A DNA stretch of 45,610 nt from a virus. The DNA is taken from positions 1-45,610 of IMG/VR virus record IMGVR_UViG_3300031972_000064; one strand, given 5' to 3'. This document shows, piece after piece, positions 1 to 45,610 of this stretch. Within the stretch, counting starts at the first letter, position 1. Each line of letters begins with the position of its first letter. The position numbers were made by a program, and so were the translations under genes. Under the pieces are notes generated by a model, which had not been told where the DNA came from, searched no databases, and was given only the letters and a program-made list of their open reading frames with translations.

Positions 1-105
1 TTTTATGCGTGGGGTCCAGTTAATAGATCAGCGGCTTGTAATGGCGGGATAATCTGGCGGGGCTTGTGTTCGGGGAATGCTGCGCTTGGTGGCATCAACG
101 TCTAA
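1..105 (+). CDS. 3' end of an upstream gene (partial)
   Basis: An open frame enters at base 1 and stops at TAA 103-105, giving a 34-residue C-terminal piece rich in Gly, Ala, Asn, Cys and Trp and ending GGINV. The start lies outside the window, so the full gene is unknown. The Gly/Asn/Trp-rich ending resembles the C-termini of secreted or tail-associated phage proteins, but no family is recognised. The DNA is G-rich compared with the genes to the right. It is listed because the frame is open from the edge and is followed by further ORFs on the same strand. Confidence 0.4.
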   Translation, partial: FYAWGPVNRSAACNGGIIWRGLCSGNAALGGINV

Positions 106-122
106 CACCAAAACTTAACGAC

Positions 123-218
123 ATGGGAAAAATGTCAGGCAATGGTAAAAAGAAAAGATCCGGCGCAATAGCTAACGGGACTTTTTCGGCAGGGGTCACT
201 GGCACAATATTAAAATGA
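123..218 (+). CDS. Small hypothetical protein, 31 aa
   Basis: ATG at 123 opens a 31-residue frame with a basic N-terminal cluster (GKKKR) and a Gly/Thr-rich end. Its TGA (216-218) overlaps the ATG of the next ORF as ATGA, the coupling style used elsewhere in this genome. The frame is open further upstream, to about 42, but without a better start. No family is recognised. The DNA is G-rich with codon use unlike the terminase region, so this and its neighbour could also be remnants of a decayed longer gene. Confidence 0.3.
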   Translation: MGKMSGNGKKKRSGAIANGTFSAGVTGTILK

Positions 219-451
219 TGGCAACCTCGGCATCAATGATGACAAACCCCCGATACGGGTCGCAGGGGCCACCGGGGGTGTACCAGTACCTGTATGCAAT
301 CCCGACAGCAAATGTGGCGGGTGTAGTTACCGATATGGTTAAAAACAATGCTTTGGGGGAGTCAGTGGGGAGTCGGCGGGTACACTGGGGGTATATCCCG
401 GCGGGTTACAAACCCATTGTACTGTTGTATTCACAATTTGTCAAGTGTTAA
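215..451 (+). CDS. Hypothetical protein, 78 aa
   Basis: The ORF begins at the ATG of an ATGA overlap with the 31-aa ORF and ends at TAA 449-451, just before a nine-T run and a promoter. The protein has two N-terminal Met repeats, a Gly/Pro turn, a mildly hydrophobic middle and a C-terminal Cys. No domain is recognised. Codons such as GGG and CGG are unusually frequent compared with the rest of the plus-strand arm. It may be a real small late gene at the end of the preceding operon, or noncoding debris. Confidence 0.35.
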   Translation: MMATSASMMTNPRYGSQGPPGVYQYLYAIPTANVAGVVTDMVKNNALGESVGSRRVHWGYIPAGYKPIVLLYSQFVKC

Positions 452-462
452 ATTTTTTTTTG

Positions 463-491
463 TTGACATTTGCGTATTACATAGCCATAAT
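463..491 (+). promoter_or_regulatory. Sigma70-like promoter upstream of the terminase operon
   Basis: A perfect -35 TTGACA (463-468) and -10 CATAAT (486-491) are separated by exactly 17 bases. A nine-T run (453-461) lies just upstream and could act as an AT-rich UP-like element. Transcription would start near 498 and read through a leader of about 115 bases into the 66-aa gene and terminase. This is the best promoter match I found in the window. Confidence 0.8.
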
Positions 492-527
492 AGGTGCGTA
501 GGTCGTATTCAGACTTAGCACATCTCT

Positions 528-582
528 CCGATTTCACAGCGATATTTGCACAACACACGAGATTGTGGCTACAGTGAATCGG
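528..582 (+). promoter_or_regulatory. Structured 5' leader hairpin
   Basis: The outer strands CCGATTtCAC (528-537) and GTGAATCGG (574-582) pair over nine bases with one bulged T. Inside, AGC (538-540) pairs with GCT (568-570), and CACAA (549-553) pairs with TTGTG (563-567) around a nine-base loop. No U-tract follows, so it is not a terminator. It lies wholly within the leader of the transcript from the promoter at 463-491. It could stabilise or regulate the late mRNA, or be processed. Confidence 0.5.
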
Positions 583-613
583 TCTACACTCCTCATTTAC
601 CCGAAAGATTACC

Positions 614-814
614 ATGTACACAGCAATGTTACTCATTTGTCACATAAATGCCATGCAGGGATGTATGGTAGTCACTGACGACTGGGGTCCGTACAAAACA
701 AAAGAGGAATGTATGGCCCGTGTAGAGGTTATGATAGGCAACGTACAAGAAATAACACCGTTTATGATTGTTTCGGGCACACGATGCACTACCAAAGCCG
801 GAGAAGCCACGTAA
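614..814 (+). CDS. Small exported cysteine-containing protein, 66 aa
   Basis: This 66-residue protein starts with a hydrophobic stretch (MLLICHINAM after a second possible start at 626) that could be a signal peptide or anchor. It is followed by a small domain with the pattern YKTKEEC and a later RC pair that could form a disulfide. It has the same layout as the 63-aa protein at 15470-15661, which also has a hydrophobic start, an EC and a later YC. Small proteins of this shape are common in marine phages, but no function is known to me. It is the first gene after the strong promoter. Neither start has a convincing Shine-Dalgarno site, so 614 or 626 are both possible. Confidence 0.65.
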   Translation: MYTAMLLICHINAMQGCMVVTDDWGPYKTKEECMARVEVMIGNVQEITPFMIVSGTRCTTKAGEAT

Positions 815-816
815 AA

Positions 817-1224
817 ATGAACCTGATGCCCCAACAACCCGCCAAAAAACGGGAACTAACCACCCAACAGTCCCTTTTTCTTGACATCTTGTTTGAAAAC
901 GGCGGAAATATCACCGCTGCAGCCACAGATGCAGGATATTCTGTGGGTAGTGCGTCGTGGTTACGCAAAACACTGGCAGATGAGATAGTAGAACGCACAA
1001 AAGACGTGCTATCTATGAACGCATTCAAAGCAGCCAACAGACTTGTAGCGACAATAGACAATCCCGCCCCCGAAAGAGGTGATGATCTGCGTCTCAAAGC
1101 TGCCGAAAGCCTCCTGAACCGCGTAGGAGTCAAACAAGCGGAAACAATCAACCACAACGTAACGGCGGTTCACGGTGTAGTCCTGCTGCCTCCAAAGAAA
1201 GAGGTCGTGATAGATGGCACTTGA
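817..1224 (+). CDS. Terminase small subunit
   Basis: The 135-aa protein would bind phage DNA and hand it to the large subunit during packaging. A helix-turn-helix-like segment (about residues 17-50, around NITAAATDAGYS) matches the DNA-recognition part of terminase small subunits, which resembles a sleeping-transposase HTH. A helical middle (NAFKAANRLV) and an RLKAAESLLNRVGV helix fit the oligomerisation region. Position two genes before the large subunit supports the call. An open frame extends upstream to 709, but that part overlaps the previous gene and does not look coding. ATG 817 follows the previous stop by two bases; ATG 826 is an alternative. The 3' end overlaps the next gene by 11 bases. 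Confidence 0.8.
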   Translation: MNLMPQQPAKKRELTTQQSLFLDILFENGGNITAAATDAGYSVGSASWLRKTLADEIVERTKDVLSMNAFKAANRLVATIDNPAPERGDDLRLKAAESLLNRVGVKQAETINHNVTAVHGVVLLPPKKEVVIDGT

Positions 1225-1672
1225 TCAGTACGATAAAACCAGAAAGAAATTTAACGAGAATTTCCGCAAGATTACGAAGGCAGAGGTTGCAGACCTCACA
1301 CCCGGTCAACGTAAAATCTATAATGAGATCGTTGCAAATGAAAACATTGCTGCTGTTCCGAAGAGCAGCTCTGAAACTATGGGCGGACGTGTGCGTTTGC
1401 GTGAGTTTGACTCCGAAACATTCAAGCCTGTCAGGCTAAGAACTATCACATCCGGAAAAGACAGGGCTGCAGGAATACGTCAAACAAGGCGCGATAAAGC
1501 AAACGAGTACAAAACAAACCTAGACTTCCCCGGCGCAAGCAAGGGATACTCTACTGAGTTAGGAATGTCCGTGCCCAAGCCAAAGCCACGCACGGCACCC
1601 CGTGAGAAGCTGGCTCATGGAGGTTCTGCTTGTAAGGGCCGCTCCGCACAAAGCAGCGCGGAGAAGTCCTAG
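1214..1672 (+). CDS. Hypothetical protein between terminase subunits, 152 aa
   Basis: The protein is hydrophilic and basic, with a helical N-terminal third (KTRKKFNENFRKITKAEV) and a low-complexity Pro/Lys/Ser C-terminal tail. No domain is recognised. The start overlaps the end of the small subunit, with AAGAGG upstream as ribosome-binding site. Its stop TAG shares a base with the GTG start of the large subunit, so the three genes are probably translated as a coupled unit. Position suggests an accessory packaging role, but that is inference only. Confidence 0.65.
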   Translation: MALDQYDKTRKKFNENFRKITKAEVADLTPGQRKIYNEIVANENIAAVPKSSSETMGGRVRLREFDSETFKPVRLRTITSGKDRAAGIRQTRRDKANEYKTNLDFPGASKGYSTELGMSVPKPKPRTAPREKLAHGGSACKGRSAQSSAEKS

Positions 1673-3342
1673 TGGCAGGACGCCCTAAGAAAGACCCCAA
1701 CGCACCCAAAGCCTCGTACAACCTGTCCGTAAAGGAACGTGCCCGTCGTGCTGCTCAAAAGAAACTGAACGGAGCCAAACGCCGCGCAGCCAAAACAACG
1801 AAGGCAGCCGAAGACAAACGCAGATATGCCCGCAATCTTGAAGCAAAGATAACAAAGGTAGAAAAGGCACTTGTTGGTACGGAAACTAAAGTCGTTGATC
1901 AAGGAGACTTGTCTGAACTGCCTAGTGCCGTTTCAGAGTTGGTCAAGGACAGTGAGATTGTATTCCAGCCCAACGCTGGGCCGCAAGAAGAGTTTTTGTC
2001 TGCTGGTGAACGCGACGTATTATACGGTGGTGCAGCCGGTGGCGGAAAAAGTTTCGCGCTTCTTGCAGACCCGTTACGCTTTTGTCACAATAGCAACCAT
2101 CGCGGTCTACTGCTTCGTCGCACTCTGGACGAACTAACCGAACTGATCGACAAGTCACGCCAGCTATACACAAAAGCTTTTCCCGGTGCAAAGTTTCGTG
2201 AGTCCAAGTCAACGTGGCACTTTCCCTCCGGGGCAACAATCTGGTTCACCTACCTAGACAAAGACAAAGACGTAACTCGCTTTCAGGGACAGGCGTTCAA
2301 CTGGATAGGCATTGATGAGATTACCCAATATCCTACACCCTACGTCTGGGATTACCTGCGTTCTCGCCTTCGTACTACTGATCCTGAACTCCAGCAACAC
2401 TTGTACATGCGCTGCACTGCCAACCCCGGAGGAGTGGGTGGTTGGTGGGTCAAGAAAACCTACATCGACGGAACCCCAGAAAACAAGCCTTTTCCTGCGT
2501 TCGATATAGAGACAAAAAAAGACTTTGTGTGGCCCCCCGGCCACGAAAAAGCAGGTCAGCCGCTGTTCTTTCGTAAGTTTGTACCGGCACGGCTGACTGA
2601 CAATCCCCATCTGATGGCAGACGGCCAGTACGAGGCCATGCTCAGATCGCTCCCAGATGTCGAACGAAAGCGACTTCTTGAAGGGGATTGGGACGTGGCA
2701 GAGGGAGCGGCCTTCCCAGAGTTCAGCCGCACCAAGCACGTCGTAGAGCCGTTCGAACTGCCAACCAACTGGCCGCGCATACGAATGGCCGACTACGGTT
2801 ACGCTGCACCCTCATGTGTTTTGTGGGGCGCAATCGACTGGGACAACAACATTTGGATTTATAGAGAATTATACGAAAAACACTTGACAGCGGAAGAGTT
2901 AGCCGCTAAAATACTATCAGCGGAACAACTAGACCCCATACCTCACTACACGGTCCTTGACTCGTCTTGCTGGAACAAGACAGGTTTTGGGCCATCAATC
3001 GCAGAGGTAATGATGCGGCAGGGTGTTCGTTGGACACCAGCAGACCGTAATCGCATTCAAGGCAAAATGGAAATACACCGTCGCCTAGCCGATGATCCCT
3101 ACACAGAAGAGCCTCGCCTACGTTTCTTTTCTAGCTGCCAGAACATAGTCAAACAAATTGCTGGCATACCCCTGTCCAAAACAAACAGCGAAGATGTAGA
3201 CACAAAGGCAGAGGATCACGCATACGACGCCTTGCGCTACGGAATGATGACACGCATGAGCGGGTATGCTTCCATACACAAACAACTGGGTGCGATAAAG
3301 AATCAAGTCCACCAAGTTCAAGACGAAGTATTTGGGTACTAA
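1672..3342 (+). CDS. terL: Terminase large subunit
   Basis: This is the ATPase and nuclease motor that packages DNA into proheads. Walker A GGAAGGGKS is at residues 119-127 and Walker B WIGIDE at 211-216. A coupling-type TANPGG motif is near 249-254. The C-terminal RNase H-like nuclease has acidic residues at D374 (MADYG), D430 (VLDSS) and D515/D519 (DHAYDALRYG). The 556-aa length is a little above usual because of an N-terminal basic extension of about 75 residues. That extension begins with an AT-hook-like GRPKK and continues as a probable coiled coil. Translation starts at GTG 1672, with GGAGAAG upstream and overlapping the previous stop. Confidence 0.95.
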   Translation: MAGRPKKDPNAPKASYNLSVKERARRAAQKKLNGAKRRAAKTTKAAEDKRRYARNLEAKITKVEKALVGTETKVVDQGDLSELPSAVSELVKDSEIVFQPNAGPQEEFLSAGERDVLYGGAAGGGKSFALLADPLRFCHNSNHRGLLLRRTLDELTELIDKSRQLYTKAFPGAKFRESKSTWHFPSGATIWFTYLDKDKDVTRFQGQAFNWIGIDEITQYPTPYVWDYLRSRLRTTDPELQQHLYMRCTANPGGVGGWWVKKTYIDGTPENKPFPAFDIETKKDFVWPPGHEKAGQPLFFRKFVPARLTDNPHLMADGQYEAMLRSLPDVERKRLLEGDWDVAEGAAFPEFSRTKHVVEPFELPTNWPRIRMADYGYAAPSCVLWGAIDWDNNIWIYRELYEKHLTAEELAAKILSAEQLDPIPHYTVLDSSCWNKTGFGPSIAEVMMRQGVRWTPADRNRIQGKMEIHRRLADDPYTEEPRLRFFSSCQNIVKQIAGIPLSKTNSEDVDTKAEDHAYDALRYGMMTRMSGYASIHKQLGAIKNQVHQVQDEVFGY

Positions 3343-5310
3343 ATGGAAACCGAACAGTTTAAACAACTAGCAGAATCCGGTGAGTTGACTATGGGTCAGG
3401 CGTTAGATCACGCTATGACTATGCCTAAAGCTGGTTCTAGAATACAAGATTTGAAAAAGGCTATTGCGGCTGGAAAATTAGGAGACACCACTCTAGACAC
3501 TCCTTTAAAAGAAGCACTTAATAGTGAAAGTTTTTTAAGTAACGTAGATACTCCACGAGCAAATTATTACGTTGGAGTACAAGGGTTTGAGGGTGCGTTA
3601 AAAAAAGCATTTATAAGAGCAAAAATTCCGTACTTGTCTACGTTAGGTCTTGAAACAGACTTAACAGATATTTTAAAAGGAGGAGGGTATTCTGAGGGAC
3701 AACTTAGACGAACTCGTTCAATGGAAGCCCTTATTCCTTCGGGGGATCTTGACGAAGCCTACGCCGATGCGTTTACAAATATGAGTGCTGATAAAAATAT
3801 TAGTGATGACACAAAACGATTTTTATTTTTTCACAAAAACACCATAGTTCGTGTTGACACTGTTTTAGGAGCTAAAGCTACAAAAACTACTCCTGCAAAA
3901 CCTCCTGCAACATTAGCAGATATAGTTATAAGTAAAGACCCCAATACAAAAGAATTAACCGTAACCTTAAAAGGTGAAAAACGAGTAAATAAAACTAGGC
4001 TAGATGTTACTTACAAAGGAACTATGGCTGCGTTCCTAAAAGAACAGTTTGATATATCCAAAGCCGCAAACCCCGGAAAAAAATTAAAAGACATAAAACT
4101 GTTTGACACCACAAAAAGTAAAACAGATGCTGCACATAACAAACACATAAAGCCAATAGTAGAAGAACGATTTCCTACACAAATACCCGTCGATCCAAAG
4201 AGTGGAGAATCCGGATGGCGACCTACAGATATTAGGTCGGCAGTTCAAGATCAATTAGAAAAAGAATTTGAAATAAATTTTGCACTAGCTGAAGACTTTG
4301 CAGGACACAAAGTAAAAGATGCGTACAAATCAGCGCAAGCAAATCCAGCTAAGATTGGAGAGATTGCAGAAAATCTCGTTAGACAAACTGCAAAAAATTT
4401 AAATACCCCTACGACTAATAGTGTAATTGCAGCTAAGTTTGGTATTCCTACTACGGTATTTAATGCGGAAGGCACGGCTTCATTTCCAGCATTAGTTGAA
4501 GATTATCGCGGAGCAGGACAAGCTCTTCAACCTGCTGTGCCTTTAACTGAGGCACAAAAAGCTGAAATGGATGCGTCTGCGTTTTTATCCGCTGAAAAAC
4601 AAACTGCTAAAGCACTAGACCTTCAACAACAAAACATAGAAAAAGCAGCAGCACTAGATGTTGATAAAGCTAGGGAAGGAATTGAAAGACAAGACCAGCT
4701 TGCTGCCCTAAGACAAGAACAAAAAGACATAAAACAAGCCGCTAAAGTAGCAGAAGCTGATGCTAATTTTGATACCTACCTAGATGATATGGCGGAAGAA
4801 TACGGTGTTGAAAAGGCTGATAAAGGCATAATATCTCGTGCTACTGACGTAGGTGGAAAAGTAATAAGAGGTCTTTTGCCTGTAGCGATAGGAACAAGCA
4901 CCATAGCGGCTACTAGAGAAGCAGAAGCACAAGGAGCATCCCCGTTTTCCGCTGCAATGCAAGGGCTGGCTGCAGGGGCTTCAGAGGTCGTTGCCCCTCC
5001 CGGCATGGCATACAGTGACGCACCCTTTCGTGAAGAGCAACGAGCCACTATGCCCGCTGGATCAGGTCTTGGCCCCCGAACAGATGTAGCACCACAGATG
5101 GACGCAATGGGGTATATCAAACCAGAGTTTGCGCCGTACCCGATGGAAGCTGCTCCCCAACCTAACATCCCCGATCCCGCACCCTCTGCGCCTGATATGG
5201 CTGCACAAGGGTTCGTACCAGTTCCCGAAGCCCGCGCCAATGCGATGCGGGGGGAAGCAACCGCGATGGATCAAGCACCATCGTTTCTTTACGGCGGCGT
5301 AGTCCGCTAA
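3343..5310 (+). CDS. 655-aa protein with possible degenerate tyrosine-recombinase-like domain
   Basis: The gene starts directly after the terminase stop and lies before the portal. Residues about 100-335 show the order of a tyrosine recombinase catalytic domain: an Arg in a helix followed by a DI segment (R170, LADIV 191-195), a beta-hairpin with Lys (210-213), DIRSA with R298, AGH with H322 and Y328. The usual His of HxxR is Thr here, so activity is doubtful. Residues about 400-500 are coiled coil. Residues 500-520 are hydrophobic. The last 125 are Pro/Ala/Met-rich, end LYGGVVR and are GC-richer. The first 520 codons are clearly AT-rich compared with the terminase and portal genes. The protein may be a structural or head-associated protein with an acquired module. 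The recombinase reading is inference from motif spacing only. Confidence 0.5.
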   Translation: METEQFKQLAESGELTMGQALDHAMTMPKAGSRIQDLKKAIAAGKLGDTTLDTPLKEALNSESFLSNVDTPRANYYVGVQGFEGALKKAFIRAKIPYLSTLGLETDLTDILKGGGYSEGQLRRTRSMEALIPSGDLDEAYADAFTNMSADKNISDDTKRFLFFHKNTIVRVDTVLGAKATKTTPAKPPATLADIVISKDPNTKELTVTLKGEKRVNKTRLDVTYKGTMAAFLKEQFDISKAANPGKKLKDIKLFDTTKSKTDAAHNKHIKPIVEERFPTQIPVDPKSGESGWRPTDIRSAVQDQLEKEFEINFALAEDFAGHKVKDAYKSAQANPAKIGEIAENLVRQTAKNLNTPTTNSVIAAKFGIPTTVFNAEGTASFPALVEDYRGAGQALQPAVPLTEAQKAEMDASAFLSAEKQTAKALDLQQQNIEKAAALDVDKAREGIERQDQLAALRQEQKDIKQAAKVAEADANFDTYLDDMAEEYGVEKADKGIISRATDVGGKVIRGLLPVAIGTSTIAATREAEAQGASPFSAAMQGLAAGASEVVAPPGMAYSDAPFREEQRATMPAGSGLGPRTDVAPQMDAMGYIKPEFAPYPMEAAPQPNIPDPAPSAPDMAAQGFVPVPEARANAMRGEATAMDQAPSFLYGGVVR

Positions 5311-5334
5311 ACAACCCAACAAACGGAGGCATAC

Positions 5335-5553
5335 ATGCCCGGTAATAACTACAACTACGGCGCATCGTACATTATGAACGCAGACAAGACAAGCGTTGAT
5401 AAAGACGAAGGTGCATCTTCACTCTACCGCGAAAGCCTAGAGTTTGACACTCGTGTCCAAACAGGACCGATGATCGAAGCAATGCCAAAAAAACAAACCA
5501 AGCCTACGGTAGAAGCTTCACTTTTTAAAATGGCAGACGAACGCGACTACTAA
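5335..5553 (+). CDS. Small hypothetical protein before the portal, 72 aa
   Basis: The 72-residue hydrophilic protein has a Tyr/Asn-rich N-terminus and an acidic C-terminal end (MADERDY). It has a strong ribosome-binding site (GGAGG, seven bases before ATG 5335). It sits between the 655-aa protein and the portal, with short spacers, in the same operon. No domain is recognised. A minor head or portal-associated component is the most economical guess from position, but the sequence itself gives no proof. Confidence 0.7.
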   Translation: MPGNNYNYGASYIMNADKTSVDKDEGASSLYRESLEFDTRVQTGPMIEAMPKKQTKPTVEASLFKMADERDY

Positions 5554-5562
5554 GGAAGCGAT

Positions 5563-7686
5563 ATGTCCGATAACTTTTTGGAACCTGCGGACGACACCGC
5601 CGTACCAGTCTTTGAACCCGAAGAGCAAATGCCGGGTTTGGCTGCGTATGTAAAGGCACGATTTGACGACGCAGAAAACGGACGGTTTTCGTACGAGCAG
5701 CGATGGCTGAGAGCGTACAAAAACTTTCGTGGCATTTATGATTCTACAACACAATACCGTGACAGTGAAAAGTCAAAGGTGTTCATCAAGATTACCAAGA
5801 CAAAGGTGCTTGCTGCGTACGGTCAGATTGTAGACATCCTTTTTGCAAACAAAAAGTTTCCATTGGTCATAGAGCCAACTCCCATACCAGAGGGTATAGC
5901 AGAGTTTGCCCACCTTACTACTCCGCTAGATCAAATGCAACCTCCGGAAGACCCGTACGGATTTGAGGGTGATGGTCGTGAGTTGCCGTTTGGTGCCACG
6001 CAAGCTACCCCTGCCTCTGGCGATTTTTTGGGTGGACTAGCTAGCCAGTACGGTGATGCACCCCTGTCTGAAGGCCCAGCCAAAATGGGTGAGCCACAGA
6101 TTAGCCCTGCACAAAAGGCTGCACTCAACATGGAGAAGATGGTTCACGATCAGCTTCTTGATACACGTGCAGTAAACGTGCTTCGTAGTTCTATCTTTGA
6201 ATCCGCTCTGCTAGGTACAGGAGTTGTAAAGGGTCCGTTCAATCACTACAAACGGGTACACCGCTGGGAAAACGGACCAGAGGGACGAGTGTACAGTCCG
6301 TACGAGCGTATTGTTCCTCGTATCGAACACGTATCCCCGTGGGACTTTCATCCTGATCCCTCTGCTACAAGCATAGACGATTGCGAATACGTAATTCAAC
6401 GACACCGCATGAACCGTCAACAACTTCGTAACCTTATCTCACAGCCTCACTTTTACGCTGACGCTATTGAAGAGTGCCTTGCAAAAGGACCAAACTACGA
6501 AGACAAGTATTACGAAGACACCATTCGTGAAGAAGAGACTGAGCCGTACGTCGGTGACAGTCGTTACGAAGTTCTTGAATATTGGGGCTTCCTTGATGCC
6601 AAACTTGCACGAGAAGCGGGACTAGACATTCCTGCTGACATGAGTGAGTTTGAACAGGTACAAGTGAACGTGTGGGCATGTGGTACCCTGATCCTACGCT
6701 GCGTTATGAACCCATTTACGCCAGCCCGTATACCTTACCAAGTGTTTCCATATGAAATCAACCCGTACCAAGTGTGGGGTGTTGGTGTTGCAGAGAACAT
6801 GGAAGACGCACAACTGCTGATGAACGGCCACGTTCGTATGGCAATCGACAATCTGGCGTTGGCGGGTAACCTAGTGTTTGATGTGGACGAAGCTTCACTT
6901 GTTCCCGGACAAAACATGGATATCTTTCCCGGTAAGATATTCCGCCGTCAGTCCGGTGTAACAGGGACGGCAATCAACGGCCTCAAGTTTCCGAACACAG
7001 CACCTGAAAACATTCAGATGTATCAAATCAGCCGACAACTTGCTGACGAAGAAACAGGTTTGCCGTCGATTATGCACGGTCAAACAGGAGTAACGGGCAC
7101 GGGACGCACAGCATCTGGACTGTCTATGTTGTTGGGCGGAGCAAGTCTGTCCCTTAAAACGGTGATTAAGAATATAGACGACCAGCTTCTCAAGCCACTG
7201 GGTGAAGCGTACTTTCAGTGGAACATGCAGTTCAACGAAAGTTCCCCGGAGATTGAGGGTGACCTAGAGATTAAACCTCGTGGTGTAGCTGCAGTGATGC
7301 AAAAGGAAGTACGCAGTCAACGACTAACTACACTGCTACAGACAGTATCCAATCCGATGCTGGCACCGTTTATCAAAATACCAAACCTCATGCGTGAACT
7401 GGCTATTGCACAAGACATTGATCCTGACAGCCTTGTGAACGACATGAACGAAGCACAGATTTTTGCAGAGATGTTGAAAGGACTAGCCAATGCTCAACAA
7501 GAAGCAAGCCAGCAAGGTCAGCCCGCTGGTGGCGAACAAGGAAGCGTGGGACAGTCTGGAGGAGTACCTGCAGGAGCAAATCCGAATGACGCTTCGGGCG
7601 TTGGTGGCGGCACAATCGGAACTGGAAGTGTTCCGGCTGCAGGGGAAGATAACTTCACTGGAACAGATCAAGGGATTGAAGGCTGA
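5563..7686 (+). CDS. Portal (head-tail connector) protein
   Basis: The 707-aa protein would form the dodecameric ring at the packaging vertex. Features typical of large podovirus portals are a helical N-terminal part with RFSYEQRWLRAYKNFRG (about residues 42-58), a Pro/Gly-rich loop (about 120-180), a SPWDFHPDP segment near 260, and a late helical stretch (LADEETGLPSIMHG) near 490. The last 75 residues are Gly/Ala/Gln low complexity and are overprinted by another gene in the +1 frame. The ribosome-binding site AAGGAAG precedes ATG 5563. Position after terminase and before the scaffold and capsid genes, together with length, makes the call strong although no catalytic motif exists for the family. 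Confidence 0.85.
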   Translation: MSDNFLEPADDTAVPVFEPEEQMPGLAAYVKARFDDAENGRFSYEQRWLRAYKNFRGIYDSTTQYRDSEKSKVFIKITKTKVLAAYGQIVDILFANKKFPLVIEPTPIPEGIAEFAHLTTPLDQMQPPEDPYGFEGDGRELPFGATQATPASGDFLGGLASQYGDAPLSEGPAKMGEPQISPAQKAALNMEKMVHDQLLDTRAVNVLRSSIFESALLGTGVVKGPFNHYKRVHRWENGPEGRVYSPYERIVPRIEHVSPWDFHPDPSATSIDDCEYVIQRHRMNRQQLRNLISQPHFYADAIEECLAKGPNYEDKYYEDTIREEETEPYVGDSRYEVLEYWGFLDAKLAREAGLDIPADMSEFEQVQVNVWACGTLILRCVMNPFTPARIPYQVFPYEINPYQVWGVGVAENMEDAQLLMNGHVRMAIDNLALAGNLVFDVDEASLVPGQNMDIFPGKIFRRQSGVTGTAINGLKFPNTAPENIQMYQISRQLADEETGLPSIMHGQTGVTGTGRTASGLSMLLGGASLSLKTVIKNIDDQLLKPLGEAYFQWNMQFNESSPEIEGDLEIKPRGVAAVMQKEVRSQRLTTLLQTVSNPMLAPFIKIPNLMRELAIAQDIDPDSLVNDMNEAQIFAEMLKGLANAQQEASQQGQPAGGEQGSVGQSGGVPAGANPNDASGVGGGTIGTGSVPAAGEDNFTGTDQGIEG

Positions 7687-7720
7687 TTATGAAGCTGCGG
7701 TGGATGTAAAGAATGGCTAA
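7490..7720 (+). CDS. Overprinted small helical protein inside the portal 3' end
   Basis: This 76-aa ORF lies almost wholly within the last 197 bases of the portal gene, in another frame. It looks like a real protein: an SKVSPLVANKEAWDSLEEY opening followed by two amphipathic helices (a LRALVAAQ-type helix and a FRLQGKITSLEQIKGLK helix). Short helical proteins of this sort follow the portal in many podoviruses. The portal tail read from the same bases is low complexity, as expected where the second frame is constrained. AAAGGA lies eight bases before ATG 7490. The stop overlaps the start of the next gene (7713) by eight bases, consistent with coupling. Confidence 0.8.
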   Translation: MLNKKQASKVSPLVANKEAWDSLEEYLQEQIRMTLRALVAAQSELEVFRLQGKITSLEQIKGLKADYEAAVDVKNG

Positions 7721-9689
7721 TGAGTTTTTAAAATCAGTGGTAGACCTCGCTGTTTCTCCTCCAGAACGTCCGTCAGTAGGAACTCCTAGTCCATACGAGG
7801 AAGATGATCCTGACCGTCGTCACGAAAAGTTTGGGATAACACGGTACACTGATCCGGGTTACTACAAGTCTGCGGGACAAGTTGCGGGATCAGATGATCG
7901 CAGCGGTTCTAAATTTTATTCTGGCACAATGGGAGTGTCCAGTTTAACTGGTAGTGTGGCTGATAACTTTGTAGGTATGCCCAAAGGTCTAGGAATGGGC
8001 TTGAGCATGATGGGTGTATCCGGCTTTGGCGTCGGAGCCATGATGAGCCTAAAGAATTTAAGTAATATTGAAGAAAAAATGAAAGCGGGAGAAGCTGGTT
8101 ACGGCGTTGGAGTGTTTAACAATCGTATTATTGGTGTTTCTCCGGGATTGTTTGGAGGGTACACTTTGTCTGGTGTTCTTCCAGAGGGATTAACAAATAA
8201 ACAACGCCAACAACTCATTGACAGTCTTTTGGGAATTTCTGCTGGTCAAAATCCTCCGGGCGATGACACTGACGGAACTCCTCCGGGCGATGACACTACT
8301 CCGGGAGATGACGGCGACCCAACAACACCTCCGGGATACAATCCTGATCTTCCGTATGACGGATACAACCCGTACCCCGATGAAGGTAATAGACCCACAC
8401 CTACACCTCCGTCTGATGGCGGCGGCAGCGGTCCTAACTACCCTGCTCCTAACCCCATTGATGACGTTGTTCCGGGTGATCCCCCGCCGTCCCGTCCTCC
8501 GTCTCGTCCCGACAATCGCCCACCACAGTCTGATGGCGGCGGCGGCGGCGGACAACACCCATCTGATCCCGGTGGAGGTGGCGGAGGCGGCGGCAGTTCC
8601 GGTGGAGGTGGCGGAGGCGGCGGCAGTTCCGGTGGAGGTGGCGGAGGCGGCCACGGTACAGACAATGATCCCGGTTATGGGGGAGGTTACAGAGCCTCTG
8701 GTGGCCCTGTAGGCTTTGCAGAGGGTGGTACCACCAAAAAAGACCCAATTCAGTCTACGGGCTTTGTAGACGGCCCACCGCAAAACTATGCAAAAGGCAC
8801 CACTGTAGCTGACACAGAAAATCACCGTGTACGTGTAGGTTCGTTTGTTCTTAACGCACCAACTACAGAACGACTGCAAAAAGAAGGAAAGCTACCAAAA
8901 GGTCCACAAAAGCGCAGGGCTGCAAAAGGCGGCAAAATGATGGATGTAGCCCTCTCTAAAGGTGAGTACGTTATTGACGTAGACGACATTGACAAGTTTG
9001 GTGGGTACGACGCCCTTAACGCAGAGAACGACAAGGGCAAGCCAGAAGTAGATCGCAGACAAGCAGCAATGGGCGGCAGTTTTTTAGACGGATACTCAGA
9101 AGGCGGAGAATTACCTCTTTCAAGAATTAAACTAGACAACTCTACCAAAACAAAATTTAACACGTTTTTAAAGAGTCGTCGTCAACGTGCAGATGTTGAA
9201 AAACTAATTGATAGTATGGACGACAGAGAGCGTTTGGCTGTGTTAGCCCTAGCTGAAACGACTGCTGCTACTGACCCTGTTGAATCTATGATGGGCGTAG
9301 GACAAACAGCAATAAATCGAGCCAGAAGCAACAGACGAGATTTTTCTAAAGTAAATGATCTTGGAGCAGTAATGAAACAACGCTCTTTTCGTGGCAGCGG
9401 AAGTAAAATGTTTCAGTACGATGGATTAGAGCCGGGTGTTCTTAGCAAAAGACTTACAGAGGTAGTTAAGGGGCAGGTTCCCGGAGCAGTAACTAAAATG
9501 TTTTCTGCTGCAGATAATCTTTTAAACCCTGAAACAGAATCTGATCCTATAATTCCATTTGATGTGATGTTTTACACCACTCCTGATGCTCCTCTTGCAA
9601 AGAACTTTGAAAGAAATCCTTTGCTAAGATACACTAAAAGTTTTGGAGGGCATGATTATTACGCCCTAGATGCTGCACCAGAAAATTAA
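7713..9689 (+). CDS. Virion-associated protein with SleB-like cell wall hydrolase domain
   Basis: The 658-aa protein has several zones. Residues 1-90 are polar. A hydrophobic Gly/Met segment at about 91-112 could insert in membrane. Residues 180-320 form a long Pro/Asp then poly-Gly/Ser linker encoded by tandem repeats. A LSKGEYVIDVDDI segment near 415-428 resembles a motif of phage internal or structural proteins. The C-terminal domain (about 500-655) resembles SleB/CwlJ-type hydrolases: RERLAVLALAETTAA with candidate catalytic E515, then GVGQTAINRARSN and FQYDG. It would cut peptidoglycan, probably during DNA entry because the gene lies in the head-gene block rather than the lysis cassette. 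The hydrolase call is by motif resemblance. Confidence 0.7.
   Translation: MANEFLKSVVDLAVSPPERPSVGTPSPYEEDDPDRRHEKFGITRYTDPGYYKSAGQVAGSDDRSGSKFYSGTMGVSSLTGSVADNFVGMPKGLGMGLSMMGVSGFGVGAMMSLKNLSNIEEKMKAGEAGYGVGVFNNRIIGVSPGLFGGYTLSGVLPEGLTNKQRQQLIDSLLGISAGQNPPGDDTDGTPPGDDTTPGDDGDPTTPPGYNPDLPYDGYNPYPDEGNRPTPTPPSDGGGSGPNYPAPNPIDDVVPGDPPPSRPPSRPDNRPPQSDGGGGGGQHPSDPGGGGGGGGSSGGGGGGGGSSGGGGGGGHGTDNDPGYGGGYRASGGPVGFAEGGTTKKDPIQSTGFVDGPPQNYAKGTTVADTENHRVRVGSFVLNAPTTERLQKEGKLPKGPQKRRAAKGGKMMDVALSKGEYVIDVDDIDKFGGYDALNAENDKGKPEVDRRQAAMGGSFLDGYSEGGELPLSRIKLDNSTKTKFNTFLKSRRQRADVEKLIDSMDDRERLAVLALAETTAATDPVESMMGVGQTAINRARSNRRDFSKVNDLGAVMKQRSFRGSGSKMFQYDGLEPGVLSKRLTEVVKGQVPGAVTKMFSAADNLLNPETESDPIIPFDVMFYTTPDAPLAKNFERNPLLRYTKSFGGHDYYALDAAPEN
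8571..8652 (+). repeat. 30-bp tandem repeat encoding Gly8-Ser2 units
   Basis: Two perfect 30-base copies (8571-8600 and 8601-8630) and a partial third (8631-8652) encode runs of eight glycines and two serines. An upstream GGC run at about 8538-8550 and duplicated CCGGGCGATGACACT blocks (8266-8300) show the same tendency to expand. In the protein this is a flexible linker between the N-terminal part and the hydrolase half. Copy number is likely to vary between relatives. Confidence 0.9.
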
Positions 9690-9704
9690 CAGCATAATGA
9701 ATTC

Positions 9705-9773
9705 GTCGGCTACCCGTTAACAACGGCCCCGACACAACCGGAGCGGCTACCTACAAGCCAAAGTAGCCCCGCT
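9705..9773 (+). promoter_or_regulatory. Two adjacent hairpins ahead of the scaffold gene
   Basis: The 100-base gap 9690-9789 contains two inverted repeats. In the first, GTCGG (9705-9709) pairs with CCGAC (9729-9733) around an inner CCGTT/AACGG stem with a three-base loop. In the second, CTAC (9747-9750) pairs with GTAG (9763-9766), continued by AGCGG (9742-9746) and CCGCT (9769-9773) across a two-base bulge. Neither is followed by a T-run, so they are not obvious terminators. They may be RNA-processing or stabilising structures before the highly expressed scaffold and capsid genes. Confidence 0.45.
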
Positions 9774-9789
9774 AACCAGAGGTAATAAA

Positions 9790-10656
9790 ATGGCAAAACA
9801 AGTACGTGGCGCAAGAGCCAACAAACCGAACGACTCTTTCGGAACTATCAATAGCGATACTCTCTACAAAGGCAACTATCGTGAAGACGTTTACAAAGAC
9901 GACGAAGACGATACCCCGGAGGTAGAAGCAAGCGACGATACCGACCAACCTGAATCTACTAGCTTTGTAGAAACAACGCAAGAGAAACCGGATCACGACT
10001 ACAAAAAACGATACGATGACTTGAAGCGACATTACGACGCTAAACTAGCAGAGTTTCAGGCGGAAAAACAACAACTGGAAGCGGCAACAAAACAGGCAAA
10101 CGTGCCTATGCCAAAAACAGTTGAAGAGTTGGAAGAATTCAAAGCGCAATATCCTGACGTGTACGGAGTTGTAGAAACTGTAGCAGCAATGCAAGCCAGT
10201 GAACGCACCACCGAACTCCAAAAAGAATTGGAAGTCATTAAAGAGCGTGAGAAGGAGACGGTAGTACAGGCTGCTTACCGCGAACTAACAGCTAATCATC
10301 CTGACTTCGATAAGATCAAATCGGACGAAAAGTTTTTAGCTTGGCTTGAAGAGCAACCCGAATCCATTTCGGATGGTATTTACAAAAACAATACCGACGC
10401 TCGTTGGGCCTCACGAGTTCTTGATCTGTACAAAGCAGACGCAGGAATCTCAAAAAAGAAGACTAACAAGGCGAAGACCGACGCTGCAACTTCAGTACGT
10501 GCCCCTAAAGCTAGGGACATTGCATCTGAACAAAGTGGAGATACTCGCATTTGGAAGGCTTCTGAAATCCGTAGTCTCAAGCCGTGGGAGTTTGAAAAGC
10601 TGGAAAGCGAATTAGACGCCGCACGTCAAGAGGGACGGATCGACCCTAACAACTAA
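9790..10656 (+). CDS. Capsid scaffold protein
   Basis: The 288-aa protein is highly charged and mostly helical. An acidic N-terminal third (DVYKDDEDDTPEVEAS) leads into a long coiled coil (about residues 65-155, KKRYDDLKRHYDAKLAEFQ through LQKELEVIKEREKE). A Lys-rich then acidic C-terminal part follows. This composition, the absence of a catalytic motif and the position immediately before the major capsid gene are typical of scaffolding proteins, which direct prohead assembly and then leave. AGAGG upstream of ATG 9790 serves as ribosome-binding site. No protease domain is visible in it or next to it. Confidence 0.75.
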   Translation: MAKQVRGARANKPNDSFGTINSDTLYKGNYREDVYKDDEDDTPEVEASDDTDQPESTSFVETTQEKPDHDYKKRYDDLKRHYDAKLAEFQAEKQQLEAATKQANVPMPKTVEELEEFKAQYPDVYGVVETVAAMQASERTTELQKELEVIKEREKETVVQAAYRELTANHPDFDKIKSDEKFLAWLEEQPESISDGIYKNNTDARWASRVLDLYKADAGISKKKTNKAKTDAATSVRAPKARDIASEQSGDTRIWKASEIRSLKPWEFEKLESELDAARQEGRIDPNN

Positions 10657-10685
10657 TCCTCAAACAGAGGGAAGGAAAAGAACCA

Positions 10686-11663
10686 ATGGCATTTGGTACT
10701 GCTGCAGGTTATGGTAACCTGCCTTCCGGTAATTTTGCACCGGAAATCTTTAGCCAAAAGGTTCTCAAGTTCTTCCGTCGTGCTTCGGTTGTAGAAGATA
10801 TTACAAACACCGACTACGCGGGCGAAATTGAAAACTTTGGCGACACGGTTCGCATCATCAAAGAACCAACAGTCACAGTCAGTTCGTATACACGGGGTTC
10901 CGTCGTAAACGCACAAGACTTGGCTGACGATCAAATCACGATGGTTGTCGATAACGCAAACGCTTTCGCGTTCAAGATTGACGACATCGAAGAGCGGCAT
11001 TCGCACGTAAACTTTGAAGCACTTGCTACCTCATCAGGTGCATTTGCTCTGAAGCGTAAGTACGATGCAAACGTCCTGCAAGCTATCTCTGATGGCGCAG
11101 GTATCGCTGGTGCTGACGACGCTTCACTGTCAGGTGGTCTTACCACCACAAACAGTGCGCTGGGTACTGCATCCGCTCCTATCAACGTAGAAACTGACGA
11201 TGCTGGCATCAACTTGATGCTGCTGATGGCACGTACACTGGACGATCAGTCTGTGCCTGAAGAGAATCGTTGGTTTGTAGCACCACCAATCTTCTACGAG
11301 AAGATGTTCCAAGCCGGAAACAAGATGGCTGAAGTTCAGGTAACTGGTGACGCTACTTCTCCACTGCGTAACGGTCTTGCTATTCCGGGCACCCTTGCTG
11401 GTTTCCGCTGTTACAAGTCTACTGCGCTTAACTCAACAGCAGGTACCGATCAGGTAACTCTGTCTGGTGTGGCAACTGACGCCTCTGAGAATGTGATTCT
11501 TGCTGGCCACATGTCGTCCACCTCCACTGCTTCGCACATTGCTAAGACCGAAGTGGTTCGTTCAACTGAGTCGTTCTCTGACGTTATTCGTGGTCTGCAC
11601 GTTTTTGGTCGCAAAGTTCTGCGCCCAGAAGCTGTCGTTCGCGGCGTCATCGACTTCGCGTAA
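10686..11663 (+). CDS. Major capsid protein
   Basis: This 325-aa protein most likely forms the capsid shell with the HK97 fold. It follows the scaffold gene and precedes a decoration-type protein. Segments typical of podovirus capsid proteins include the N-terminal arm with FAPEIFSQKVLKFFRR (about residues 17-32), a DTVRIIKEPTVTVSSY strand region (about 52-67), and a WFVAPPIFYEKM segment near 198-209. Codon use is GC-richer and more biased than in neighbouring genes, as is common for the most abundant virion protein. GGGAAGGA before ATG 10686 is a strong ribosome-binding site. A 15-base gap separates it from the next gene. Confidence 0.88.
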   Translation: MAFGTAAGYGNLPSGNFAPEIFSQKVLKFFRRASVVEDITNTDYAGEIENFGDTVRIIKEPTVTVSSYTRGSVVNAQDLADDQITMVVDNANAFAFKIDDIEERHSHVNFEALATSSGAFALKRKYDANVLQAISDGAGIAGADDASLSGGLTTTNSALGTASAPINVETDDAGINLMLLMARTLDDQSVPEENRWFVAPPIFYEKMFQAGNKMAEVQVTGDATSPLRNGLAIPGTLAGFRCYKSTALNSTAGTDQVTLSGVATDASENVILAGHMSSTSTASHIAKTEVVRSTESFSDVIRGLHVFGRKVLRPEAVVRGVIDFA

Positions 11664-11678
11664 GGGAGGGCTAGGTAA

Positions 11679-12137
11679 ATGGCTACTTTTGACCATACCA
11701 TCACTGGTGGTGGAACTGTAGGACATCCCGCACACGCGATTCGTCCTTACATCGTGCAGTCAAAAATCTTTGACGCTGCCGATAACAACCTTACAGCTAA
11801 CGATGTCATTAAAGTGATTGACCTACCGGACAACTCGATTGTTCTTGGTGGTTGCCTTGATGTCCTTGAAGCTGGTGGCTCTAGTGTGACTTTTGACGTT
11901 GGTATCAGCACCGACATTGATGCCTTCTGTGATGGTGTTGATGGTAACGCTGATGCTATCTACAACTTTCACCCTACAGCAACAGGTATCAACACAGTAA
12001 TTGCAACAGACGCTATCCAAGTTAAAATCTTGGGTGCTGACTCTGCTGTAGTTCGTTTCCGTGTTATTGCTTTGATTGCTGACATTGGTGATCCAACTGC
12101 ACTGGTTCAGACTGCTTCAGTCCAGACTGGCGTATAA
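11679..12137 (+). CDS. Head decoration or capsid-associated protein
   Basis: The 152-aa protein is beta-rich and slightly acidic, with alternating hydrophobic residues (VIKVIDLPDNSIVLGGCLDV, residues about 47-66) and many Ala, Asp, Gly and Thr. It lies 15 bases after the major capsid gene, with GGAGGGCTAGG upstream of ATG 11679. A Rho-independent terminator follows it directly, so scaffold, capsid and this gene form the end of a transcription unit. Small beta-rich proteins at this place usually decorate the capsid lattice. Sequence alone does not prove the role; a minor head or head-fibre protein is the alternative. Confidence 0.65.
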   Translation: MATFDHTITGGGTVGHPAHAIRPYIVQSKIFDAADNNLTANDVIKVIDLPDNSIVLGGCLDVLEAGGSSVTFDVGISTDIDAFCDGVDGNADAIYNFHPTATGINTVIATDAIQVKILGADSAVVRFRVIALIADIGDPTALVQTASVQTGV

Positions 12138-12143
12138 CATTAA

Positions 12144-12186
12144 TCAAGGGGGCAGGGCAACTTGCCCTCTTGACCTTTCTTTAAAT
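12144..12186 (+). terminator. Rho-independent terminator after the capsid block
   Basis: TCAAGGGGGCA (12144-12154) pairs with TGCCCTCTTGA (12163-12173) over eleven base pairs, one of them G-U, around an eight-base loop. A pyrimidine tract (CCTTTCTTT) follows. The hairpin ends the scaffold-capsid-decoration unit. Its right arm supplies part of the -35 element of the next promoter. Confidence 0.75.
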
Positions 12187-12198
12187 CTGTGATATATA
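12170..12198 (+). promoter_or_regulatory. Sigma70-like promoter after the capsid terminator
   Basis: TTGACC (12170-12175) and TATATA (12193-12198) are 17 bases apart. The -35 box is built from the last bases of the terminator stem. Transcription would start near 12205, about 30 bases before the next gene. Terminator and promoter together reset transcription between capsid genes and the lysis and tail genes. Confidence 0.6.
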
Positions 12199-12237
12199 TG
12201 CTCATCCCTTCCGGGGTAAACTACACAGGAGATGGCG

Positions 12238-12927
12238 ATGAATTATATCACAAGTAACATTCCATATTTTAAGGCTTGGGTACGAAGAGAATACACAACC
12301 AATCACGATAGATACCACGGTGAATTTTTACACGCTATGGTTATTGGAGTCACCACTTTACCAATGCGTACCATGTCTTTTCAAGTCTTGTTTACAGGAT
12401 GCGAAGACGAAGAAAACAACGTACATGGTGGTGCCATGTGGGCACGTATGCCTCTCACAGCACTGGTGGGTGATACGCCCTTAGATGAATGGCCTACACC
12501 AATACCAACATACTTGGCCCAGCCGTGGGATTGTCAATCACATCACCATTCAGTATTTGTGTTGAATAGGGGTACGCCCTGTCCGTGGTTGGCAAAGATA
12601 GATGGAGAATTTTATCCTGCAAAGTATTACTTCACTGTGGACTACACAGATACTGAAGTAGCAGATGATCCGGCGCAACACAAACAGAGTCATGTGCTTG
12701 AACTTTTAGATGCTGGTGAGTGGACAGGAAATATGGTTGCCCTACCAAACAACAGGGTACGAGTTACAAACCCAGCGTGGTTTGTTACGGGCGACGGCCC
12801 ACCGGACTTCGCTCCTAGTCAGTGGGTCCATCATTCTAAACAAGACCCGAACTATGTGAGCGACACAGCACGGGTATTCAACAACCTCTATGCGGAGAGT
12901 GATTATGAAGAAGATGATGAAGAGTAA
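12238..12927 (+). CDS. Hypothetical protein, 229 aa, first gene after the internal promoter
   Basis: The protein is Trp-, His- and Pro-rich with an acidic tail (ESDYEEDDEE). Segments such as FLHAMVIGVTTLPMRTMSFQ and QPWDCQSHHHSVFVLNRG look like a compact globular fold. I recall similar proteins in cyanophages and other marine phages, without known function. ATG 12238 is chosen over ATG 12232 because AGGAG ends at 12231, which gives a normal six-base spacing only for the second ATG. The gene has its own promoter and is followed, with overlap, by a cluster of tiny basic proteins. Confidence 0.75.
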   Translation: MNYITSNIPYFKAWVRREYTTNHDRYHGEFLHAMVIGVTTLPMRTMSFQVLFTGCEDEENNVHGGAMWARMPLTALVGDTPLDEWPTPIPTYLAQPWDCQSHHHSVFVLNRGTPCPWLAKIDGEFYPAKYYFTVDYTDTEVADDPAQHKQSHVLELLDAGEWTGNMVALPNNRVRVTNPAWFVTGDGPPDFAPSQWVHHSKQDPNYVSDTARVFNNLYAESDYEEDDEE

Positions 12928-13141
12928 GGGCATGGCCCGTGGTGGCAGTGCAAAGAAAAAAGCAAAGGGCATGGCTCGTGGTGGTAAAACCATGATGAAG
13001 TCTAAGGGCATGAAGCGCGGCGGAAAAATGTCTATGAAGTCTAAGGGCATGGCAAAGGGCGGCAAAGCTGGTGGCGCAATGACTCTTGCATCTATCCGTG
13101 CTGCAGCTAAGAAAAAAGGCTACAAGTTGGTAAAGGCGTAG
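12905..13141 (+). CDS. Lys/Gly/Met-rich repeat protein, 78 aa
   Basis: The protein consists mainly of four imperfect repeats of the KGMARGG type, spaced by Lys-rich linkers, then a short helical C-terminus (LASIRAAAKKKGYKLVKA). It is extremely basic. The chosen start, ATG 12905, has GGAGAG about five bases upstream and overlaps the previous gene by 23 bases; an upstream ATG at 12890 is in frame but less well placed. Similar RGG/KGG proteins occur in marine phages with no established role. Nucleic-acid binding is plausible from charge alone. The MMYGG-repeat protein at 35550-35837 is similar in style. Confidence 0.75.
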   Translation: MKKMMKSKGMARGGSAKKKAKGMARGGKTMMKSKGMKRGGKMSMKSKGMAKGGKAGGAMTLASIRAAAKKKGYKLVKA

Positions 13142-13145
13142 TCAG

Positions 13146-13295
13146 ATGGCACGTCGTGGACTATATGCCAACATAGCAGCCAAGAAACGCCGCATCAAAG
13201 CCGGTAGCGGAGAGAAGATGCGTACTGCTGGAAGTAAGGGTGCGCCTAGCAAAGCCAACTTCCGTCGTGCTGCACAGACTGTAAGGAAAAAGTGA
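13146..13295 (+). CDS. Small basic conserved phage protein, 49 aa
   Basis: ATG 13146 begins four bases after the previous stop. The product opens MARRGLYANIAAKKRRIKAG and continues with GSGEKMR and a KGAPSKANFRRAA segment. I recognise this RGLYANI...KRIKAGSGEKMR pattern from many cyanophage and pelagic phage genomes, where it is an uncharacterised conserved small protein. It is strongly basic with no hydrophobic segment. It belongs to a run of five such genes, all overlapping or within a few bases of each other, so they are likely co-translated. Confidence 0.8.
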   Translation: MARRGLYANIAAKKRRIKAGSGEKMRTAGSKGAPSKANFRRAAQTVRKK

Positions 13296-13296
13296 C

Positions 13297-13476
13297 ATGG
13301 CAAAGAAAGCACCACCCAAGCCCAAGAAAAAGTCAAAGGGCGCAACTCCCAAAAACAAGGCACTTTACTCCCGTGTGAAGGCAGAGGCAAAGAAGAAATT
13401 TGATGTCTACCCGTCAGCATACGCAAATGCTTGGCTTGTCAGGACGTACAAGAAACGTGGCGGGACGTATGCCTAA
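13297..13476 (+). CDS. Small basic conserved phage protein, 59 aa
   Basis: ATG 13297 follows the previous stop by one base, and AAGGAAAAAG upstream is the ribosome-binding site. The N-terminal third is Lys/Pro-rich (KKAPPKPKKKSKG). The C-terminal half carries KFDVYPSAYANAWLVRTYKK and ends RGGTYA, a pattern I know from small conserved proteins in marine phages and some bacteria. Function is unknown. The stop TAA overlaps the next ATG as TAATG. The gene is translated in the frame hidden behind a longer open frame of its neighbour, so it is easily missed. Confidence 0.8.
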   Translation: MAKKAPPKPKKKSKGATPKNKALYSRVKAEAKKKFDVYPSAYANAWLVRTYKKRGGTYA

Positions 13477-13724
13477 TGGCTAAACCAAAGGGTGGTTTGA
13501 CAAAGTGGTTCAAGGAAGACTGGCGGGATGTAAAGACCGGCAAGAAGTGTGGTCGTTCTGGTTCTGAAAAGAAGAAGCGTCCCTACCCAGCCTGTAGACC
13601 AGCCAAAGTTGCAAAGCGCATTACAAAAAAAGAAGCAGCAAAGAAGACCGGACCCGGCAAGGTCAAGTGGTCTGTAACGGCTTCAGGTAGAAAAAGGAAA
13701 AAGGCCAGTGGCAAGAAAGCCTGA
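13476..13724 (+). CDS. Small basic conserved phage protein with CGRS and CRPAKV motifs, 82 aa
   Basis: The start at ATG 13476 is set by the TAATG overlap with the previous gene; an in-frame upstream start at 13431 would lie inside that gene. The sequence has MAKPKGGLTKWFKEDWRDV, then KKCGRSG and YPACRPAKV, and a Lys-rich tail. The paired cysteines and basic patches suggest a metal- or nucleic-acid-binding small domain. I recognise the pattern from small proteins of marine phages and some bacteria. No function is established. Confidence 0.8.
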   Translation: MAKPKGGLTKWFKEDWRDVKTGKKCGRSGSEKKKRPYPACRPAKVAKRITKKEAAKKTGPGKVKWSVTASGRKRKKASGKKA

Positions 13725-13992
13725 TAAAATGCCAGCTCGTAACAAGAAGAACTTTCGTGCCACAAAGAAGGGTGCGGGAATGACAGAGGCGGGCGTGAAA
13801 GCGTATCGTCGCAAGAACCCCGGCAGCAAACTAAAGACAGCGGTTACTGGCAAGGTAAAACCCGGAAGTAAAGCAGCCAAGCGGCGTAAATCATTCTGTG
13901 CCCGTTCTGCAGGACAGATGAAAAAGTTTCCTAAAGCTGCAAAGAATCCGAATAGCCGTCTGCGCCAAGCACGAAAGAGGTGGAAATGTTAA
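13708..13992 (+). CDS. Small basic conserved phage protein (possibly the DUF6321 type), 94 aa
   Basis: The frame can start at GTG 13708, overlapping the previous gene by 17 bases with AAGG upstream, or at ATG 13729. The core has KGAGMTEAGVKAYRRKNPGS, KLKTAVTGKVKPGSKAAKRR and FCARSAGQMKKF, and ends RLRQARKRWKC. This is a recognisable conserved family of phage proteins, which I believe is called DUF6321, though I could not check the name. It is extremely basic. It is the last of the five tiny basic genes and overlaps the holin gene. Confidence 0.8.
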   Translation: MARKPDKMPARNKKNFRATKKGAGMTEAGVKAYRRKNPGSKLKTAVTGKVKPGSKAAKRRKSFCARSAGQMKKFPKAAKNPNSRLRQARKRWKC

Positions 13993-14369
13993 ACCTACTT
14001 ATCGGACCAATCACACAACTAGCAGGTACATGGCTTGAAGGAACGGTTGAAACAAAAAAAGCTAAGACTTTGGCGAAAGTCGCAACGGCCAAAGCTGAAG
14101 CGACTATTATGGAAAAAAAGGCAACGGGTGAGATTGACTGGGACTTAGAAGCAATTAAGGGTGCCCAAAACTCGTGGAAAGATGAATGGCTAGTCATCTT
14201 GTTTTCTGTACCACTAATACTAGCCTTTATACCCGGAATGGAAGATGTCGTATCACATGGATTTCAACAACTGGAGCAAATGCCTGAATGGTACCAGTAC
14301 AGCTTGGGCGTTATTGTTGCTGCAAGCTTTGGAGTTCGCAGCGCAACAAAATTCTTTGGAAAAAAATGA
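13986..14369 (+). CDS. Holin, GTA-type three-transmembrane family
   Basis: The 127-aa protein has an N-terminal hydrophobic helix (LNLLIGPITQLAGTWLEG, residues 2-20), a charged helical middle, then WKDEWLVILFSVPLILAFIPG (about 61-80) and YQYSLGVIVAASFGVRS (about 103-120). This layout, including the SWKDE box before the second membrane segment, matches the family annotated as three-TM holins first named from gene transfer agents. It would permeabilise the inner membrane at lysis. ATG 13986 is chosen over GTG 13980 because AAGAGG gives better spacing. It overlaps the neighbours on both sides, and the lysozyme is three genes downstream. Confidence 0.75.
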   Translation: MLNLLIGPITQLAGTWLEGTVETKKAKTLAKVATAKAEATIMEKKATGEIDWDLEAIKGAQNSWKDEWLVILFSVPLILAFIPGMEDVVSHGFQQLEQMPEWYQYSLGVIVAASFGVRSATKFFGKK

Positions 14370-14485
14370 CCTTGATAAAAAAAATTTTAAACGCCGTATT
14401 TAAACACATGATCACTCCTGACTACGTAGGAGACTTGTCGCGGCACAGACTGCACTCAACTAAATACGAAGACTTGTGCAAGTAA
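14366..14485 (+). CDS. Very small protein in the lysis cassette, 39 aa
   Basis: ATG 14366 overlaps the holin stop as ATGA. The product has a basic amphipathic start (MTLIKKILNAVFKHMI) followed by a polar tail with RHRLHSTKYEDLCK. There is no strong membrane segment and no recognised family. Position between two membrane proteins and before the lysozyme, together with coupled translation, suggests a lysis accessory or regulatory peptide, by inference only. Confidence 0.6.
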   Translation: MTLIKKILNAVFKHMITPDYVGDLSRHRLHSTKYEDLCK

Positions 14486-14495
14486 GGAATGCAGC

Positions 14496-14702
14496 ATGGC
14501 CGAAGTCACAATGGAACGGTTTCTCAAGTGGAAGATACTACCCCGCTTGATGATGTTAATGATGTCTGTATCAGCGTGGAGAGTAGTGGAGTGGTTTATG
14601 ACTCTGCCCGATCCGACAAACGCACAAGCAGGTCTAGTAAGTGTAGTCACGGGGGCCATGACTGGTGCATTTGCGGTATGGCTGGGTCACGAAAAGGGAT
14701 GA
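14496..14702 (+). CDS. Small two-transmembrane protein, second holin candidate
   Basis: The 68-aa protein has an N-terminal amphipathic stretch (VTMERFLKWKILPRL) running into a hydrophobic helix rich in Met (MMLMMSVSAWRVVEW). A second membrane segment follows near the C-terminus (LVSVVTGAMTGAFAVWLG). Proteins with this ERFLKWKILPR...VVTGAMTGAF pattern are widespread in marine phages. The size, topology and adjacency to lysozyme fit a class II holin or an antiholin partner of the upstream three-TM holin. AAGGAATG lies upstream of ATG 14496. Confidence 0.7.
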   Translation: MAEVTMERFLKWKILPRLMMLMMSVSAWRVVEWFMTLPDPTNAQAGLVSVVTGAMTGAFAVWLGHEKG

Positions 14703-14709
14703 TATAGCA

Positions 14710-15195
14710 ATGAAGTACAACGCATCACACTTCTTGGACAAACTAATCGAACACGAGGGCATGGTGCTTACCGTGTACGAAGACAGTTTGGGTATAGAGA
14801 CTATCGGTATAGGTCGCAACCTCAAAGACAGAGGTATCAGTCCAGAAGAACTGGAGTACATGGACATCCCTAACATGGCTATCGTGTACACCAACGGTAT
14901 TAGTGAGGCAGACGCACGTTACCTTGCCATGAACGACATCAAGATTGTAGAGAACGAGTTGTGTCAAGTGCATCCCTGTGTCAAAGACCTAGATGCTGTA
15001 CGCCAGCTTATCTTGATGGACATGGCATTCAACATGGGTGTGCCTCGTCTGTGCAAATTCAAGAAGATGTGGAATGCAATACACGAGAACAACTTTGATG
15101 CTGCCAGCATTGAGATGATGGACTCCCGCTGGGCACGTCAGGTAAAGTCGCGGGCCAAGAAGTTGTCTGATGCAATGAAGTCAGGAGAATTTTAA
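14710..15195 (+). CDS. Endolysin, T4-lysozyme-like muramidase (GH24)
   Basis: The 161-aa enzyme would cut the N-acetylmuramic acid to N-acetylglucosamine bond of peptidoglycan. The catalytic triad is preserved with exact T4 spacing: E16 (EHEG), D25 (YEDSLG) and T31 (TIGIG), nine and six residues apart as in E11, D20 and T26 of T4. The C-terminal lobe with FNMGVPRLCKFKKMW and WARQVKSRAKKLS also matches the family. No signal peptide is visible, so it should depend on a holin, two candidates for which lie just upstream. ATG 14710 is preferred to the in-frame ATG at 14665 because it follows the previous stop. Stop and next start overlap as TAATG. Confidence 0.93.
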   Translation: MKYNASHFLDKLIEHEGMVLTVYEDSLGIETIGIGRNLKDRGISPEELEYMDIPNMAIVYTNGISEADARYLAMNDIKIVENELCQVHPCVKDLDAVRQLILMDMAFNMGVPRLCKFKKMWNAIHENNFDAASIEMMDSRWARQVKSRAKKLSDAMKSGEF

Positions 15196-15470
15196 TGGCG
15201 GATATTGATTACAAACAAAAACGAGGAACAGTTTCTAAAAATTACGCTAACGCTTCCCGTAAACCTGCCCGTAGTGCTGAAGTTGCAGATGATGGCGCGG
15301 AGGCTGCTCGTGCTGCACAACGAGATAATGTATCAGGTGGTACCAGAATTTCAAATCAATCTGGTAGAGTAATTAAACCGGATGAAAATATAAATTATAA
15401 AATGCTTCGTATGAGTCCCGATGGGTCTAAAATTATGAAACGTTTTCGTGATGAAGAATTAAAAGCATAG
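15195..15470 (+). CDS. Hypothetical hydrophilic protein, 91 aa
   Basis: The start overlaps the lysozyme stop (TAATG), and its own stop shares a base with the GTG of the next gene. The protein is polar and Ala/Arg/Asp-rich, with a GGTRISNQSGRVIKPDENINY segment (about 48-68) that looks ordered, and a basic C-terminus. It has no membrane segment and no recognised family. The DNA is AT-richer than the lysozyme gene, suggesting a different history. Tight coupling implies expression with the lysis genes. Confidence 0.65.
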   Translation: MADIDYKQKRGTVSKNYANASRKPARSAEVADDGAEAARAAQRDNVSGGTRISNQSGRVIKPDENINYKMLRMSPDGSKIMKRFRDEELKA

Positions 15471-15661
15471 TGCTACACGTTTTTCTCCTGTTTGTTTTTG
15501 TGGGCGTAGGGGATGACAAAAAGCTAGTCAGCAACGACATGCACTTCAAAGACCTCAACGAATGCGTCTGGTACGCACAAACCCTACACAAACAAGGCAA
15601 CCTAATAACGGCATATTGTGTGCCGAAGTTCATAACAGACGGCAACGTAAAGGTATACTGA
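15470..15661 (+). CDS. Small exported cysteine-containing protein, 63 aa
   Basis: The gene starts at GTG 15470, overlapping the previous TAG by one base. The first 14 residues (LHVFLLFVFVGVG) are a hydrophobic signal peptide or anchor. The rest contains FKDLNECVWYAQTL and AYCVPKF, two cysteines that could pair in the periplasm. The layout matches the 66-aa protein at 614-814 (hydrophobic start, EC, later C), so the two may be distant paralogues. It lies in the lysis region, so an outer-membrane-lysis or superinfection role is conceivable but not shown. Confidence 0.7.
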   Translation: MLHVFLLFVFVGVGDDKKLVSNDMHFKDLNECVWYAQTLHKQGNLITAYCVPKFITDGNVKVY

Positions 15662-16359
15662 TGGACCCCATTAGCGCGATGGCTACCGCATCGGCTGCAT
15701 TCGGTGCAATCAAAAAAGGCTTTCAAGTAGGACGTGACATTGAGGCAATGGCCTCTGACCTGTCCCGCTGGATGGGTGCAATGTCCGACTTGGACATGCT
15801 AGAAAAAGAAGCCAAGAACCCACCCATATTTAAGAAACTGTTTGCTGGTAAGTCCGTAGAACAAGAAGCCATAGAAACATTTGCTGCTAAACAAAAAGCA
15901 CAGCAGCAACGCTACGAACTACAACAGTGGATTGGCATGACGCTTGGAAGGTCCAAGTGGGATGAGTTGGTCAAGATGGAGGGGTCCATTCGCAAGCAAC
16001 GCCAAGAAACTCTGTACAAACAAAGACAACGCCGCCGTAAGTTTGTAGAGATTGTAGCGTGGATAATGATGGGACTGTTCGCTGCAGGAATACTTTACGG
16101 GTTTATATCATTTCTTAGAGGCACGTTAGCCAATGCAGAAACATGGCCTGAATATGTAACGTGCAGACTGAAGGGATGCAGCAACATAGACGGAGAAAGG
16201 CTATGTATATATCATGGTCCTAACAATACGGTGGATAGTGTTTGGAATGACATGGGGGAATACTTCCCACGAGAGATACAATGCAAGTACGATCCCAAGC
16301 ACGAAAAGCCTCCTACCCTGCGAGAAACATTCACAGCAATCGAAAAGTCAAGAAAATAA
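15661..16359 (+). CDS. Membrane protein with coiled coil, 232 aa
   Basis: ATG 15661 overlaps the previous stop as TGATG. An open frame extends to 15562, but that part belongs to the previous gene. The protein begins with a small helical segment (SAMATASAAFGAIKKGFQVG), then a long charged coiled coil (about residues 40-135). One transmembrane helix follows (VEIVAWIMMGLFAAGILYGF, about 136-155), then a C-terminal domain of about 75 residues with Cys (VTCRLKGC, RLCIYHG, IQCKYD). The four or more cysteines suggest a periplasmic, disulfide-bonded domain. Coiled coil, membrane helix and exported domain close to the lysis genes could suit a spanin-like or virion membrane protein. No family is recognised with confidence. 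Confidence 0.7.
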   Translation: MDPISAMATASAAFGAIKKGFQVGRDIEAMASDLSRWMGAMSDLDMLEKEAKNPPIFKKLFAGKSVEQEAIETFAAKQKAQQQRYELQQWIGMTLGRSKWDELVKMEGSIRKQRQETLYKQRQRRRKFVEIVAWIMMGLFAAGILYGFISFLRGTLANAETWPEYVTCRLKGCSNIDGERLCIYHGPNNTVDSVWNDMGEYFPREIQCKYDPKHEKPPTLRETFTAIEKSRK

Positions 16360-16362
16360 TCC

Positions 16363-16391
16363 TTGCTAATTTAAATAAATAGGTGTATAAT
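16363..16391 (+). promoter_or_regulatory. Sigma70-like promoter before the tail genes
   Basis: TTGCTA (16363-16368) and a perfect TATAAT (16386-16391) are separated by 17 bases, in the 51-base gap after the membrane protein. It would drive the 68-aa gene and the tail operon beginning at 16629. An ATG at 16390 lies within the -10 box and is therefore unlikely to be a start codon. Confidence 0.65.
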
Positions 16392-16410
16392 GTTGTACAG
16401 GGAGACTGAA

Positions 16411-16617
16411 ATGAAACGACTTGCCTACGAAGCCCTAAAGCACAAGTACGAGGCACAGAAAAAAGATGCGCTATTTGTATACGCAAACTACACAAATAAC
16501 CCGGCGGCTATCGGTGAACATCCGCAGTTGCTTGAGGAAATGGACAAGGCAGTCGCTAGTTGGGCAGACGCTCAAGACAAACTTGAAGCACTTGAAGATT
16601 TGGATAGCGAAACTTAA
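16411..16617 (+). CDS. Small helical conserved phage protein, 68 aa
   Basis: ATG 16411 is preceded by GGGAGA at good spacing, which favours it over ATG 16390. The protein is entirely helical and charged, with LAYEALKHKYEAQKKDAL, NNPAAIGEHPQLLEEMDK and AQDKLEALEDL. The YxNNPAAIGEHP centre is a pattern I know from small proteins in many marine phages. Function is unknown. It is the first gene after the 16363 promoter and lies 11 bases before the tail adaptor gene. Confidence 0.75.
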   Translation: MKRLAYEALKHKYEAQKKDALFVYANYTNNPAAIGEHPQLLEEMDKAVASWADAQDKLEALEDLDSET

Positions 16618-16628
16618 CGGGTACTAAT

Positions 16629-17693
16629 ATGGCAAGCACATACCTTACTTTAGTCAACAACGTACTCCGCGACTTTAACGAAGTTGAACTAACCAGTTCC
16701 AACTTTACAAACTCTCGTGGTGTACAGACTACGGTAAAAGACTATGTTAATCGTTCGATTACTGATCTTATCAACTCTGAACTAAATTGGCCGTTTACTC
16801 GTGCTGCTGGTTCTGTTGACGTGATTGCAGGTAAGTCTTTGTACAGCCATGAGAGTATAGCGTCAAATCTTAAATACGTTGACTACGACACAATGTTTCT
16901 TCGTCCAAAAAACTATATTGCCAACGGAGACTTTGAGATTGCAGGGGCTGCAAGCATTACTAATTGGACTGCTGTATCCGGTACTCCTGTAGCTAGTTCT
17001 AAGTTTGGCAACACTTTGCTGCTTACTAACGCAGAAGCATCCCAAGAAGTAACCGACCTTATTGTGGGCCGGTCTTACATTGTAGTTACGCAAACCAGTG
17101 GTGCCACACTCACTCTTGAGATAGGAACCAGTTCAGGTGGATCACAAACTAAATCTGCTACGATCACTATTGCCAGTGGCAACGAAGTGGCTCTTACCGA
17201 AACTACGTTTACTGCTACAGCTACTACGCACTACGTAAGCTTTACTGAAGCAGCGGGCAATGCAGCGTTTGTTAAATTGGTAGAACTAAGTGAAGATGTT
17301 TTGCCTATTCCCCTCAAGTATTTATCCTATGAAGAGTACAACGATGCGTTTCGTGAGCGTGATACTCGCCCTGACACAGACAGGTTTGCTGATCCAGAAT
17401 ACGTATACACCACCTACAATAATGAAATTGGTCTAACTCCCATTCCAGACACAAGCAATCGAACCTTAGAGTTTGATTACTACGTCGATAATACTGATCT
17501 ATCTGCGGCAACTGATACATCAATTATTCCTGCGCGATTTGAGACAGTGATAAATGCCCGCGCAAAATATTACACGCACATGTTTCGTTCCGACGTACAA
17601 GCTGCACAGTTCTCCTTAAAGGAATACGAGGATGGAATTAAACGTATGCGTATTGAGTTGCTTAATCGGAAGAACTACATGAGGGCTGTATAG
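16629..17693 (+). CDS. Head-tail adaptor (tail tubular A-like) protein with inserted beta domain
   Basis: The 354-aa protein fits the adaptor ring that joins portal to tail nozzle. The N-terminal helical part (YVNRSITDLINSELNWPFTR, residues about 39-58) and the C-terminal helices (FETVINARAKYYTHMFRSD) are typical. Between them, residues about 93-222 form a separate beta-rich unit beginning NYIANGDFE with NWTAVSG, and containing GRSYIVV and HYVSFTEAAG. This looks like a carbohydrate-binding jelly-roll module inserted in the core, which resumes at LPIPLKYLSYEEYND. The gene lies before the nozzle protein as in other podoviruses. The binding-module call is by resemblance only. Confidence 0.8.
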   Translation: MASTYLTLVNNVLRDFNEVELTSSNFTNSRGVQTTVKDYVNRSITDLINSELNWPFTRAAGSVDVIAGKSLYSHESIASNLKYVDYDTMFLRPKNYIANGDFEIAGAASITNWTAVSGTPVASSKFGNTLLLTNAEASQEVTDLIVGRSYIVVTQTSGATLTLEIGTSSGGSQTKSATITIASGNEVALTETTFTATATTHYVSFTEAAGNAAFVKLVELSEDVLPIPLKYLSYEEYNDAFRERDTRPDTDRFADPEYVYTTYNNEIGLTPIPDTSNRTLEFDYYVDNTDLSAATDTSIIPARFETVINARAKYYTHMFRSDVQAAQFSLKEYEDGIKRMRIELLNRKNYMRAV

Positions 17694-17694
17694 A

Positions 17695-19470
17695 GTGGCT
17701 GACCTTAGTGAAACCGCTGCATTTCCGTTTATCTGTGAGGGGGGCTTAGTTGCCAACCGTTCCACATTTATTATGCAGCCGGGACAAGCCCTGCAGCTAG
17801 AAAACTTTGAACCCGACATAGAAGGCGGATACAAACGTATTCAAGGATTCCAACGTCACGTACGACATATAGTACCTCAAACATCATCCGCTGACGAAAA
17901 GGTGTTGATGGTAACAAGTTTTGAAGATAAAGTACTTGCTGCACGGGGCGAAAAGATTTTTAGCAGTGCGTCTACGTCTCTTGGTAGGGGTGCATCTAGT
18001 GCGATTGCTGCTAACACAGCAATGACGGGTTCAGGAACTATTACAGTAATATCAACCACTGGGTTTAGTTCTAGTGGTACCCTTCAAATAAACAACGAGT
18101 TGTTTACTTACACTGGGGTAACATCAACTACGTTTACGGGGGTTACTCGCGCTACTGGTGGAACCAGTGCAGCAGCCCACGCTGCTACTTCGGACACTAC
18201 TAGAACAGTGGTTTCAGAATCGTGGACAGAACGAGACACCGGACGCACTAACGCTGGCAAGTATTCGTTTGAACGGTTTAATTTTGATGGCAACAGTAAG
18301 ATTGTAGTTGTTGACGGAGTAAACGCCCCAACGGTGTTTAACTCTGCATTGTCTGCAACAGACGTAAGCACCAGTTCTGTTCTTGGTGCATCTATTGTAG
18401 CTTCGTACCGTGAACACATGTTTTATGCTGGTATGCCACTTACCGGCAACTCTGGACCACAAGAGTTAATATTTAGTGAGCCGTTTAACGAGGATGGATT
18501 TAGTTCAGCGCAGGGTGCGGGCAGCATCAAAGTTGATGATACAATCGTTGGCCTCAAAGTGTTTCGTGACGGTTTGTTTATATTTTGTGAAAACAGGATA
18601 TTTAAACTTACGGGCAGTTCATTAAGCGATTTTGCTGTCCAGCCTGTGACCAGAGACATTGGATGTATCAATGGTAAGACTATTCAAGAATTTGCCGGTG
18701 ATCTTTTGTTTCTTGGTCCCGACGGGTTGCGGACAGTTGCGGGTACAGCAAACATTGGTGACGTGGAGTTGGGCACTATAAGTTCAAACGTACAGTCCCT
18801 TTTTGATGAAAACATATCCGACGCTACAGTATTTGATTCTGTCGTCATACCAGAAAAGACACAGTACCGTTTGTTTTTTAGTAAGACAGGTAGCTTGGAA
18901 AGCAGAACAGAAGGACTAATCTGTGTTCTTAAAAACCAGCAGGGTGGAGGCAAAGGGTACGAGTTTTCTACAATTAAGGGAATCAAGCCGTCTTGTACAG
19001 ACACCCTAATTGATGCTGGAGACATTCTTGTTTTGCACGGCGGATTTGACGGGTACGTATATCGCCAAGAAGAGGGTACCACGTTCAACGGAACAGCTAT
19101 CTTAGGCAAGTACCGTAGTCCTGATCTTACAATGAATGATCCCGGCATACGAAAACACATGCAGCGTGTTATTGTAAACTTTAAGCCTGAATCTACCATC
19201 GATGCAGACATGTTTGTTCGTTACGACTACGAATCATCAGCATCAGCCCGACCTGCAGCATACCCTCTTGACTCTACTAGCATTGCAGGTATTTACGGGA
19301 CATCCACTTACGGTACGCCAACATACGGCGGACCTTCACAACCACTGATTAGACAACCTGTAGAGGGATCAGGATTTGCTGTAGCCCTACGAGTAAACGA
19401 CGGCGGTTCTACCCCCGCTTACTCACTAAAAGGTTTTCAGCTAGAGTACCAACTAGGAGCGAGACGTTAA
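17695..19470 (+). CDS. Tail nozzle / stabilisation protein (tail tubular B-like)
   Basis: The 591-aa beta-rich protein starts at GTG 17695, one base after the adaptor stop. The opening (FICEGGLVANRSTFIMQPGQ, then LENFEPDIEGGYKRIQGF) is the usual N-terminus of podovirus nozzle or tail hub proteins. A middle segment (LFLGPDGLRTVAGTANIG, near 338-355) resembles propeller blades in this group. Residues about 99-165 carry an inserted small domain (VISTTGFSSSGTLQINNELF, then TGVTRATGG) also known from other phage tail proteins. It probably assembles below the adaptor and contacts the fibre encoded next. Confidence 0.8.
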   Translation: MADLSETAAFPFICEGGLVANRSTFIMQPGQALQLENFEPDIEGGYKRIQGFQRHVRHIVPQTSSADEKVLMVTSFEDKVLAARGEKIFSSASTSLGRGASSAIAANTAMTGSGTITVISTTGFSSSGTLQINNELFTYTGVTSTTFTGVTRATGGTSAAAHAATSDTTRTVVSESWTERDTGRTNAGKYSFERFNFDGNSKIVVVDGVNAPTVFNSALSATDVSTSSVLGASIVASYREHMFYAGMPLTGNSGPQELIFSEPFNEDGFSSAQGAGSIKVDDTIVGLKVFRDGLFIFCENRIFKLTGSSLSDFAVQPVTRDIGCINGKTIQEFAGDLLFLGPDGLRTVAGTANIGDVELGTISSNVQSLFDENISDATVFDSVVIPEKTQYRLFFSKTGSLESRTEGLICVLKNQQGGGKGYEFSTIKGIKPSCTDTLIDAGDILVLHGGFDGYVYRQEEGTTFNGTAILGKYRSPDLTMNDPGIRKHMQRVIVNFKPESTIDADMFVRYDYESSASARPAAYPLDSTSIAGIYGTSTYGTPTYGGPSQPLIRQPVEGSGFAVALRVNDGGSTPAYSLKGFQLEYQLGARR

Positions 19471-22400
19471 ATGGGCGCATCTTACACACGACAGTCATCG
19501 TATGCTGACGGAGACATTATTCAAGCGTCCGACAGTAACAACGAGTTCAATCAGTTACTGGCTGCATTTGCTGCAAGCACTGGACATACACACGATGGCA
19601 CTGATGCAGAGGGTGGCCCAATCACCAAGCTGCTTGGCAACACACTTACATTTGGTGCAGCTACGGCTGGCACAGACATTACAGTCACATTTGACGGGGA
19701 GTCAAACGACGGTGTACTCAAATGGATGGAAGACGAAGATTACTTTGAGTTTTCTGATGACATCCTTGTAGCCAGCACAGAGAAGCTGCAGTTTCGGGAT
19801 ACGGCTATCTATATCCACTCAAGCGCAGATGGGCAGCTTGACCTTATAGCTGACACGGAAATCCAGATTGCTGCCACCACTGTAGATATCAACGGTAACG
19901 TAGACATATCGGGCACACTGACAATTGGTGGTGCGGATATCTCTGAAGCAGAACTTGAAATACTCGACGGTGCAACAGTCACCACAGCCGAAATAAACAT
20001 CATGGATGGTGATACGTCTGCCAGTGCTACTACTGTAGTAGACGCTGACCGTGTTGTCTTCAACGATGCAGGAACTATGAAACAGGTGGCGGTCACAGAC
20101 TTAGCTGCCTATTTTGATGACGAAATTACGGCGATGCCAAACCTTGTTACCACCGCAGCTACGACTGTGGGGGCACTCAACTCTGGTTCGATCACGTCTG
20201 GTTTTGGTACGATTGACACAGGATCGTCAACCATAACAACCACAGGTTTAATTACAGGCGGTTCTCTGGATATTGACGATGTAGTTATCAACGGCACAAC
20301 AATCGGTCACACGGATGATACCGATTTGCTTACCGTTGCTAGTGGGCTGCTGACTGTGGCAGGTGAAATATCTGTGACTACACTGGATATAGGTGGTACA
20401 AATGTAACGTCTACAGCAGCGGAATTAAACATTCTTGATGGTGTAACGTCCACGGCAGCAGAACTAAACATTCTTGATGGTGTAACGTCCACGGCAGCAG
20501 AACTAAACATTCTTGATGGTGTTACTGCTACCACTGCAGAGCTTAACTACAGTGACACAGGTGCTGCTGTAGGCACAGTTGTAGCTAGTAAAGTAGTTAC
20601 AGCAGATGCTAATAAAGACGTAGCCAGCTTCCGTAATATTACTTTAACAGGTGAGTTGGACGCAGGTTCGCTTGACGTATCAGGTGACGCAGACATTGAT
20701 GGAACCCTAGAAGCAGATGCGATTACGGTTAATGGTACAGCACTAAATACAGTTATTGCAGGAGTAACAGTTGCTAATGCTACTTTGGCAGCAACAACTA
20801 CCGTTACTGACAGCACAGCTAACACTAACTTCCCTGTTGTGTTCCATGACGAATCAAATGGACTGCTGGATGACACTGGTGCTTTGCGATATAATCCAAG
20901 CACAGGCGAACTGTTAGTACCTAAACTTACTGTGGCAGGTACAACGACCACCGTAGATACCGTTACGATGAATGCAGCAAATGCCATTATTTTCGAGGGT
21001 GCCACTGCTGACGCTAACGAAACTACACTTACTATTATAGACCCGACGGCGGACCGCACGATTAACCTTCCCGACCAGTCGGGCACAATTCCTTTGCTGG
21101 CTGCAGCAAGTAACACAGCCATTACGTCTACCCCTGCCGAACTAAATATCCTTGACGGTGCTACAGTAGTCGTAGGCGAAATCAACGCACTTGATTTGGG
21201 TTCAACAGCAGTCGGTAACGCTATTGCATCTAAGGCAGTTATACTAGACTCCAATAAAGACTACACAGGCATTCGCAACTTTACAATTACTGGTGAGTTG
21301 GATGCAGGTTCTCTTGACATATCCGGTGATGCAGACATTGACGGTACTTTAGAAGCTGATGCAATCACGTTAGATGGCACAGCGATTACCACAGTAGCTA
21401 CTCTGTCCACTGGTATATCTAATGGCAATCTGCCTGTGTTTACTAGCGGTGCTGCCGACAATGACTTCTTACGTATTGACGGTACATCCATTGAAGGACG
21501 TTCTGCATCAGAGGTGCTGTCGGATATAGCAGCAGCACCAGCGGCAGGAAGTTCTAACATTGTTACAACGGGTGCGATAAACAGTGGCAGCATCACCAGC
21601 GGATTCGGTGCTATTGATAATGGATCAAGTGCCATAACAACTACGGGCACAATTACCTTTGGCAGTATATCAGATGGCACAATAACGGCCACAGCATTTG
21701 TTGACGAAGACGACATGGCGTCTAACAGTGCAACTCTTATTCCTACACAGCAATCTGTTAAAGCCTACGTTGATAATGAGATAACTGGTGCGGGTGCTAT
21801 GGCTAGCTTCCAAGTGGAAGATGATGACGGCACAGAAGTTACAATCAACAACGCCAAAGAACTAAAGTTTATCGGTTCAGGAATAACCACTAACTTTACT
21901 GACACGTCCACGGGCAATGACGGTGATCCATTTGATCTTACATTTACAGTTGACGCTGCACAGACAGGCATTACCTCTATCTTGGCTACAGACTTAAAGA
22001 TTGGTGAGGATGACCAGACCAAGATTGACTTTGAGACTGCAGACGAAATACATTTCTATGCGGCTAACGTGGAACAGGTATACTTGGGTGACAACATCTT
22101 TGGGCCACAGTCTGACAGTGACGTTGACTTGGGCAGCAGTTCTGTGCGGTGGAAGGATGCGTATGTAGATAGCATCACCGTAACAGGCGAGGTAGACGGT
22201 GCTACCCTAGATATATCAGGAAATGCAGATATTGATGGCACCCTTGAAGCTGATGCTATTACAGTGGATGGGACTGCGCTAGATACGTTCATTGGTAACA
22301 CTCTCACTGCATTCCCTACAAATACGGATGCAGCCTCTAGTGATCTATTAGTCGTATATGATGTAACAGCAAGTAGGTGGGAAAAACAAACTATAGCTAA

Positions 22401-22992
22401 TGCTGCATTGGCAGGACCAACTGGCCCAACAGGACCCACTGGACCCACTGGTCCCACTGGACCTGCTGGCGATGATGGTGGTGCTGGACCCACTGGCCCT
22501 GCTGGCCCTGCTGGACCGACTGGTTCTGCTGGCCCTGCTGGCCCTGCTGGACCAACTGGACCGACTGGCCCTACTGGCCCAACTGGATCAACGGGGCCAA
22601 CCGGACCATCAGGACCGACAGCAGGAAACATTGACGGCAATTTGGTTCTGTACGCCGAAGGCTCAAACAACCACCGTGTGGATGTAAGGCAAGGGTCTGC
22701 GAAGGCTTGGCACAGCTATGTTGGCACAGGAACCGTAAGCACAAGTGACAGCTACAATGTCTCAGCATTAGCCGATCTTGGAACAGGGTCTTATCGCACC
22801 AGTTTCACAAATTCCACCAGCAATTCAGATTACTCTGTAACAACTTCAGCAAACTTTAATGACTCTCAATGTGACATTGCTGGGGTTGTGAGCAGAGCAA
22901 CGACAAGTTGTGACACTGATTGTATGCACGATGATGGTGGCGCACGTGACATGGCAGACGTTTACCTTACGCTTCACGGAGACTTAGCGTAA
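19471..22992 (+). CDS. Long tail fibre with [10 protein letters not shown] and collagen-like repeats, 1173 aa
   Basis: The N-terminus ([21 protein letters not shown]) is a typical virion-attachment segment, followed by a [18 protein letters not shown] motif common in tail fibres. Residues about 310-360 hold tandem [10 protein letters not shown] units. Three copies of a module of about 36 residues ([19 protein letters not shown]) lie near 390, 605 and 902. Residues 982-1050 are 23 uninterrupted Gly-X-Y triplets, mostly GPT and GPA, which should form a collagen triple helix. The last 123 residues form a Cys-containing tip with [18 protein letters not shown], likely the receptor-binding head. 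It begins right after the nozzle stop. Two likely assembly genes and an oxygenase follow. Confidence 0.88.
20404..20559 (+). repeat. 39-bp tandem repeats in the tail fibre gene
   Basis: Units start at 20404, 20443 and 20482, with a diverged fourth at 20521. Each encodes thirteen residues around [10 protein letters not shown]. The second and third units are nearly identical, pointing to recent duplication. Single diverged copies recur further along the fibre (near 19950 and 21130). The repeats are likely a stack of short beta-turn units in the fibre shaft. Confidence 0.9.
22414..22620 (+). repeat. Collagen-like Gly-X-Y repeat region in the tail fibre gene
   Basis: Sixty-nine codons form 23 consecutive Gly-X-Y triplets. 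Pro is at X in nearly all, and Thr or Ala at Y in most. GPT dominates. At the DNA level this is a 9-base repeat (GGACCCACT-like) with much silent variation, so length changes by recombination are likely. The protein segment should trimerise as a rigid collagen-like rod just before the fibre tip. Confidence 0.92.
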
Positions 22993-23423
22993 TGACTAAG
23001 CTGATTGACCGTATCGACTGGGCCAAAAACAACCTCAAGCCACACCGCACTGAATATGTGGTCGTCTACGAAGACGTGGACATGGACTGCGCTGCTGTCT
23101 TGCACCCAGACCCTAACTGCATGGCGGCTCTGATGCACGGGGGTATCATGCCCCCAGCATGGGTAAAGTTACAACTCAAGGAAGATGAACAACGTCCAGA
23201 CTTCACCAGCCACCATGACTTCAACGGCCATTTGTTACACGAAACGGAGCCGATGGGTCCTTTGACCGAAGAGCAAGCCATCGAGTGGCTTGTTCAAGTC
23301 GATATCCCAAGACACATCTGGGAAACATGGAATGAAGGCAATAAACCCAAGATGGTGATATGTCGCAAATCACAACTGCCGCCCACAAGAGAGTGGCGCA
23401 ACGCTTGGCGCATAGCCGCATAA
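22992..23423 (+). CDS. Probable tail fibre-associated protein, 143 aa
   Basis: ATG 22992 overlaps the fibre stop as TAATG. The 143-aa protein is polar with several Trp and His (DCAAVLHPDPNCMAALMHGG). Its end, LPPTREWRNAWRIAA, resembles the LPSDRHFRDAW box at the start of the next gene product, the hallmark of tail assembly chaperones. It may be a fibre chaperone, a host-range accessory or a fibre-tip binding protein. No family is recognised for the main body. The position after the fibre and coupled translation are the chief support for a tail role. Confidence 0.65.
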   Translation: MTKLIDRIDWAKNNLKPHRTEYVVVYEDVDMDCAAVLHPDPNCMAALMHGGIMPPAWVKLQLKEDEQRPDFTSHHDFNGHLLHETEPMGPLTEEQAIEWLVQVDIPRHIWETWNEGNKPKMVICRKSQLPPTREWRNAWRIAA

Positions 23424-23438
23424 ACAGGAGAAAACACA

Positions 23439-23804
23439 ATGACCACGACCTATGTCATCGACAAAGATGGAAATAGTGCAGATGCGTCTGCTGTCACACT
23501 ACCGTCTGACAGGCACTTCCGGGATGCTTGGAGTTTGTCTGGTGACGTAATTAGTGAAGACCTTGCTATTGCCAAAACTATGATGAAAGAAGAAATTAGG
23601 TATGTAAGAAAAGCTTTGTTACAATCTCTTGATACTGATTACATGAGGGCTTTAGAGGCTTCTGCAGATACTTCTAGTATTGTAAGTTCCAAACAAGCCC
23701 TTCGTGATGCCCCTGCAACGCAAGCAATAACTGATGCTACCACAATTTCTGAATTAAAAGCCGCTTGGCCTTCGTGTTGCGGTACTAGCCCCTATGAGGA
23801 TTAA
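23439..23804 (+). CDS. Phage tail assembly chaperone-like protein, 121 aa
   Basis: The 121-aa protein carries the pattern LPSDRHFRDAWSLSG (residues about 22-36), followed by helices including LAIAKTMMKEEIRYVRKALLQSLDTDYMRALE and SSKQALRDAPATQAI. This arrangement is typical of small proteins annotated as tail assembly chaperones in phages and prophages, which lie just behind tail fibre genes. The C-terminus (WPSCCGTSPYED) has an adjacent Cys pair. AGGAGAAAA before ATG 23439 is a good ribosome-binding site. It would help the fibre fold or assemble and need not be in the virion. Confidence 0.75.
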   Translation: MTTTYVIDKDGNSADASAVTLPSDRHFRDAWSLSGDVISEDLAIAKTMMKEEIRYVRKALLQSLDTDYMRALEASADTSSIVSSKQALRDAPATQAITDATTISELKAAWPSCCGTSPYED

Positions 23805-23806
23805 AA

Positions 23807-24355
23807 ATGAGAAATACGTGGCAAATGTGGAGTGCGGGAATATCTGAAGAAACCATTAAAGAAATAGAACAACAAACCGAATCAGTACCACAACAAGAAG
23901 CCACCGTATTTGCTGGGGCAAAAAGTATACCGGACGTTAGACGTTCTAACATTAAGTGGCTTACAGGAAACTCTTTTGTTTTAAACATCCTTTGGGCGTA
24001 TGTACAAGAAGCTAATAGAAATGCTTTTAATGTAGATGTTTGTCAGGTAGCTGACATACAGTATACAGAGTATCATGCTTCTGAAAAAGGACACTACGGA
24101 TTACACCACGATATAAATTGGGAATCAACTAAAGCATTTGATAGAAAACTATCGGTAACTGTTCAGCTATCTTCCCCAAATGATTATGAGGGTGGAAACT
24201 TTTCTTTTACAGAAGTAGAGACTCCTCCGAAGCAGTCTAGAGCCAAAGGAACGGTATTAATATTTCCTAGCTACCTACAGCATCAAGTAACACCCGTGAC
24301 AAAGGGCGTTAGAAAATCTTTAGTCGCATGGTTTGAAGGTCCAAGATGGAGATAG
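23807..24355 (+). CDS. 2-oxoglutarate/Fe(II)-dependent oxygenase (prolyl hydroxylase-like)
   Basis: The 182-aa protein has the double-stranded beta-helix core of the prolyl-4-hydroxylase/PKHD group. Its HxD iron ligands are H100 and D102 (YGLHHD), the distal ligand is H159 (YLQHQVTPV), and the 2-oxoglutarate-binding Arg is R169 (GVRKSL). The segment ADIQYTEYHASEKGHYG precedes HxD as is usual in the family. The enzyme would couple 2-oxoglutarate decarboxylation to hydroxylation of a protein or other substrate. The gene is AT-rich compared with the fibre gene, hinting at separate acquisition. It sits two genes after a fibre with 23 Gly-Pro-X triplets, which makes the fibre a candidate substrate (inference). 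Confidence 0.85.
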   Translation: MRNTWQMWSAGISEETIKEIEQQTESVPQQEATVFAGAKSIPDVRRSNIKWLTGNSFVLNILWAYVQEANRNAFNVDVCQVADIQYTEYHASEKGHYGLHHDINWESTKAFDRKLSVTVQLSSPNDYEGGNFSFTEVETPPKQSRAKGTVLIFPSYLQHQVTPVTKGVRKSLVAWFEGPRWR

Positions 24356-24366
24356 TAACAGGTTAA

Positions 24367-24567
24367 ATGAAGATGACAATGGAACCCGTACTCAAAACAC
24401 AAATGGAACTTGAAGCACACGAAAAAGAGTGCGCCATTCGCTATGCTGCTGTGCAGGAAAAGCTAGAGGGTCTAGACAAGCGTATGTGGCGTCTAGAGGC
24501 GTTGATTATGGCGTCTACGGTGGGCGTGGTAGCGTTGATTATTACAGTTGTAATGAAGTTAGGGTAG
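24367..24567 (+). CDS. Small coiled-coil membrane protein, 66 aa
   Basis: The protein has an N-terminal helical, charged half (LKTQMELEAHEKECAIRYAAV, LEGLDKRMWRLEAL) followed by one transmembrane helix at the C-terminus (MASTVGVVALIITVVMKLG). This layout resembles the haemolysin XhlA type of phage lysis or membrane-anchoring proteins. It lies among virion genes rather than in the lysis cassette, so a virion or adsorption role is also possible. ATG 24367 is used; ATG 24373 and 24379 are in frame alternatives. Confidence 0.65.
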   Translation: MKMTMEPVLKTQMELEAHEKECAIRYAAVQEKLEGLDKRMWRLEALIMASTVGVVALIITVVMKLG

Positions 24568-24570
24568 GCG

Positions 24571-25917
24571 ATGTCAGACGATACAGACGACAAAATTGTT
24601 AACATCTCTCAGGCGGATAAAGATGTTATAAAGCAGATGGAGGATCAGGCAAAAACCAGTTCTGAACTTCCAACTGGGGCCACGATTGATCCCGAAGATC
24701 AAACAGTTCAAACAAACGAGTTGCTCACTACTGCAGGAAAACAGATTGATTCTCCTACTGATGTTACTCAACCTACAGCTATAACTAGCACAGATCAAAC
24801 TAAACCAACTACGTTTGACGCCGGTACCTTTGACGCAACACAAAAAGCAGGTGAAGTTGGTACGGCAGCGGCTGCAAAGGGCAAAGTATCCGACGAATCT
24901 GTGATGACTGCTGCACAGGGCACTGTTTCTCCCGAAGCATTAGCTACCGCAGCAACCCAAGAACTTGACCCGAAAGCAACTACTCGCTACCAACTTGCAG
25001 AGTTGTTCAAGGGTATTGAAGAGGGTGGCCCTCCCCCTGCGTGGGCTGCACCTGCTGTCCGTAAAGTAACAGCCGTCATGCAGCAACGTGGTTTGGGTGC
25101 GTCTTCTATGGCTGCAGCCGCTACGATGCAAGCGATGATGGAGTCTGGTATTCCTATCGCAGCCCAAGACGCACAAAAGTACGCCACTATTCAACTGCAA
25201 AACCTGAACAATGAACAACAGGCTGCACTGCAAAACGCAGCCGCTGTGCTGCAGATGGACATGGCTAACCTCAACAACAGACAACAAGCTGCAGTAAACA
25301 ACGCCAAAGCGTTTCTTTCTATGGACATGCAAGACGTAACAAACGAACAGCAGTCCAACAACCTGACCTACCAGTCCAAGCTACAAGCGTTGCTGTCCGA
25401 CCAAGCTGCCGACAACGCAGCCAAACAATTCAACGCAAAGTCAGAAAACGAAATCAACACGTTCTTTGCAGAGATGGGTGCGTCGATTGAAGCGTCAAAC
25501 ATCAACCGTGACATAGCTGTTAAGCAGTTTAACTCAAACCAAAAGGTTGCAATCGCACAGTTTAATTCTCAAATGGACGTTGCGGCAGACCAATTCAACG
25601 CAAATATGCGCCTTGAAATAGATCAAAGCAACGCCGTGTGGCGGCGCACAGTAAACACTCGTAACACTGCTGCACAAAACGAAGCAAACAGACAAAATGC
25701 ACTGAACTTGTTGGGTATTCAACAAAACGCACTAAACAACTTGTGGCAAAGGTATCGTGACAAGGCTGCGTGGACAATGAAAATATCAGAAAACGCAAAG
25801 GACCGCGCACACAATGCTGCCATGCAGTCTGCAGCGATTGCTGCTAATGCAGATGCGTACGACACGAAGTATGATAACTACTTAAAACACGAAATAATTG
25901 ATAAGATCTGGGGATAA
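24571..25917 (+). CDS. Helical virion protein, 448 aa
   Basis: The first 110 residues are low-complexity Thr/Asp/Gln (DQTVQTNELLTTAGKQ). From about 110 the protein becomes a long Ala/Gln/Asn-rich helix with recurring NLNNEQQAALQNA, NNRQQAAVNNAKAFLSMDMQ and QFNAKSENEINTFFAEMG segments, probably an extended coiled coil. The DPKATTRYQLAELFKGIEEGGPPPAWA segment near 133-159 is a pattern I recall from marine phages. No enzyme motif is present. With the following genes it probably forms internal virion or ejection components, or a rod-like tail part. The start lies three bases after the previous stop. Confidence 0.7.
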   Translation: MSDDTDDKIVNISQADKDVIKQMEDQAKTSSELPTGATIDPEDQTVQTNELLTTAGKQIDSPTDVTQPTAITSTDQTKPTTFDAGTFDATQKAGEVGTAAAAKGKVSDESVMTAAQGTVSPEALATAATQELDPKATTRYQLAELFKGIEEGGPPPAWAAPAVRKVTAVMQQRGLGASSMAAAATMQAMMESGIPIAAQDAQKYATIQLQNLNNEQQAALQNAAAVLQMDMANLNNRQQAAVNNAKAFLSMDMQDVTNEQQSNNLTYQSKLQALLSDQAADNAAKQFNAKSENEINTFFAEMGASIEASNINRDIAVKQFNSNQKVAIAQFNSQMDVAADQFNANMRLEIDQSNAVWRRTVNTRNTAAQNEANRQNALNLLGIQQNALNNLWQRYRDKAAWTMKISENAKDRAHNAAMQSAAIAANADAYDTKYDNYLKHEIIDKIWG

Positions 25918-25920
25918 CAA

Positions 25921-26526
25921 ATGAGTTGGCTTTCTAAACTTGTAGGCGGTAAAACATTGAAAATTGCAGCAATCGCTGCTGCAGGATATGCAGGTAGAGA
26001 GTATATATTTGGAAATCAAATAGGGTCTGTATACGACACTGCAACAGGAAAATACATACCGGGGGGTTACTCCGGAGGTAACTTTGCGGCTAAGACTTTT
26101 AATTACTTGGGTGTTACGCCGTTTTCTGAAACTAAGATTGGTTCATTTTTACAGCCACTTACCAGTAAGTATACTCCGGGACTTACTTTAGATCCCGTAG
26201 GGGATGCGGTAGCTGCAGGAGCAAGGGCTTTAACTGCTCAACAAAGATTTGATGCTATGCCCACTGCTGGGGGAATACAAGCTTCAGGAGTTCGTTCAGA
26301 CACTAATTTTCAAGCGGGACAAGCTGGCAAGTTTCCAATCGGTAATAATGGGCAAGTTGGTACTGCTCTAGGCAGTGAGGCCATGAGACAATATCTTGCA
26401 AAACAAGTACGTATGATGGGCCTTCCTGTAGCTTCAGGGTTACCTACCGGTTCTTCTGTGTCAACGGCAGGATTAGCCGCTACTACAAGTGCAAAACGTA
26501 GGCAGTACAAAGGACTCGTAAGCTGA
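25921..26526 (+). CDS. Hypothetical virion protein, 201 aa
   Basis: An N-terminal hydrophobic patch (TLKIAAIAAAGYAGREYIFG, residues about 12-31) could contact membrane. The rest is Gly/Ala/Thr-rich with a basic end (SAKRRQYKGLVS). No family is recognised. It starts three bases after the previous stop, and its own stop overlaps the next ATG, so it belongs to the internal virion protein operon. The DNA is AT-richer than the fibre region, as are the next genes to 35550. A membrane-active ejection component is possible from the N-terminus. Confidence 0.6.
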   Translation: MSWLSKLVGGKTLKIAAIAAAGYAGREYIFGNQIGSVYDTATGKYIPGGYSGGNFAAKTFNYLGVTPFSETKIGSFLQPLTSKYTPGLTLDPVGDAVAAGARALTAQQRFDAMPTAGGIQASGVRSDTNFQAGQAGKFPIGNNGQVGTALGSEAMRQYLAKQVRMMGLPVASGLPTGSSVSTAGLAATTSAKRRQYKGLVS

Positions 26527-27074
26527 TGATGGATAAAATTACAGCACTTGCTGTACCTCCGGGAAACTCTCTTACAGATGCTCCCGGCAAATGGCAGTGG
26601 GAGCAACCACCCCGGTTTCCAAATCCGGATGACGCTGTTGATTACGCTGTAGAGATGATGACAAACGGCCCTGTTCGTGACGACATGTTGAAAATGATGT
26701 TGGCTGGAATTACTGTGGAGGAGCTAGTTGAACAGCTTTCCTTTAAAGGATTTATGGCAGGAGCGTTTACACCTGACGTGGCAGAAATTATCAAGCCCGC
26801 GCTAGGAATTACTCTTGTTGACATGGCATTACAAGAGGGGTTTGAACCTCAAATGTTTGTTGACGAAAAACCAGTGGAAGGACAAGTAGAGGATTCTACG
26901 TTCTTTGAGATTGCAAAGGATAGAAACCCAGAGTTGTATGACGCCATGAACGAGATGATAAACAAAGAACAGCGTATGGCTAGTTCGAATGATGAGAGAG
27001 CTACCGTTACTTATCCTCAACAAAAACCATCTTCTGAGTCATTTCTTAACGTGCCCACAGAAAAGGTAGAGTAG
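26526..27074 (+). CDS. Hypothetical acidic helical protein, 182 aa
   Basis: The protein begins with a Pro-rich segment (ALAVPPGNSLTDAPGKWQWE), then helices DAVDYAVEMMTNGPVRDDML and GITVEELVEQLSFKGFMAGAFTPDVAEIIKPAL. The C-terminal third is acidic and low complexity. I recall similar proteins near structural genes of marine phages. No catalytic motif is visible. Its place between two virion-type genes, and the stop-start overlap with the upstream gene, indicate a structural or assembly role. There is a one-base gap to the 1149-aa gene. Confidence 0.65.
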   Translation: MMDKITALAVPPGNSLTDAPGKWQWEQPPRFPNPDDAVDYAVEMMTNGPVRDDMLKMMLAGITVEELVEQLSFKGFMAGAFTPDVAEIIKPALGITLVDMALQEGFEPQMFVDEKPVEGQVEDSTFFEIAKDRNPELYDAMNEMINKEQRMASSNDERATVTYPQQKPSSESFLNVPTEKVE

Positions 27075-27075
27075 T

Positions 27076-30000
27076 ATGTCAGCTATATTAGAAATAGGAC
27101 TTGCACTTGCAGGAGATTATAGGCAGAAAAAAGACCAAAAAGCTGCCGCTAATTTAGCCCAACAAGAGGCAATTCAAGCCATACGAGAACAAGAAGCTGC
27201 CATAGATCTAAAAAGACAAGAGGCTTCTTTTGACTTACAAAAACAAAGTGCTTTAAAGACGCAAGATGAAGCCATAGCAATTCGTAAAGAAGAGAGGGAC
27301 GACCTTAGAAAGACTCGTGAGTTAAAAGTACACACAATTATGTGGGGAAAGGGAAACCAAATTAAATCTGTTACGTACGGTCCCGCACAATTACAATTAC
27401 CTCCCGGAGAGGGATGGACTCAGTTAGCCACTTCTATTGGAGTTGAGCCGGGATCAACAGGGCAACCCTTCTTAAAAAATACAGACTATCTAGAAGATAT
27501 TCCTAAACCGTTGTACAACGTACGCGGGACACCTATGACTGCAGATGAAGCTACAGCAGACGCATCAAGGCGGTTAAGCCCTGAAGCCATGCTGCTATTC
27601 GATCCCGGTATTTCTATCGGTGAGCGGACTAGGAAGAATGGTAACAGAATCTTCAACGATGAGGAGTACAAGCGTGTAGCAGGGTCTTTGCAAAAGACTG
27701 TTTTATCTGTTGTAAACGAGAATAATGAAATTACTACTGGAACTCTAGCTCAAGTTAGACCTATAGCTGAAGCTACAGGAAATGATATTATGGAGGTAAC
27801 AACAGAGGTAGACAGTAGAGGCACTCCTCTAGGTCCATCCTCATCTAAGAAATTTAGCGGAGTTCCAGATCCTAACCGTCAAGAAATTAACATAGTCTAT
27901 GATGCGTGGATTCCAACAAAGAGCGGAGGAACAACGCAATTAAGTAACGTGACGGAAGATGAACTCGACACGGCTCTTGCAAAAAGAGGACTCGTTCGGA
28001 GTGATGTAGCGTTCGAAGCACAAAAAATTACAACAGATAAGTACACTAACGAGGTGCTTGGCATCGACGTATTCGAACGATACACACCAAAAGATGTGAC
28101 ATTTGAAAAAAGCGCAGTTGACGTGCTATTTCCTGACGGATCATTTTTGTCTGACATAAGCCCTACAGATCTTGCCGCGCATTTACAGGTAAGAAGTTTA
28201 ACCGAAAATCAAGTCACCGTTATCCCTAAAACACTAAAGTTTTTAAACGGTGAACCTAGTAGCACTATATCTGGCGATATAAGGTATCCAAGCGGAATTG
28301 TTCACTTCGGTTTTGTAACTGAAAATGGTGAGCGTAAAAGAGTGCAAGCGGAAAGTCCTGCAGCACTCAAGCTTATGTTTCAAAATAATTCTACGTACGA
28401 ATACGGAGGGTCTGAAGAGGGAGCAGGTGCTGAAAGGAAAACAACTCCAGCAGATGCTCGTACTGACGTTTTGTACTTTGGTCCTAATCTTCCCACGGAG
28501 GGTGCGCTAGGAAGCACACTGACTCAAGACGAAAAACGTGTCGCCCTCTCGTCAAGGGAAGTTAAAGTAGATCCCGTAACTCGTGAAATCATAGACACTG
28601 GAGATCGAAAGAATACTGAATTCGCTTTACTGCGTAGTAAAATGAACGTGCCTTTTTTACTAGAAGGAACAGAAGTTCTTCTTGGGGCACCTAGTGACTT
28701 AGACATGCCTGTGCAGTTAGCACGAATGAACCTTAAACTTCAAGGATCAAACCTTCAGCAGCTTATAGACAACAATCAATCAGAAGACTACATAAATGCG
28801 TTTGGTCCGTTAATTTATGGGCATGTATCAAGCATGGAAGCTCAAAGCAAGATGGACACTGGAGTAAGTATTTTGGCTGGTAAAAGCGTCACTAAATACA
28901 CTCTTGATATGTATCCAAACTTTGCAAAAATCCCCGGAATGAAAAAGTATCTGTTCAATATAGAACGACAAAAAATAGGCTCATCAATAGAAAGTATTAC
29001 CGAACAATTAGGTGAAAATGCAAACCACGGAGAAATTCCTATTGTTGCGGAAACAAGCACAAATCCAGCCACTATGGATGATGACAACAACGCACCAACT
29101 CCCACTCACAACGGGGCACAGTCTCTTGTGATAGGATGCAATGTGCCCGGACAATATGGTGAGTTTTGTAAAAAACGCTTGATACCCATAATGAACGCTG
29201 TAAATTCTGGAGTAGCAGAAGAAAACAAAAGCAAGTTAAATCTACTCAACTTGATGAATAAAGAGTTTGGTCCGGACGGTAGGCCCGTAACACAAATAAA
29301 TGAGAATGGGGATGCAATCGTTCAGATTAAGCCAGTGCAACCCTTAGTTGATAAGCTGATGAGTTTTGACAGCGAAGTTCTAGGGACGGATGAAACATCA
29401 GGAGCTAAAATTACATATCTTACCCGGTTTATAGATGCTGCAAACGGCAAGACAACAAATGCAACTGATTTTGAATACATGTCTAGCTACGTTACGGCTG
29501 CTGGTAGTTTAAATGACGCGGTGATAGGTGTTGTTCCGTTTATAACCAGCATACAAAGCACACAGCTAGATGGCACGACTTTTGTTCCTCCGGCACTAAG
29601 AGATGCCGCAAAACGAAACGGCATTGGTGAGTTTAGCACCAACATTGCAGACAGAAATTTTGTTGCACTAAGCGCAAAACAACTCAGCGCAAACAAGGTT
29701 ATCGACTACTCCGGTATGTTAATTAATTCTTTGTACGATGCGGAAACGGGAACATATCGCGCATCCACTGGAGTGGGTGAACTAGAATTGACTGTACGAG
29801 GGCTGTTCTATTTGAGAGATGAAGCAGTATCTAGAGTTTCTGGATTCTTAAAAAATGGAAATGCTTCTGGAATAGCTAACACAATAAAGGACAACATCAA
29901 TGAATACAAGGCCCGCATCCTAGAAGAAGCACGTGAAGTAAACCCAGCAGCATTTAACGAAGAAAACGCCCAAGCTCAAGCTGAAATTAACAAAATTATT

Positions 30001-30525
30001 GATGATATTGCTGAAGAAGCAGCAACAGCAGACACCGAAACAAAAAGATTGTATGCTGTTCGTCAGCTATACATCGTATCTCTTGCGTATGAACTGTCCG
30101 CAACGATGCAGGGTGGAACAGGAGGTCGTACGATATCTGACCAAGACGTTGCCATCATACTCAGTGCCCTTCGTCAAAAGTTTACGGCATCTCCTGAGTC
30201 ACAGGTTGCTGTCCTAGAGGAAGTACGACGCATTGCTAGGGACATCAACACTGACATGGGTTTTCAAATGTCTCAAGATGAACAAACAGCAGCAGCGTAC
30301 TACTTTGTAAAAGGTTTGTCCGCCGTTAACAATGATCCTCGCGGGTTCCACAAAACAATAACGGCATCATCTGTTGCGGCTAGAATTAGAGGCAGCAGAC
30401 CCGGAGGAAACGTGGATGATACAGGAATACTCAACACGATTAACCTGCAAAACGGAACTAATTACCAAAGTCTAGACGAAGTTCCTAGTGATATTATAGA
30501 CGCAGCCCGTGGGTCCATCGGTTAA
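27076..30525 (+). CDS. Large internal virion protein, 1149 aa
   Basis: Residues about 15-85 are a charged coiled coil (RQKKDQKAAANLAQQEAIQAI onward). The remainder is a mix of predicted helical and beta segments with few cysteines (one pair near 694-707, VIGCNVPGQYGEFCKKRL) and no recognised enzyme motif. The last 250 residues are helical (DEAVSRVSGFLKNGNASG, then VLEEVRRIARDI). Size and position, between tail genes and an even larger protein, parallel podovirus internal core proteins that are ejected into the host envelope with the DNA. No hydrolase domain is visible here. The gene is AT-rich compared with capsid genes. Confidence 0.65.
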   Translation: MSAILEIGLALAGDYRQKKDQKAAANLAQQEAIQAIREQEAAIDLKRQEASFDLQKQSALKTQDEAIAIRKEERDDLRKTRELKVHTIMWGKGNQIKSVTYGPAQLQLPPGEGWTQLATSIGVEPGSTGQPFLKNTDYLEDIPKPLYNVRGTPMTADEATADASRRLSPEAMLLFDPGISIGERTRKNGNRIFNDEEYKRVAGSLQKTVLSVVNENNEITTGTLAQVRPIAEATGNDIMEVTTEVDSRGTPLGPSSSKKFSGVPDPNRQEINIVYDAWIPTKSGGTTQLSNVTEDELDTALAKRGLVRSDVAFEAQKITTDKYTNEVLGIDVFERYTPKDVTFEKSAVDVLFPDGSFLSDISPTDLAAHLQVRSLTENQVTVIPKTLKFLNGEPSSTISGDIRYPSGIVHFGFVTENGERKRVQAESPAALKLMFQNNSTYEYGGSEEGAGAERKTTPADARTDVLYFGPNLPTEGALGSTLTQDEKRVALSSREVKVDPVTREIIDTGDRKNTEFALLRSKMNVPFLLEGTEVLLGAPSDLDMPVQLARMNLKLQGSNLQQLIDNNQSEDYINAFGPLIYGHVSSMEAQSKMDTGVSILAGKSVTKYTLDMYPNFAKIPGMKKYLFNIERQKIGSSIESITEQLGENANHGEIPIVAETSTNPATMDDDNNAPTPTHNGAQSLVIGCNVPGQYGEFCKKRLIPIMNAVNSGVAEENKSKLNLLNLMNKEFGPDGRPVTQINENGDAIVQIKPVQPLVDKLMSFDSEVLGTDETSGAKITYLTRFIDAANGKTTNATDFEYMSSYVTAAGSLNDAVIGVVPFITSIQSTQLDGTTFVPPALRDAAKRNGIGEFSTNIADRNFVALSAKQLSANKVIDYSGMLINSLYDAETGTYRASTGVGELELTVRGLFYLRDEAVSRVSGFLKNGNASGIANTIKDNINEYKARILEEAREVNPAAFNEENAQAQAEINKIIDDIAEEAATADTETKRLYAVRQLYIVSLAYELSATMQGGTGGRTISDQDVAIILSALRQKFTASPESQVAVLEEVRRIARDINTDMGFQMSQDEQTAAAYYFVKGLSAVNNDPRGFHKTITASSVAARIRGSRPGGNVDDTGILNTINLQNGTNYQSLDEVPSDIIDAARGSIG

Positions 30526-30537
30526 CAGGAAAATTTT

Positions 30538-33500
30538 ATGGTAGATATCTTAAACTCCGCAAATCAAAACCTTCCACAACCTCCTCAACCAGAGGAGGAG
30601 AATACAGCGACTACTATTGAAGAGTACGCTGGGGAGGAGCAACTTGATTTACCAAAGCCTTTGCCGCTGACTGATCCAAACCCTGAAGAACTAGCCACGT
30701 CAGAGTACCGTCTTCCCGGACAGATGACAGGATTGGGATACCTTCCAGTCAGTCTAGAAAAGAAACCTCCCCTCTCTCCCGCGTTGACAGGAGAAGTTAC
30801 AAAAACACTCCAAGACATGCCGTTCACTGGGGCTGGATTTACTACTCAACGTGAAAACGTAATAGACAAAAGCAAAGTACAAAATATTGTAACAGTCAAA
30901 GAAGCGTACGATGCTGCTGGAATATCCCAAGAAGTATACGAAAAAAAGGTGATGAACGCCTCTGGATTTTTGGCTAGGGATACTACGGTAGCTCCAGATG
31001 CTGATGGTAACTACCCCATGAAAAGGTTTTCGTTTGCTCCGCTTGGTCCTGCTTCTTTTGCAGAACGAGAAAAACTTTTGAACAGCGGTCAAGCTTTGAG
31101 TCTAGAATACACAGCTACAAGTGGTACGGGGGAGCCTATACGTTCTACCGTAGCTATTCCGTTTGATAAAATTACAGAACAGTGGACTAAGCAGCCAGAA
31201 GAATTAGACTTGTTTTTTGAACAAGACTTACCTTTTATTGAAAAAGACAGTGGTTTACCTGACATTTTTGTGTCACGAGGAAGCAACAAAGAAACTCTCG
31301 ACGCTGCGTTTGCAATGAAGTTTGTTGAATATTTTAGAAAACAAGGCATGAGCGAACGTAACATTGCAGGGGTACTCAAGCACCGCATATCCTTGAAACA
31401 ACTTGTTCCCGCCCTAGAGGGCACTCCGTTTGGGTCAGCCATTGCATACGGGGACAAGAGTTTACTTGTAGGTTCAGCCACAGAAGCTTTACGCTTTGGT
31501 GCGGATGCTGTTACTTGGATGGTAGGCGAAGGATTTGAAGCCCTAACTCTGTGGAACGCCCAACTAAATTTAGAAGGCATAGGAGGATACAATCTTAGTA
31601 CACCGCAGGGAAGAGAAGCTTTGTATGATCGGTGGTTGCCCCGTCAAGCTGGCATAATACAGGATCATTATGACTCAGTAGGCTTAGACGTTACATACGC
31701 CCACGCTGAACAACTGTCTAGATTTTTTTCTAGTCCCACCACTGCTCTTGCTACCATTGCCATACAAGAAAAAGCTGCAGGTACACTAAGTAGATTTGTA
31801 ATAGGCTTACGTGGTGCAAAAGAACAACAAAGATTTAAGATATTTGCAAATGATATGCAAAAGAAATACAAGGATATCACCCCTGAAGATATTATTATGC
31901 GGTATAAGGCAAAAAGAAAACAAGAAGTAGATACACCTCTTGGGTCTTTTTCTGTAAAGAGCGACGTGATACACGACAAAATTTTAAAAGTTCCTTTGCT
32001 TGGAGTACAACGGGGAATAGCAGGAGCCGTAGATCTTGCTGCTAAACCTATAGCTGCTATAAACGGCTTTCGAACTACAAGCGCATTGAAGGCCGGGTTC
32101 CAATTAGAAGACGCCGCGTTACAGGTTGGAAAGCGTAACGAAGTAAATAGTTTTATAAGATACCGCAATTCAAAAAGAAGAGAACGTATGGCTCTTCGCA
32201 ACAAGATTGATCAAAGCGGAAAACCAGCTTCAATACAAGATCAAGAGAGACTTGATGAACTGACACGACAGATAGACAGAAGCAGGGATGAACTCCGTAA
32301 AATTACAGCACTATCTGAAGTACCTGCGTTTATGCGAACTAGCACGAGTCTAGACGCCTCTATTATTTTAGGAGGTGCTGCAGGTAATATCATAGGCCAA
32401 AACTACGGTGGTGATGCTATGCTGTGGGAGTTTATAGGTAGCATGACAGGCATGGGTTTGTACGGCATGAGCAACGCAGGATCTGCTTTTATATTCGTAA
32501 AGGATATGCTTAGAGGAAGAAAAGATCTTGGAGTAGGTTCAGGAGACTTCATGGCCCTCATAAATGCAGTTCGTCTGGGCAAAAACATGAGAGGCATGGA
32601 TGAAGATTTTGTGGCTGGAGTCATGGCCCGTGTTGAGTACTTCGATGGTTTATCTCAAGAGCTAGTGGGTAAGGGAGTGCCTTCTCAACTAACAATGAAA
32701 TCAGCAGCAGGTATAATGAAGCTGTCCATACTGCAGACCTTAGAAGAGGGTATGCGTATGAATTTAGACGCTCCCGGAACAGCGCAGTTTAGTGATGCAA
32801 TGGCAGAATTGCAAAATATTAAAAACGCCTCTGGGGAATTGGTTGCGGAACTCCGTATCTTGTTTGAGCGTTTGGGACAAAATGCAGAGGCTAGAACAGA
32901 GGGATCAGGAGTTAAAAAGCTATACGATACTATTGAAGCTGCACTGGAAAACGCAAACGCAAAAAACATGCAGTTGGAGGCCGACTTAGATTTCTTACAA
33001 TCTAATGGGGAAGAGATAGCTAAAGCTATAATTACGGGCACTGAAGATGGTTTAGCACATAGCATGTCTGAAAACGCATACAAAAATATGCCTGATGTTA
33101 TCTCCCGTTTAAAAGGAGAAAATATAACCTTTATCAATCCTCAAGATGCTTCAGCTATGAGAGAGCGTATCATCACTACGTCAAACTCTTTTGCAGCAGA
33201 AATAACCGCTAAACTTACAGGCACAATACGAGACATTTTACCATCAGCGTACAGGACAAAAACAACAGCAGGGGATATTTTTACAGACGCAAAAACACAA
33301 AAAGCTTTGCCTCTTTATGAAAAGCCCCACGATTTGTTTGCACTGGGCGTAGAAAATGCGTACTCGACAGCGCACCAACAAGCAGCACTACCATACAAAG
33401 AATTGAATGGACAAGTGTTTAAGTTATCACCGGGGCCAAGCGGACAAAGAGTAACTGGGGTAGCTACCGCTGACGGAGGTAATCTCCTTGATCAAATCTT

Positions 33501-35550
33501 CATTGCGCTAGGTAAAGATACAAACCTAGAGCTACTAAAGGCTATGAGTCCTGACGCAGTAAACGCTAGTAAAATGAACAAACTTGTAGGCACGTTGAAC
33601 AATTCTGCAAAGGGTGTGTTGATTAATTTAGCAGCAAAACGAGGCGTAGAAGTAGAAGATTTTATAGAGTCCGTGCAAGCTCGTGCTGGAGATAATCTCG
33701 CAAAGAATGTGCCCCTAGAATTAGCCGTTGTAAAATTTATGCGTGATGAAAACCTAGCAAAAGGAAGAGACGTAGAAGTGTTTCCGCTAGATTTTCTACA
33801 GATAAAAGAAGCTAAAGAGGGGCTTGGACAACTTGCATTTCGTGCAGGTAAAGCGGGTAATACTGCAGCAGAGTCCGACTACTACAAGCTTCAAACAGCT
33901 ACAGAAGAAACACTCAACAACTTCAGTGTAACAAGTGAAGACGGAACACGCATGAAAGTATTCGATTTATTTGCTACCGTAACCACGCCTGATGGGCGCA
34001 AGGTTGAAGTGCCTGTTCGTGAGGCTCTAAGAATTGCAGACGCAGGATGGTCAGAATTTAACAACAGGTTTAGAAACGGCAACCCCTTAATATCAAAGTG
34101 GATGGGGACTGATACTTTTAAGGGAGAACCAAGAGTTTTTCGTACTCCTAGTCCTGATCATCCCGGATCTATGACGTATGGCGACAATCCTCCGATAACT
34201 TGGCTAGACGTACAAACATGGTCATCCAAAAATTCTGGAGATGCAACCAAAGACTTTGGATTTTTAAAAGAGGCGATGGGCACATTACAAGAAGATGGAA
34301 CCCGTAAAATTGATCTACGCACTGAGGATGGAAAGTTTGTAAAAGAGTCCCTTGCAGCCACGTACAGGGAATGGTTGTTGGGACAAATAGAAAATGGTCA
34401 GATGACCTTCAAACAGTTTGATCAGCTATCAACTAGATATGAACAAATATTTACGGGAATAGATGAGGCTGGAAATGAAGTGCCTCTGCTAGACACCAAA
34501 CGTATATTTAGGGAGTTTACAGATATTTATGAAGAGTCTGTAGGTGAGCTTGCATTTAACAACGCACAAAAACAGTACAAGAAAGTAGCGGAAGAAAATG
34601 CAAAAGAAGTAACCCGGCAGGTATCTTTGGTCAAAAGAGGTGTACAAACTTCCGTAGATTTCTTGCAAAGATTTAGCCCAGAAAACATAGATGCAAGAAA
34701 GGCAGCTAGTGTTCTCATAGAGGGTGGTCCTGAAAGAATTGCTGTTCTTAAAAAACATCTAAAAGAAACTGCCAAGATGTCCGACGAAGAAGTAACGGAA
34801 GTTCTTCGCGCTGTAATAACTGACGCTATGGAGAACGCTGCTTTTACTCCTACAGGCACGTTCACTGCTAATACAGGAGCAAAAGGTATTACGGGAGCAA
34901 CTCGTCTAACACCAGACTACGATTTAAATCTTCCTGAATTACGTAAGCTACTGGGGCTGGACAATCGTGACGTTGCACAAGCTGTGGAAGAAGCAGTGGG
35001 AGCAGACGCATACAAAACATACATGTCTGTGTTAGCATTTTTATCTGAAGAGCAAACCAAATTAGATAACCGCATCAGATTTACTGGCATACCTCGTAGT
35101 TTCTCAGTCGAAAGTTACATCAGTCGCTTTTACGCAATCAATAGAGGTGTAGTTAGCTTTAGGTATGTGGGAACTGAGGCTGTGTTACAACAAATGCGAA
35201 ACAGAAATATGTCCATACTAACCCAAATTATACAAAATCCTAAAGTGGGTGAGTATTTTATGGAGATGGTTAGGACGGGCAAGCCTCTTCCATTTGAAAA
35301 AGAAAAACAGTTGTTTCAAATGCTCACTGTTGGTTTAGAAAGATACAACGCCACAAAACAACCTGAACCCGTAAGAATCCGTACTGACACAGGACACGAA
35401 TTTACAATGGGCGCACCTACAGACGCTTTAAGAGTAGGTAGAACCGTAAGATCACGACAACAACTTTTAGAGATACAGGATAATCAACAGTCGGATGCAC
35501 AAAGACTATTTGGAGCAGGTATGCCGATACAACCTCAAGGAGCAAACTAA
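30538..35550 (+). CDS. Giant internal virion/ejection protein, 1670 aa
   Basis: This is the largest gene in the window. The first 110 residues are Pro/Glu-rich. Long helical regions follow, including a coiled-coil part near 540-590 (RRERMALRNKIDQSGK). A Gly/Ala-rich hydrophobic stretch at about 600-645 (DASIILGGAAGNIIGQ, then EFIGSMTGMGLYGMSNAG) could insert in membrane, with another weaker one near 305-345. No polymerase or lysozyme motif was recognised. By size, helical content and position it matches ejection proteins that build a trans-envelope channel, as gp15 and gp16 do in T7 (family knowledge; no homology is claimed). CAGGAAAATTTT precedes ATG 30538. Confidence 0.65.
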   Translation: MVDILNSANQNLPQPPQPEEENTATTIEEYAGEEQLDLPKPLPLTDPNPEELATSEYRLPGQMTGLGYLPVSLEKKPPLSPALTGEVTKTLQDMPFTGAGFTTQRENVIDKSKVQNIVTVKEAYDAAGISQEVYEKKVMNASGFLARDTTVAPDADGNYPMKRFSFAPLGPASFAEREKLLNSGQALSLEYTATSGTGEPIRSTVAIPFDKITEQWTKQPEELDLFFEQDLPFIEKDSGLPDIFVSRGSNKETLDAAFAMKFVEYFRKQGMSERNIAGVLKHRISLKQLVPALEGTPFGSAIAYGDKSLLVGSATEALRFGADAVTWMVGEGFEALTLWNAQLNLEGIGGYNLSTPQGREALYDRWLPRQAGIIQDHYDSVGLDVTYAHAEQLSRFFSSPTTALATIAIQEKAAGTLSRFVIGLRGAKEQQRFKIFANDMQKKYKDITPEDIIMRYKAKRKQEVDTPLGSFSVKSDVIHDKILKVPLLGVQRGIAGAVDLAAKPIAAINGFRTTSALKAGFQLEDAALQVGKRNEVNSFIRYRNSKRRERMALRNKIDQSGKPASIQDQERLDELTRQIDRSRDELRKITALSEVPAFMRTSTSLDASIILGGAAGNIIGQNYGGDAMLWEFIGSMTGMGLYGMSNAGSAFIFVKDMLRGRKDLGVGSGDFMALINAVRLGKNMRGMDEDFVAGVMARVEYFDGLSQELVGKGVPSQLTMKSAAGIMKLSILQTLEEGMRMNLDAPGTAQFSDAMAELQNIKNASGELVAELRILFERLGQNAEARTEGSGVKKLYDTIEAALENANAKNMQLEADLDFLQSNGEEIAKAIITGTEDGLAHSMSENAYKNMPDVISRLKGENITFINPQDASAMRERIITTSNSFAAEITAKLTGTIRDILPSAYRTKTTAGDIFTDAKTQKALPLYEKPHDLFALGVENAYSTAHQQAALPYKELNGQVFKLSPGPSGQRVTGVATADGGNLLDQIFIALGKDTNLELLKAMSPDAVNASKMNKLVGTLNNSAKGVLINLAAKRGVEVEDFIESVQARAGDNLAKNVPLELAVVKFMRDENLAKGRDVEVFPLDFLQIKEAKEGLGQLAFRAGKAGNTAAESDYYKLQTATEETLNNFSVTSEDGTRMKVFDLFATVTTPDGRKVEVPVREALRIADAGWSEFNNRFRNGNPLISKWMGTDTFKGEPRVFRTPSPDHPGSMTYGDNPPITWLDVQTWSSKNSGDATKDFGFLKEAMGTLQEDGTRKIDLRTEDGKFVKESLAATYREWLLGQIENGQMTFKQFDQLSTRYEQIFTGIDEAGNEVPLLDTKRIFREFTDIYEESVGELAFNNAQKQYKKVAEENAKEVTRQVSLVKRGVQTSVDFLQRFSPENIDARKAASVLIEGGPERIAVLKKHLKETAKMSDEEVTEVLRAVITDAMENAAFTPTGTFTANTGAKGITGATRLTPDYDLNLPELRKLLGLDNRDVAQAVEEAVGADAYKTYMSVLAFLSEEQTKLDNRIRFTGIPRSFSVESYISRFYAINRGVVSFRYVGTEAVLQQMRNRNMSILTQIIQNPKVGEYFMEMVRTGKPLPFEKEKQLFQMLTVGLERYNATKQPEPVRIRTDTGHEFTMGAPTDALRVGRTVRSRQQLLEIQDNQQSDAQRLFGAGMPIQPQGAN

Positions 35551-35837
35551 TGAAAACTTACACTAACGGCCAACGCAAAGGCATGATGTACGGCGGTGCT
35601 GCAAAGCGCAAGCCAATGATGTACGGCGGCATGACAACCAAAAAGAAACCCCGCAAGAAGGCTCAAGCGGGGGGCATGATGACTAGCACAATGACACAAA
35701 ACGAACGTCAGAACAAGCGCATGAATATGAATCCCATGATGCCAATGATGGCTGGCGGCGGCAAGCTAAAGATGGTAAAGAACAAAGCCGGTGATATGGT
35801 TCCGTTTTACGCTGCAGACGGCAAAGGCAAAAGCTAA
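35550..35837 (+). CDS. Met/Gly/Lys-rich MMYGG-repeat protein, 95 aa
   Basis: ATG 35550 overlaps the giant gene's stop. The protein has two MMYGG units (GMMYGGAAKRKP and MMYGGMTTKKKPRKK), then AGGMMTSTM, a Met/Asn-rich middle, and a C-terminal GGGKLKMVKNKAGDMVPFY segment. It is very basic. It resembles in style the KGMARGG-repeat protein at 12905-13141 and the LYGGVVR end of the 655-aa protein. Function is unknown. It is the last plus-strand gene, and its stop overlaps the stop of the converging minus-strand gene. Confidence 0.7.
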   Translation: MKTYTNGQRKGMMYGGAAKRKPMMYGGMTTKKKPRKKAQAGGMMTSTMTQNERQNKRMNMNPMMPMMAGGGKLKMVKNKAGDMVPFYAADGKGKS

Positions 35838-36049
35838 ACGTACTTCGTTGACTTCTCCATAGCTTCATCTGACCAAAACTTCAAGTAACGCAACAGGGAT
35901 GCTATTGAGTGCGAACCATCGTACTCTGGCATCCCCTTGTTCATTACACCCTCAAACTCTTCAGGCTTTACTGATTCACTAAGCAACTCGACCTTTCCGT
36001 TGGGAAGTAGGTTTGCTTCGAACTTAAACAGTGACGCTTTGTTTGACAT
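35834..36049 (-). CDS. Small hypothetical protein at the end of the minus-strand arm, 71 aa
   Basis: The start at 36049 (MSNKASLFKF) is chosen because the longer open frame upstream is the antisense or alternate frame of the PD-(D/E)XK gene and looks noncoding. The protein is mixed alpha/beta with LLPNGKVELLSESVKPEEFEG and a Trp near the end. No family is recognised. It overlaps the upstream gene by 26 bases and is the last gene of this operon. Its TAG overlaps the TAA of the plus-strand gene. Confidence 0.6.
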   Translation of the reverse strand: MSNKASLFKFEANLLPNGKVELLSESVKPEEFEGVMNKGMPEYDGSHSIASLLRYLKFWSDEAMEKSTKYV

Positions 36050-36512
36050 CAGACAACTCACTAATAGGTAGATTATAACAATCGGCCTTAAACGTGAAAC
36101 CGTTTGTGGGATCAATGTCGCCCCGTTTGTACTTTGTTGCCCTTGTGTAGAAGTCTGATTTAGGTATTGATCCCAATATCCACGCACGAGACGTGTCAGT
36201 AAGAATACGAACAAAAACATAACTGTCGCAGTTTTGGTTGGTCCCGTGTGCAGCCACCGAACAATCGTAGTGTGGAAAGGGGCGGGTGTTGCAGCGTTTT
36301 GTCTTTACGTCAATACGCTCCCCGTCCCTCACCAAATCGTAGTCGTAGGTGTTAGACTCGTCCGCACCCATAATGTCGGCTACAATTATCTCGCCTATTG
36401 CACCCACCACATGACTCAAGCTGCCTGTGATGCTGCCCTGTAGATTACCTACAGTGGCGGCTTTCTTTTTTGCGCGACTAATTATACTAGGCGTTATCTT
36501 CACTTGTATCAT
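36024..36512 (-). CDS. PD-(D/E)XK nuclease-like protein, 162 aa
   Basis: The protein has the order of a PD-(D/E)XK nuclease: E41 in a GAIGE helix, D59 in YDYDL, and D68-V-K70 in RIDVKTK. These are followed by a beta-rich half with YDCSVAA and SYVFVRIL. This fits a restriction-like endonuclease acting on DNA, and many phages carry such stand-alone enzymes for host DNA degradation, debranching or exclusion. The start at 36512 (MIQVKITP) is chosen because the 22 codons before it overlap the previous gene without protein-like character. No partner methylase is present in the window. Confidence 0.7.
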   Translation of the reverse strand: MIQVKITPSIISRAKKKAATVGNLQGSITGSLSHVVGAIGEIIVADIMGADESNTYDYDLVRDGERIDVKTKRCNTRPFPHYDCSVAAHGTNQNCDSYVFVRILTDTSRAWILGSIPKSDFYTRATKYKRGDIDPTNGFTFKADCYNLPISELSDVKQSVTV

Positions 36513-36714
36513 CTGTCTCTTCCAAAGATTTAACAAGAGTGCCCTTGAACATAGTAAGTGCAGCTTGTGCCTGTGCAACTCTCATGTTTAAGCTGCGTAT
36601 GTTGTTTGTTACTTCTTGTATTTGCACAAGTAAGTACCTCTGGGTATTATCCAAGTCACTTAGTAGATATTCTTTGTCGTTGATAGTTACTACAGATTCT
36701 TCTTTATCTGTCAT
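36487..36714 (-). CDS. Small coiled-coil conserved phage protein, 75 aa
   Basis: The protein starts at 36714 with an acidic segment and VTINDKEYLLSDLDNTQRYL, then a helix (LVQIQEVTNNIRSLNMRVAQ) and an acidic tail. The TINDKEY plus coiled-coil layout is a recurring small protein in marine phages, which I believe is annotated as DUF6447, though this could not be checked. The longer open frame upstream overlaps the T5orf172 gene and is not protein-like. It overlaps the upstream gene by 11 bases and the downstream one by 26. Confidence 0.75.
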   Translation of the reverse strand: MTDKEESVVTINDKEYLLSDLDNTQRYLLVQIQEVTNNIRSLNMRVAQAQAALTMFKGTLVKSLEETDDTSEDNA

Positions 36715-37189
36715 CTTCTTCGCTCTCCTGTAAAAATAAAAGCACTGCGTCTGCTTCTGGAATTTTAAACCACTCACCCTTACGGGCTTCTGCATTATCT
36801 TCAAAAATTCTGTGCATTACAAGTTCTTTTTCATGTTTGTTGTCTGTGTGTATTTGGGCAAGTATAGTGTAGTCCCTATGAGGGGAGGATGTTTGATACG
36901 TATTTAATCTGTCGTCTGCAAAACTAGCCTTACCAATTTTAACCCAGCCTTCCCACGCAGGATTGACTATAGCGTACACATCTCCTTCAAGCGTTTTATC
37001 TATCTTTTCATGTGACCACGCATGACTAAGGGATTTGTAGTTTCCGGGTTTGTGTAGGGGATGTTTTTTTGATATTTCTTTACCATTAACGTACATCCTG
37101 TTTGCATCTCTTTTACGAACAGAATCAGGGTTATCCTTGTAATACATAGGATTTCCTGTGTATGGATTAGGAGCGAATCTTTTGTTCAT
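36704..37189 (-). CDS. T5orf172 / GIY-YIG-like domain protein, 161 aa
   Basis: Residues about 71-145 match the T5orf172 (MUG113-like) branch of the GIY-YIG nuclease superfamily: VYAIVNPAWEGWVKIGKA (71-88), a RLNTYQTSSP segment (94-103), a Glu/His-containing helix (EKELVMHRIF) and RKGEWF. The first 65 residues are basic and polar (NKRFAPNPYTGNPMYYKDN) and may bind DNA. It could be a free-standing endonuclease, perhaps of homing type, or a repair nuclease. It follows the 45-aa gene, overlapping its end, in the reductase operon. Confidence 0.75.
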   Translation of the reverse strand: MNKRFAPNPYTGNPMYYKDNPDSVRKRDANRMYVNGKEISKKHPLHKPGNYKSLSHAWSHEKIDKTLEGDVYAIVNPAWEGWVKIGKASFADDRLNTYQTSSPHRDYTILAQIHTDNKHEKELVMHRIFEDNAEARKGEWFKIPEADAVLLFLQESEEDDR

Positions 37190-37304
37190 CCTTTTCTTTC
37201 ACTTTCTGCCACTCATCCCACTGTTCCGACTTGCGTGGAGGATTGTAGATAATATAATCTACTCCCCGCTTCCACACAAGTAGTTTATTTTGTTTAGGCT
37301 GCAT
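37167..37304 (-). CDS. Small protein between reductase and T5orf172 gene, 45 aa
   Basis: ATG 37304 lies 11 bases inside the 3' end of the ribonucleotide reductase gene, and TAA 37169-37167 lies inside the start of the next gene. The product is basic and hydrophilic: MQPKQNKLLVWKRGVDYIIY, then NPPRKSEQWDEW and a Lys/Glu-rich helical end. This fills a gap that would otherwise be the only unexplained space in the operon, and the overlaps on both sides match local style. No family is recognised. The gene contains an inverted repeat (37245-37262). Confidence 0.6.
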   Translation of the reverse strand: MQPKQNKLLVWKRGVDYIIYNPPRKSEQWDEWQKVKEKDEQKIRS

Positions 37305-39291
37305 TGAGGTCTACCACTTCACACACCCCAGCAGTACACGCTAACTCCCGCGAACCTGTTGTATTGTCCTCACGTTCAAAGTCCGTAAGCCGTGACCAGT
37401 CAAGATTGACGTATGTCATACGATCTTTCCACTCAAGATATTCATCCGGTTCTATGTCTTGGTATGGTGCCTGTTGGTATGTGTGATCACTAAACGGAAG
37501 AAATGACACACCAGATGCCACGTCAAAGTTCTCGTACACCCACGCACCAACTTCCATCCACTCATCTTCTTTGACAGTAACAGTGATAGACGGTTTGTGT
37601 TCACACCAGTGCAGTGCGTATGTTTTCCACAACTCTAGCTGGTTGACAGCACTCATGTCTGTACGTGTCACTGCCCCCTGTGGTGACTGCATAGGAAAAG
37701 AAAACACGATAACGGAATCAGGCTTAGTTACGTCACGTTCTGCAGGTACACCAGAGTCTATAAGGAACTGGGTAAGCGGGTCTTTGGAGTCTCCGCGCAC
37801 CGTACGCACGTAGTGTTTATTGTGACGAGCGTGTATACCACTAGCAGCGTCAACAAGCTGTGAGACGGTCCCAGATGGCTTTACGCAAGTAATAGCAGCG
37901 GACTGTGGTATGCCCAAAGTCTTGGCGTACACTTCGTTTGTTTCGACTGCAGTGTCACGCATCTCTTCTAACCACCGCTTACTGTCCACATTCTTTGACA
38001 AAACAGAGTGATCCATAATACCGGTAAGTGAAACACCAAGCAGACGTTCTTCTTCTGTGTTGTCCTTCCACACTTTGCGAAGGTATTTAAAATCAGTCAG
38101 GGTAGACTGTATAGTCCCCAAGATGGTTGCCAAACGAACTTTGCGCTTGAGGGTTTGCAGGGTATCGTGTTCCCGAACCACCACCTCTGACAAGTTACAG
38201 AACTGATACGGGCGCAGTATAATTTCACTGCAGGGGTTTGTACCAAAATCAATATAGCTTGACTTATCTCTGTGTGGGTGCATGGTATAATGTGAATCTG
38301 AATCATCAAGTAATGGTTTGTCGTGCAGTTTTCTACGACCATTTTTTGCAGCTTGTTTAATAGCCGCTTCACGATTAAAGATGCCACGCTCCCCAGACTT
38401 GCTATCGTAAAGGGACAACCACTCACGCATAAACGTACCCATTTCTGGTTTGGTTTTGTACGCTACAGAGTTGTTGGCTAGGGCACGTTGCCCCTCGTGT
38501 TCCCACCACTGACCGGACTTAGCGTGTGCCATTTGGTCGTCGTTTAAATTAGACAGACTGATGAGTGCGCTGCGGCGTACACCCCCAACGACCACTACTT
38601 CTCCTACTTTACACATAAGATCGTGACACTCTATTGGATACAGCTTACGTCCTTTTGCCTTTTTAAATGTGTCGATAGTGAAGTTGAACAGATCGACAAG
38701 AGGCTGCGGCCCAGAGGCACGTCCACCCATAACCTTTAGTCGTGCCCCTGCAGGACGGATGCCGTCTACGTTATACTGTGGTATTTGCCCAGCGTACAAC
38801 AGCGCAATCAATTCTCTGTAAGCCTTCGCCCATCCCGGCTTGCTGTCAGCTACGTTTATTTCTGTGTTAGACTTACTAAAGTTGTCTGATACAACAGGCA
38901 GCTTCTCTACGTTTTCACGCTCAACAGAAAAGCCCACACCCGTGCCGCACATAAGAATGTACATGCACTCGTCAAACGAACGAGGACTGTCTACTGGTAT
39001 GTAACTGCAGTTGTACCCACAGATGTTGTCTCGCGCTAAAGCGGGTCCAGCGGTCATCATAGCCCGCATGGATGGCATAATTTCCAAGTTCAACACAGCT
39101 TCGCGCAAGTCTTCTGTGTCTTCATCAGACAAGTCGTAGTCAAACTTGTCTTTGAGGTGAGACACCATGTAACTAATGTATCGGTCTACAGTTTCATCGT
39201 AGTTCTCACGACGACCTTCGTCTTCGATCCAACGGGCGTAACGTGACTTGTGTATGAATTCTTGGTAGGGAGTGGGCAGTAAATTATTCAT
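37294..39291 (-). CDS. nrdJ: Adenosylcobalamin-dependent ribonucleoside-triphosphate reductase (class II, monomeric)
   Basis: The 665-aa enzyme would convert ribonucleoside triphosphates to deoxy forms for phage DNA synthesis using coenzyme B12. Spacing of key residues matches the Lactobacillus leichmannii enzyme: C95 (YNCSY), radical-site C353 with E355 (NPCSEI), C364 (QFCNL) eleven residues later, and the C-terminal shuttle pair C652/C657 (ACTAGVC). MCGTGVGFSVE, VSLTGIMD and CVKPSGTVSQLVDA are also typical. The start is 39291 (MNNLLPT), with AAGGA upstream; the longer frame to 39327 overlaps the zinc-ribbon gene. No thioredoxin or glutaredoxin gene is visible in the window, so reduction probably relies on the host. 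Confidence 0.95.
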   Translation of the reverse strand: MNNLLPTPYQEFIHKSRYARWIEDEGRRENYDETVDRYISYMVSHLKDKFDYDLSDEDTEDLREAVLNLEIMPSMRAMMTAGPALARDNICGYNCSYIPVDSPRSFDECMYILMCGTGVGFSVERENVEKLPVVSDNFSKSNTEINVADSKPGWAKAYRELIALLYAGQIPQYNVDGIRPAGARLKVMGGRASGPQPLVDLFNFTIDTFKKAKGRKLYPIECHDLMCKVGEVVVVGGVRRSALISLSNLNDDQMAHAKSGQWWEHEGQRALANNSVAYKTKPEMGTFMREWLSLYDSKSGERGIFNREAAIKQAAKNGRRKLHDKPLLDDSDSHYTMHPHRDKSSYIDFGTNPCSEIILRPYQFCNLSEVVVREHDTLQTLKRKVRLATILGTIQSTLTDFKYLRKVWKDNTEEERLLGVSLTGIMDHSVLSKNVDSKRWLEEMRDTAVETNEVYAKTLGIPQSAAITCVKPSGTVSQLVDAASGIHARHNKHYVRTVRGDSKDPLTQFLIDSGVPAERDVTKPDSVIVFSFPMQSPQGAVTRTDMSAVNQLELWKTYALHWCEHKPSITVTVKEDEWMEVGAWVYENFDVASGVSFLPFSDHTYQQAPYQDIEPDEYLEWKDRMTYVNLDWSRLTDFEREDNTTGSRELACTAGVCEVVDLNAA

Positions 39292-39442
39292 TGTCTGTTC
39301 CTTCTTTTTGATTTGGATAATATACATAGACTACAGAATTACAGTGTGGGCAGTGCAGGTTAGTAACCATAACGTAGTCCTCTTCTTCTAGATCGTGATC
39401 ACCGCCCCATATCAATTCGTGATTGCAGTGCCAACAATTCAT
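39284..39442 (-). CDS. Small zinc-ribbon protein, 52 aa
   Basis: ATG 39442 overlaps the upstream stop as ATGA, and its TAA overlaps the reductase start by eight bases. The protein has two CxxC knuckles, C3/C6 and C31/C34, separated by an acidic loop (DLEEEDYVMV), which should bind one zinc ion. The MNCWHC...LIWGGDHD pattern is a recurring small protein in marine phages. Function is unknown. Direct coupling to the reductase gene suggests a link with nucleotide metabolism or transcription control. Confidence 0.8.
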   Translation of the reverse strand: MNCWHCNHELIWGGDHDLEEEDYVMVTNLHCPHCNSVVYVYYPNQKEGTDNE

Positions 39443-39666
39443 GTTTTTGTTTCAATCAATCTGTCGAGGTAAAACTGCGCTTTTTTGAGGTCTTCAAGCC
39501 CGTTTTTGTATCTGTATCTCCAGAGATACTTGAGGATGTTTCCTTGCAGGTAGTGTTCAAAACCGTCGCCTGTCGCCGCCGCGATTGCATCAAGGCATTC
39601 GATACCTGCTTGATTGTAGTGTAGCGGGTGATTGACGTTATCATTGGCTTGCCCTGCTTTCTTCAT
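39439..39666 (-). CDS. DUF3310-type small protein, 75 aa
   Basis: The protein carries the hallmark of the DUF3310 (SaV-like) family: NVNHPLHYNQAGIECLDAI, followed by GNILKYLWRYRYKNGLEDLK and a helix AQFYLDRLIE. Such proteins are common in phage nucleotide-metabolism operons and are sometimes annotated as nucleotide kinase-like, without firm biochemical proof. ATG 39666 is chosen because TGAGGA lies at good spacing. GTG 39684, overlapping the MazG stop, is an alternative that adds six residues. Confidence 0.85.
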   Translation of the reverse strand: MKKAGQANDNVNHPLHYNQAGIECLDAIAAATGDGFEHYLQGNILKYLWRYRYKNGLEDLKKAQFYLDRLIETKT

Positions 39667-39680
39667 GTATTCCTCATGTC

Positions 39681-40016
39681 TCACCGGTCATCTCCGTCAC
39701 CGCGTATCGTACCCATAACTTTACGGGATTGTAACTTGTATACGTTCATCTCTGCAATTTGCTGTAACGAGTATCCTAAGTCATCCGCAAGAACGGCGCA
39801 ATACCAAAGTACGTCACCCAATTCTTTTGCAATTTGATTGTAATACTCCGCATCATTACGTCCGTCACGGATGGTCTTCTTCACCTTGTCAGCAACTTCA
39901 CCGGCCTCTCCCGCTAGACCCAGCGCAGGGTACACAATCTTAGCGTTCTCAGGATATATGGCGGTTTCTTTTGCTTGCCGCTGATAGTTGTTCAAGTTCC
40001 AGTTGTTCTTAATCAT
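39681..40016 (-). CDS. mazG: MazG-like nucleotide pyrophosphohydrolase
   Basis: The 111-aa protein has the helical MazG fold with metal-binding motifs GEAGE (residues 36-40) and KELGD (64-68). An ALGLAGEAGEVADKVKK helix and a DVLWYCAVLADDL helix follow the family pattern. It would hydrolyse nucleoside triphosphates to monophosphates and pyrophosphate. In phages it has been proposed to change host alarmone levels or to clear aberrant nucleotides. The start ATG overlaps the upstream stop as ATGA. It belongs with the reductase, DUF3310 and zinc-ribbon genes as a nucleotide-metabolism cluster. Confidence 0.9.
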   Translation of the reverse strand: MIKNNWNLNNYQRQAKETAIYPENAKIVYPALGLAGEAGEVADKVKKTIRDGRNDAEYYNQIAKELGDVLWYCAVLADDLGYSLQQIAEMNVYKLQSRKVMGTIRGDGDDR

Positions 40017-40345
40017 TGCACCTTACCAAAGTCTATCTTGACTATGTTGGTTCCTTCTTCATGCTTTACTGTGGGGCCGTCATCATCTTTAGTCAGACTT
40101 TCCTTGACATGATCAAACGCCAGCCGTGCCATACCTGCTTGCATTACTCGCTCAAAGTCAGACTCAAGCAACTCCATGACGCCGTTGATTACAACCGTAC
40201 CAGCCTCGTAAAACTCTTCGTCTTCTTCGGCAGTGGTATCGTACGCAGAGATGGAAAAGCTTTCTTCATCCACCTTACGCAAGATAACATACCATCTATC
40301 GGGCAGCAGACTCGCCCGTTCAAAGTCACGCTCATCAATCGCCAT
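40013..40345 (-). CDS. Conserved hypothetical protein, 110 aa
   Basis: The acidic protein begins MAIDERDFERASLLPDRWYV and continues ILRKVDEESFSISAYDTT, a beta-rich N-terminal half. Helices follow (VINGVMELLESDFERVMQAG, then RLAFDHVKESL). The RASLLPDRWYVILRK pattern is familiar from marine phage replication clusters, but no function is known to me. No catalytic or metal-binding motif is visible. It overlaps the endonuclease gene upstream by 11 bases and the MazG gene downstream by 4. Confidence 0.75.
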   Translation of the reverse strand: MAIDERDFERASLLPDRWYVILRKVDEESFSISAYDTTAEEDEEFYEAGTVVINGVMELLESDFERVMQAGMARLAFDHVKESLTKDDDGPTVKHEEGTNIVKIDFGKVQ

Positions 40346-40724
40346 TCTTCAACCACTCCTCTGGTATGCTACCTTCAGCCCATCTGAAATTGTAGCGTTC
40401 AGCCCACCTAGCATACGTGGTCTTGCTGCCTCTGTAAATCTTGTTTTGTGCGTTTTGGAAAACAAACCGTATGTCTAGATCAGGATGCTGTTCTTTGATT
40501 AGCTGCATCTTTACTCTGTCTGTTTTGTCAAGGTAGCCTTTTGCTTCGACAAAAATATCCTGATCTACAAGGTAGAAGTCAGGAGTGTATGTGCGTGGCT
40601 TTGGTATGTACGTTAGCTTGACGTTTTCGTATTCGTAGGGCACTGCCTTGTTACCCAATGAACGGGCAATGCCCAATTCAAAGTTAGAACGAAAGCCCGC
40701 CTTACTAGCAGAACTTCGTTTCAT
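40335..40724 (-). CDS. Endonuclease I-like Holliday junction resolvase
   Basis: The 129-aa protein matches the T7 endonuclease I type of PD-(D/E)XK resolvase: E16 (FRSNFE), D49 (YTPDF), E60 and K62 (FVEAKG). The spacing is nearly that of E20, D55, E65 and K67 in T7. It would resolve branched DNA before packaging and may help degrade host DNA. The start at 40724 overlaps the upstream stop as ATGA. A longer open frame to 40832 is not used because it lies within the upstream gene. Confidence 0.85.
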   Translation of the reverse strand: MKRSSASKAGFRSNFELGIARSLGNKAVPYEYENVKLTYIPKPRTYTPDFYLVDQDIFVEAKGYLDKTDRVKMQLIKEQHPDLDIRFVFQNAQNKIYRGSKTTYARWAERYNFRWAEGSIPEEWLKNGD

Positions 40725-41101
40725 ATTTGCATTCCTACTGACCCCATTCTTTTTATCACGTACCCTGCCACTTTTGGGGAAAGTTTTTCTATTGTGGTAA
40801 GTTCGTTTGTCAGATGATTCAGTGGAACGCATACAATAACTCCGGATTGAGACAATCTTCCTATCTTTTGTAGTTCAGATTCAACGGTAGTTATATCACG
40901 CTTCTCTGTGTTGGAAGATAGGTCACCCATGTTGGAGTAATTATCCCGCAACGTCAGCGGAAGCCCTCGTTCGTTTTGTCGTAGGTATACTATTTTACGC
41001 TCACCACCACCGCCCCTGTGGGCTTCAACGTATATGTGATGGAGTCCTTTGTTCATCTCCATCAACTCAACTTCGTAGTCACGCACAAACAAGTACGGCA
41101 T
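40721..41101 (-). CDS. Hypothetical protein in replication operon, 126 aa
   Basis: The first half is beta-rich and basic (YLFVRDYEVELMEMNKGL, then HRGGGGERKIVYLRQNERG). The second half is helical with RLSQSGVIVCVPLNHLTNEL and a basic end. No family is recognised, and no catalytic motif is clear. It lies one base after the Cas4-like gene and overlaps the resolvase gene by four bases, so it is co-expressed with DNA recombination genes. A DNA-binding or nuclease-accessory role is a guess from context. Confidence 0.65.
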   Translation of the reverse strand: MPYLFVRDYEVELMEMNKGLHHIYVEAHRGGGGERKIVYLRQNERGLPLTLRDNYSNMGDLSSNTEKRDITTVESELQKIGRLSQSGVIVCVPLNHLTNELTTIEKLSPKVAGYVIKRMGSVGMQI

Positions 41102-41102
41102 A

Positions 41103-41996
41103 TCACAGTTCCTTTGTTTTGAGGCGTGTGTACCAGACTTGTGGTGGCGACTTGGCTTGAGATGTTACACGGGCGTGTAGTTGTGCGTTTGGCCAGCAGT
41201 GCTGCCGGTATCCACACAGGTTGCACTCTTTTGCTAACACCTTGTTTCCAGTACGCAAAGTCTCACCCTTGCGTCTGTATGTTTCAAACTCATCGGAGTA
41301 TGGCCGGAATGGTTCCACCTTTGGGTCTGTCAAAAACTTGACACGCTCTTCTGCGTCAGCCAAATATTTGGCACGGTCCTCATCTTGCCAGTCAGGAGCC
41401 TCAACCACGGCTACCTCACCACTAGACTTGTTGACTACAATCCACCCACCAAACGGCATACCAGTGGCGGCAGAGTACAAGTAACCCTGCATAACGTAGC
41501 CAAACGGATCGTCTTCTTTTAATCCATCGTAGCCACCGAACCCAGTGAATTTGTTTTTGAATGCCCAGTCGCTTGCAGACTTGATGTCCCACACTTTCTC
41601 TGTGCCGGTTTCATCTCGTATGATTACGTCAAGCGTTCCCTTGATAGTATGTCCACCCAGCTTTAGTTCAACCTCTCGCTGAGAGTCCACGATGTCCACA
41701 CCGGCTTCTTTCATCACCAGCATGAGTATGGCTTCCGTTATATCCCCAAACAAAAAACGAAACAGTGTGTTGTACTGCATCGACTCTTTTATGCCGTGCT
41801 TGTCTAACACCTGCTGACACAGGGGCCGTCCCAAACCAGACATACGGATACGGTACTCACCACGCTTGTCGGTAAGCTGCCGCTCCACAGAATACTTTGT
41901 GTCGTTTACAAATTCAGAAAGACCTGCGGGGGAAACGCTAGTCTCCCCCCGCAAAGCCTTAGACATATAGTCTTGAATGTTAAGCAGCGTCAGCAT
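41103..41996 (-). CDS. Cas4/RecB-like exonuclease with probable iron-sulfur cluster
   Basis: The 297-aa protein has the PD-(D/E)XK core of RecB-family exonucleases: E88, D123 (GTLDVII), D137-I-K139 and the Q170xxxY motif (QGYLY). It also has the four cysteines of the Cas4/AddB iron-sulfur type: C60 after a SGLGRPLC opening, and C258, C261 and C267 near the C-terminus (CNLCGYRQHC). It probably acts as a single-strand exonuclease in phage recombination or host DNA breakdown. ATG 41996 is used; ATG 41966 is an alternative. The gene overlaps the upstream SSB-like gene by 17 bases. Confidence 0.82.
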   Translation of the reverse strand: MLTLLNIQDYMSKALRGETSVSPAGLSEFVNDTKYSVERQLTDKRGEYRIRMSGLGRPLCQQVLDKHGIKESMQYNTLFRFLFGDITEAILMLVMKEAGVDIVDSQREVELKLGGHTIKGTLDVIIRDETGTEKVWDIKSASDWAFKNKFTGFGGYDGLKEDDPFGYVMQGYLYSAATGMPFGGWIVVNKSSGEVAVVEAPDWQDEDRAKYLADAEERVKFLTDPKVEPFRPYSDEFETYRRKGETLRTGNKVLAKECNLCGYRQHCWPNAQLHARVTSQAKSPPQVWYTRLKTKEL

Positions 41997-42852
41997 CAGC
42001 AAAGTCTGCCGCCAGATCAATGTCTGCATCATCTGACATAAGTTTCAATGCTTCACGATGTCCGTTCATAACATTTTCGTTGTGACCCTTGACCGTTTCC
42101 GCAAAGGTGCCCATCAACTCTTTGTCCGCATCTGTGATAGGTACAGTGCTTTCAAAGGTTGGCATAGGCGTCCAATACGTAACGCTGCCCTTCTTTTGCT
42201 TGTTTGTACGCAGAAGGATAGATGTATGTGCCATCAACTTGTTCTGCTTCGTCAAACCCTGAATGAAGTCAGAGATTGGTTTGAAACCAGAACGCTTGAA
42301 GTATGCAATGACAGGCTCGTCTGAGACAATACAAGGAGTTCCGTCCGCCTCAGTGAATTCACCACTGATACGTCCGTAGATTACCTGATTACATACCACC
42401 GCACGGGAGGTTAGATAACGATGGTCATCCTTATCTAGTGCGTCTTCTTCGTCACGAGTCAGACGACCACACTTGTTGCCGCCCTGCGTGTCGGGGAACA
42501 TTCCCCCAAAGGATGTCTTCTGTACTGACTTACAGGAGAATCCACCCTTGCCTTCGTTTGCCTCTGCATCCCACATACTGTACTCGTAGGTACGCAGCAG
42601 CGCACGTAGCTTTACCTCTTTTGCAAAGATAAAGCGTCCGTCAAGATACATCTTCCAGTCACCCCGTGTGAGGTTGTGACCATCGTCTGTCTCTTGATCG
42701 TAGTTAATGTTAAGACGAGGCAGTCCTACCTTCTCTGTCACGGCACCGCCCTGACCAGTAAGCTTCATCATCTCCTCGACATTATCGCTAGACATTGCTG
42801 CCACGATGCTATCAAGATCGTTATCCATTTCCATTAGTTCGTTCCCAAGCAT
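41980..42852 (-). CDS. Probable single-stranded DNA-binding protein, 290 aa
   Basis: The protein lies between the DNA polymerase and recombination nuclease genes. Its middle part is beta-rich (DWKMYLDGRFIFAKEVKLRAL, then VVCNQVIYGRISGEF) and could be an OB-type domain. Its C-terminus is acidic and ends DLAADFADADAA, as in phage and bacterial single-strand binding proteins, whose acidic tails recruit partners. Three cysteines at about 108-155 are noted. AAAGGAGA precedes ATG 42852. The SSB reading rests on context, tail and general composition, and is not proven. Confidence 0.6.
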   Translation of the reverse strand: MLGNELMEMDNDLDSIVAAMSSDNVEEMMKLTGQGGAVTEKVGLPRLNINYDQETDDGHNLTRGDWKMYLDGRFIFAKEVKLRALLRTYEYSMWDAEANEGKGGFSCKSVQKTSFGGMFPDTQGGNKCGRLTRDEEDALDKDDHRYLTSRAVVCNQVIYGRISGEFTEADGTPCIVSDEPVIAYFKRSGFKPISDFIQGLTKQNKLMAHTSILLRTNKQKKGSVTYWTPMPTFESTVPITDADKELMGTFAETVKGHNENVMNGHREALKLMSDDADIDLAADFADADAA

Positions 42853-42897
42853 GATCCGTAAATCTCCTTTGCATTTAGGGTTAGTGAATTGATACTA

Positions 42898-44433
42898 CTA
42901 TTCTACAACAGTTAAGTCAAGCCAATTATCGCCGCTTTTTATCTCAATTTCGACAGGCATGTCATAACAAATGTTATAACGTCTTAAAGTTTCTTGGGGT
43001 AACGACAACATTGCTTCACGCATCAGCCTGATACAAATGTTAAATTCATCAGGGTGACAGTCCAGTACAATCGAATCGTGTACCGTATTACAAATTACAG
43101 ATTGCAGTTCGTTTTCTTGAAATAATTTGTCCAAGCGTACCAATGCAGCGGGCAACAGATCAGCCGTTGCAAAGCCTTGCACGGGATAGTTGCAGATGTT
43201 TGTGCGGTGTGTAGCCGTACCGTACTTTGTCCACCGCGCATCAGGGAAAGCGTACTGTCTTCCAGACGGTAACGTCACTACGCGGTGTGTAACGGCCTCT
43301 CGCTGGAGGTCTTCATGCCAGAGTGCTACCCCACCATACTTCTCTTTGAACGCCCTGTAGTAGCGTTGTTGGGCCTCTGTGCCCGTAGTGCCGCCGTAGA
43401 GAGGCTTGAAGGTGTGTGCCTTTGCTTCTTGCCGTGAACAGCCAATCACACTGGCAGTGTAACTGTGTACGTCTGTGCCAGCCTCTACGTCAGCATAGGC
43501 TTGACTGTCTTGTGCTAGAAATCCTGCGACTCTGAATTCCAACTGCGAGTAGTCGCCCTCCACAATCTTACCCTGCGGGAAACGACTCTCCACAACCTTC
43601 CGTATTTCAAACGTGTTACCTCGTGGCATATTTTGAAAGTTAGGATTGCGAGACGAAAGGCGACCCGTCGCCGTAACACACTGCATAAATTCCGGATGTA
43701 TGAAACCGTGGTCATCGACATTGTTTTTCATTCCCTCTACAAACGTACCAAGATACATACGCAGTGCGTTGTACCGCACGTACGCAGATGCAAACTCACG
43801 GGCTGGACCCGACAGTTCTAGTTCCCGTTCAGCCAGTGTATCCTTGTCTGTTTTAAACCCAGCAGATGCTACGTCACGCACGTTGCGGGGTACAATCTTG
43901 AACCCAGCCACCTCTCCGGTAGACCGGTATATAACACCCTTGCCGCTGCACTGCTTGCAGACACGCAACGCTTTGCTGGGAGTTCCGTCTTTACGTACGG
44001 GACGCACACGGCCTGTACCGACACACGCAAGACACTGCTCACCCCGTGTTTTGAACACCACGTCTGTGTTGTTTCGTACAGAAATACGAAAGTCTTTGGC
44101 GGACATACGAGTGCGTTGCTTTGGTTTCATTGTGGCACCGCGCTGCTCCATGCCCAAGTTGAACATAGATGCCCACGACTTTTTGTCTTTGACTTTGCGT
44201 GAGTATAGCAGCATTGACCTGTCATCGGGGCTGGTCAGGCTGATGGGTGTGTCCCCCATAGCTGCACGGGCCATGTCGTTGAGACGCAACTCCAGCGCAT
44301 CAAACTCATCTTGGTACAGCTTTTCGATTTCATCCAGTGTGTCTAGGTTGACACGCAGCCCGTTGCGTTCGATGCGGGCTAGTGTGTCAGTCATCTCAAG
44401 CGACAGACGCAATGTCGGTAGTAGATCGTTCAT
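42898..44433 (-). CDS. polA: DNA polymerase, family A, polymerase domain with DnaJ-type zinc finger
   Basis: The 511-aa product is the palm-fingers-thumb part of a family A polymerase. Motif A is GDYSQLEFR (293-301, D294). The fingers helix runs RQEAK...F...YG with R334, K338 and F342. Motif C is VHDS (D453). Residues 134-137 and 159-162 are CxxC pairs in CxxCxGxG context, half of a DnaJ central domain, lying before the palm as reported for phage HMO-2011. The proofreading domain is not in this ORF but in the overlapping upstream gene. Start 44433 has GAGGA eight bases upstream; the frame to 44502 is not protein-like. Confidence 0.93.
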   Translation of the reverse strand: MNDLLPTLRLSLEMTDTLARIERNGLRVNLDTLDEIEKLYQDEFDALELRLNDMARAAMGDTPISLTSPDDRSMLLYSRKVKDKKSWASMFNLGMEQRGATMKPKQRTRMSAKDFRISVRNNTDVVFKTRGEQCLACVGTGRVRPVRKDGTPSKALRVCKQCSGKGVIYRSTGEVAGFKIVPRNVRDVASAGFKTDKDTLAERELELSGPAREFASAYVRYNALRMYLGTFVEGMKNNVDDHGFIHPEFMQCVTATGRLSSRNPNFQNMPRGNTFEIRKVVESRFPQGKIVEGDYSQLEFRVAGFLAQDSQAYADVEAGTDVHSYTASVIGCSRQEAKAHTFKPLYGGTTGTEAQQRYYRAFKEKYGGVALWHEDLQREAVTHRVVTLPSGRQYAFPDARWTKYGTATHRTNICNYPVQGFATADLLPAALVRLDKLFQENELQSVICNTVHDSIVLDCHPDEFNICIRLMREAMLSLPQETLRRYNICYDMPVEIEIKSGDNWLDLTVVE

Positions 44434-44977
44434 TGTATAGTTCCTCAAATGTAGTGCCAAAGGCTTCAAGTTGTTTGAGAGCAATCTGCTCTGTAGCTGC
44501 AACGTCAGCTATGCCGTACTCTTTTACTATTTCCCACGGTATTTCGAAAAAGGTTTTTCCCGCCGCCATAAACGGCTCAACGAGGTCTTTCTCTTTTTGC
44601 ACCGTGTCATACTTTTTTGCAAGAGCAGCAAGTCCAAGAGGCCATCGCCGCGCTTTCGATAAAACATACTCTGCAACCATAGTATCATAGATTTCTCCTG
44701 TGTATGTGAACCCACAGTCACGTATCCACGACAGATCAAACTTAATGTTTTGTCCCACAACTACATCAGCGTAGTCAAGAGATGTTTGGAAGTCCTCTGC
44801 CGCACTGTGCGTGGGCGGTTCAGTTTCGTGGTAGTAACAGTCATAGAACACCTGTTCCTCGTCCAACCACTTGTAACCTATTGAAACCAAACGATTACCA
44901 AAGTACGGCAGGGCAGTGGTGCCACCGGACGGCTTGTGTGTGTGGGTTGTCTCCACATCAAACGTCAGCACGTTCAC
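44396..44977 (-). CDS. DNA polymerase 3'-5' exonuclease as a separate gene
   Basis: The 193-aa protein is a DEDDy proofreading exonuclease: D7/E9 (FDVET), D81 (NIKFDLSW), D98 (YDTM) and Y154/D158 (YGIAD). Normally this domain is the N-terminal part of a family A polymerase. Here it ends with its own stop 38 bases inside the polymerase gene, which is in the other (+1) frame with its own ribosome-binding site. GTG 44977 overlaps the upstream stop as GTGA and has GGAGGAGA before it. The two chains probably associate to rebuild a proofreading polymerase. A frameshift fusion or a sequencing error are alternatives. Confidence 0.88.
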   Translation of the reverse strand: MNVLTFDVETTHTHKPSGGTTALPYFGNRLVSIGYKWLDEEQVFYDCYYHETEPPTHSAAEDFQTSLDYADVVVGQNIKFDLSWIRDCGFTYTGEIYDTMVAEYVLSKARRWPLGLAALAKKYDTVQKEKDLVEPFMAAGKTFFEIPWEIVKEYGIADVAATEQIALKQLEAFGTTFEELYNERSTTDIASVA

Positions 44978-45123
44978 TCCATCTCCTCCCACTGTTTCTT
45001 TGCAAAGTATCTAGCCAGTGTGGCTATCTGTTGTGGATTTAACTGTGGATATTTTGTCTCAAGACGATGGTACTCTTCATCGTACAGACTTTCAAGTATC
45101 TCTTCGTTTTGGTGGTTACTCAT
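44974..45123 (-). CDS. Small helical protein between helicase and exonuclease, 49 aa
   Basis: The ATG at 45123 overlaps the helicase stop as ATGA, and its TGA overlaps the exonuclease GTG as GTGA. The 49-residue product is acidic and helical (NEEILESLYDEEYHRLETKY, then LNPQQIATLARYFAKKQWEE). The TARLAR-type helix recalls small helicase- or primase-associated peptides, but no family is assigned. The longer frame to 45204 lies within the helicase gene and is rejected. Confidence 0.65.
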   Translation of the reverse strand: MSNHQNEEILESLYDEEYHRLETKYPQLNPQQIATLARYFAKKQWEEME

Positions 45124-45610
45124 CAGTAATACACCCCTCTGTGTATATCTATCTGCGTGTTGATTGTACCGTGCCACCCGTTGAGTTTGTTTTTGGATAT
45201 ACAAACATGACGCACGATGTTGTCAACGTCACTGGCACCCGTCTTACCTATACCAATGATGATGTCAGCCTCGCCAGCCTTGCCGGTCTTAGAATTGTCC
45301 ATCATTGAGTAGTCAATAAATTGACGGTCATGTGCATCGTTGCTTGCTTGACTAACAGCCCACACAAGCAAGTCGTTTCGCTTGGCTATCTCGCGGGCAA
45401 GAACGTACGTCTCTTTAAGCCGCTCATCCCCACGATTGTACTCACCGTTGACACGAAACTTATCCAGTTGATCCATGAACATGATATCAGGATTGTTTAG
45501 CTTGGCGTATTCATTGGCCTCTTCCATAGAAGTTCCAACAGAGTCCATGACGGTTAGGTAAGGTGCGACCTCTGCGTTGTACCGTGATGCAAGAGATTCG
45601 CGCTGTTCTA
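45123..45610 (-). CDS. DnaB-like replicative helicase (C-terminal part; gene continues beyond the window)
   Basis: The visible 161 residues are the RecA-like C-terminal part of a hexameric replicative helicase. Walker B appears as IMFMDQLD, followed by LLVWAVSQASN (motif H3 type), SKTGKAGEADIIIGI and an arginine-finger region RHVCISKNKLNG. The Walker A lies beyond the right edge. The frame is open to base 45610. It would unwind DNA ahead of the phage polymerase encoded downstream. The stop overlaps the next small gene as ATGA. Confidence 0.85.
   Translation of the reverse strand, partial: EQRESLASRYNAEVAPYLTVMDSVGTSMEEANEYAKLNNPDIMFMDQLDKFRVNGEYNRGDERLKETYVLAREIAKRNDLLVWAVSQASNDAHDRQFIDYSMMDNSKTGKAGEADIIIGIGKTGASDVDNIVRHVCISKNKLNGWHGTINTQIDIHRGVYY

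Follow-up and report, generated by a model that had tools for sequence, protein, structure and literature searches.

Why should a gene with the catalytic residues of a tyrosine recombinase lie between the terminase and portal genes of a marine phage? The question is raised by a virus record of 45,610 bp (IMGVR_UViG_3300031972_000064), analysed over its whole length and referred to here as the window. It derives from an uncultivated HMO-2011-type marine podophage, and its portal and terminase proteins show about 45-57% identity to those of HMO-2011-type podophages (Pelagibacter phages HTVC103P, HTVC115P and HTVC033P, the CRP phages, and HMO-2011). The available text of PMC9038755 presents phages of this type as dominant in the ocean, with a broad distribution. 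The gene itself (3343..5310, +) is intact and encodes 655 amino acids, with its ATG directly after the stop codon of the large terminase subunit gene (TAAATG). That gene (TerL, 1672..3342, +) and the gene for an SU10-type portal protein (5563..7686, +), both identified by PHROGs and Pfam matches, form the left and right borders of what is called the slot. A 72-aa ORF (5335..5553, +), for which neither PHROGs nor Pfam gave a match, is found between the recombinase gene and the portal gene. By its sequence and predicted structure, ORF 3343-5310 encodes a tyrosine recombinase within the block of packaging genes. The slot protein is read here as a putative working site-specific recombinase of exchangeable specificity, a reading given a probability of roughly 0.55.

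Much of an earlier, sequence-only reading of this gene is borne out by its residues. R170, K210, K213, R298 (in TDIR), H322 (in AGH) and Y328 are all present where that reading had placed them, R298 and H322 are 24 residues apart and H322 and Y328 are 6 apart, and threonine (T295, codon 4225..4227, +) does occupy the position of the His in the HxxR motif. The codons, all on the + strand, are 3850..3852 for R170 (Arg I), 4234..4236 for R298 (Arg II), 4306..4308 for H322 (the third-block His) and 4324..4326 for Y328, the candidate nucleophile. The HxxR His, at a position that commonly varies among tyrosine recombinases and where Lys or Tyr may also stand, is the only catalytic residue missing from the window protein. 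In seven aligned close relatives (from 15 viral contigs) R170, R298, H322 and Y328 are invariant, but these proteins are 78-100% identical to that of the window.

More distant homologues were gathered from loci retrieved by their portal genes, with an iterated profile run over the 8,479 ORFs of 169 sequences. The profile gave 105 matches, representing 87 distinct proteins; both counts are lower bounds, since the profile was still gaining when it was stopped (from 40 to 104 members below 1e-3 in six rounds). Every one of the 105 lies at or beside the slot. Ninety are flanked on both sides, 13 precede a portal gene on contigs with no terL, one follows terL on a contig with no portal gene, and the remaining one (L115) misses the distance rule for terL by a few bases. 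Among the 106 portal-retrieved loci that have both flanking genes, the slot holds a family member in 71, and in the remainder it is short or otherwise occupied. The loci include near-duplicate contigs, and the pairs and proteins counted are not independent. Three large slot proteins (L065, L071 and L077) match the tyrosine recombinase family PF00589 above the cut-off and fall outside the iterated family.

Other kinds of genes have also been detected in this location. For example, in isolate phiM6 the slot holds a GDSL-type esterase (L025:5222-6829), and in isolate RHph_N3_19 it holds an FAD-oxidoreductase protein (L026:3935-6484), so that the slot has the look of a general hot-spot for insertion. 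Four further slot proteins searched against 50,697 phage records gave no match. A core structural gene was ruled out as an explanation for the slot gene, as the isolates examined have either nothing or a different gene there.

Residue conservation across the family centres on the active site. In 41 divergent slot sequences, with identities down to 15%, invariance is confined to the columns of R170, K217, F254, R298, H322 and Y328, that is, the R-K-R-H-Y pentad and one Phe (F254); the rows were chosen by an R...[GS]H pattern, which pre-selects R298 and H322 and leaves R170, K217 and Y328 unselected. This alignment (A5) consists of the window protein and 40 of 41 references, the near-identical L003 having been omitted. 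The four residues for which the sequence-only reading had looked to conservation, R170, R298, H322 and Y328, are thus kept in 41/41, two of them with that pre-selection. Its beta-hairpin lysine has to be moved. It had been placed at 210-213, where Lys occurs in only 13/41 (K210) and 10/41 (K213) of the sequences, and the conserved residue is K217 (codon 3991..3993, +; 41/41). At the position of T295, S or T is found in 35/41 and H in 1/41. When the family was aligned without the pattern, position 170 was R in 83/85 members, 298 was R in 70 of the 75 aligned there, 322 was H in all 49 aligned (36/85 being gapped), and 217 was K in 48/76 and R in 19/76.

Motif classes can be recognised within the family. 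By pattern, 49 of the 87 members read R...[GS]H...Y. In another 19 the HxxR His position has Tyr, Lys or Ser and the third-block His is replaced by Arg, followed by a Tyr; this class B (YxxR or KxxR, once SxxR) is exemplified by L137:3731-5671 and L051:1547-3430. The last 19 fit neither pattern, and some of them are fragments. Complete canonical motifs, with HxxR, GH and a Tyr spaced much as usual, are present in L065, L077 and L090 from the same slot. The spacing between His and Tyr is most often 10 (12/41) and is shortest in the clade of the window (6, in 4/41). With this spacing, and with a structure model of low confidence around the nucleophile (pLDDT <50 at 324-331), the competence of the window protein is less certain than that of its family.

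Selection differs between the parts of the gene. The region assigned to the recombinase, residues 1-345 (3343..4377, +), comprises a core-binding-like N-terminal part and the catalytic domain, as indicated by the structure model, its matches and profile searches. It is followed by a C-terminal extension (4378..5196, +) that has low constraint and is mosaic, as judged by dN/dS and composition. Catalytic-domain dN/dS was 0.10 (window/L005) and 0.04 (L005/L010) in the two most diverged pairs for which it could be computed, and 0.29 in the closer pair window/L004; window/L010 was saturated. For residues 350-470 the diverged pairs gave 0.41-0.53. The catalytic domain is under purifying selection, and with an intact ORF this rules out a pseudogene. 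Synonymous variability along the gene revealed no strongly conserved island (the lowest value, 0.28, was at residues 21-35). Hydrophobic stretches are not in excess in the extension, occurring in 9/84 tails and in 8.4 after shuffling.

These observations bear on whether the protein is catalytic at all. The sequence-only reading had called the domain degenerate, and that word does not stand: the R-K-R-H-Y active site is kept, the domain is under purifying selection, and the HxxR His is itself kept in L065, L077 and L090. The same reading had suggested exaptation, the fold being retained without catalysis for sequence-specific binding of DNA in packaging or in the head. The missing HxxR His and short H-Y spacing of the window protein would suit such a role, as would the Arg for third-block His in class B. 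R170, K217 and Y328 are invariant without selection among sequences as little as 15% identical, however, complete motifs exist in the same slot, and isolates with nothing, or something else, in the slot show that the gene is not a core structural one. The pentad kept amid such divergence, the purifying selection and the His of L065, L077 and L090 together make non-catalytic exaptation less likely, and it is considered quite unlikely. The slot family is better read as a set of active-looking, exchangeable recombinases than as a degenerate exaptation, and on sequence and model the slot protein probably cuts and rejoins DNA via Y328 or the equivalent residue in other members.

Structure prediction leads to the same family of enzymes. 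With the 41-sequence alignment, AF2 gave a model with pLDDT 87.9 and pTM 0.73; an alignment of only seven near relatives gave pLDDT 37.6. Cre and Tn1549 Int were the best Foldseek matches in the PDB, ahead of lambda Int and type IB topoisomerase (TopoIB); only the value for Cre (7.3e-4) was below 0.001. In VIA-align, Tn1549 Int had a Z of 10.8 over model residues 15-324 (255 aligned, rmsd 5.1), followed by XerH (10.3), lambda Int (10.1) and TopoIB (10.0); these values are middling, and differences below 1 count as ties, so that TopoIB ties with the recombinases. The matches to Tn1549 Int, XerH, lambda Int and Cre begin at model residues 1-15 and run to about 324, covering the N-terminal core-binding and catalytic domains. 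Among predicted viral structures, the best matches bearing a name were integrases. A chance motif is ruled out by conservation and fold. The recombinase-like domain is therefore borne out by conservation, structure prediction and profile searches; the predicted fold resembles Cre and lambda Int, and no unrelated fold was predicted.

In single-sequence searches with the window protein the relationship stays hidden. The window protein alone gave no match to PF00589, none to a recombinase in Pfam, PHROGs or PDB sequences, and none to phage isolates; a Pfam hit to CCDC73 was below the cut-off and was taken as composition. The profile of the 41-sequence alignment, searched against PDB sequences, had 13 matches at E up to 10, all of them tyrosine recombinases, the best being XerA (7.3e-5). 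Searched singly, 14 of the 41 members were matched by PF00589 at E up to 1 (best 3.1e-24), and above the cut-off it is found in L051, L065, L071, L077 and L090. Cre, XerH/XerA, lambda Int and Tn1549 Int have in common with the slot recombinase the two-domain fold and the R-K-R-H-Y pentad. They are only 8-15% identical to it, its HxxR His is replaced, and unlike them it has a long C-terminal extension with an end motif and is encoded in a late packaging operon.

The tie in Z score raises the possibility of an enzyme resembling type IB topoisomerases, which would, without exchanging strands, nick and relax DNA as it is packaged or once it has entered the cell. The TopoIB pentad is R-K-R-H-Y and likewise lacks the HxxR His, such an enzyme would need no fixed site, and the catalytic-domain fold of the human, poxvirus and bacterial type IB enzymes (Z 10.0 and below) is within 1 Z of the best match of the slot recombinase. 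The profile search of PDB sequences, on the other hand, recovered no type IB topoisomerase among its 13 matches, PF00589 is the family matched, and the alignment with integrase and Cre chains (model 15-324) takes in the N-terminal part as well. Nor is there an obvious reason why a generic relaxing enzyme should be exchanged as a cassette, and this reading is regarded as very unlikely.

The exchange is seen when the window is compared with its closest relatives at this locus. In L106, L107 and L158 the flanking DNA is 96.4-98.4% identical to that of the window up to position 3346, at the start codon, and again from 5197, and the 1.85 kb between 3346 and 5197 has no blastn match to any of the three. 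The exchanged stretch (3347..5196, +), or body, is thus bordered by the start codon and by the 37 codons before the stop (5197..5307, +), which are common to relatives with another body type and end in PSFLYGGVVR. Similar borders, with lower identity in the flanks, are present in L108, L028, L029, L112, L113, L114, L116 and L119. Among 114 pairs of loci with portals at least 95% identical, 46 have bodies with no blastp match or with less than 40% identity or coverage, a figure that duplicate contigs inflate, so that exchange events are fewer. The gene itself is mosaic, since L005 and L007 are protein-identical over residues 1-345 and diverged over 471-655. The 658-aa gene after the portal gene (7713-9689, +) is also patchwork, DNA matches to several relatives ending at about 7700-7733 and restarting at about 8666-8742.

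Wholesale exchange between close relatives suggests a working, exchangeable function and not a decayed relic. Near-identical phages with unrelated bodies are unlikely to share a target in their common genome, and the host or the exchanged stretch is a better place for it. On balance, judging from the sequences compared, exchange of the body would be exchange of DNA-site specificity, with the target lying in the host chromosome or within the cassette itself. The body would then serve as a cassette for specificity, kept between the terminase and portal genes and exchanged whole. Temperate phages of staphylococci have exchangeable integrase modules, near-identical phages swapping recombinases, and in these the attP travels beside int in non-coding DNA. 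The swapping is alike in the two cases, but the stretch that is exchanged here is coding, and the att search gave no attP. Extreme divergence in a fixed slot, together with the unrelated genes in the same slot of phiM6 and RHph_N3_19, could also reflect an arms race, the protein being a competition or defence factor that attacks the DNA of a rival phage, plasmid or satellite. None of the features described here points to a rival target, and a role of this kind seems highly improbable.

The same exchange weighs against a resolvase that acts late on replicated phage DNA in the producing cell and is not carried in the virion. Such an enzyme could resolve dimers or concatemers in the manner of Cre or Xer, or form ends in the manner of a telomere resolvase. 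Its place in a late packaging operon, directly between terL and the portal gene, would be apt, the fold is close to those of Cre and XerH, and telomere resolvases likewise have no HxxR His. But phages 96-98% identical nearby have unrelated bodies, and a target in the shared genome would need to be recognised by both. The window also encodes an endonuclease I (PF05367, 40335-40832), and enzymes of this type resolve branched DNA. No telomere-resolvase or protelomerase family is present among 25 of the 26 families in the Pfam table, and there is no such chain among the structure matches listed. A late resolvase is considered unlikely.

For a site-specific recombinase, the target would be expected to leave traces in phage or host DNA, and several were sought. 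A tRNA T-arm motif occurs in only 1 of 90 slot regions, with no tRNA-like att candidate; no core-like inverted repeat was detected in window 3001-5700, and no exact 15-bp DNA inside the gene is common to five members of the clade. The 20 bacterial-genome loci retrieved by portal, most of them titled as MAGs, contain no slot recombinase; a single one is a large chromosomal contig (L188, Marinomonas, 567 kb), and its examined stretch has no TerL match. Searches of 297 and 390 genomes with the 41-sequence profile, run without a positive control, gave no match at 1e-12; among the six genomes tried first, a 296-aa frame of G025 was matched at 5.2e-7. With no att-like DNA and no integrated copy found, integration, which the sequence-only reading had offered as the other possibility in the form of an unrecognised integration gene, is neither supported nor excluded.

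A recognised integrase does occur in this phage group, at a different location. The early integrase of HMO-2011 (gp09) and CRP-3 (int) is a tyrosine recombinase as well, and in HMO-2011 it is a canonical PF00589 protein of 292 aa in the early module, adjoining primase; the slot recombinase has 655 aa and is part of the packaging operon. No significant similarity between the early integrase and the window protein was detected by blastp. According to the available text of PMC6918029, a tRNA-Met gene is the integration site used by CRP-3. Of the ten recognised subgroups, IV to X are reported in the available text of PMC9038755 to lack recognisable genes for lysogeny and possibly to be obligate lytic. 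When 22 related records were searched whole for PF00589, six were matched, each inside the slot gene and three above the cut-off, and in none of the 22 was there a second PF00589 protein. No HMO-2011-like int was found in G001, G002 and G007, which have a slot recombinase-like gene together with primase and helicase. The window ends inside the helicase gene, so that an early int could lie beyond it.

The nearest parallel by position comes from a Vibrio satellite-plasmid, TG54/cf-PISP, in which a tyrosine recombinase lies between portal and head-tail adapter and which is said, in the available part of PMC13230959, to be without an integrase. Its location in a head-gene cluster is like that of the slot gene, and it belongs to a satellite-plasmid and occupies another position; the likeness is one of description only. 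In the open-licence PubMed Central texts, as far as these were available, no description of the slot recombinase was found.

A late operon is odd for an ordinary integrase because an integrase is needed early. The oddity would be removed if the recombinase were made late, held by a peptide and injected. A C-terminal peptide and a small protein of the presumed ejection cluster might hold it in the virion, and it might accompany the DNA into the next host and there act as an integrase-like or genome-circularising enzyme, perhaps starting integration or circularisation without new synthesis. That the late-made recombinase is loaded into the virion by its C-terminal peptide and delivered with the genome is put forward tentatively, as possible rather than probable, from end motifs in the sequences. 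If it is true, phages of the group without a recognised int would be wrongly called obligately lytic. Even apart from delivery, a recombinase that a plain Pfam scan misses, that looks active and that is swapped between near-identical phages may bear on the obligate-lytic view. The slot family is a large natural collection of divergent recombinases, and it makes testable why a recombinase sits in a packaging operon.

The peptide is a feature of most of the family. The motif [GSNQD]F[LIMVA] is found within the last 14 residues of 69 of the 86 complete members, and control windows elsewhere in the last ~260 residues had a mean of 5.1 and a maximum of 10 (200 draws); the 86 proteins represent 57 distinct last-9 strings and are not independent. 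A similar C-terminal motif (ESFLNVPTEKVE) is present in a 182-aa protein (26526..27074, +) of a cluster at 24571-35550 presumed, from position and size, to encode ejected internal proteins. PHROGs gave no match for four proteins of this cluster (24571-30525) or for 30538-35550. The slot protein of L062, outside the iterated family, has a weak match to a pilot protein (E 0.013).

Among 17 homologues of the 26526-27074 protein, 12 have the slot-type end motif, four end in GLM (HMO-2011, CRP-603, HTVC033P and G006), and one has neither (G005). Nine of the 12 motif-bearing records have a recombinase-like slot protein, recognised by PF00589 in G018, by a PF00589 match below the cut-off in G002, and by the family profile in the other seven. 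Of the other three, G003 and G017 have no slot recombinase and the slot of G021 is cut off. The five records without the slot-type end motif have no large gene in the slot. This co-occurrence of motif and recombinase could come from shared ancestry of the records and not from a functional link.

Some further features of the window were observed. The DNA polymerase gene is divided between two overlapping ORFs that are read in different frames, 42898-44502 (-) and 44396-44992 (-), which encode an exonuclease part and a DnaJ-like plus polymerase part. The split is likewise present in G001, G002, G003, G007, G017 and G021, and a single ORF is found in HMO-2011 and G006; G004 and G005 gave weak partial matches only, and G018 none. 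Possible metabolic genes include members of a ferredoxin family (phrog_3704, 12232-12927, +) and a 2OG-Fe(II) oxygenase family (phrog_61, 23807-24355, +). A presumed fibre-like protein of 1173 aa (19471-22992, +) has collagen-repeat and bactofilin-like Pfam matches.

Follow-up and report, generated by a model that had tools for sequence, protein, structure and literature searches.

Comparative evidence that a marine phage portal gene shares its 3' end with a conserved gene for a small helical protein

The portal protein gene of a marine phage ends in a stretch where a second reading frame is also open. This raises three questions: whether the second frame is a gene, whether the portal tail read from the same bases matters in its own right, and how such an arrangement arose. 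The DNA analysed (here called the window) is a 45,610-nucleotide (45.6 kb) IMG/VR virus record. The portal gene (707 aa, 5563..7686, plus strand) was recognised from homologous portals and from matches to PHROG 332 (E 1e-78), PHROG 1216 (E 1e-34) and Pfam SU10_portal (1.7e-26). A preliminary description had placed a 76-codon ORF in the +1 frame of its last 197 nt, and we found this ORF at 7490..7720 on the plus strand (ATG at 7490, TAA at 7718-7720). The Shine-Dalgarno sequence AAAGGA that had been assigned to it was also present, lying within portal codons at 7477..7482 (plus strand), 7 nt 5' of the ATG. The dual-coding segment, including the portal stop, spans 7490..7686 on the plus strand (197 nt; portal in frame 0, small gene in frame +1), and its portal product is residues 643-707.

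We consider it very probable that 7490-7686 is doubly coding, specifying both the portal tail and, by internal initiation, a separate 76-residue helical protein. On the portal message, AAAGGA-7nt-ATG would serve as an internal start site from which ribosomes translate the +1 frame into this protein. Ribosomes translating the portal would read the same bases into a flexible C-terminal tail that carries a conserved Gly-rich motif. Translation of the small ORF is presumed here from comparative sequence evidence.

An open +1 frame is weak evidence for a gene, because the portal tail retains one in 25-50% of synonymous shuffles (the portal frame stays open across the small gene in 0.5-2% of synonymous shuffles). 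It is the conservation, and not the open frame, that goes beyond chance, and comparison with relatives is decisive. Using the portal protein alone as query, we retrieved 80 viral contigs, of which 76 span the whole region. We observed that the small ORF was intact in all 76, with an ATG start, one shared frame, a length of 70-85 aa and an overlap of 182-206 nt; there were no stop codons in the small frame. In the wider set of overlapping loci the start was ATG in 251/251, and a Shine-Dalgarno match of at least 4 nt preceded it in 247 of these 251, as against 7.4% of 8651 other ATGs within portal genes.

We further estimated substitution rates in 24 independent locus pairs of the window's clade. 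The portal-synonymous rate per opportunity was 0.27-0.43 at 6589-7488 and 0.016-0.044 at 7489-7683, an abrupt fall of about 10- to 20-fold whose boundary is the small-gene ATG. The synonymous rate of the downstream gene was not lowered (0.164 versus 0.185 upstream; 10 pairs). Counted at portal codon positions 1:2:3, substitutions were 104:8:914 upstream and 76:35:23 within the overlap, so that the third position of the small gene is now the freest. Changes that alter the small protein only, taken relative to the free synonymous rate, gave a small-frame omega of 0.07-0.10, which indicated that selection does not act on the portal frame alone. Comparison of sequences thus shows the small gene to be genuine, ancient, intact and under purifying selection. 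The dual coding over 197 nt that had been proposed from the window is well supported by this conservation and by the synonymous suppression.

It could be argued that the ORF is open by chance in portal DNA of low complexity, as the shuffles that leave the +1 frame open would allow. This is extremely improbable, since start, Shine-Dalgarno sequence, frame, length and protein sequence are kept in hundreds of loci, and since the synonymous suppression, the homologous separate genes and a confident predicted fold all speak against it; the conservation across lineages with separate genes led us to discard it. Nor do we give much weight to a conserved RNA or DNA element in place of a second protein, a slightly less remote explanation but still a very improbable one. 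Suppression by itself fails to separate coding from structure. However, the boundary of the suppression is the ATG, the variation has shifted to the third codon position of the small gene, and relatives encode the same protein as a stand-alone gene.

The window relates to the HMO-2011-type podoviruses, with homologous portal, TerL, MCP and family A DNA polymerase (42898-44502, minus strand). In HMO-2011-type and related podoviruses a small hypothetical gene likewise follows the portal. Homologous proteins were found in Rhizobium phage RHph_N3_13 (QIG69474), Sinorhizobium phage phiM6 (AXP07703), Vibrio phage CHOED (AHK11950) and HMO-2011 (AFV50589), with HMM E-values from 6e-14 to 4e-4. A profile HMM of the small gene matched 485 of the 490 portal loci in a non-redundant set and all of 69 further ones (554/559 together); the five loci that gave no match were four distant relatives and one early-ending contig. 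A separate homologous gene after the portal was seen in Rhizobium, Sinorhizobium, Roseobacter, Vibrio and Aeromonas phages, and in some contigs other genes were inserted between the two, which then lie up to 1.8 kb apart.

Measured from the ATG, the overlap was 182-215 nt in the window clade and about 173-218 nt in the HTVC-type. It was mostly 47-74 nt in the HMO-2011-type, mostly 25-50 nt in the CRP-207-type, 4-7 nt or none in the CRP-3/rhizobial group, and none to about 32 nt in the CHOED-type. In the HMO-2011-type and related podoviruses the small gene is separate or overlaps by 4-74 nt, whereas the 197 nt of the window make it almost wholly dual-coding. The Pelagibacter phages HTVC033P, HTVC103P and HTVC115P have a long overlap as in the window (191-212 nt, same frame); the tail motif of the HTVC103-type is decayed, unlike that of the window. 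In a CRP-207-like subset (L385, L387, L388, L389, L391, L393, L397) inserted genes separate the small gene from the upstream portal by 1.0-1.8 kb, and CRP-3 (L172, 4097-4261) and some relatives have an extra 54-aa ORF between the two genes. One locus (L138) has a portal gene frameshifted mid-way and an intact small gene about 0.5 kb on, which reflects either a sequencing error or a broken copy.

These comparisons bear on the direction of the overlap. The small gene had been described as overprinted on the portal gene, but this direction is wrong, as most relatives, and also the outgroups, carry the small gene as a separate gene behind the portal; any overwriting is more likely to have been by the portal tail. 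Overprinted proteins are described as phylogenetically restricted and disorder-prone (PMC8227390). A frame that arose de novo by overprinting would be restricted to the overlapping lineage, and here separate homologues occur in relatives and outgroups. Such a frame would also tend to give a disordered product, and the small protein was predicted as four helices with pLDDT 94.5. Under either reading of its origin (see below), the small gene is widespread and not a lineage-restricted novelty. Unlike classical overprinting, with its novel, lineage-restricted and often disordered protein, this case involves a widespread and ordered one, and both the portal tail and the small protein also occur unoverlapped. 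The dual coding and the synonymous suppression are shared with other viral same-strand +1 overlaps (PMC8227390, PMC7017920). As 84% of viral gene overlaps are shorter than 50 nt (census PMC7017920), an overlap of 197 nt is long, yet not unheard of.

We also evaluated the portal tail. It had been described as Gly/Gln low complexity, which is incomplete, as it contains a conserved motif that is kept by codon choice. The consensus is GxGGGxIGTGxxPxxGExxFTG (also given as GxGGGxIGxGxxPxPGExGF[ST]G), and in the window the motif is GVGGGTIGTGSVPAAGEDNFTG, read in the portal frame at 7597..7662 (plus strand). Where the small gene is separate, portals carry the same motif at their C-terminus. It stands in a fixed register with the small gene, ending 161 or 164 nt past the HMM-estimated small-gene start in 65 overlapping loci. 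From the sequence and the alignments, CAGGGG (7640..7645, plus strand) encodes the invariant Gln-Gly (Q51-G52) of the small protein and, shifted by one base into the portal frame, the tail motif's invariant Gly694.

The portal-tail omega in the window clade was 0.29 (95% CI 0.20-0.38), calculated from portal-only changes against the free synonymous rate; NN/SN ratios alone are no proof of portal constraint, since they compare different codon positions. We built a motif matrix solely from portals with a separate small gene and scored the tails of the window clade with it. Their median score was 44.8, while synonymous recoding of the overlapping small genes gave -24.6 +/- 8.8 and in no case reached the observed score (z about 8). 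As the motif is never regained by synonymous recoding, we conclude that both frames are selected. By best synonymous choice, the small proteins of the window clade can accommodate about 65 bits of motif, and the separate ones about 14 (median), which is near the level of shuffled proteins. This difference in capacity shows that the small-protein residues and the tail motif are mutually adapted. Purifying selection thus acts on both frames in the window clade.

A portal tail that is neutral read-through, with only the small frame mattering, is accordingly an improbable reading, though less so than a chance ORF or a nucleic-acid element. The HTVC103-type clade offers it something, since the portal-tail omega there is about 1.25 and the tail motif is decayed, in a neighbourhood that evolves fast. 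The tail also has no predicted structure, although the AlphaFold model of the portal was poor (16 sequences, pLDDT 55), so that the unstructured tail from residue 647 is only a hint. In the window clade the omega of 0.29 stands between normal synonymous rates on either side, the motif beats every synonymous recoding, and portals without an overlapped tail also keep it; the recoding test led us to reject the tail as a pure by-product in this clade. For the HTVC103-type pelagiphages the earlier view of the tail as filler may hold. In these phages (L185-L264) the tail is possibly relaxed or positively selected, and the small gene is still under selection.

The small protein had been described as helical, and AlphaFold2 (82 sequences) agreed, predicting four helices with pTM 0.78. 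Neither searches of Pfam, PHROG and NCBIfam, with 83 family members besides the window protein as queries, nor a profile-based search of the PDB sequences gave a meaningful match; the single family matches of low E were dispersed over unrelated helical families. Foldseek against the PDB found nothing at an E-value of 0.001 or below, and VIA-align of the PDB matches placed none above the helical background. The type III secretion chaperone fold PscE/EscE came out best (Z 7.2, rmsd 2.7, 68 aligned), which is below the trusted level for helical bundles. In the BFVD fold search the sole match at E <0.001 was a 70-aa phage protein (TM 0.82/0.88, 32% identity), and weaker matches in the viral library were to uncharacterised phage proteins. 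As the gene is conserved with the portal gene, usually between the portal and the scaffold/capsid genes and in one operon, we favour, somewhat, an accessory role in head assembly, either in incorporating the portal or in assembling the procapsid.

As to how the overlap arose, we compared trees of the portal (IQ-TREE) with those of TerL, MCP and a three-protein concatenation (FastTree), rooted on the CHOED-like phages or beyond. The overlapping lineages formed a paraphyletic grade in all four. The HTVC103/115-type was the first to split in the TerL, MCP and concatenated trees, and the window clade was first in the portal tree. Every tree but that of MCP, in which they grouped with the window clade, had HTVC033P and the contig L606 (both overlapping) as sister to the separated HMO/CRP/rhizobial clade. 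Monophyly of the overlapping lineages was not rejected (AU p=0.067, delta lnL 31). The paraphyly suggests, short of proof at this p value, an old overlap that was later undone. The overlap would be an old state of this phage branch, with the portal tail extended over a pre-existing gene.

There is about an even chance, in our estimate, that the overlap is ancestral: the tail and its motif would have arisen over the small gene, and a later tandem duplication of the dual-coding segment would have provided each protein with a copy of its own in the HMO-2011/CRP/rhizobial lineage. Besides the paraphyly and the position of HTVC033P and L606 beside the separated clade, this would account, without convergence, for the motif and the small protein being recognisable in both arrangements. 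In addition, HMO-2011-type portals still reach about 74 nt into the small gene, with the relative frame unchanged. However, the AU test leaves monophyly standing and the outgroup genes are separate. The alternative frame of separated portal tails also holds no remnant of the small protein (z near 0), leaving the duplication without a direct trace, and no intermediates with a double motif or a double small gene were seen among the portal loci. The opposite course, in which separate genes are ancestral, the tail was deleted, the portal was read through the other frame of the small gene and the motif re-evolved, we regard as rather unlikely. The outgroups and the HMO/CRP clade do have separate genes, and a tail deletion from an HMO-like gene would yield a window-like junction in the same frame, but convergence would be required at about 15 motif positions, starting from small proteins with the low motif capacity found for separate genes, and the trees favour paraphyly. 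We think it possible, at a little under even chances, that the overlap was built, long shared over 197 nt by two virion-module genes and then undone in a daughter lineage, where duplication of the dual-coding segment left each gene with its own copy. The tail motif and the small protein would then have taken shape during the overlap and now be adjacent, a natural resolution of an overlap in dsDNA phages.

The suggestion that automatic gene callers could miss the small gene was borne out by the isolates. GenBank annotation lacks it in all three long-overlap isolates checked (HTVC103P, HTVC115P and HTVC033P), and also in CRP-345 and Aeromonas phage 1233; it is annotated short in HMO-2011 and split in ctYwJ313. 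Among the records examined, most of those with a separate small gene do annotate it. A survey of the HMO-2011-type phages (PMC9038755), which assigns HTVC033P and subgroups VII-X to a branch of their own, makes no mention of overlap, and our literature search found no paper on this overlap of portal and small gene. The pair thus appears to be dual-coding, conserved and mostly unannotated where the overlap is long, with both messages selected in the window clade. An abundant marine phage group thereby gains a conserved, structured head-module gene that automatic annotation drops at a long overlap. The relatives also provide a rare comparative series of one homologous gene pair, from separate through 4, 32 and 74 to about 200 nt of overlap. 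With sequences and cultured phages on both sides, this series makes the origin of overlaps, the mutual adaptation of frames and the undoing of overlaps testable.

Some minor observations concern the rest of the window. Its GC content is 43-50%, versus 32-35% reported for HMO-2011-type subgroups VII-IX (PMC9038755). The DNA polymerase of HMO-2011-type phages has been described with a partial DnaJ domain (PMC9038755), and for the 534-aa polymerase ORF of the window Pfam shows DNA_pol_A only. Domain searches, which also gave the polymerase, placed a ribonucleotide reductase with domains of the B12-dependent type at 37294-39327 (minus strand) and an SU10-type adaptor protein at 16629-17693 (plus strand). 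The gene that follows the small gene (7713..9689, plus strand) shares 8 nt, from its ATG, with the small-gene stop. A long central part of it is rich in Gly, Pro and Asp, Pfam gives no match to it, and in the window clade its non-synonymous rate was 0.07 against a synonymous rate of 0.16, which is high for a structural-module gene. The only nucleotide match of 7400-7800 to cultured phages was to HTVC115P (75% identity over 73 nt, 7594-7666). This match falls exactly on the dual-coding motif, and no DNA in this area is as conserved as the overlap.
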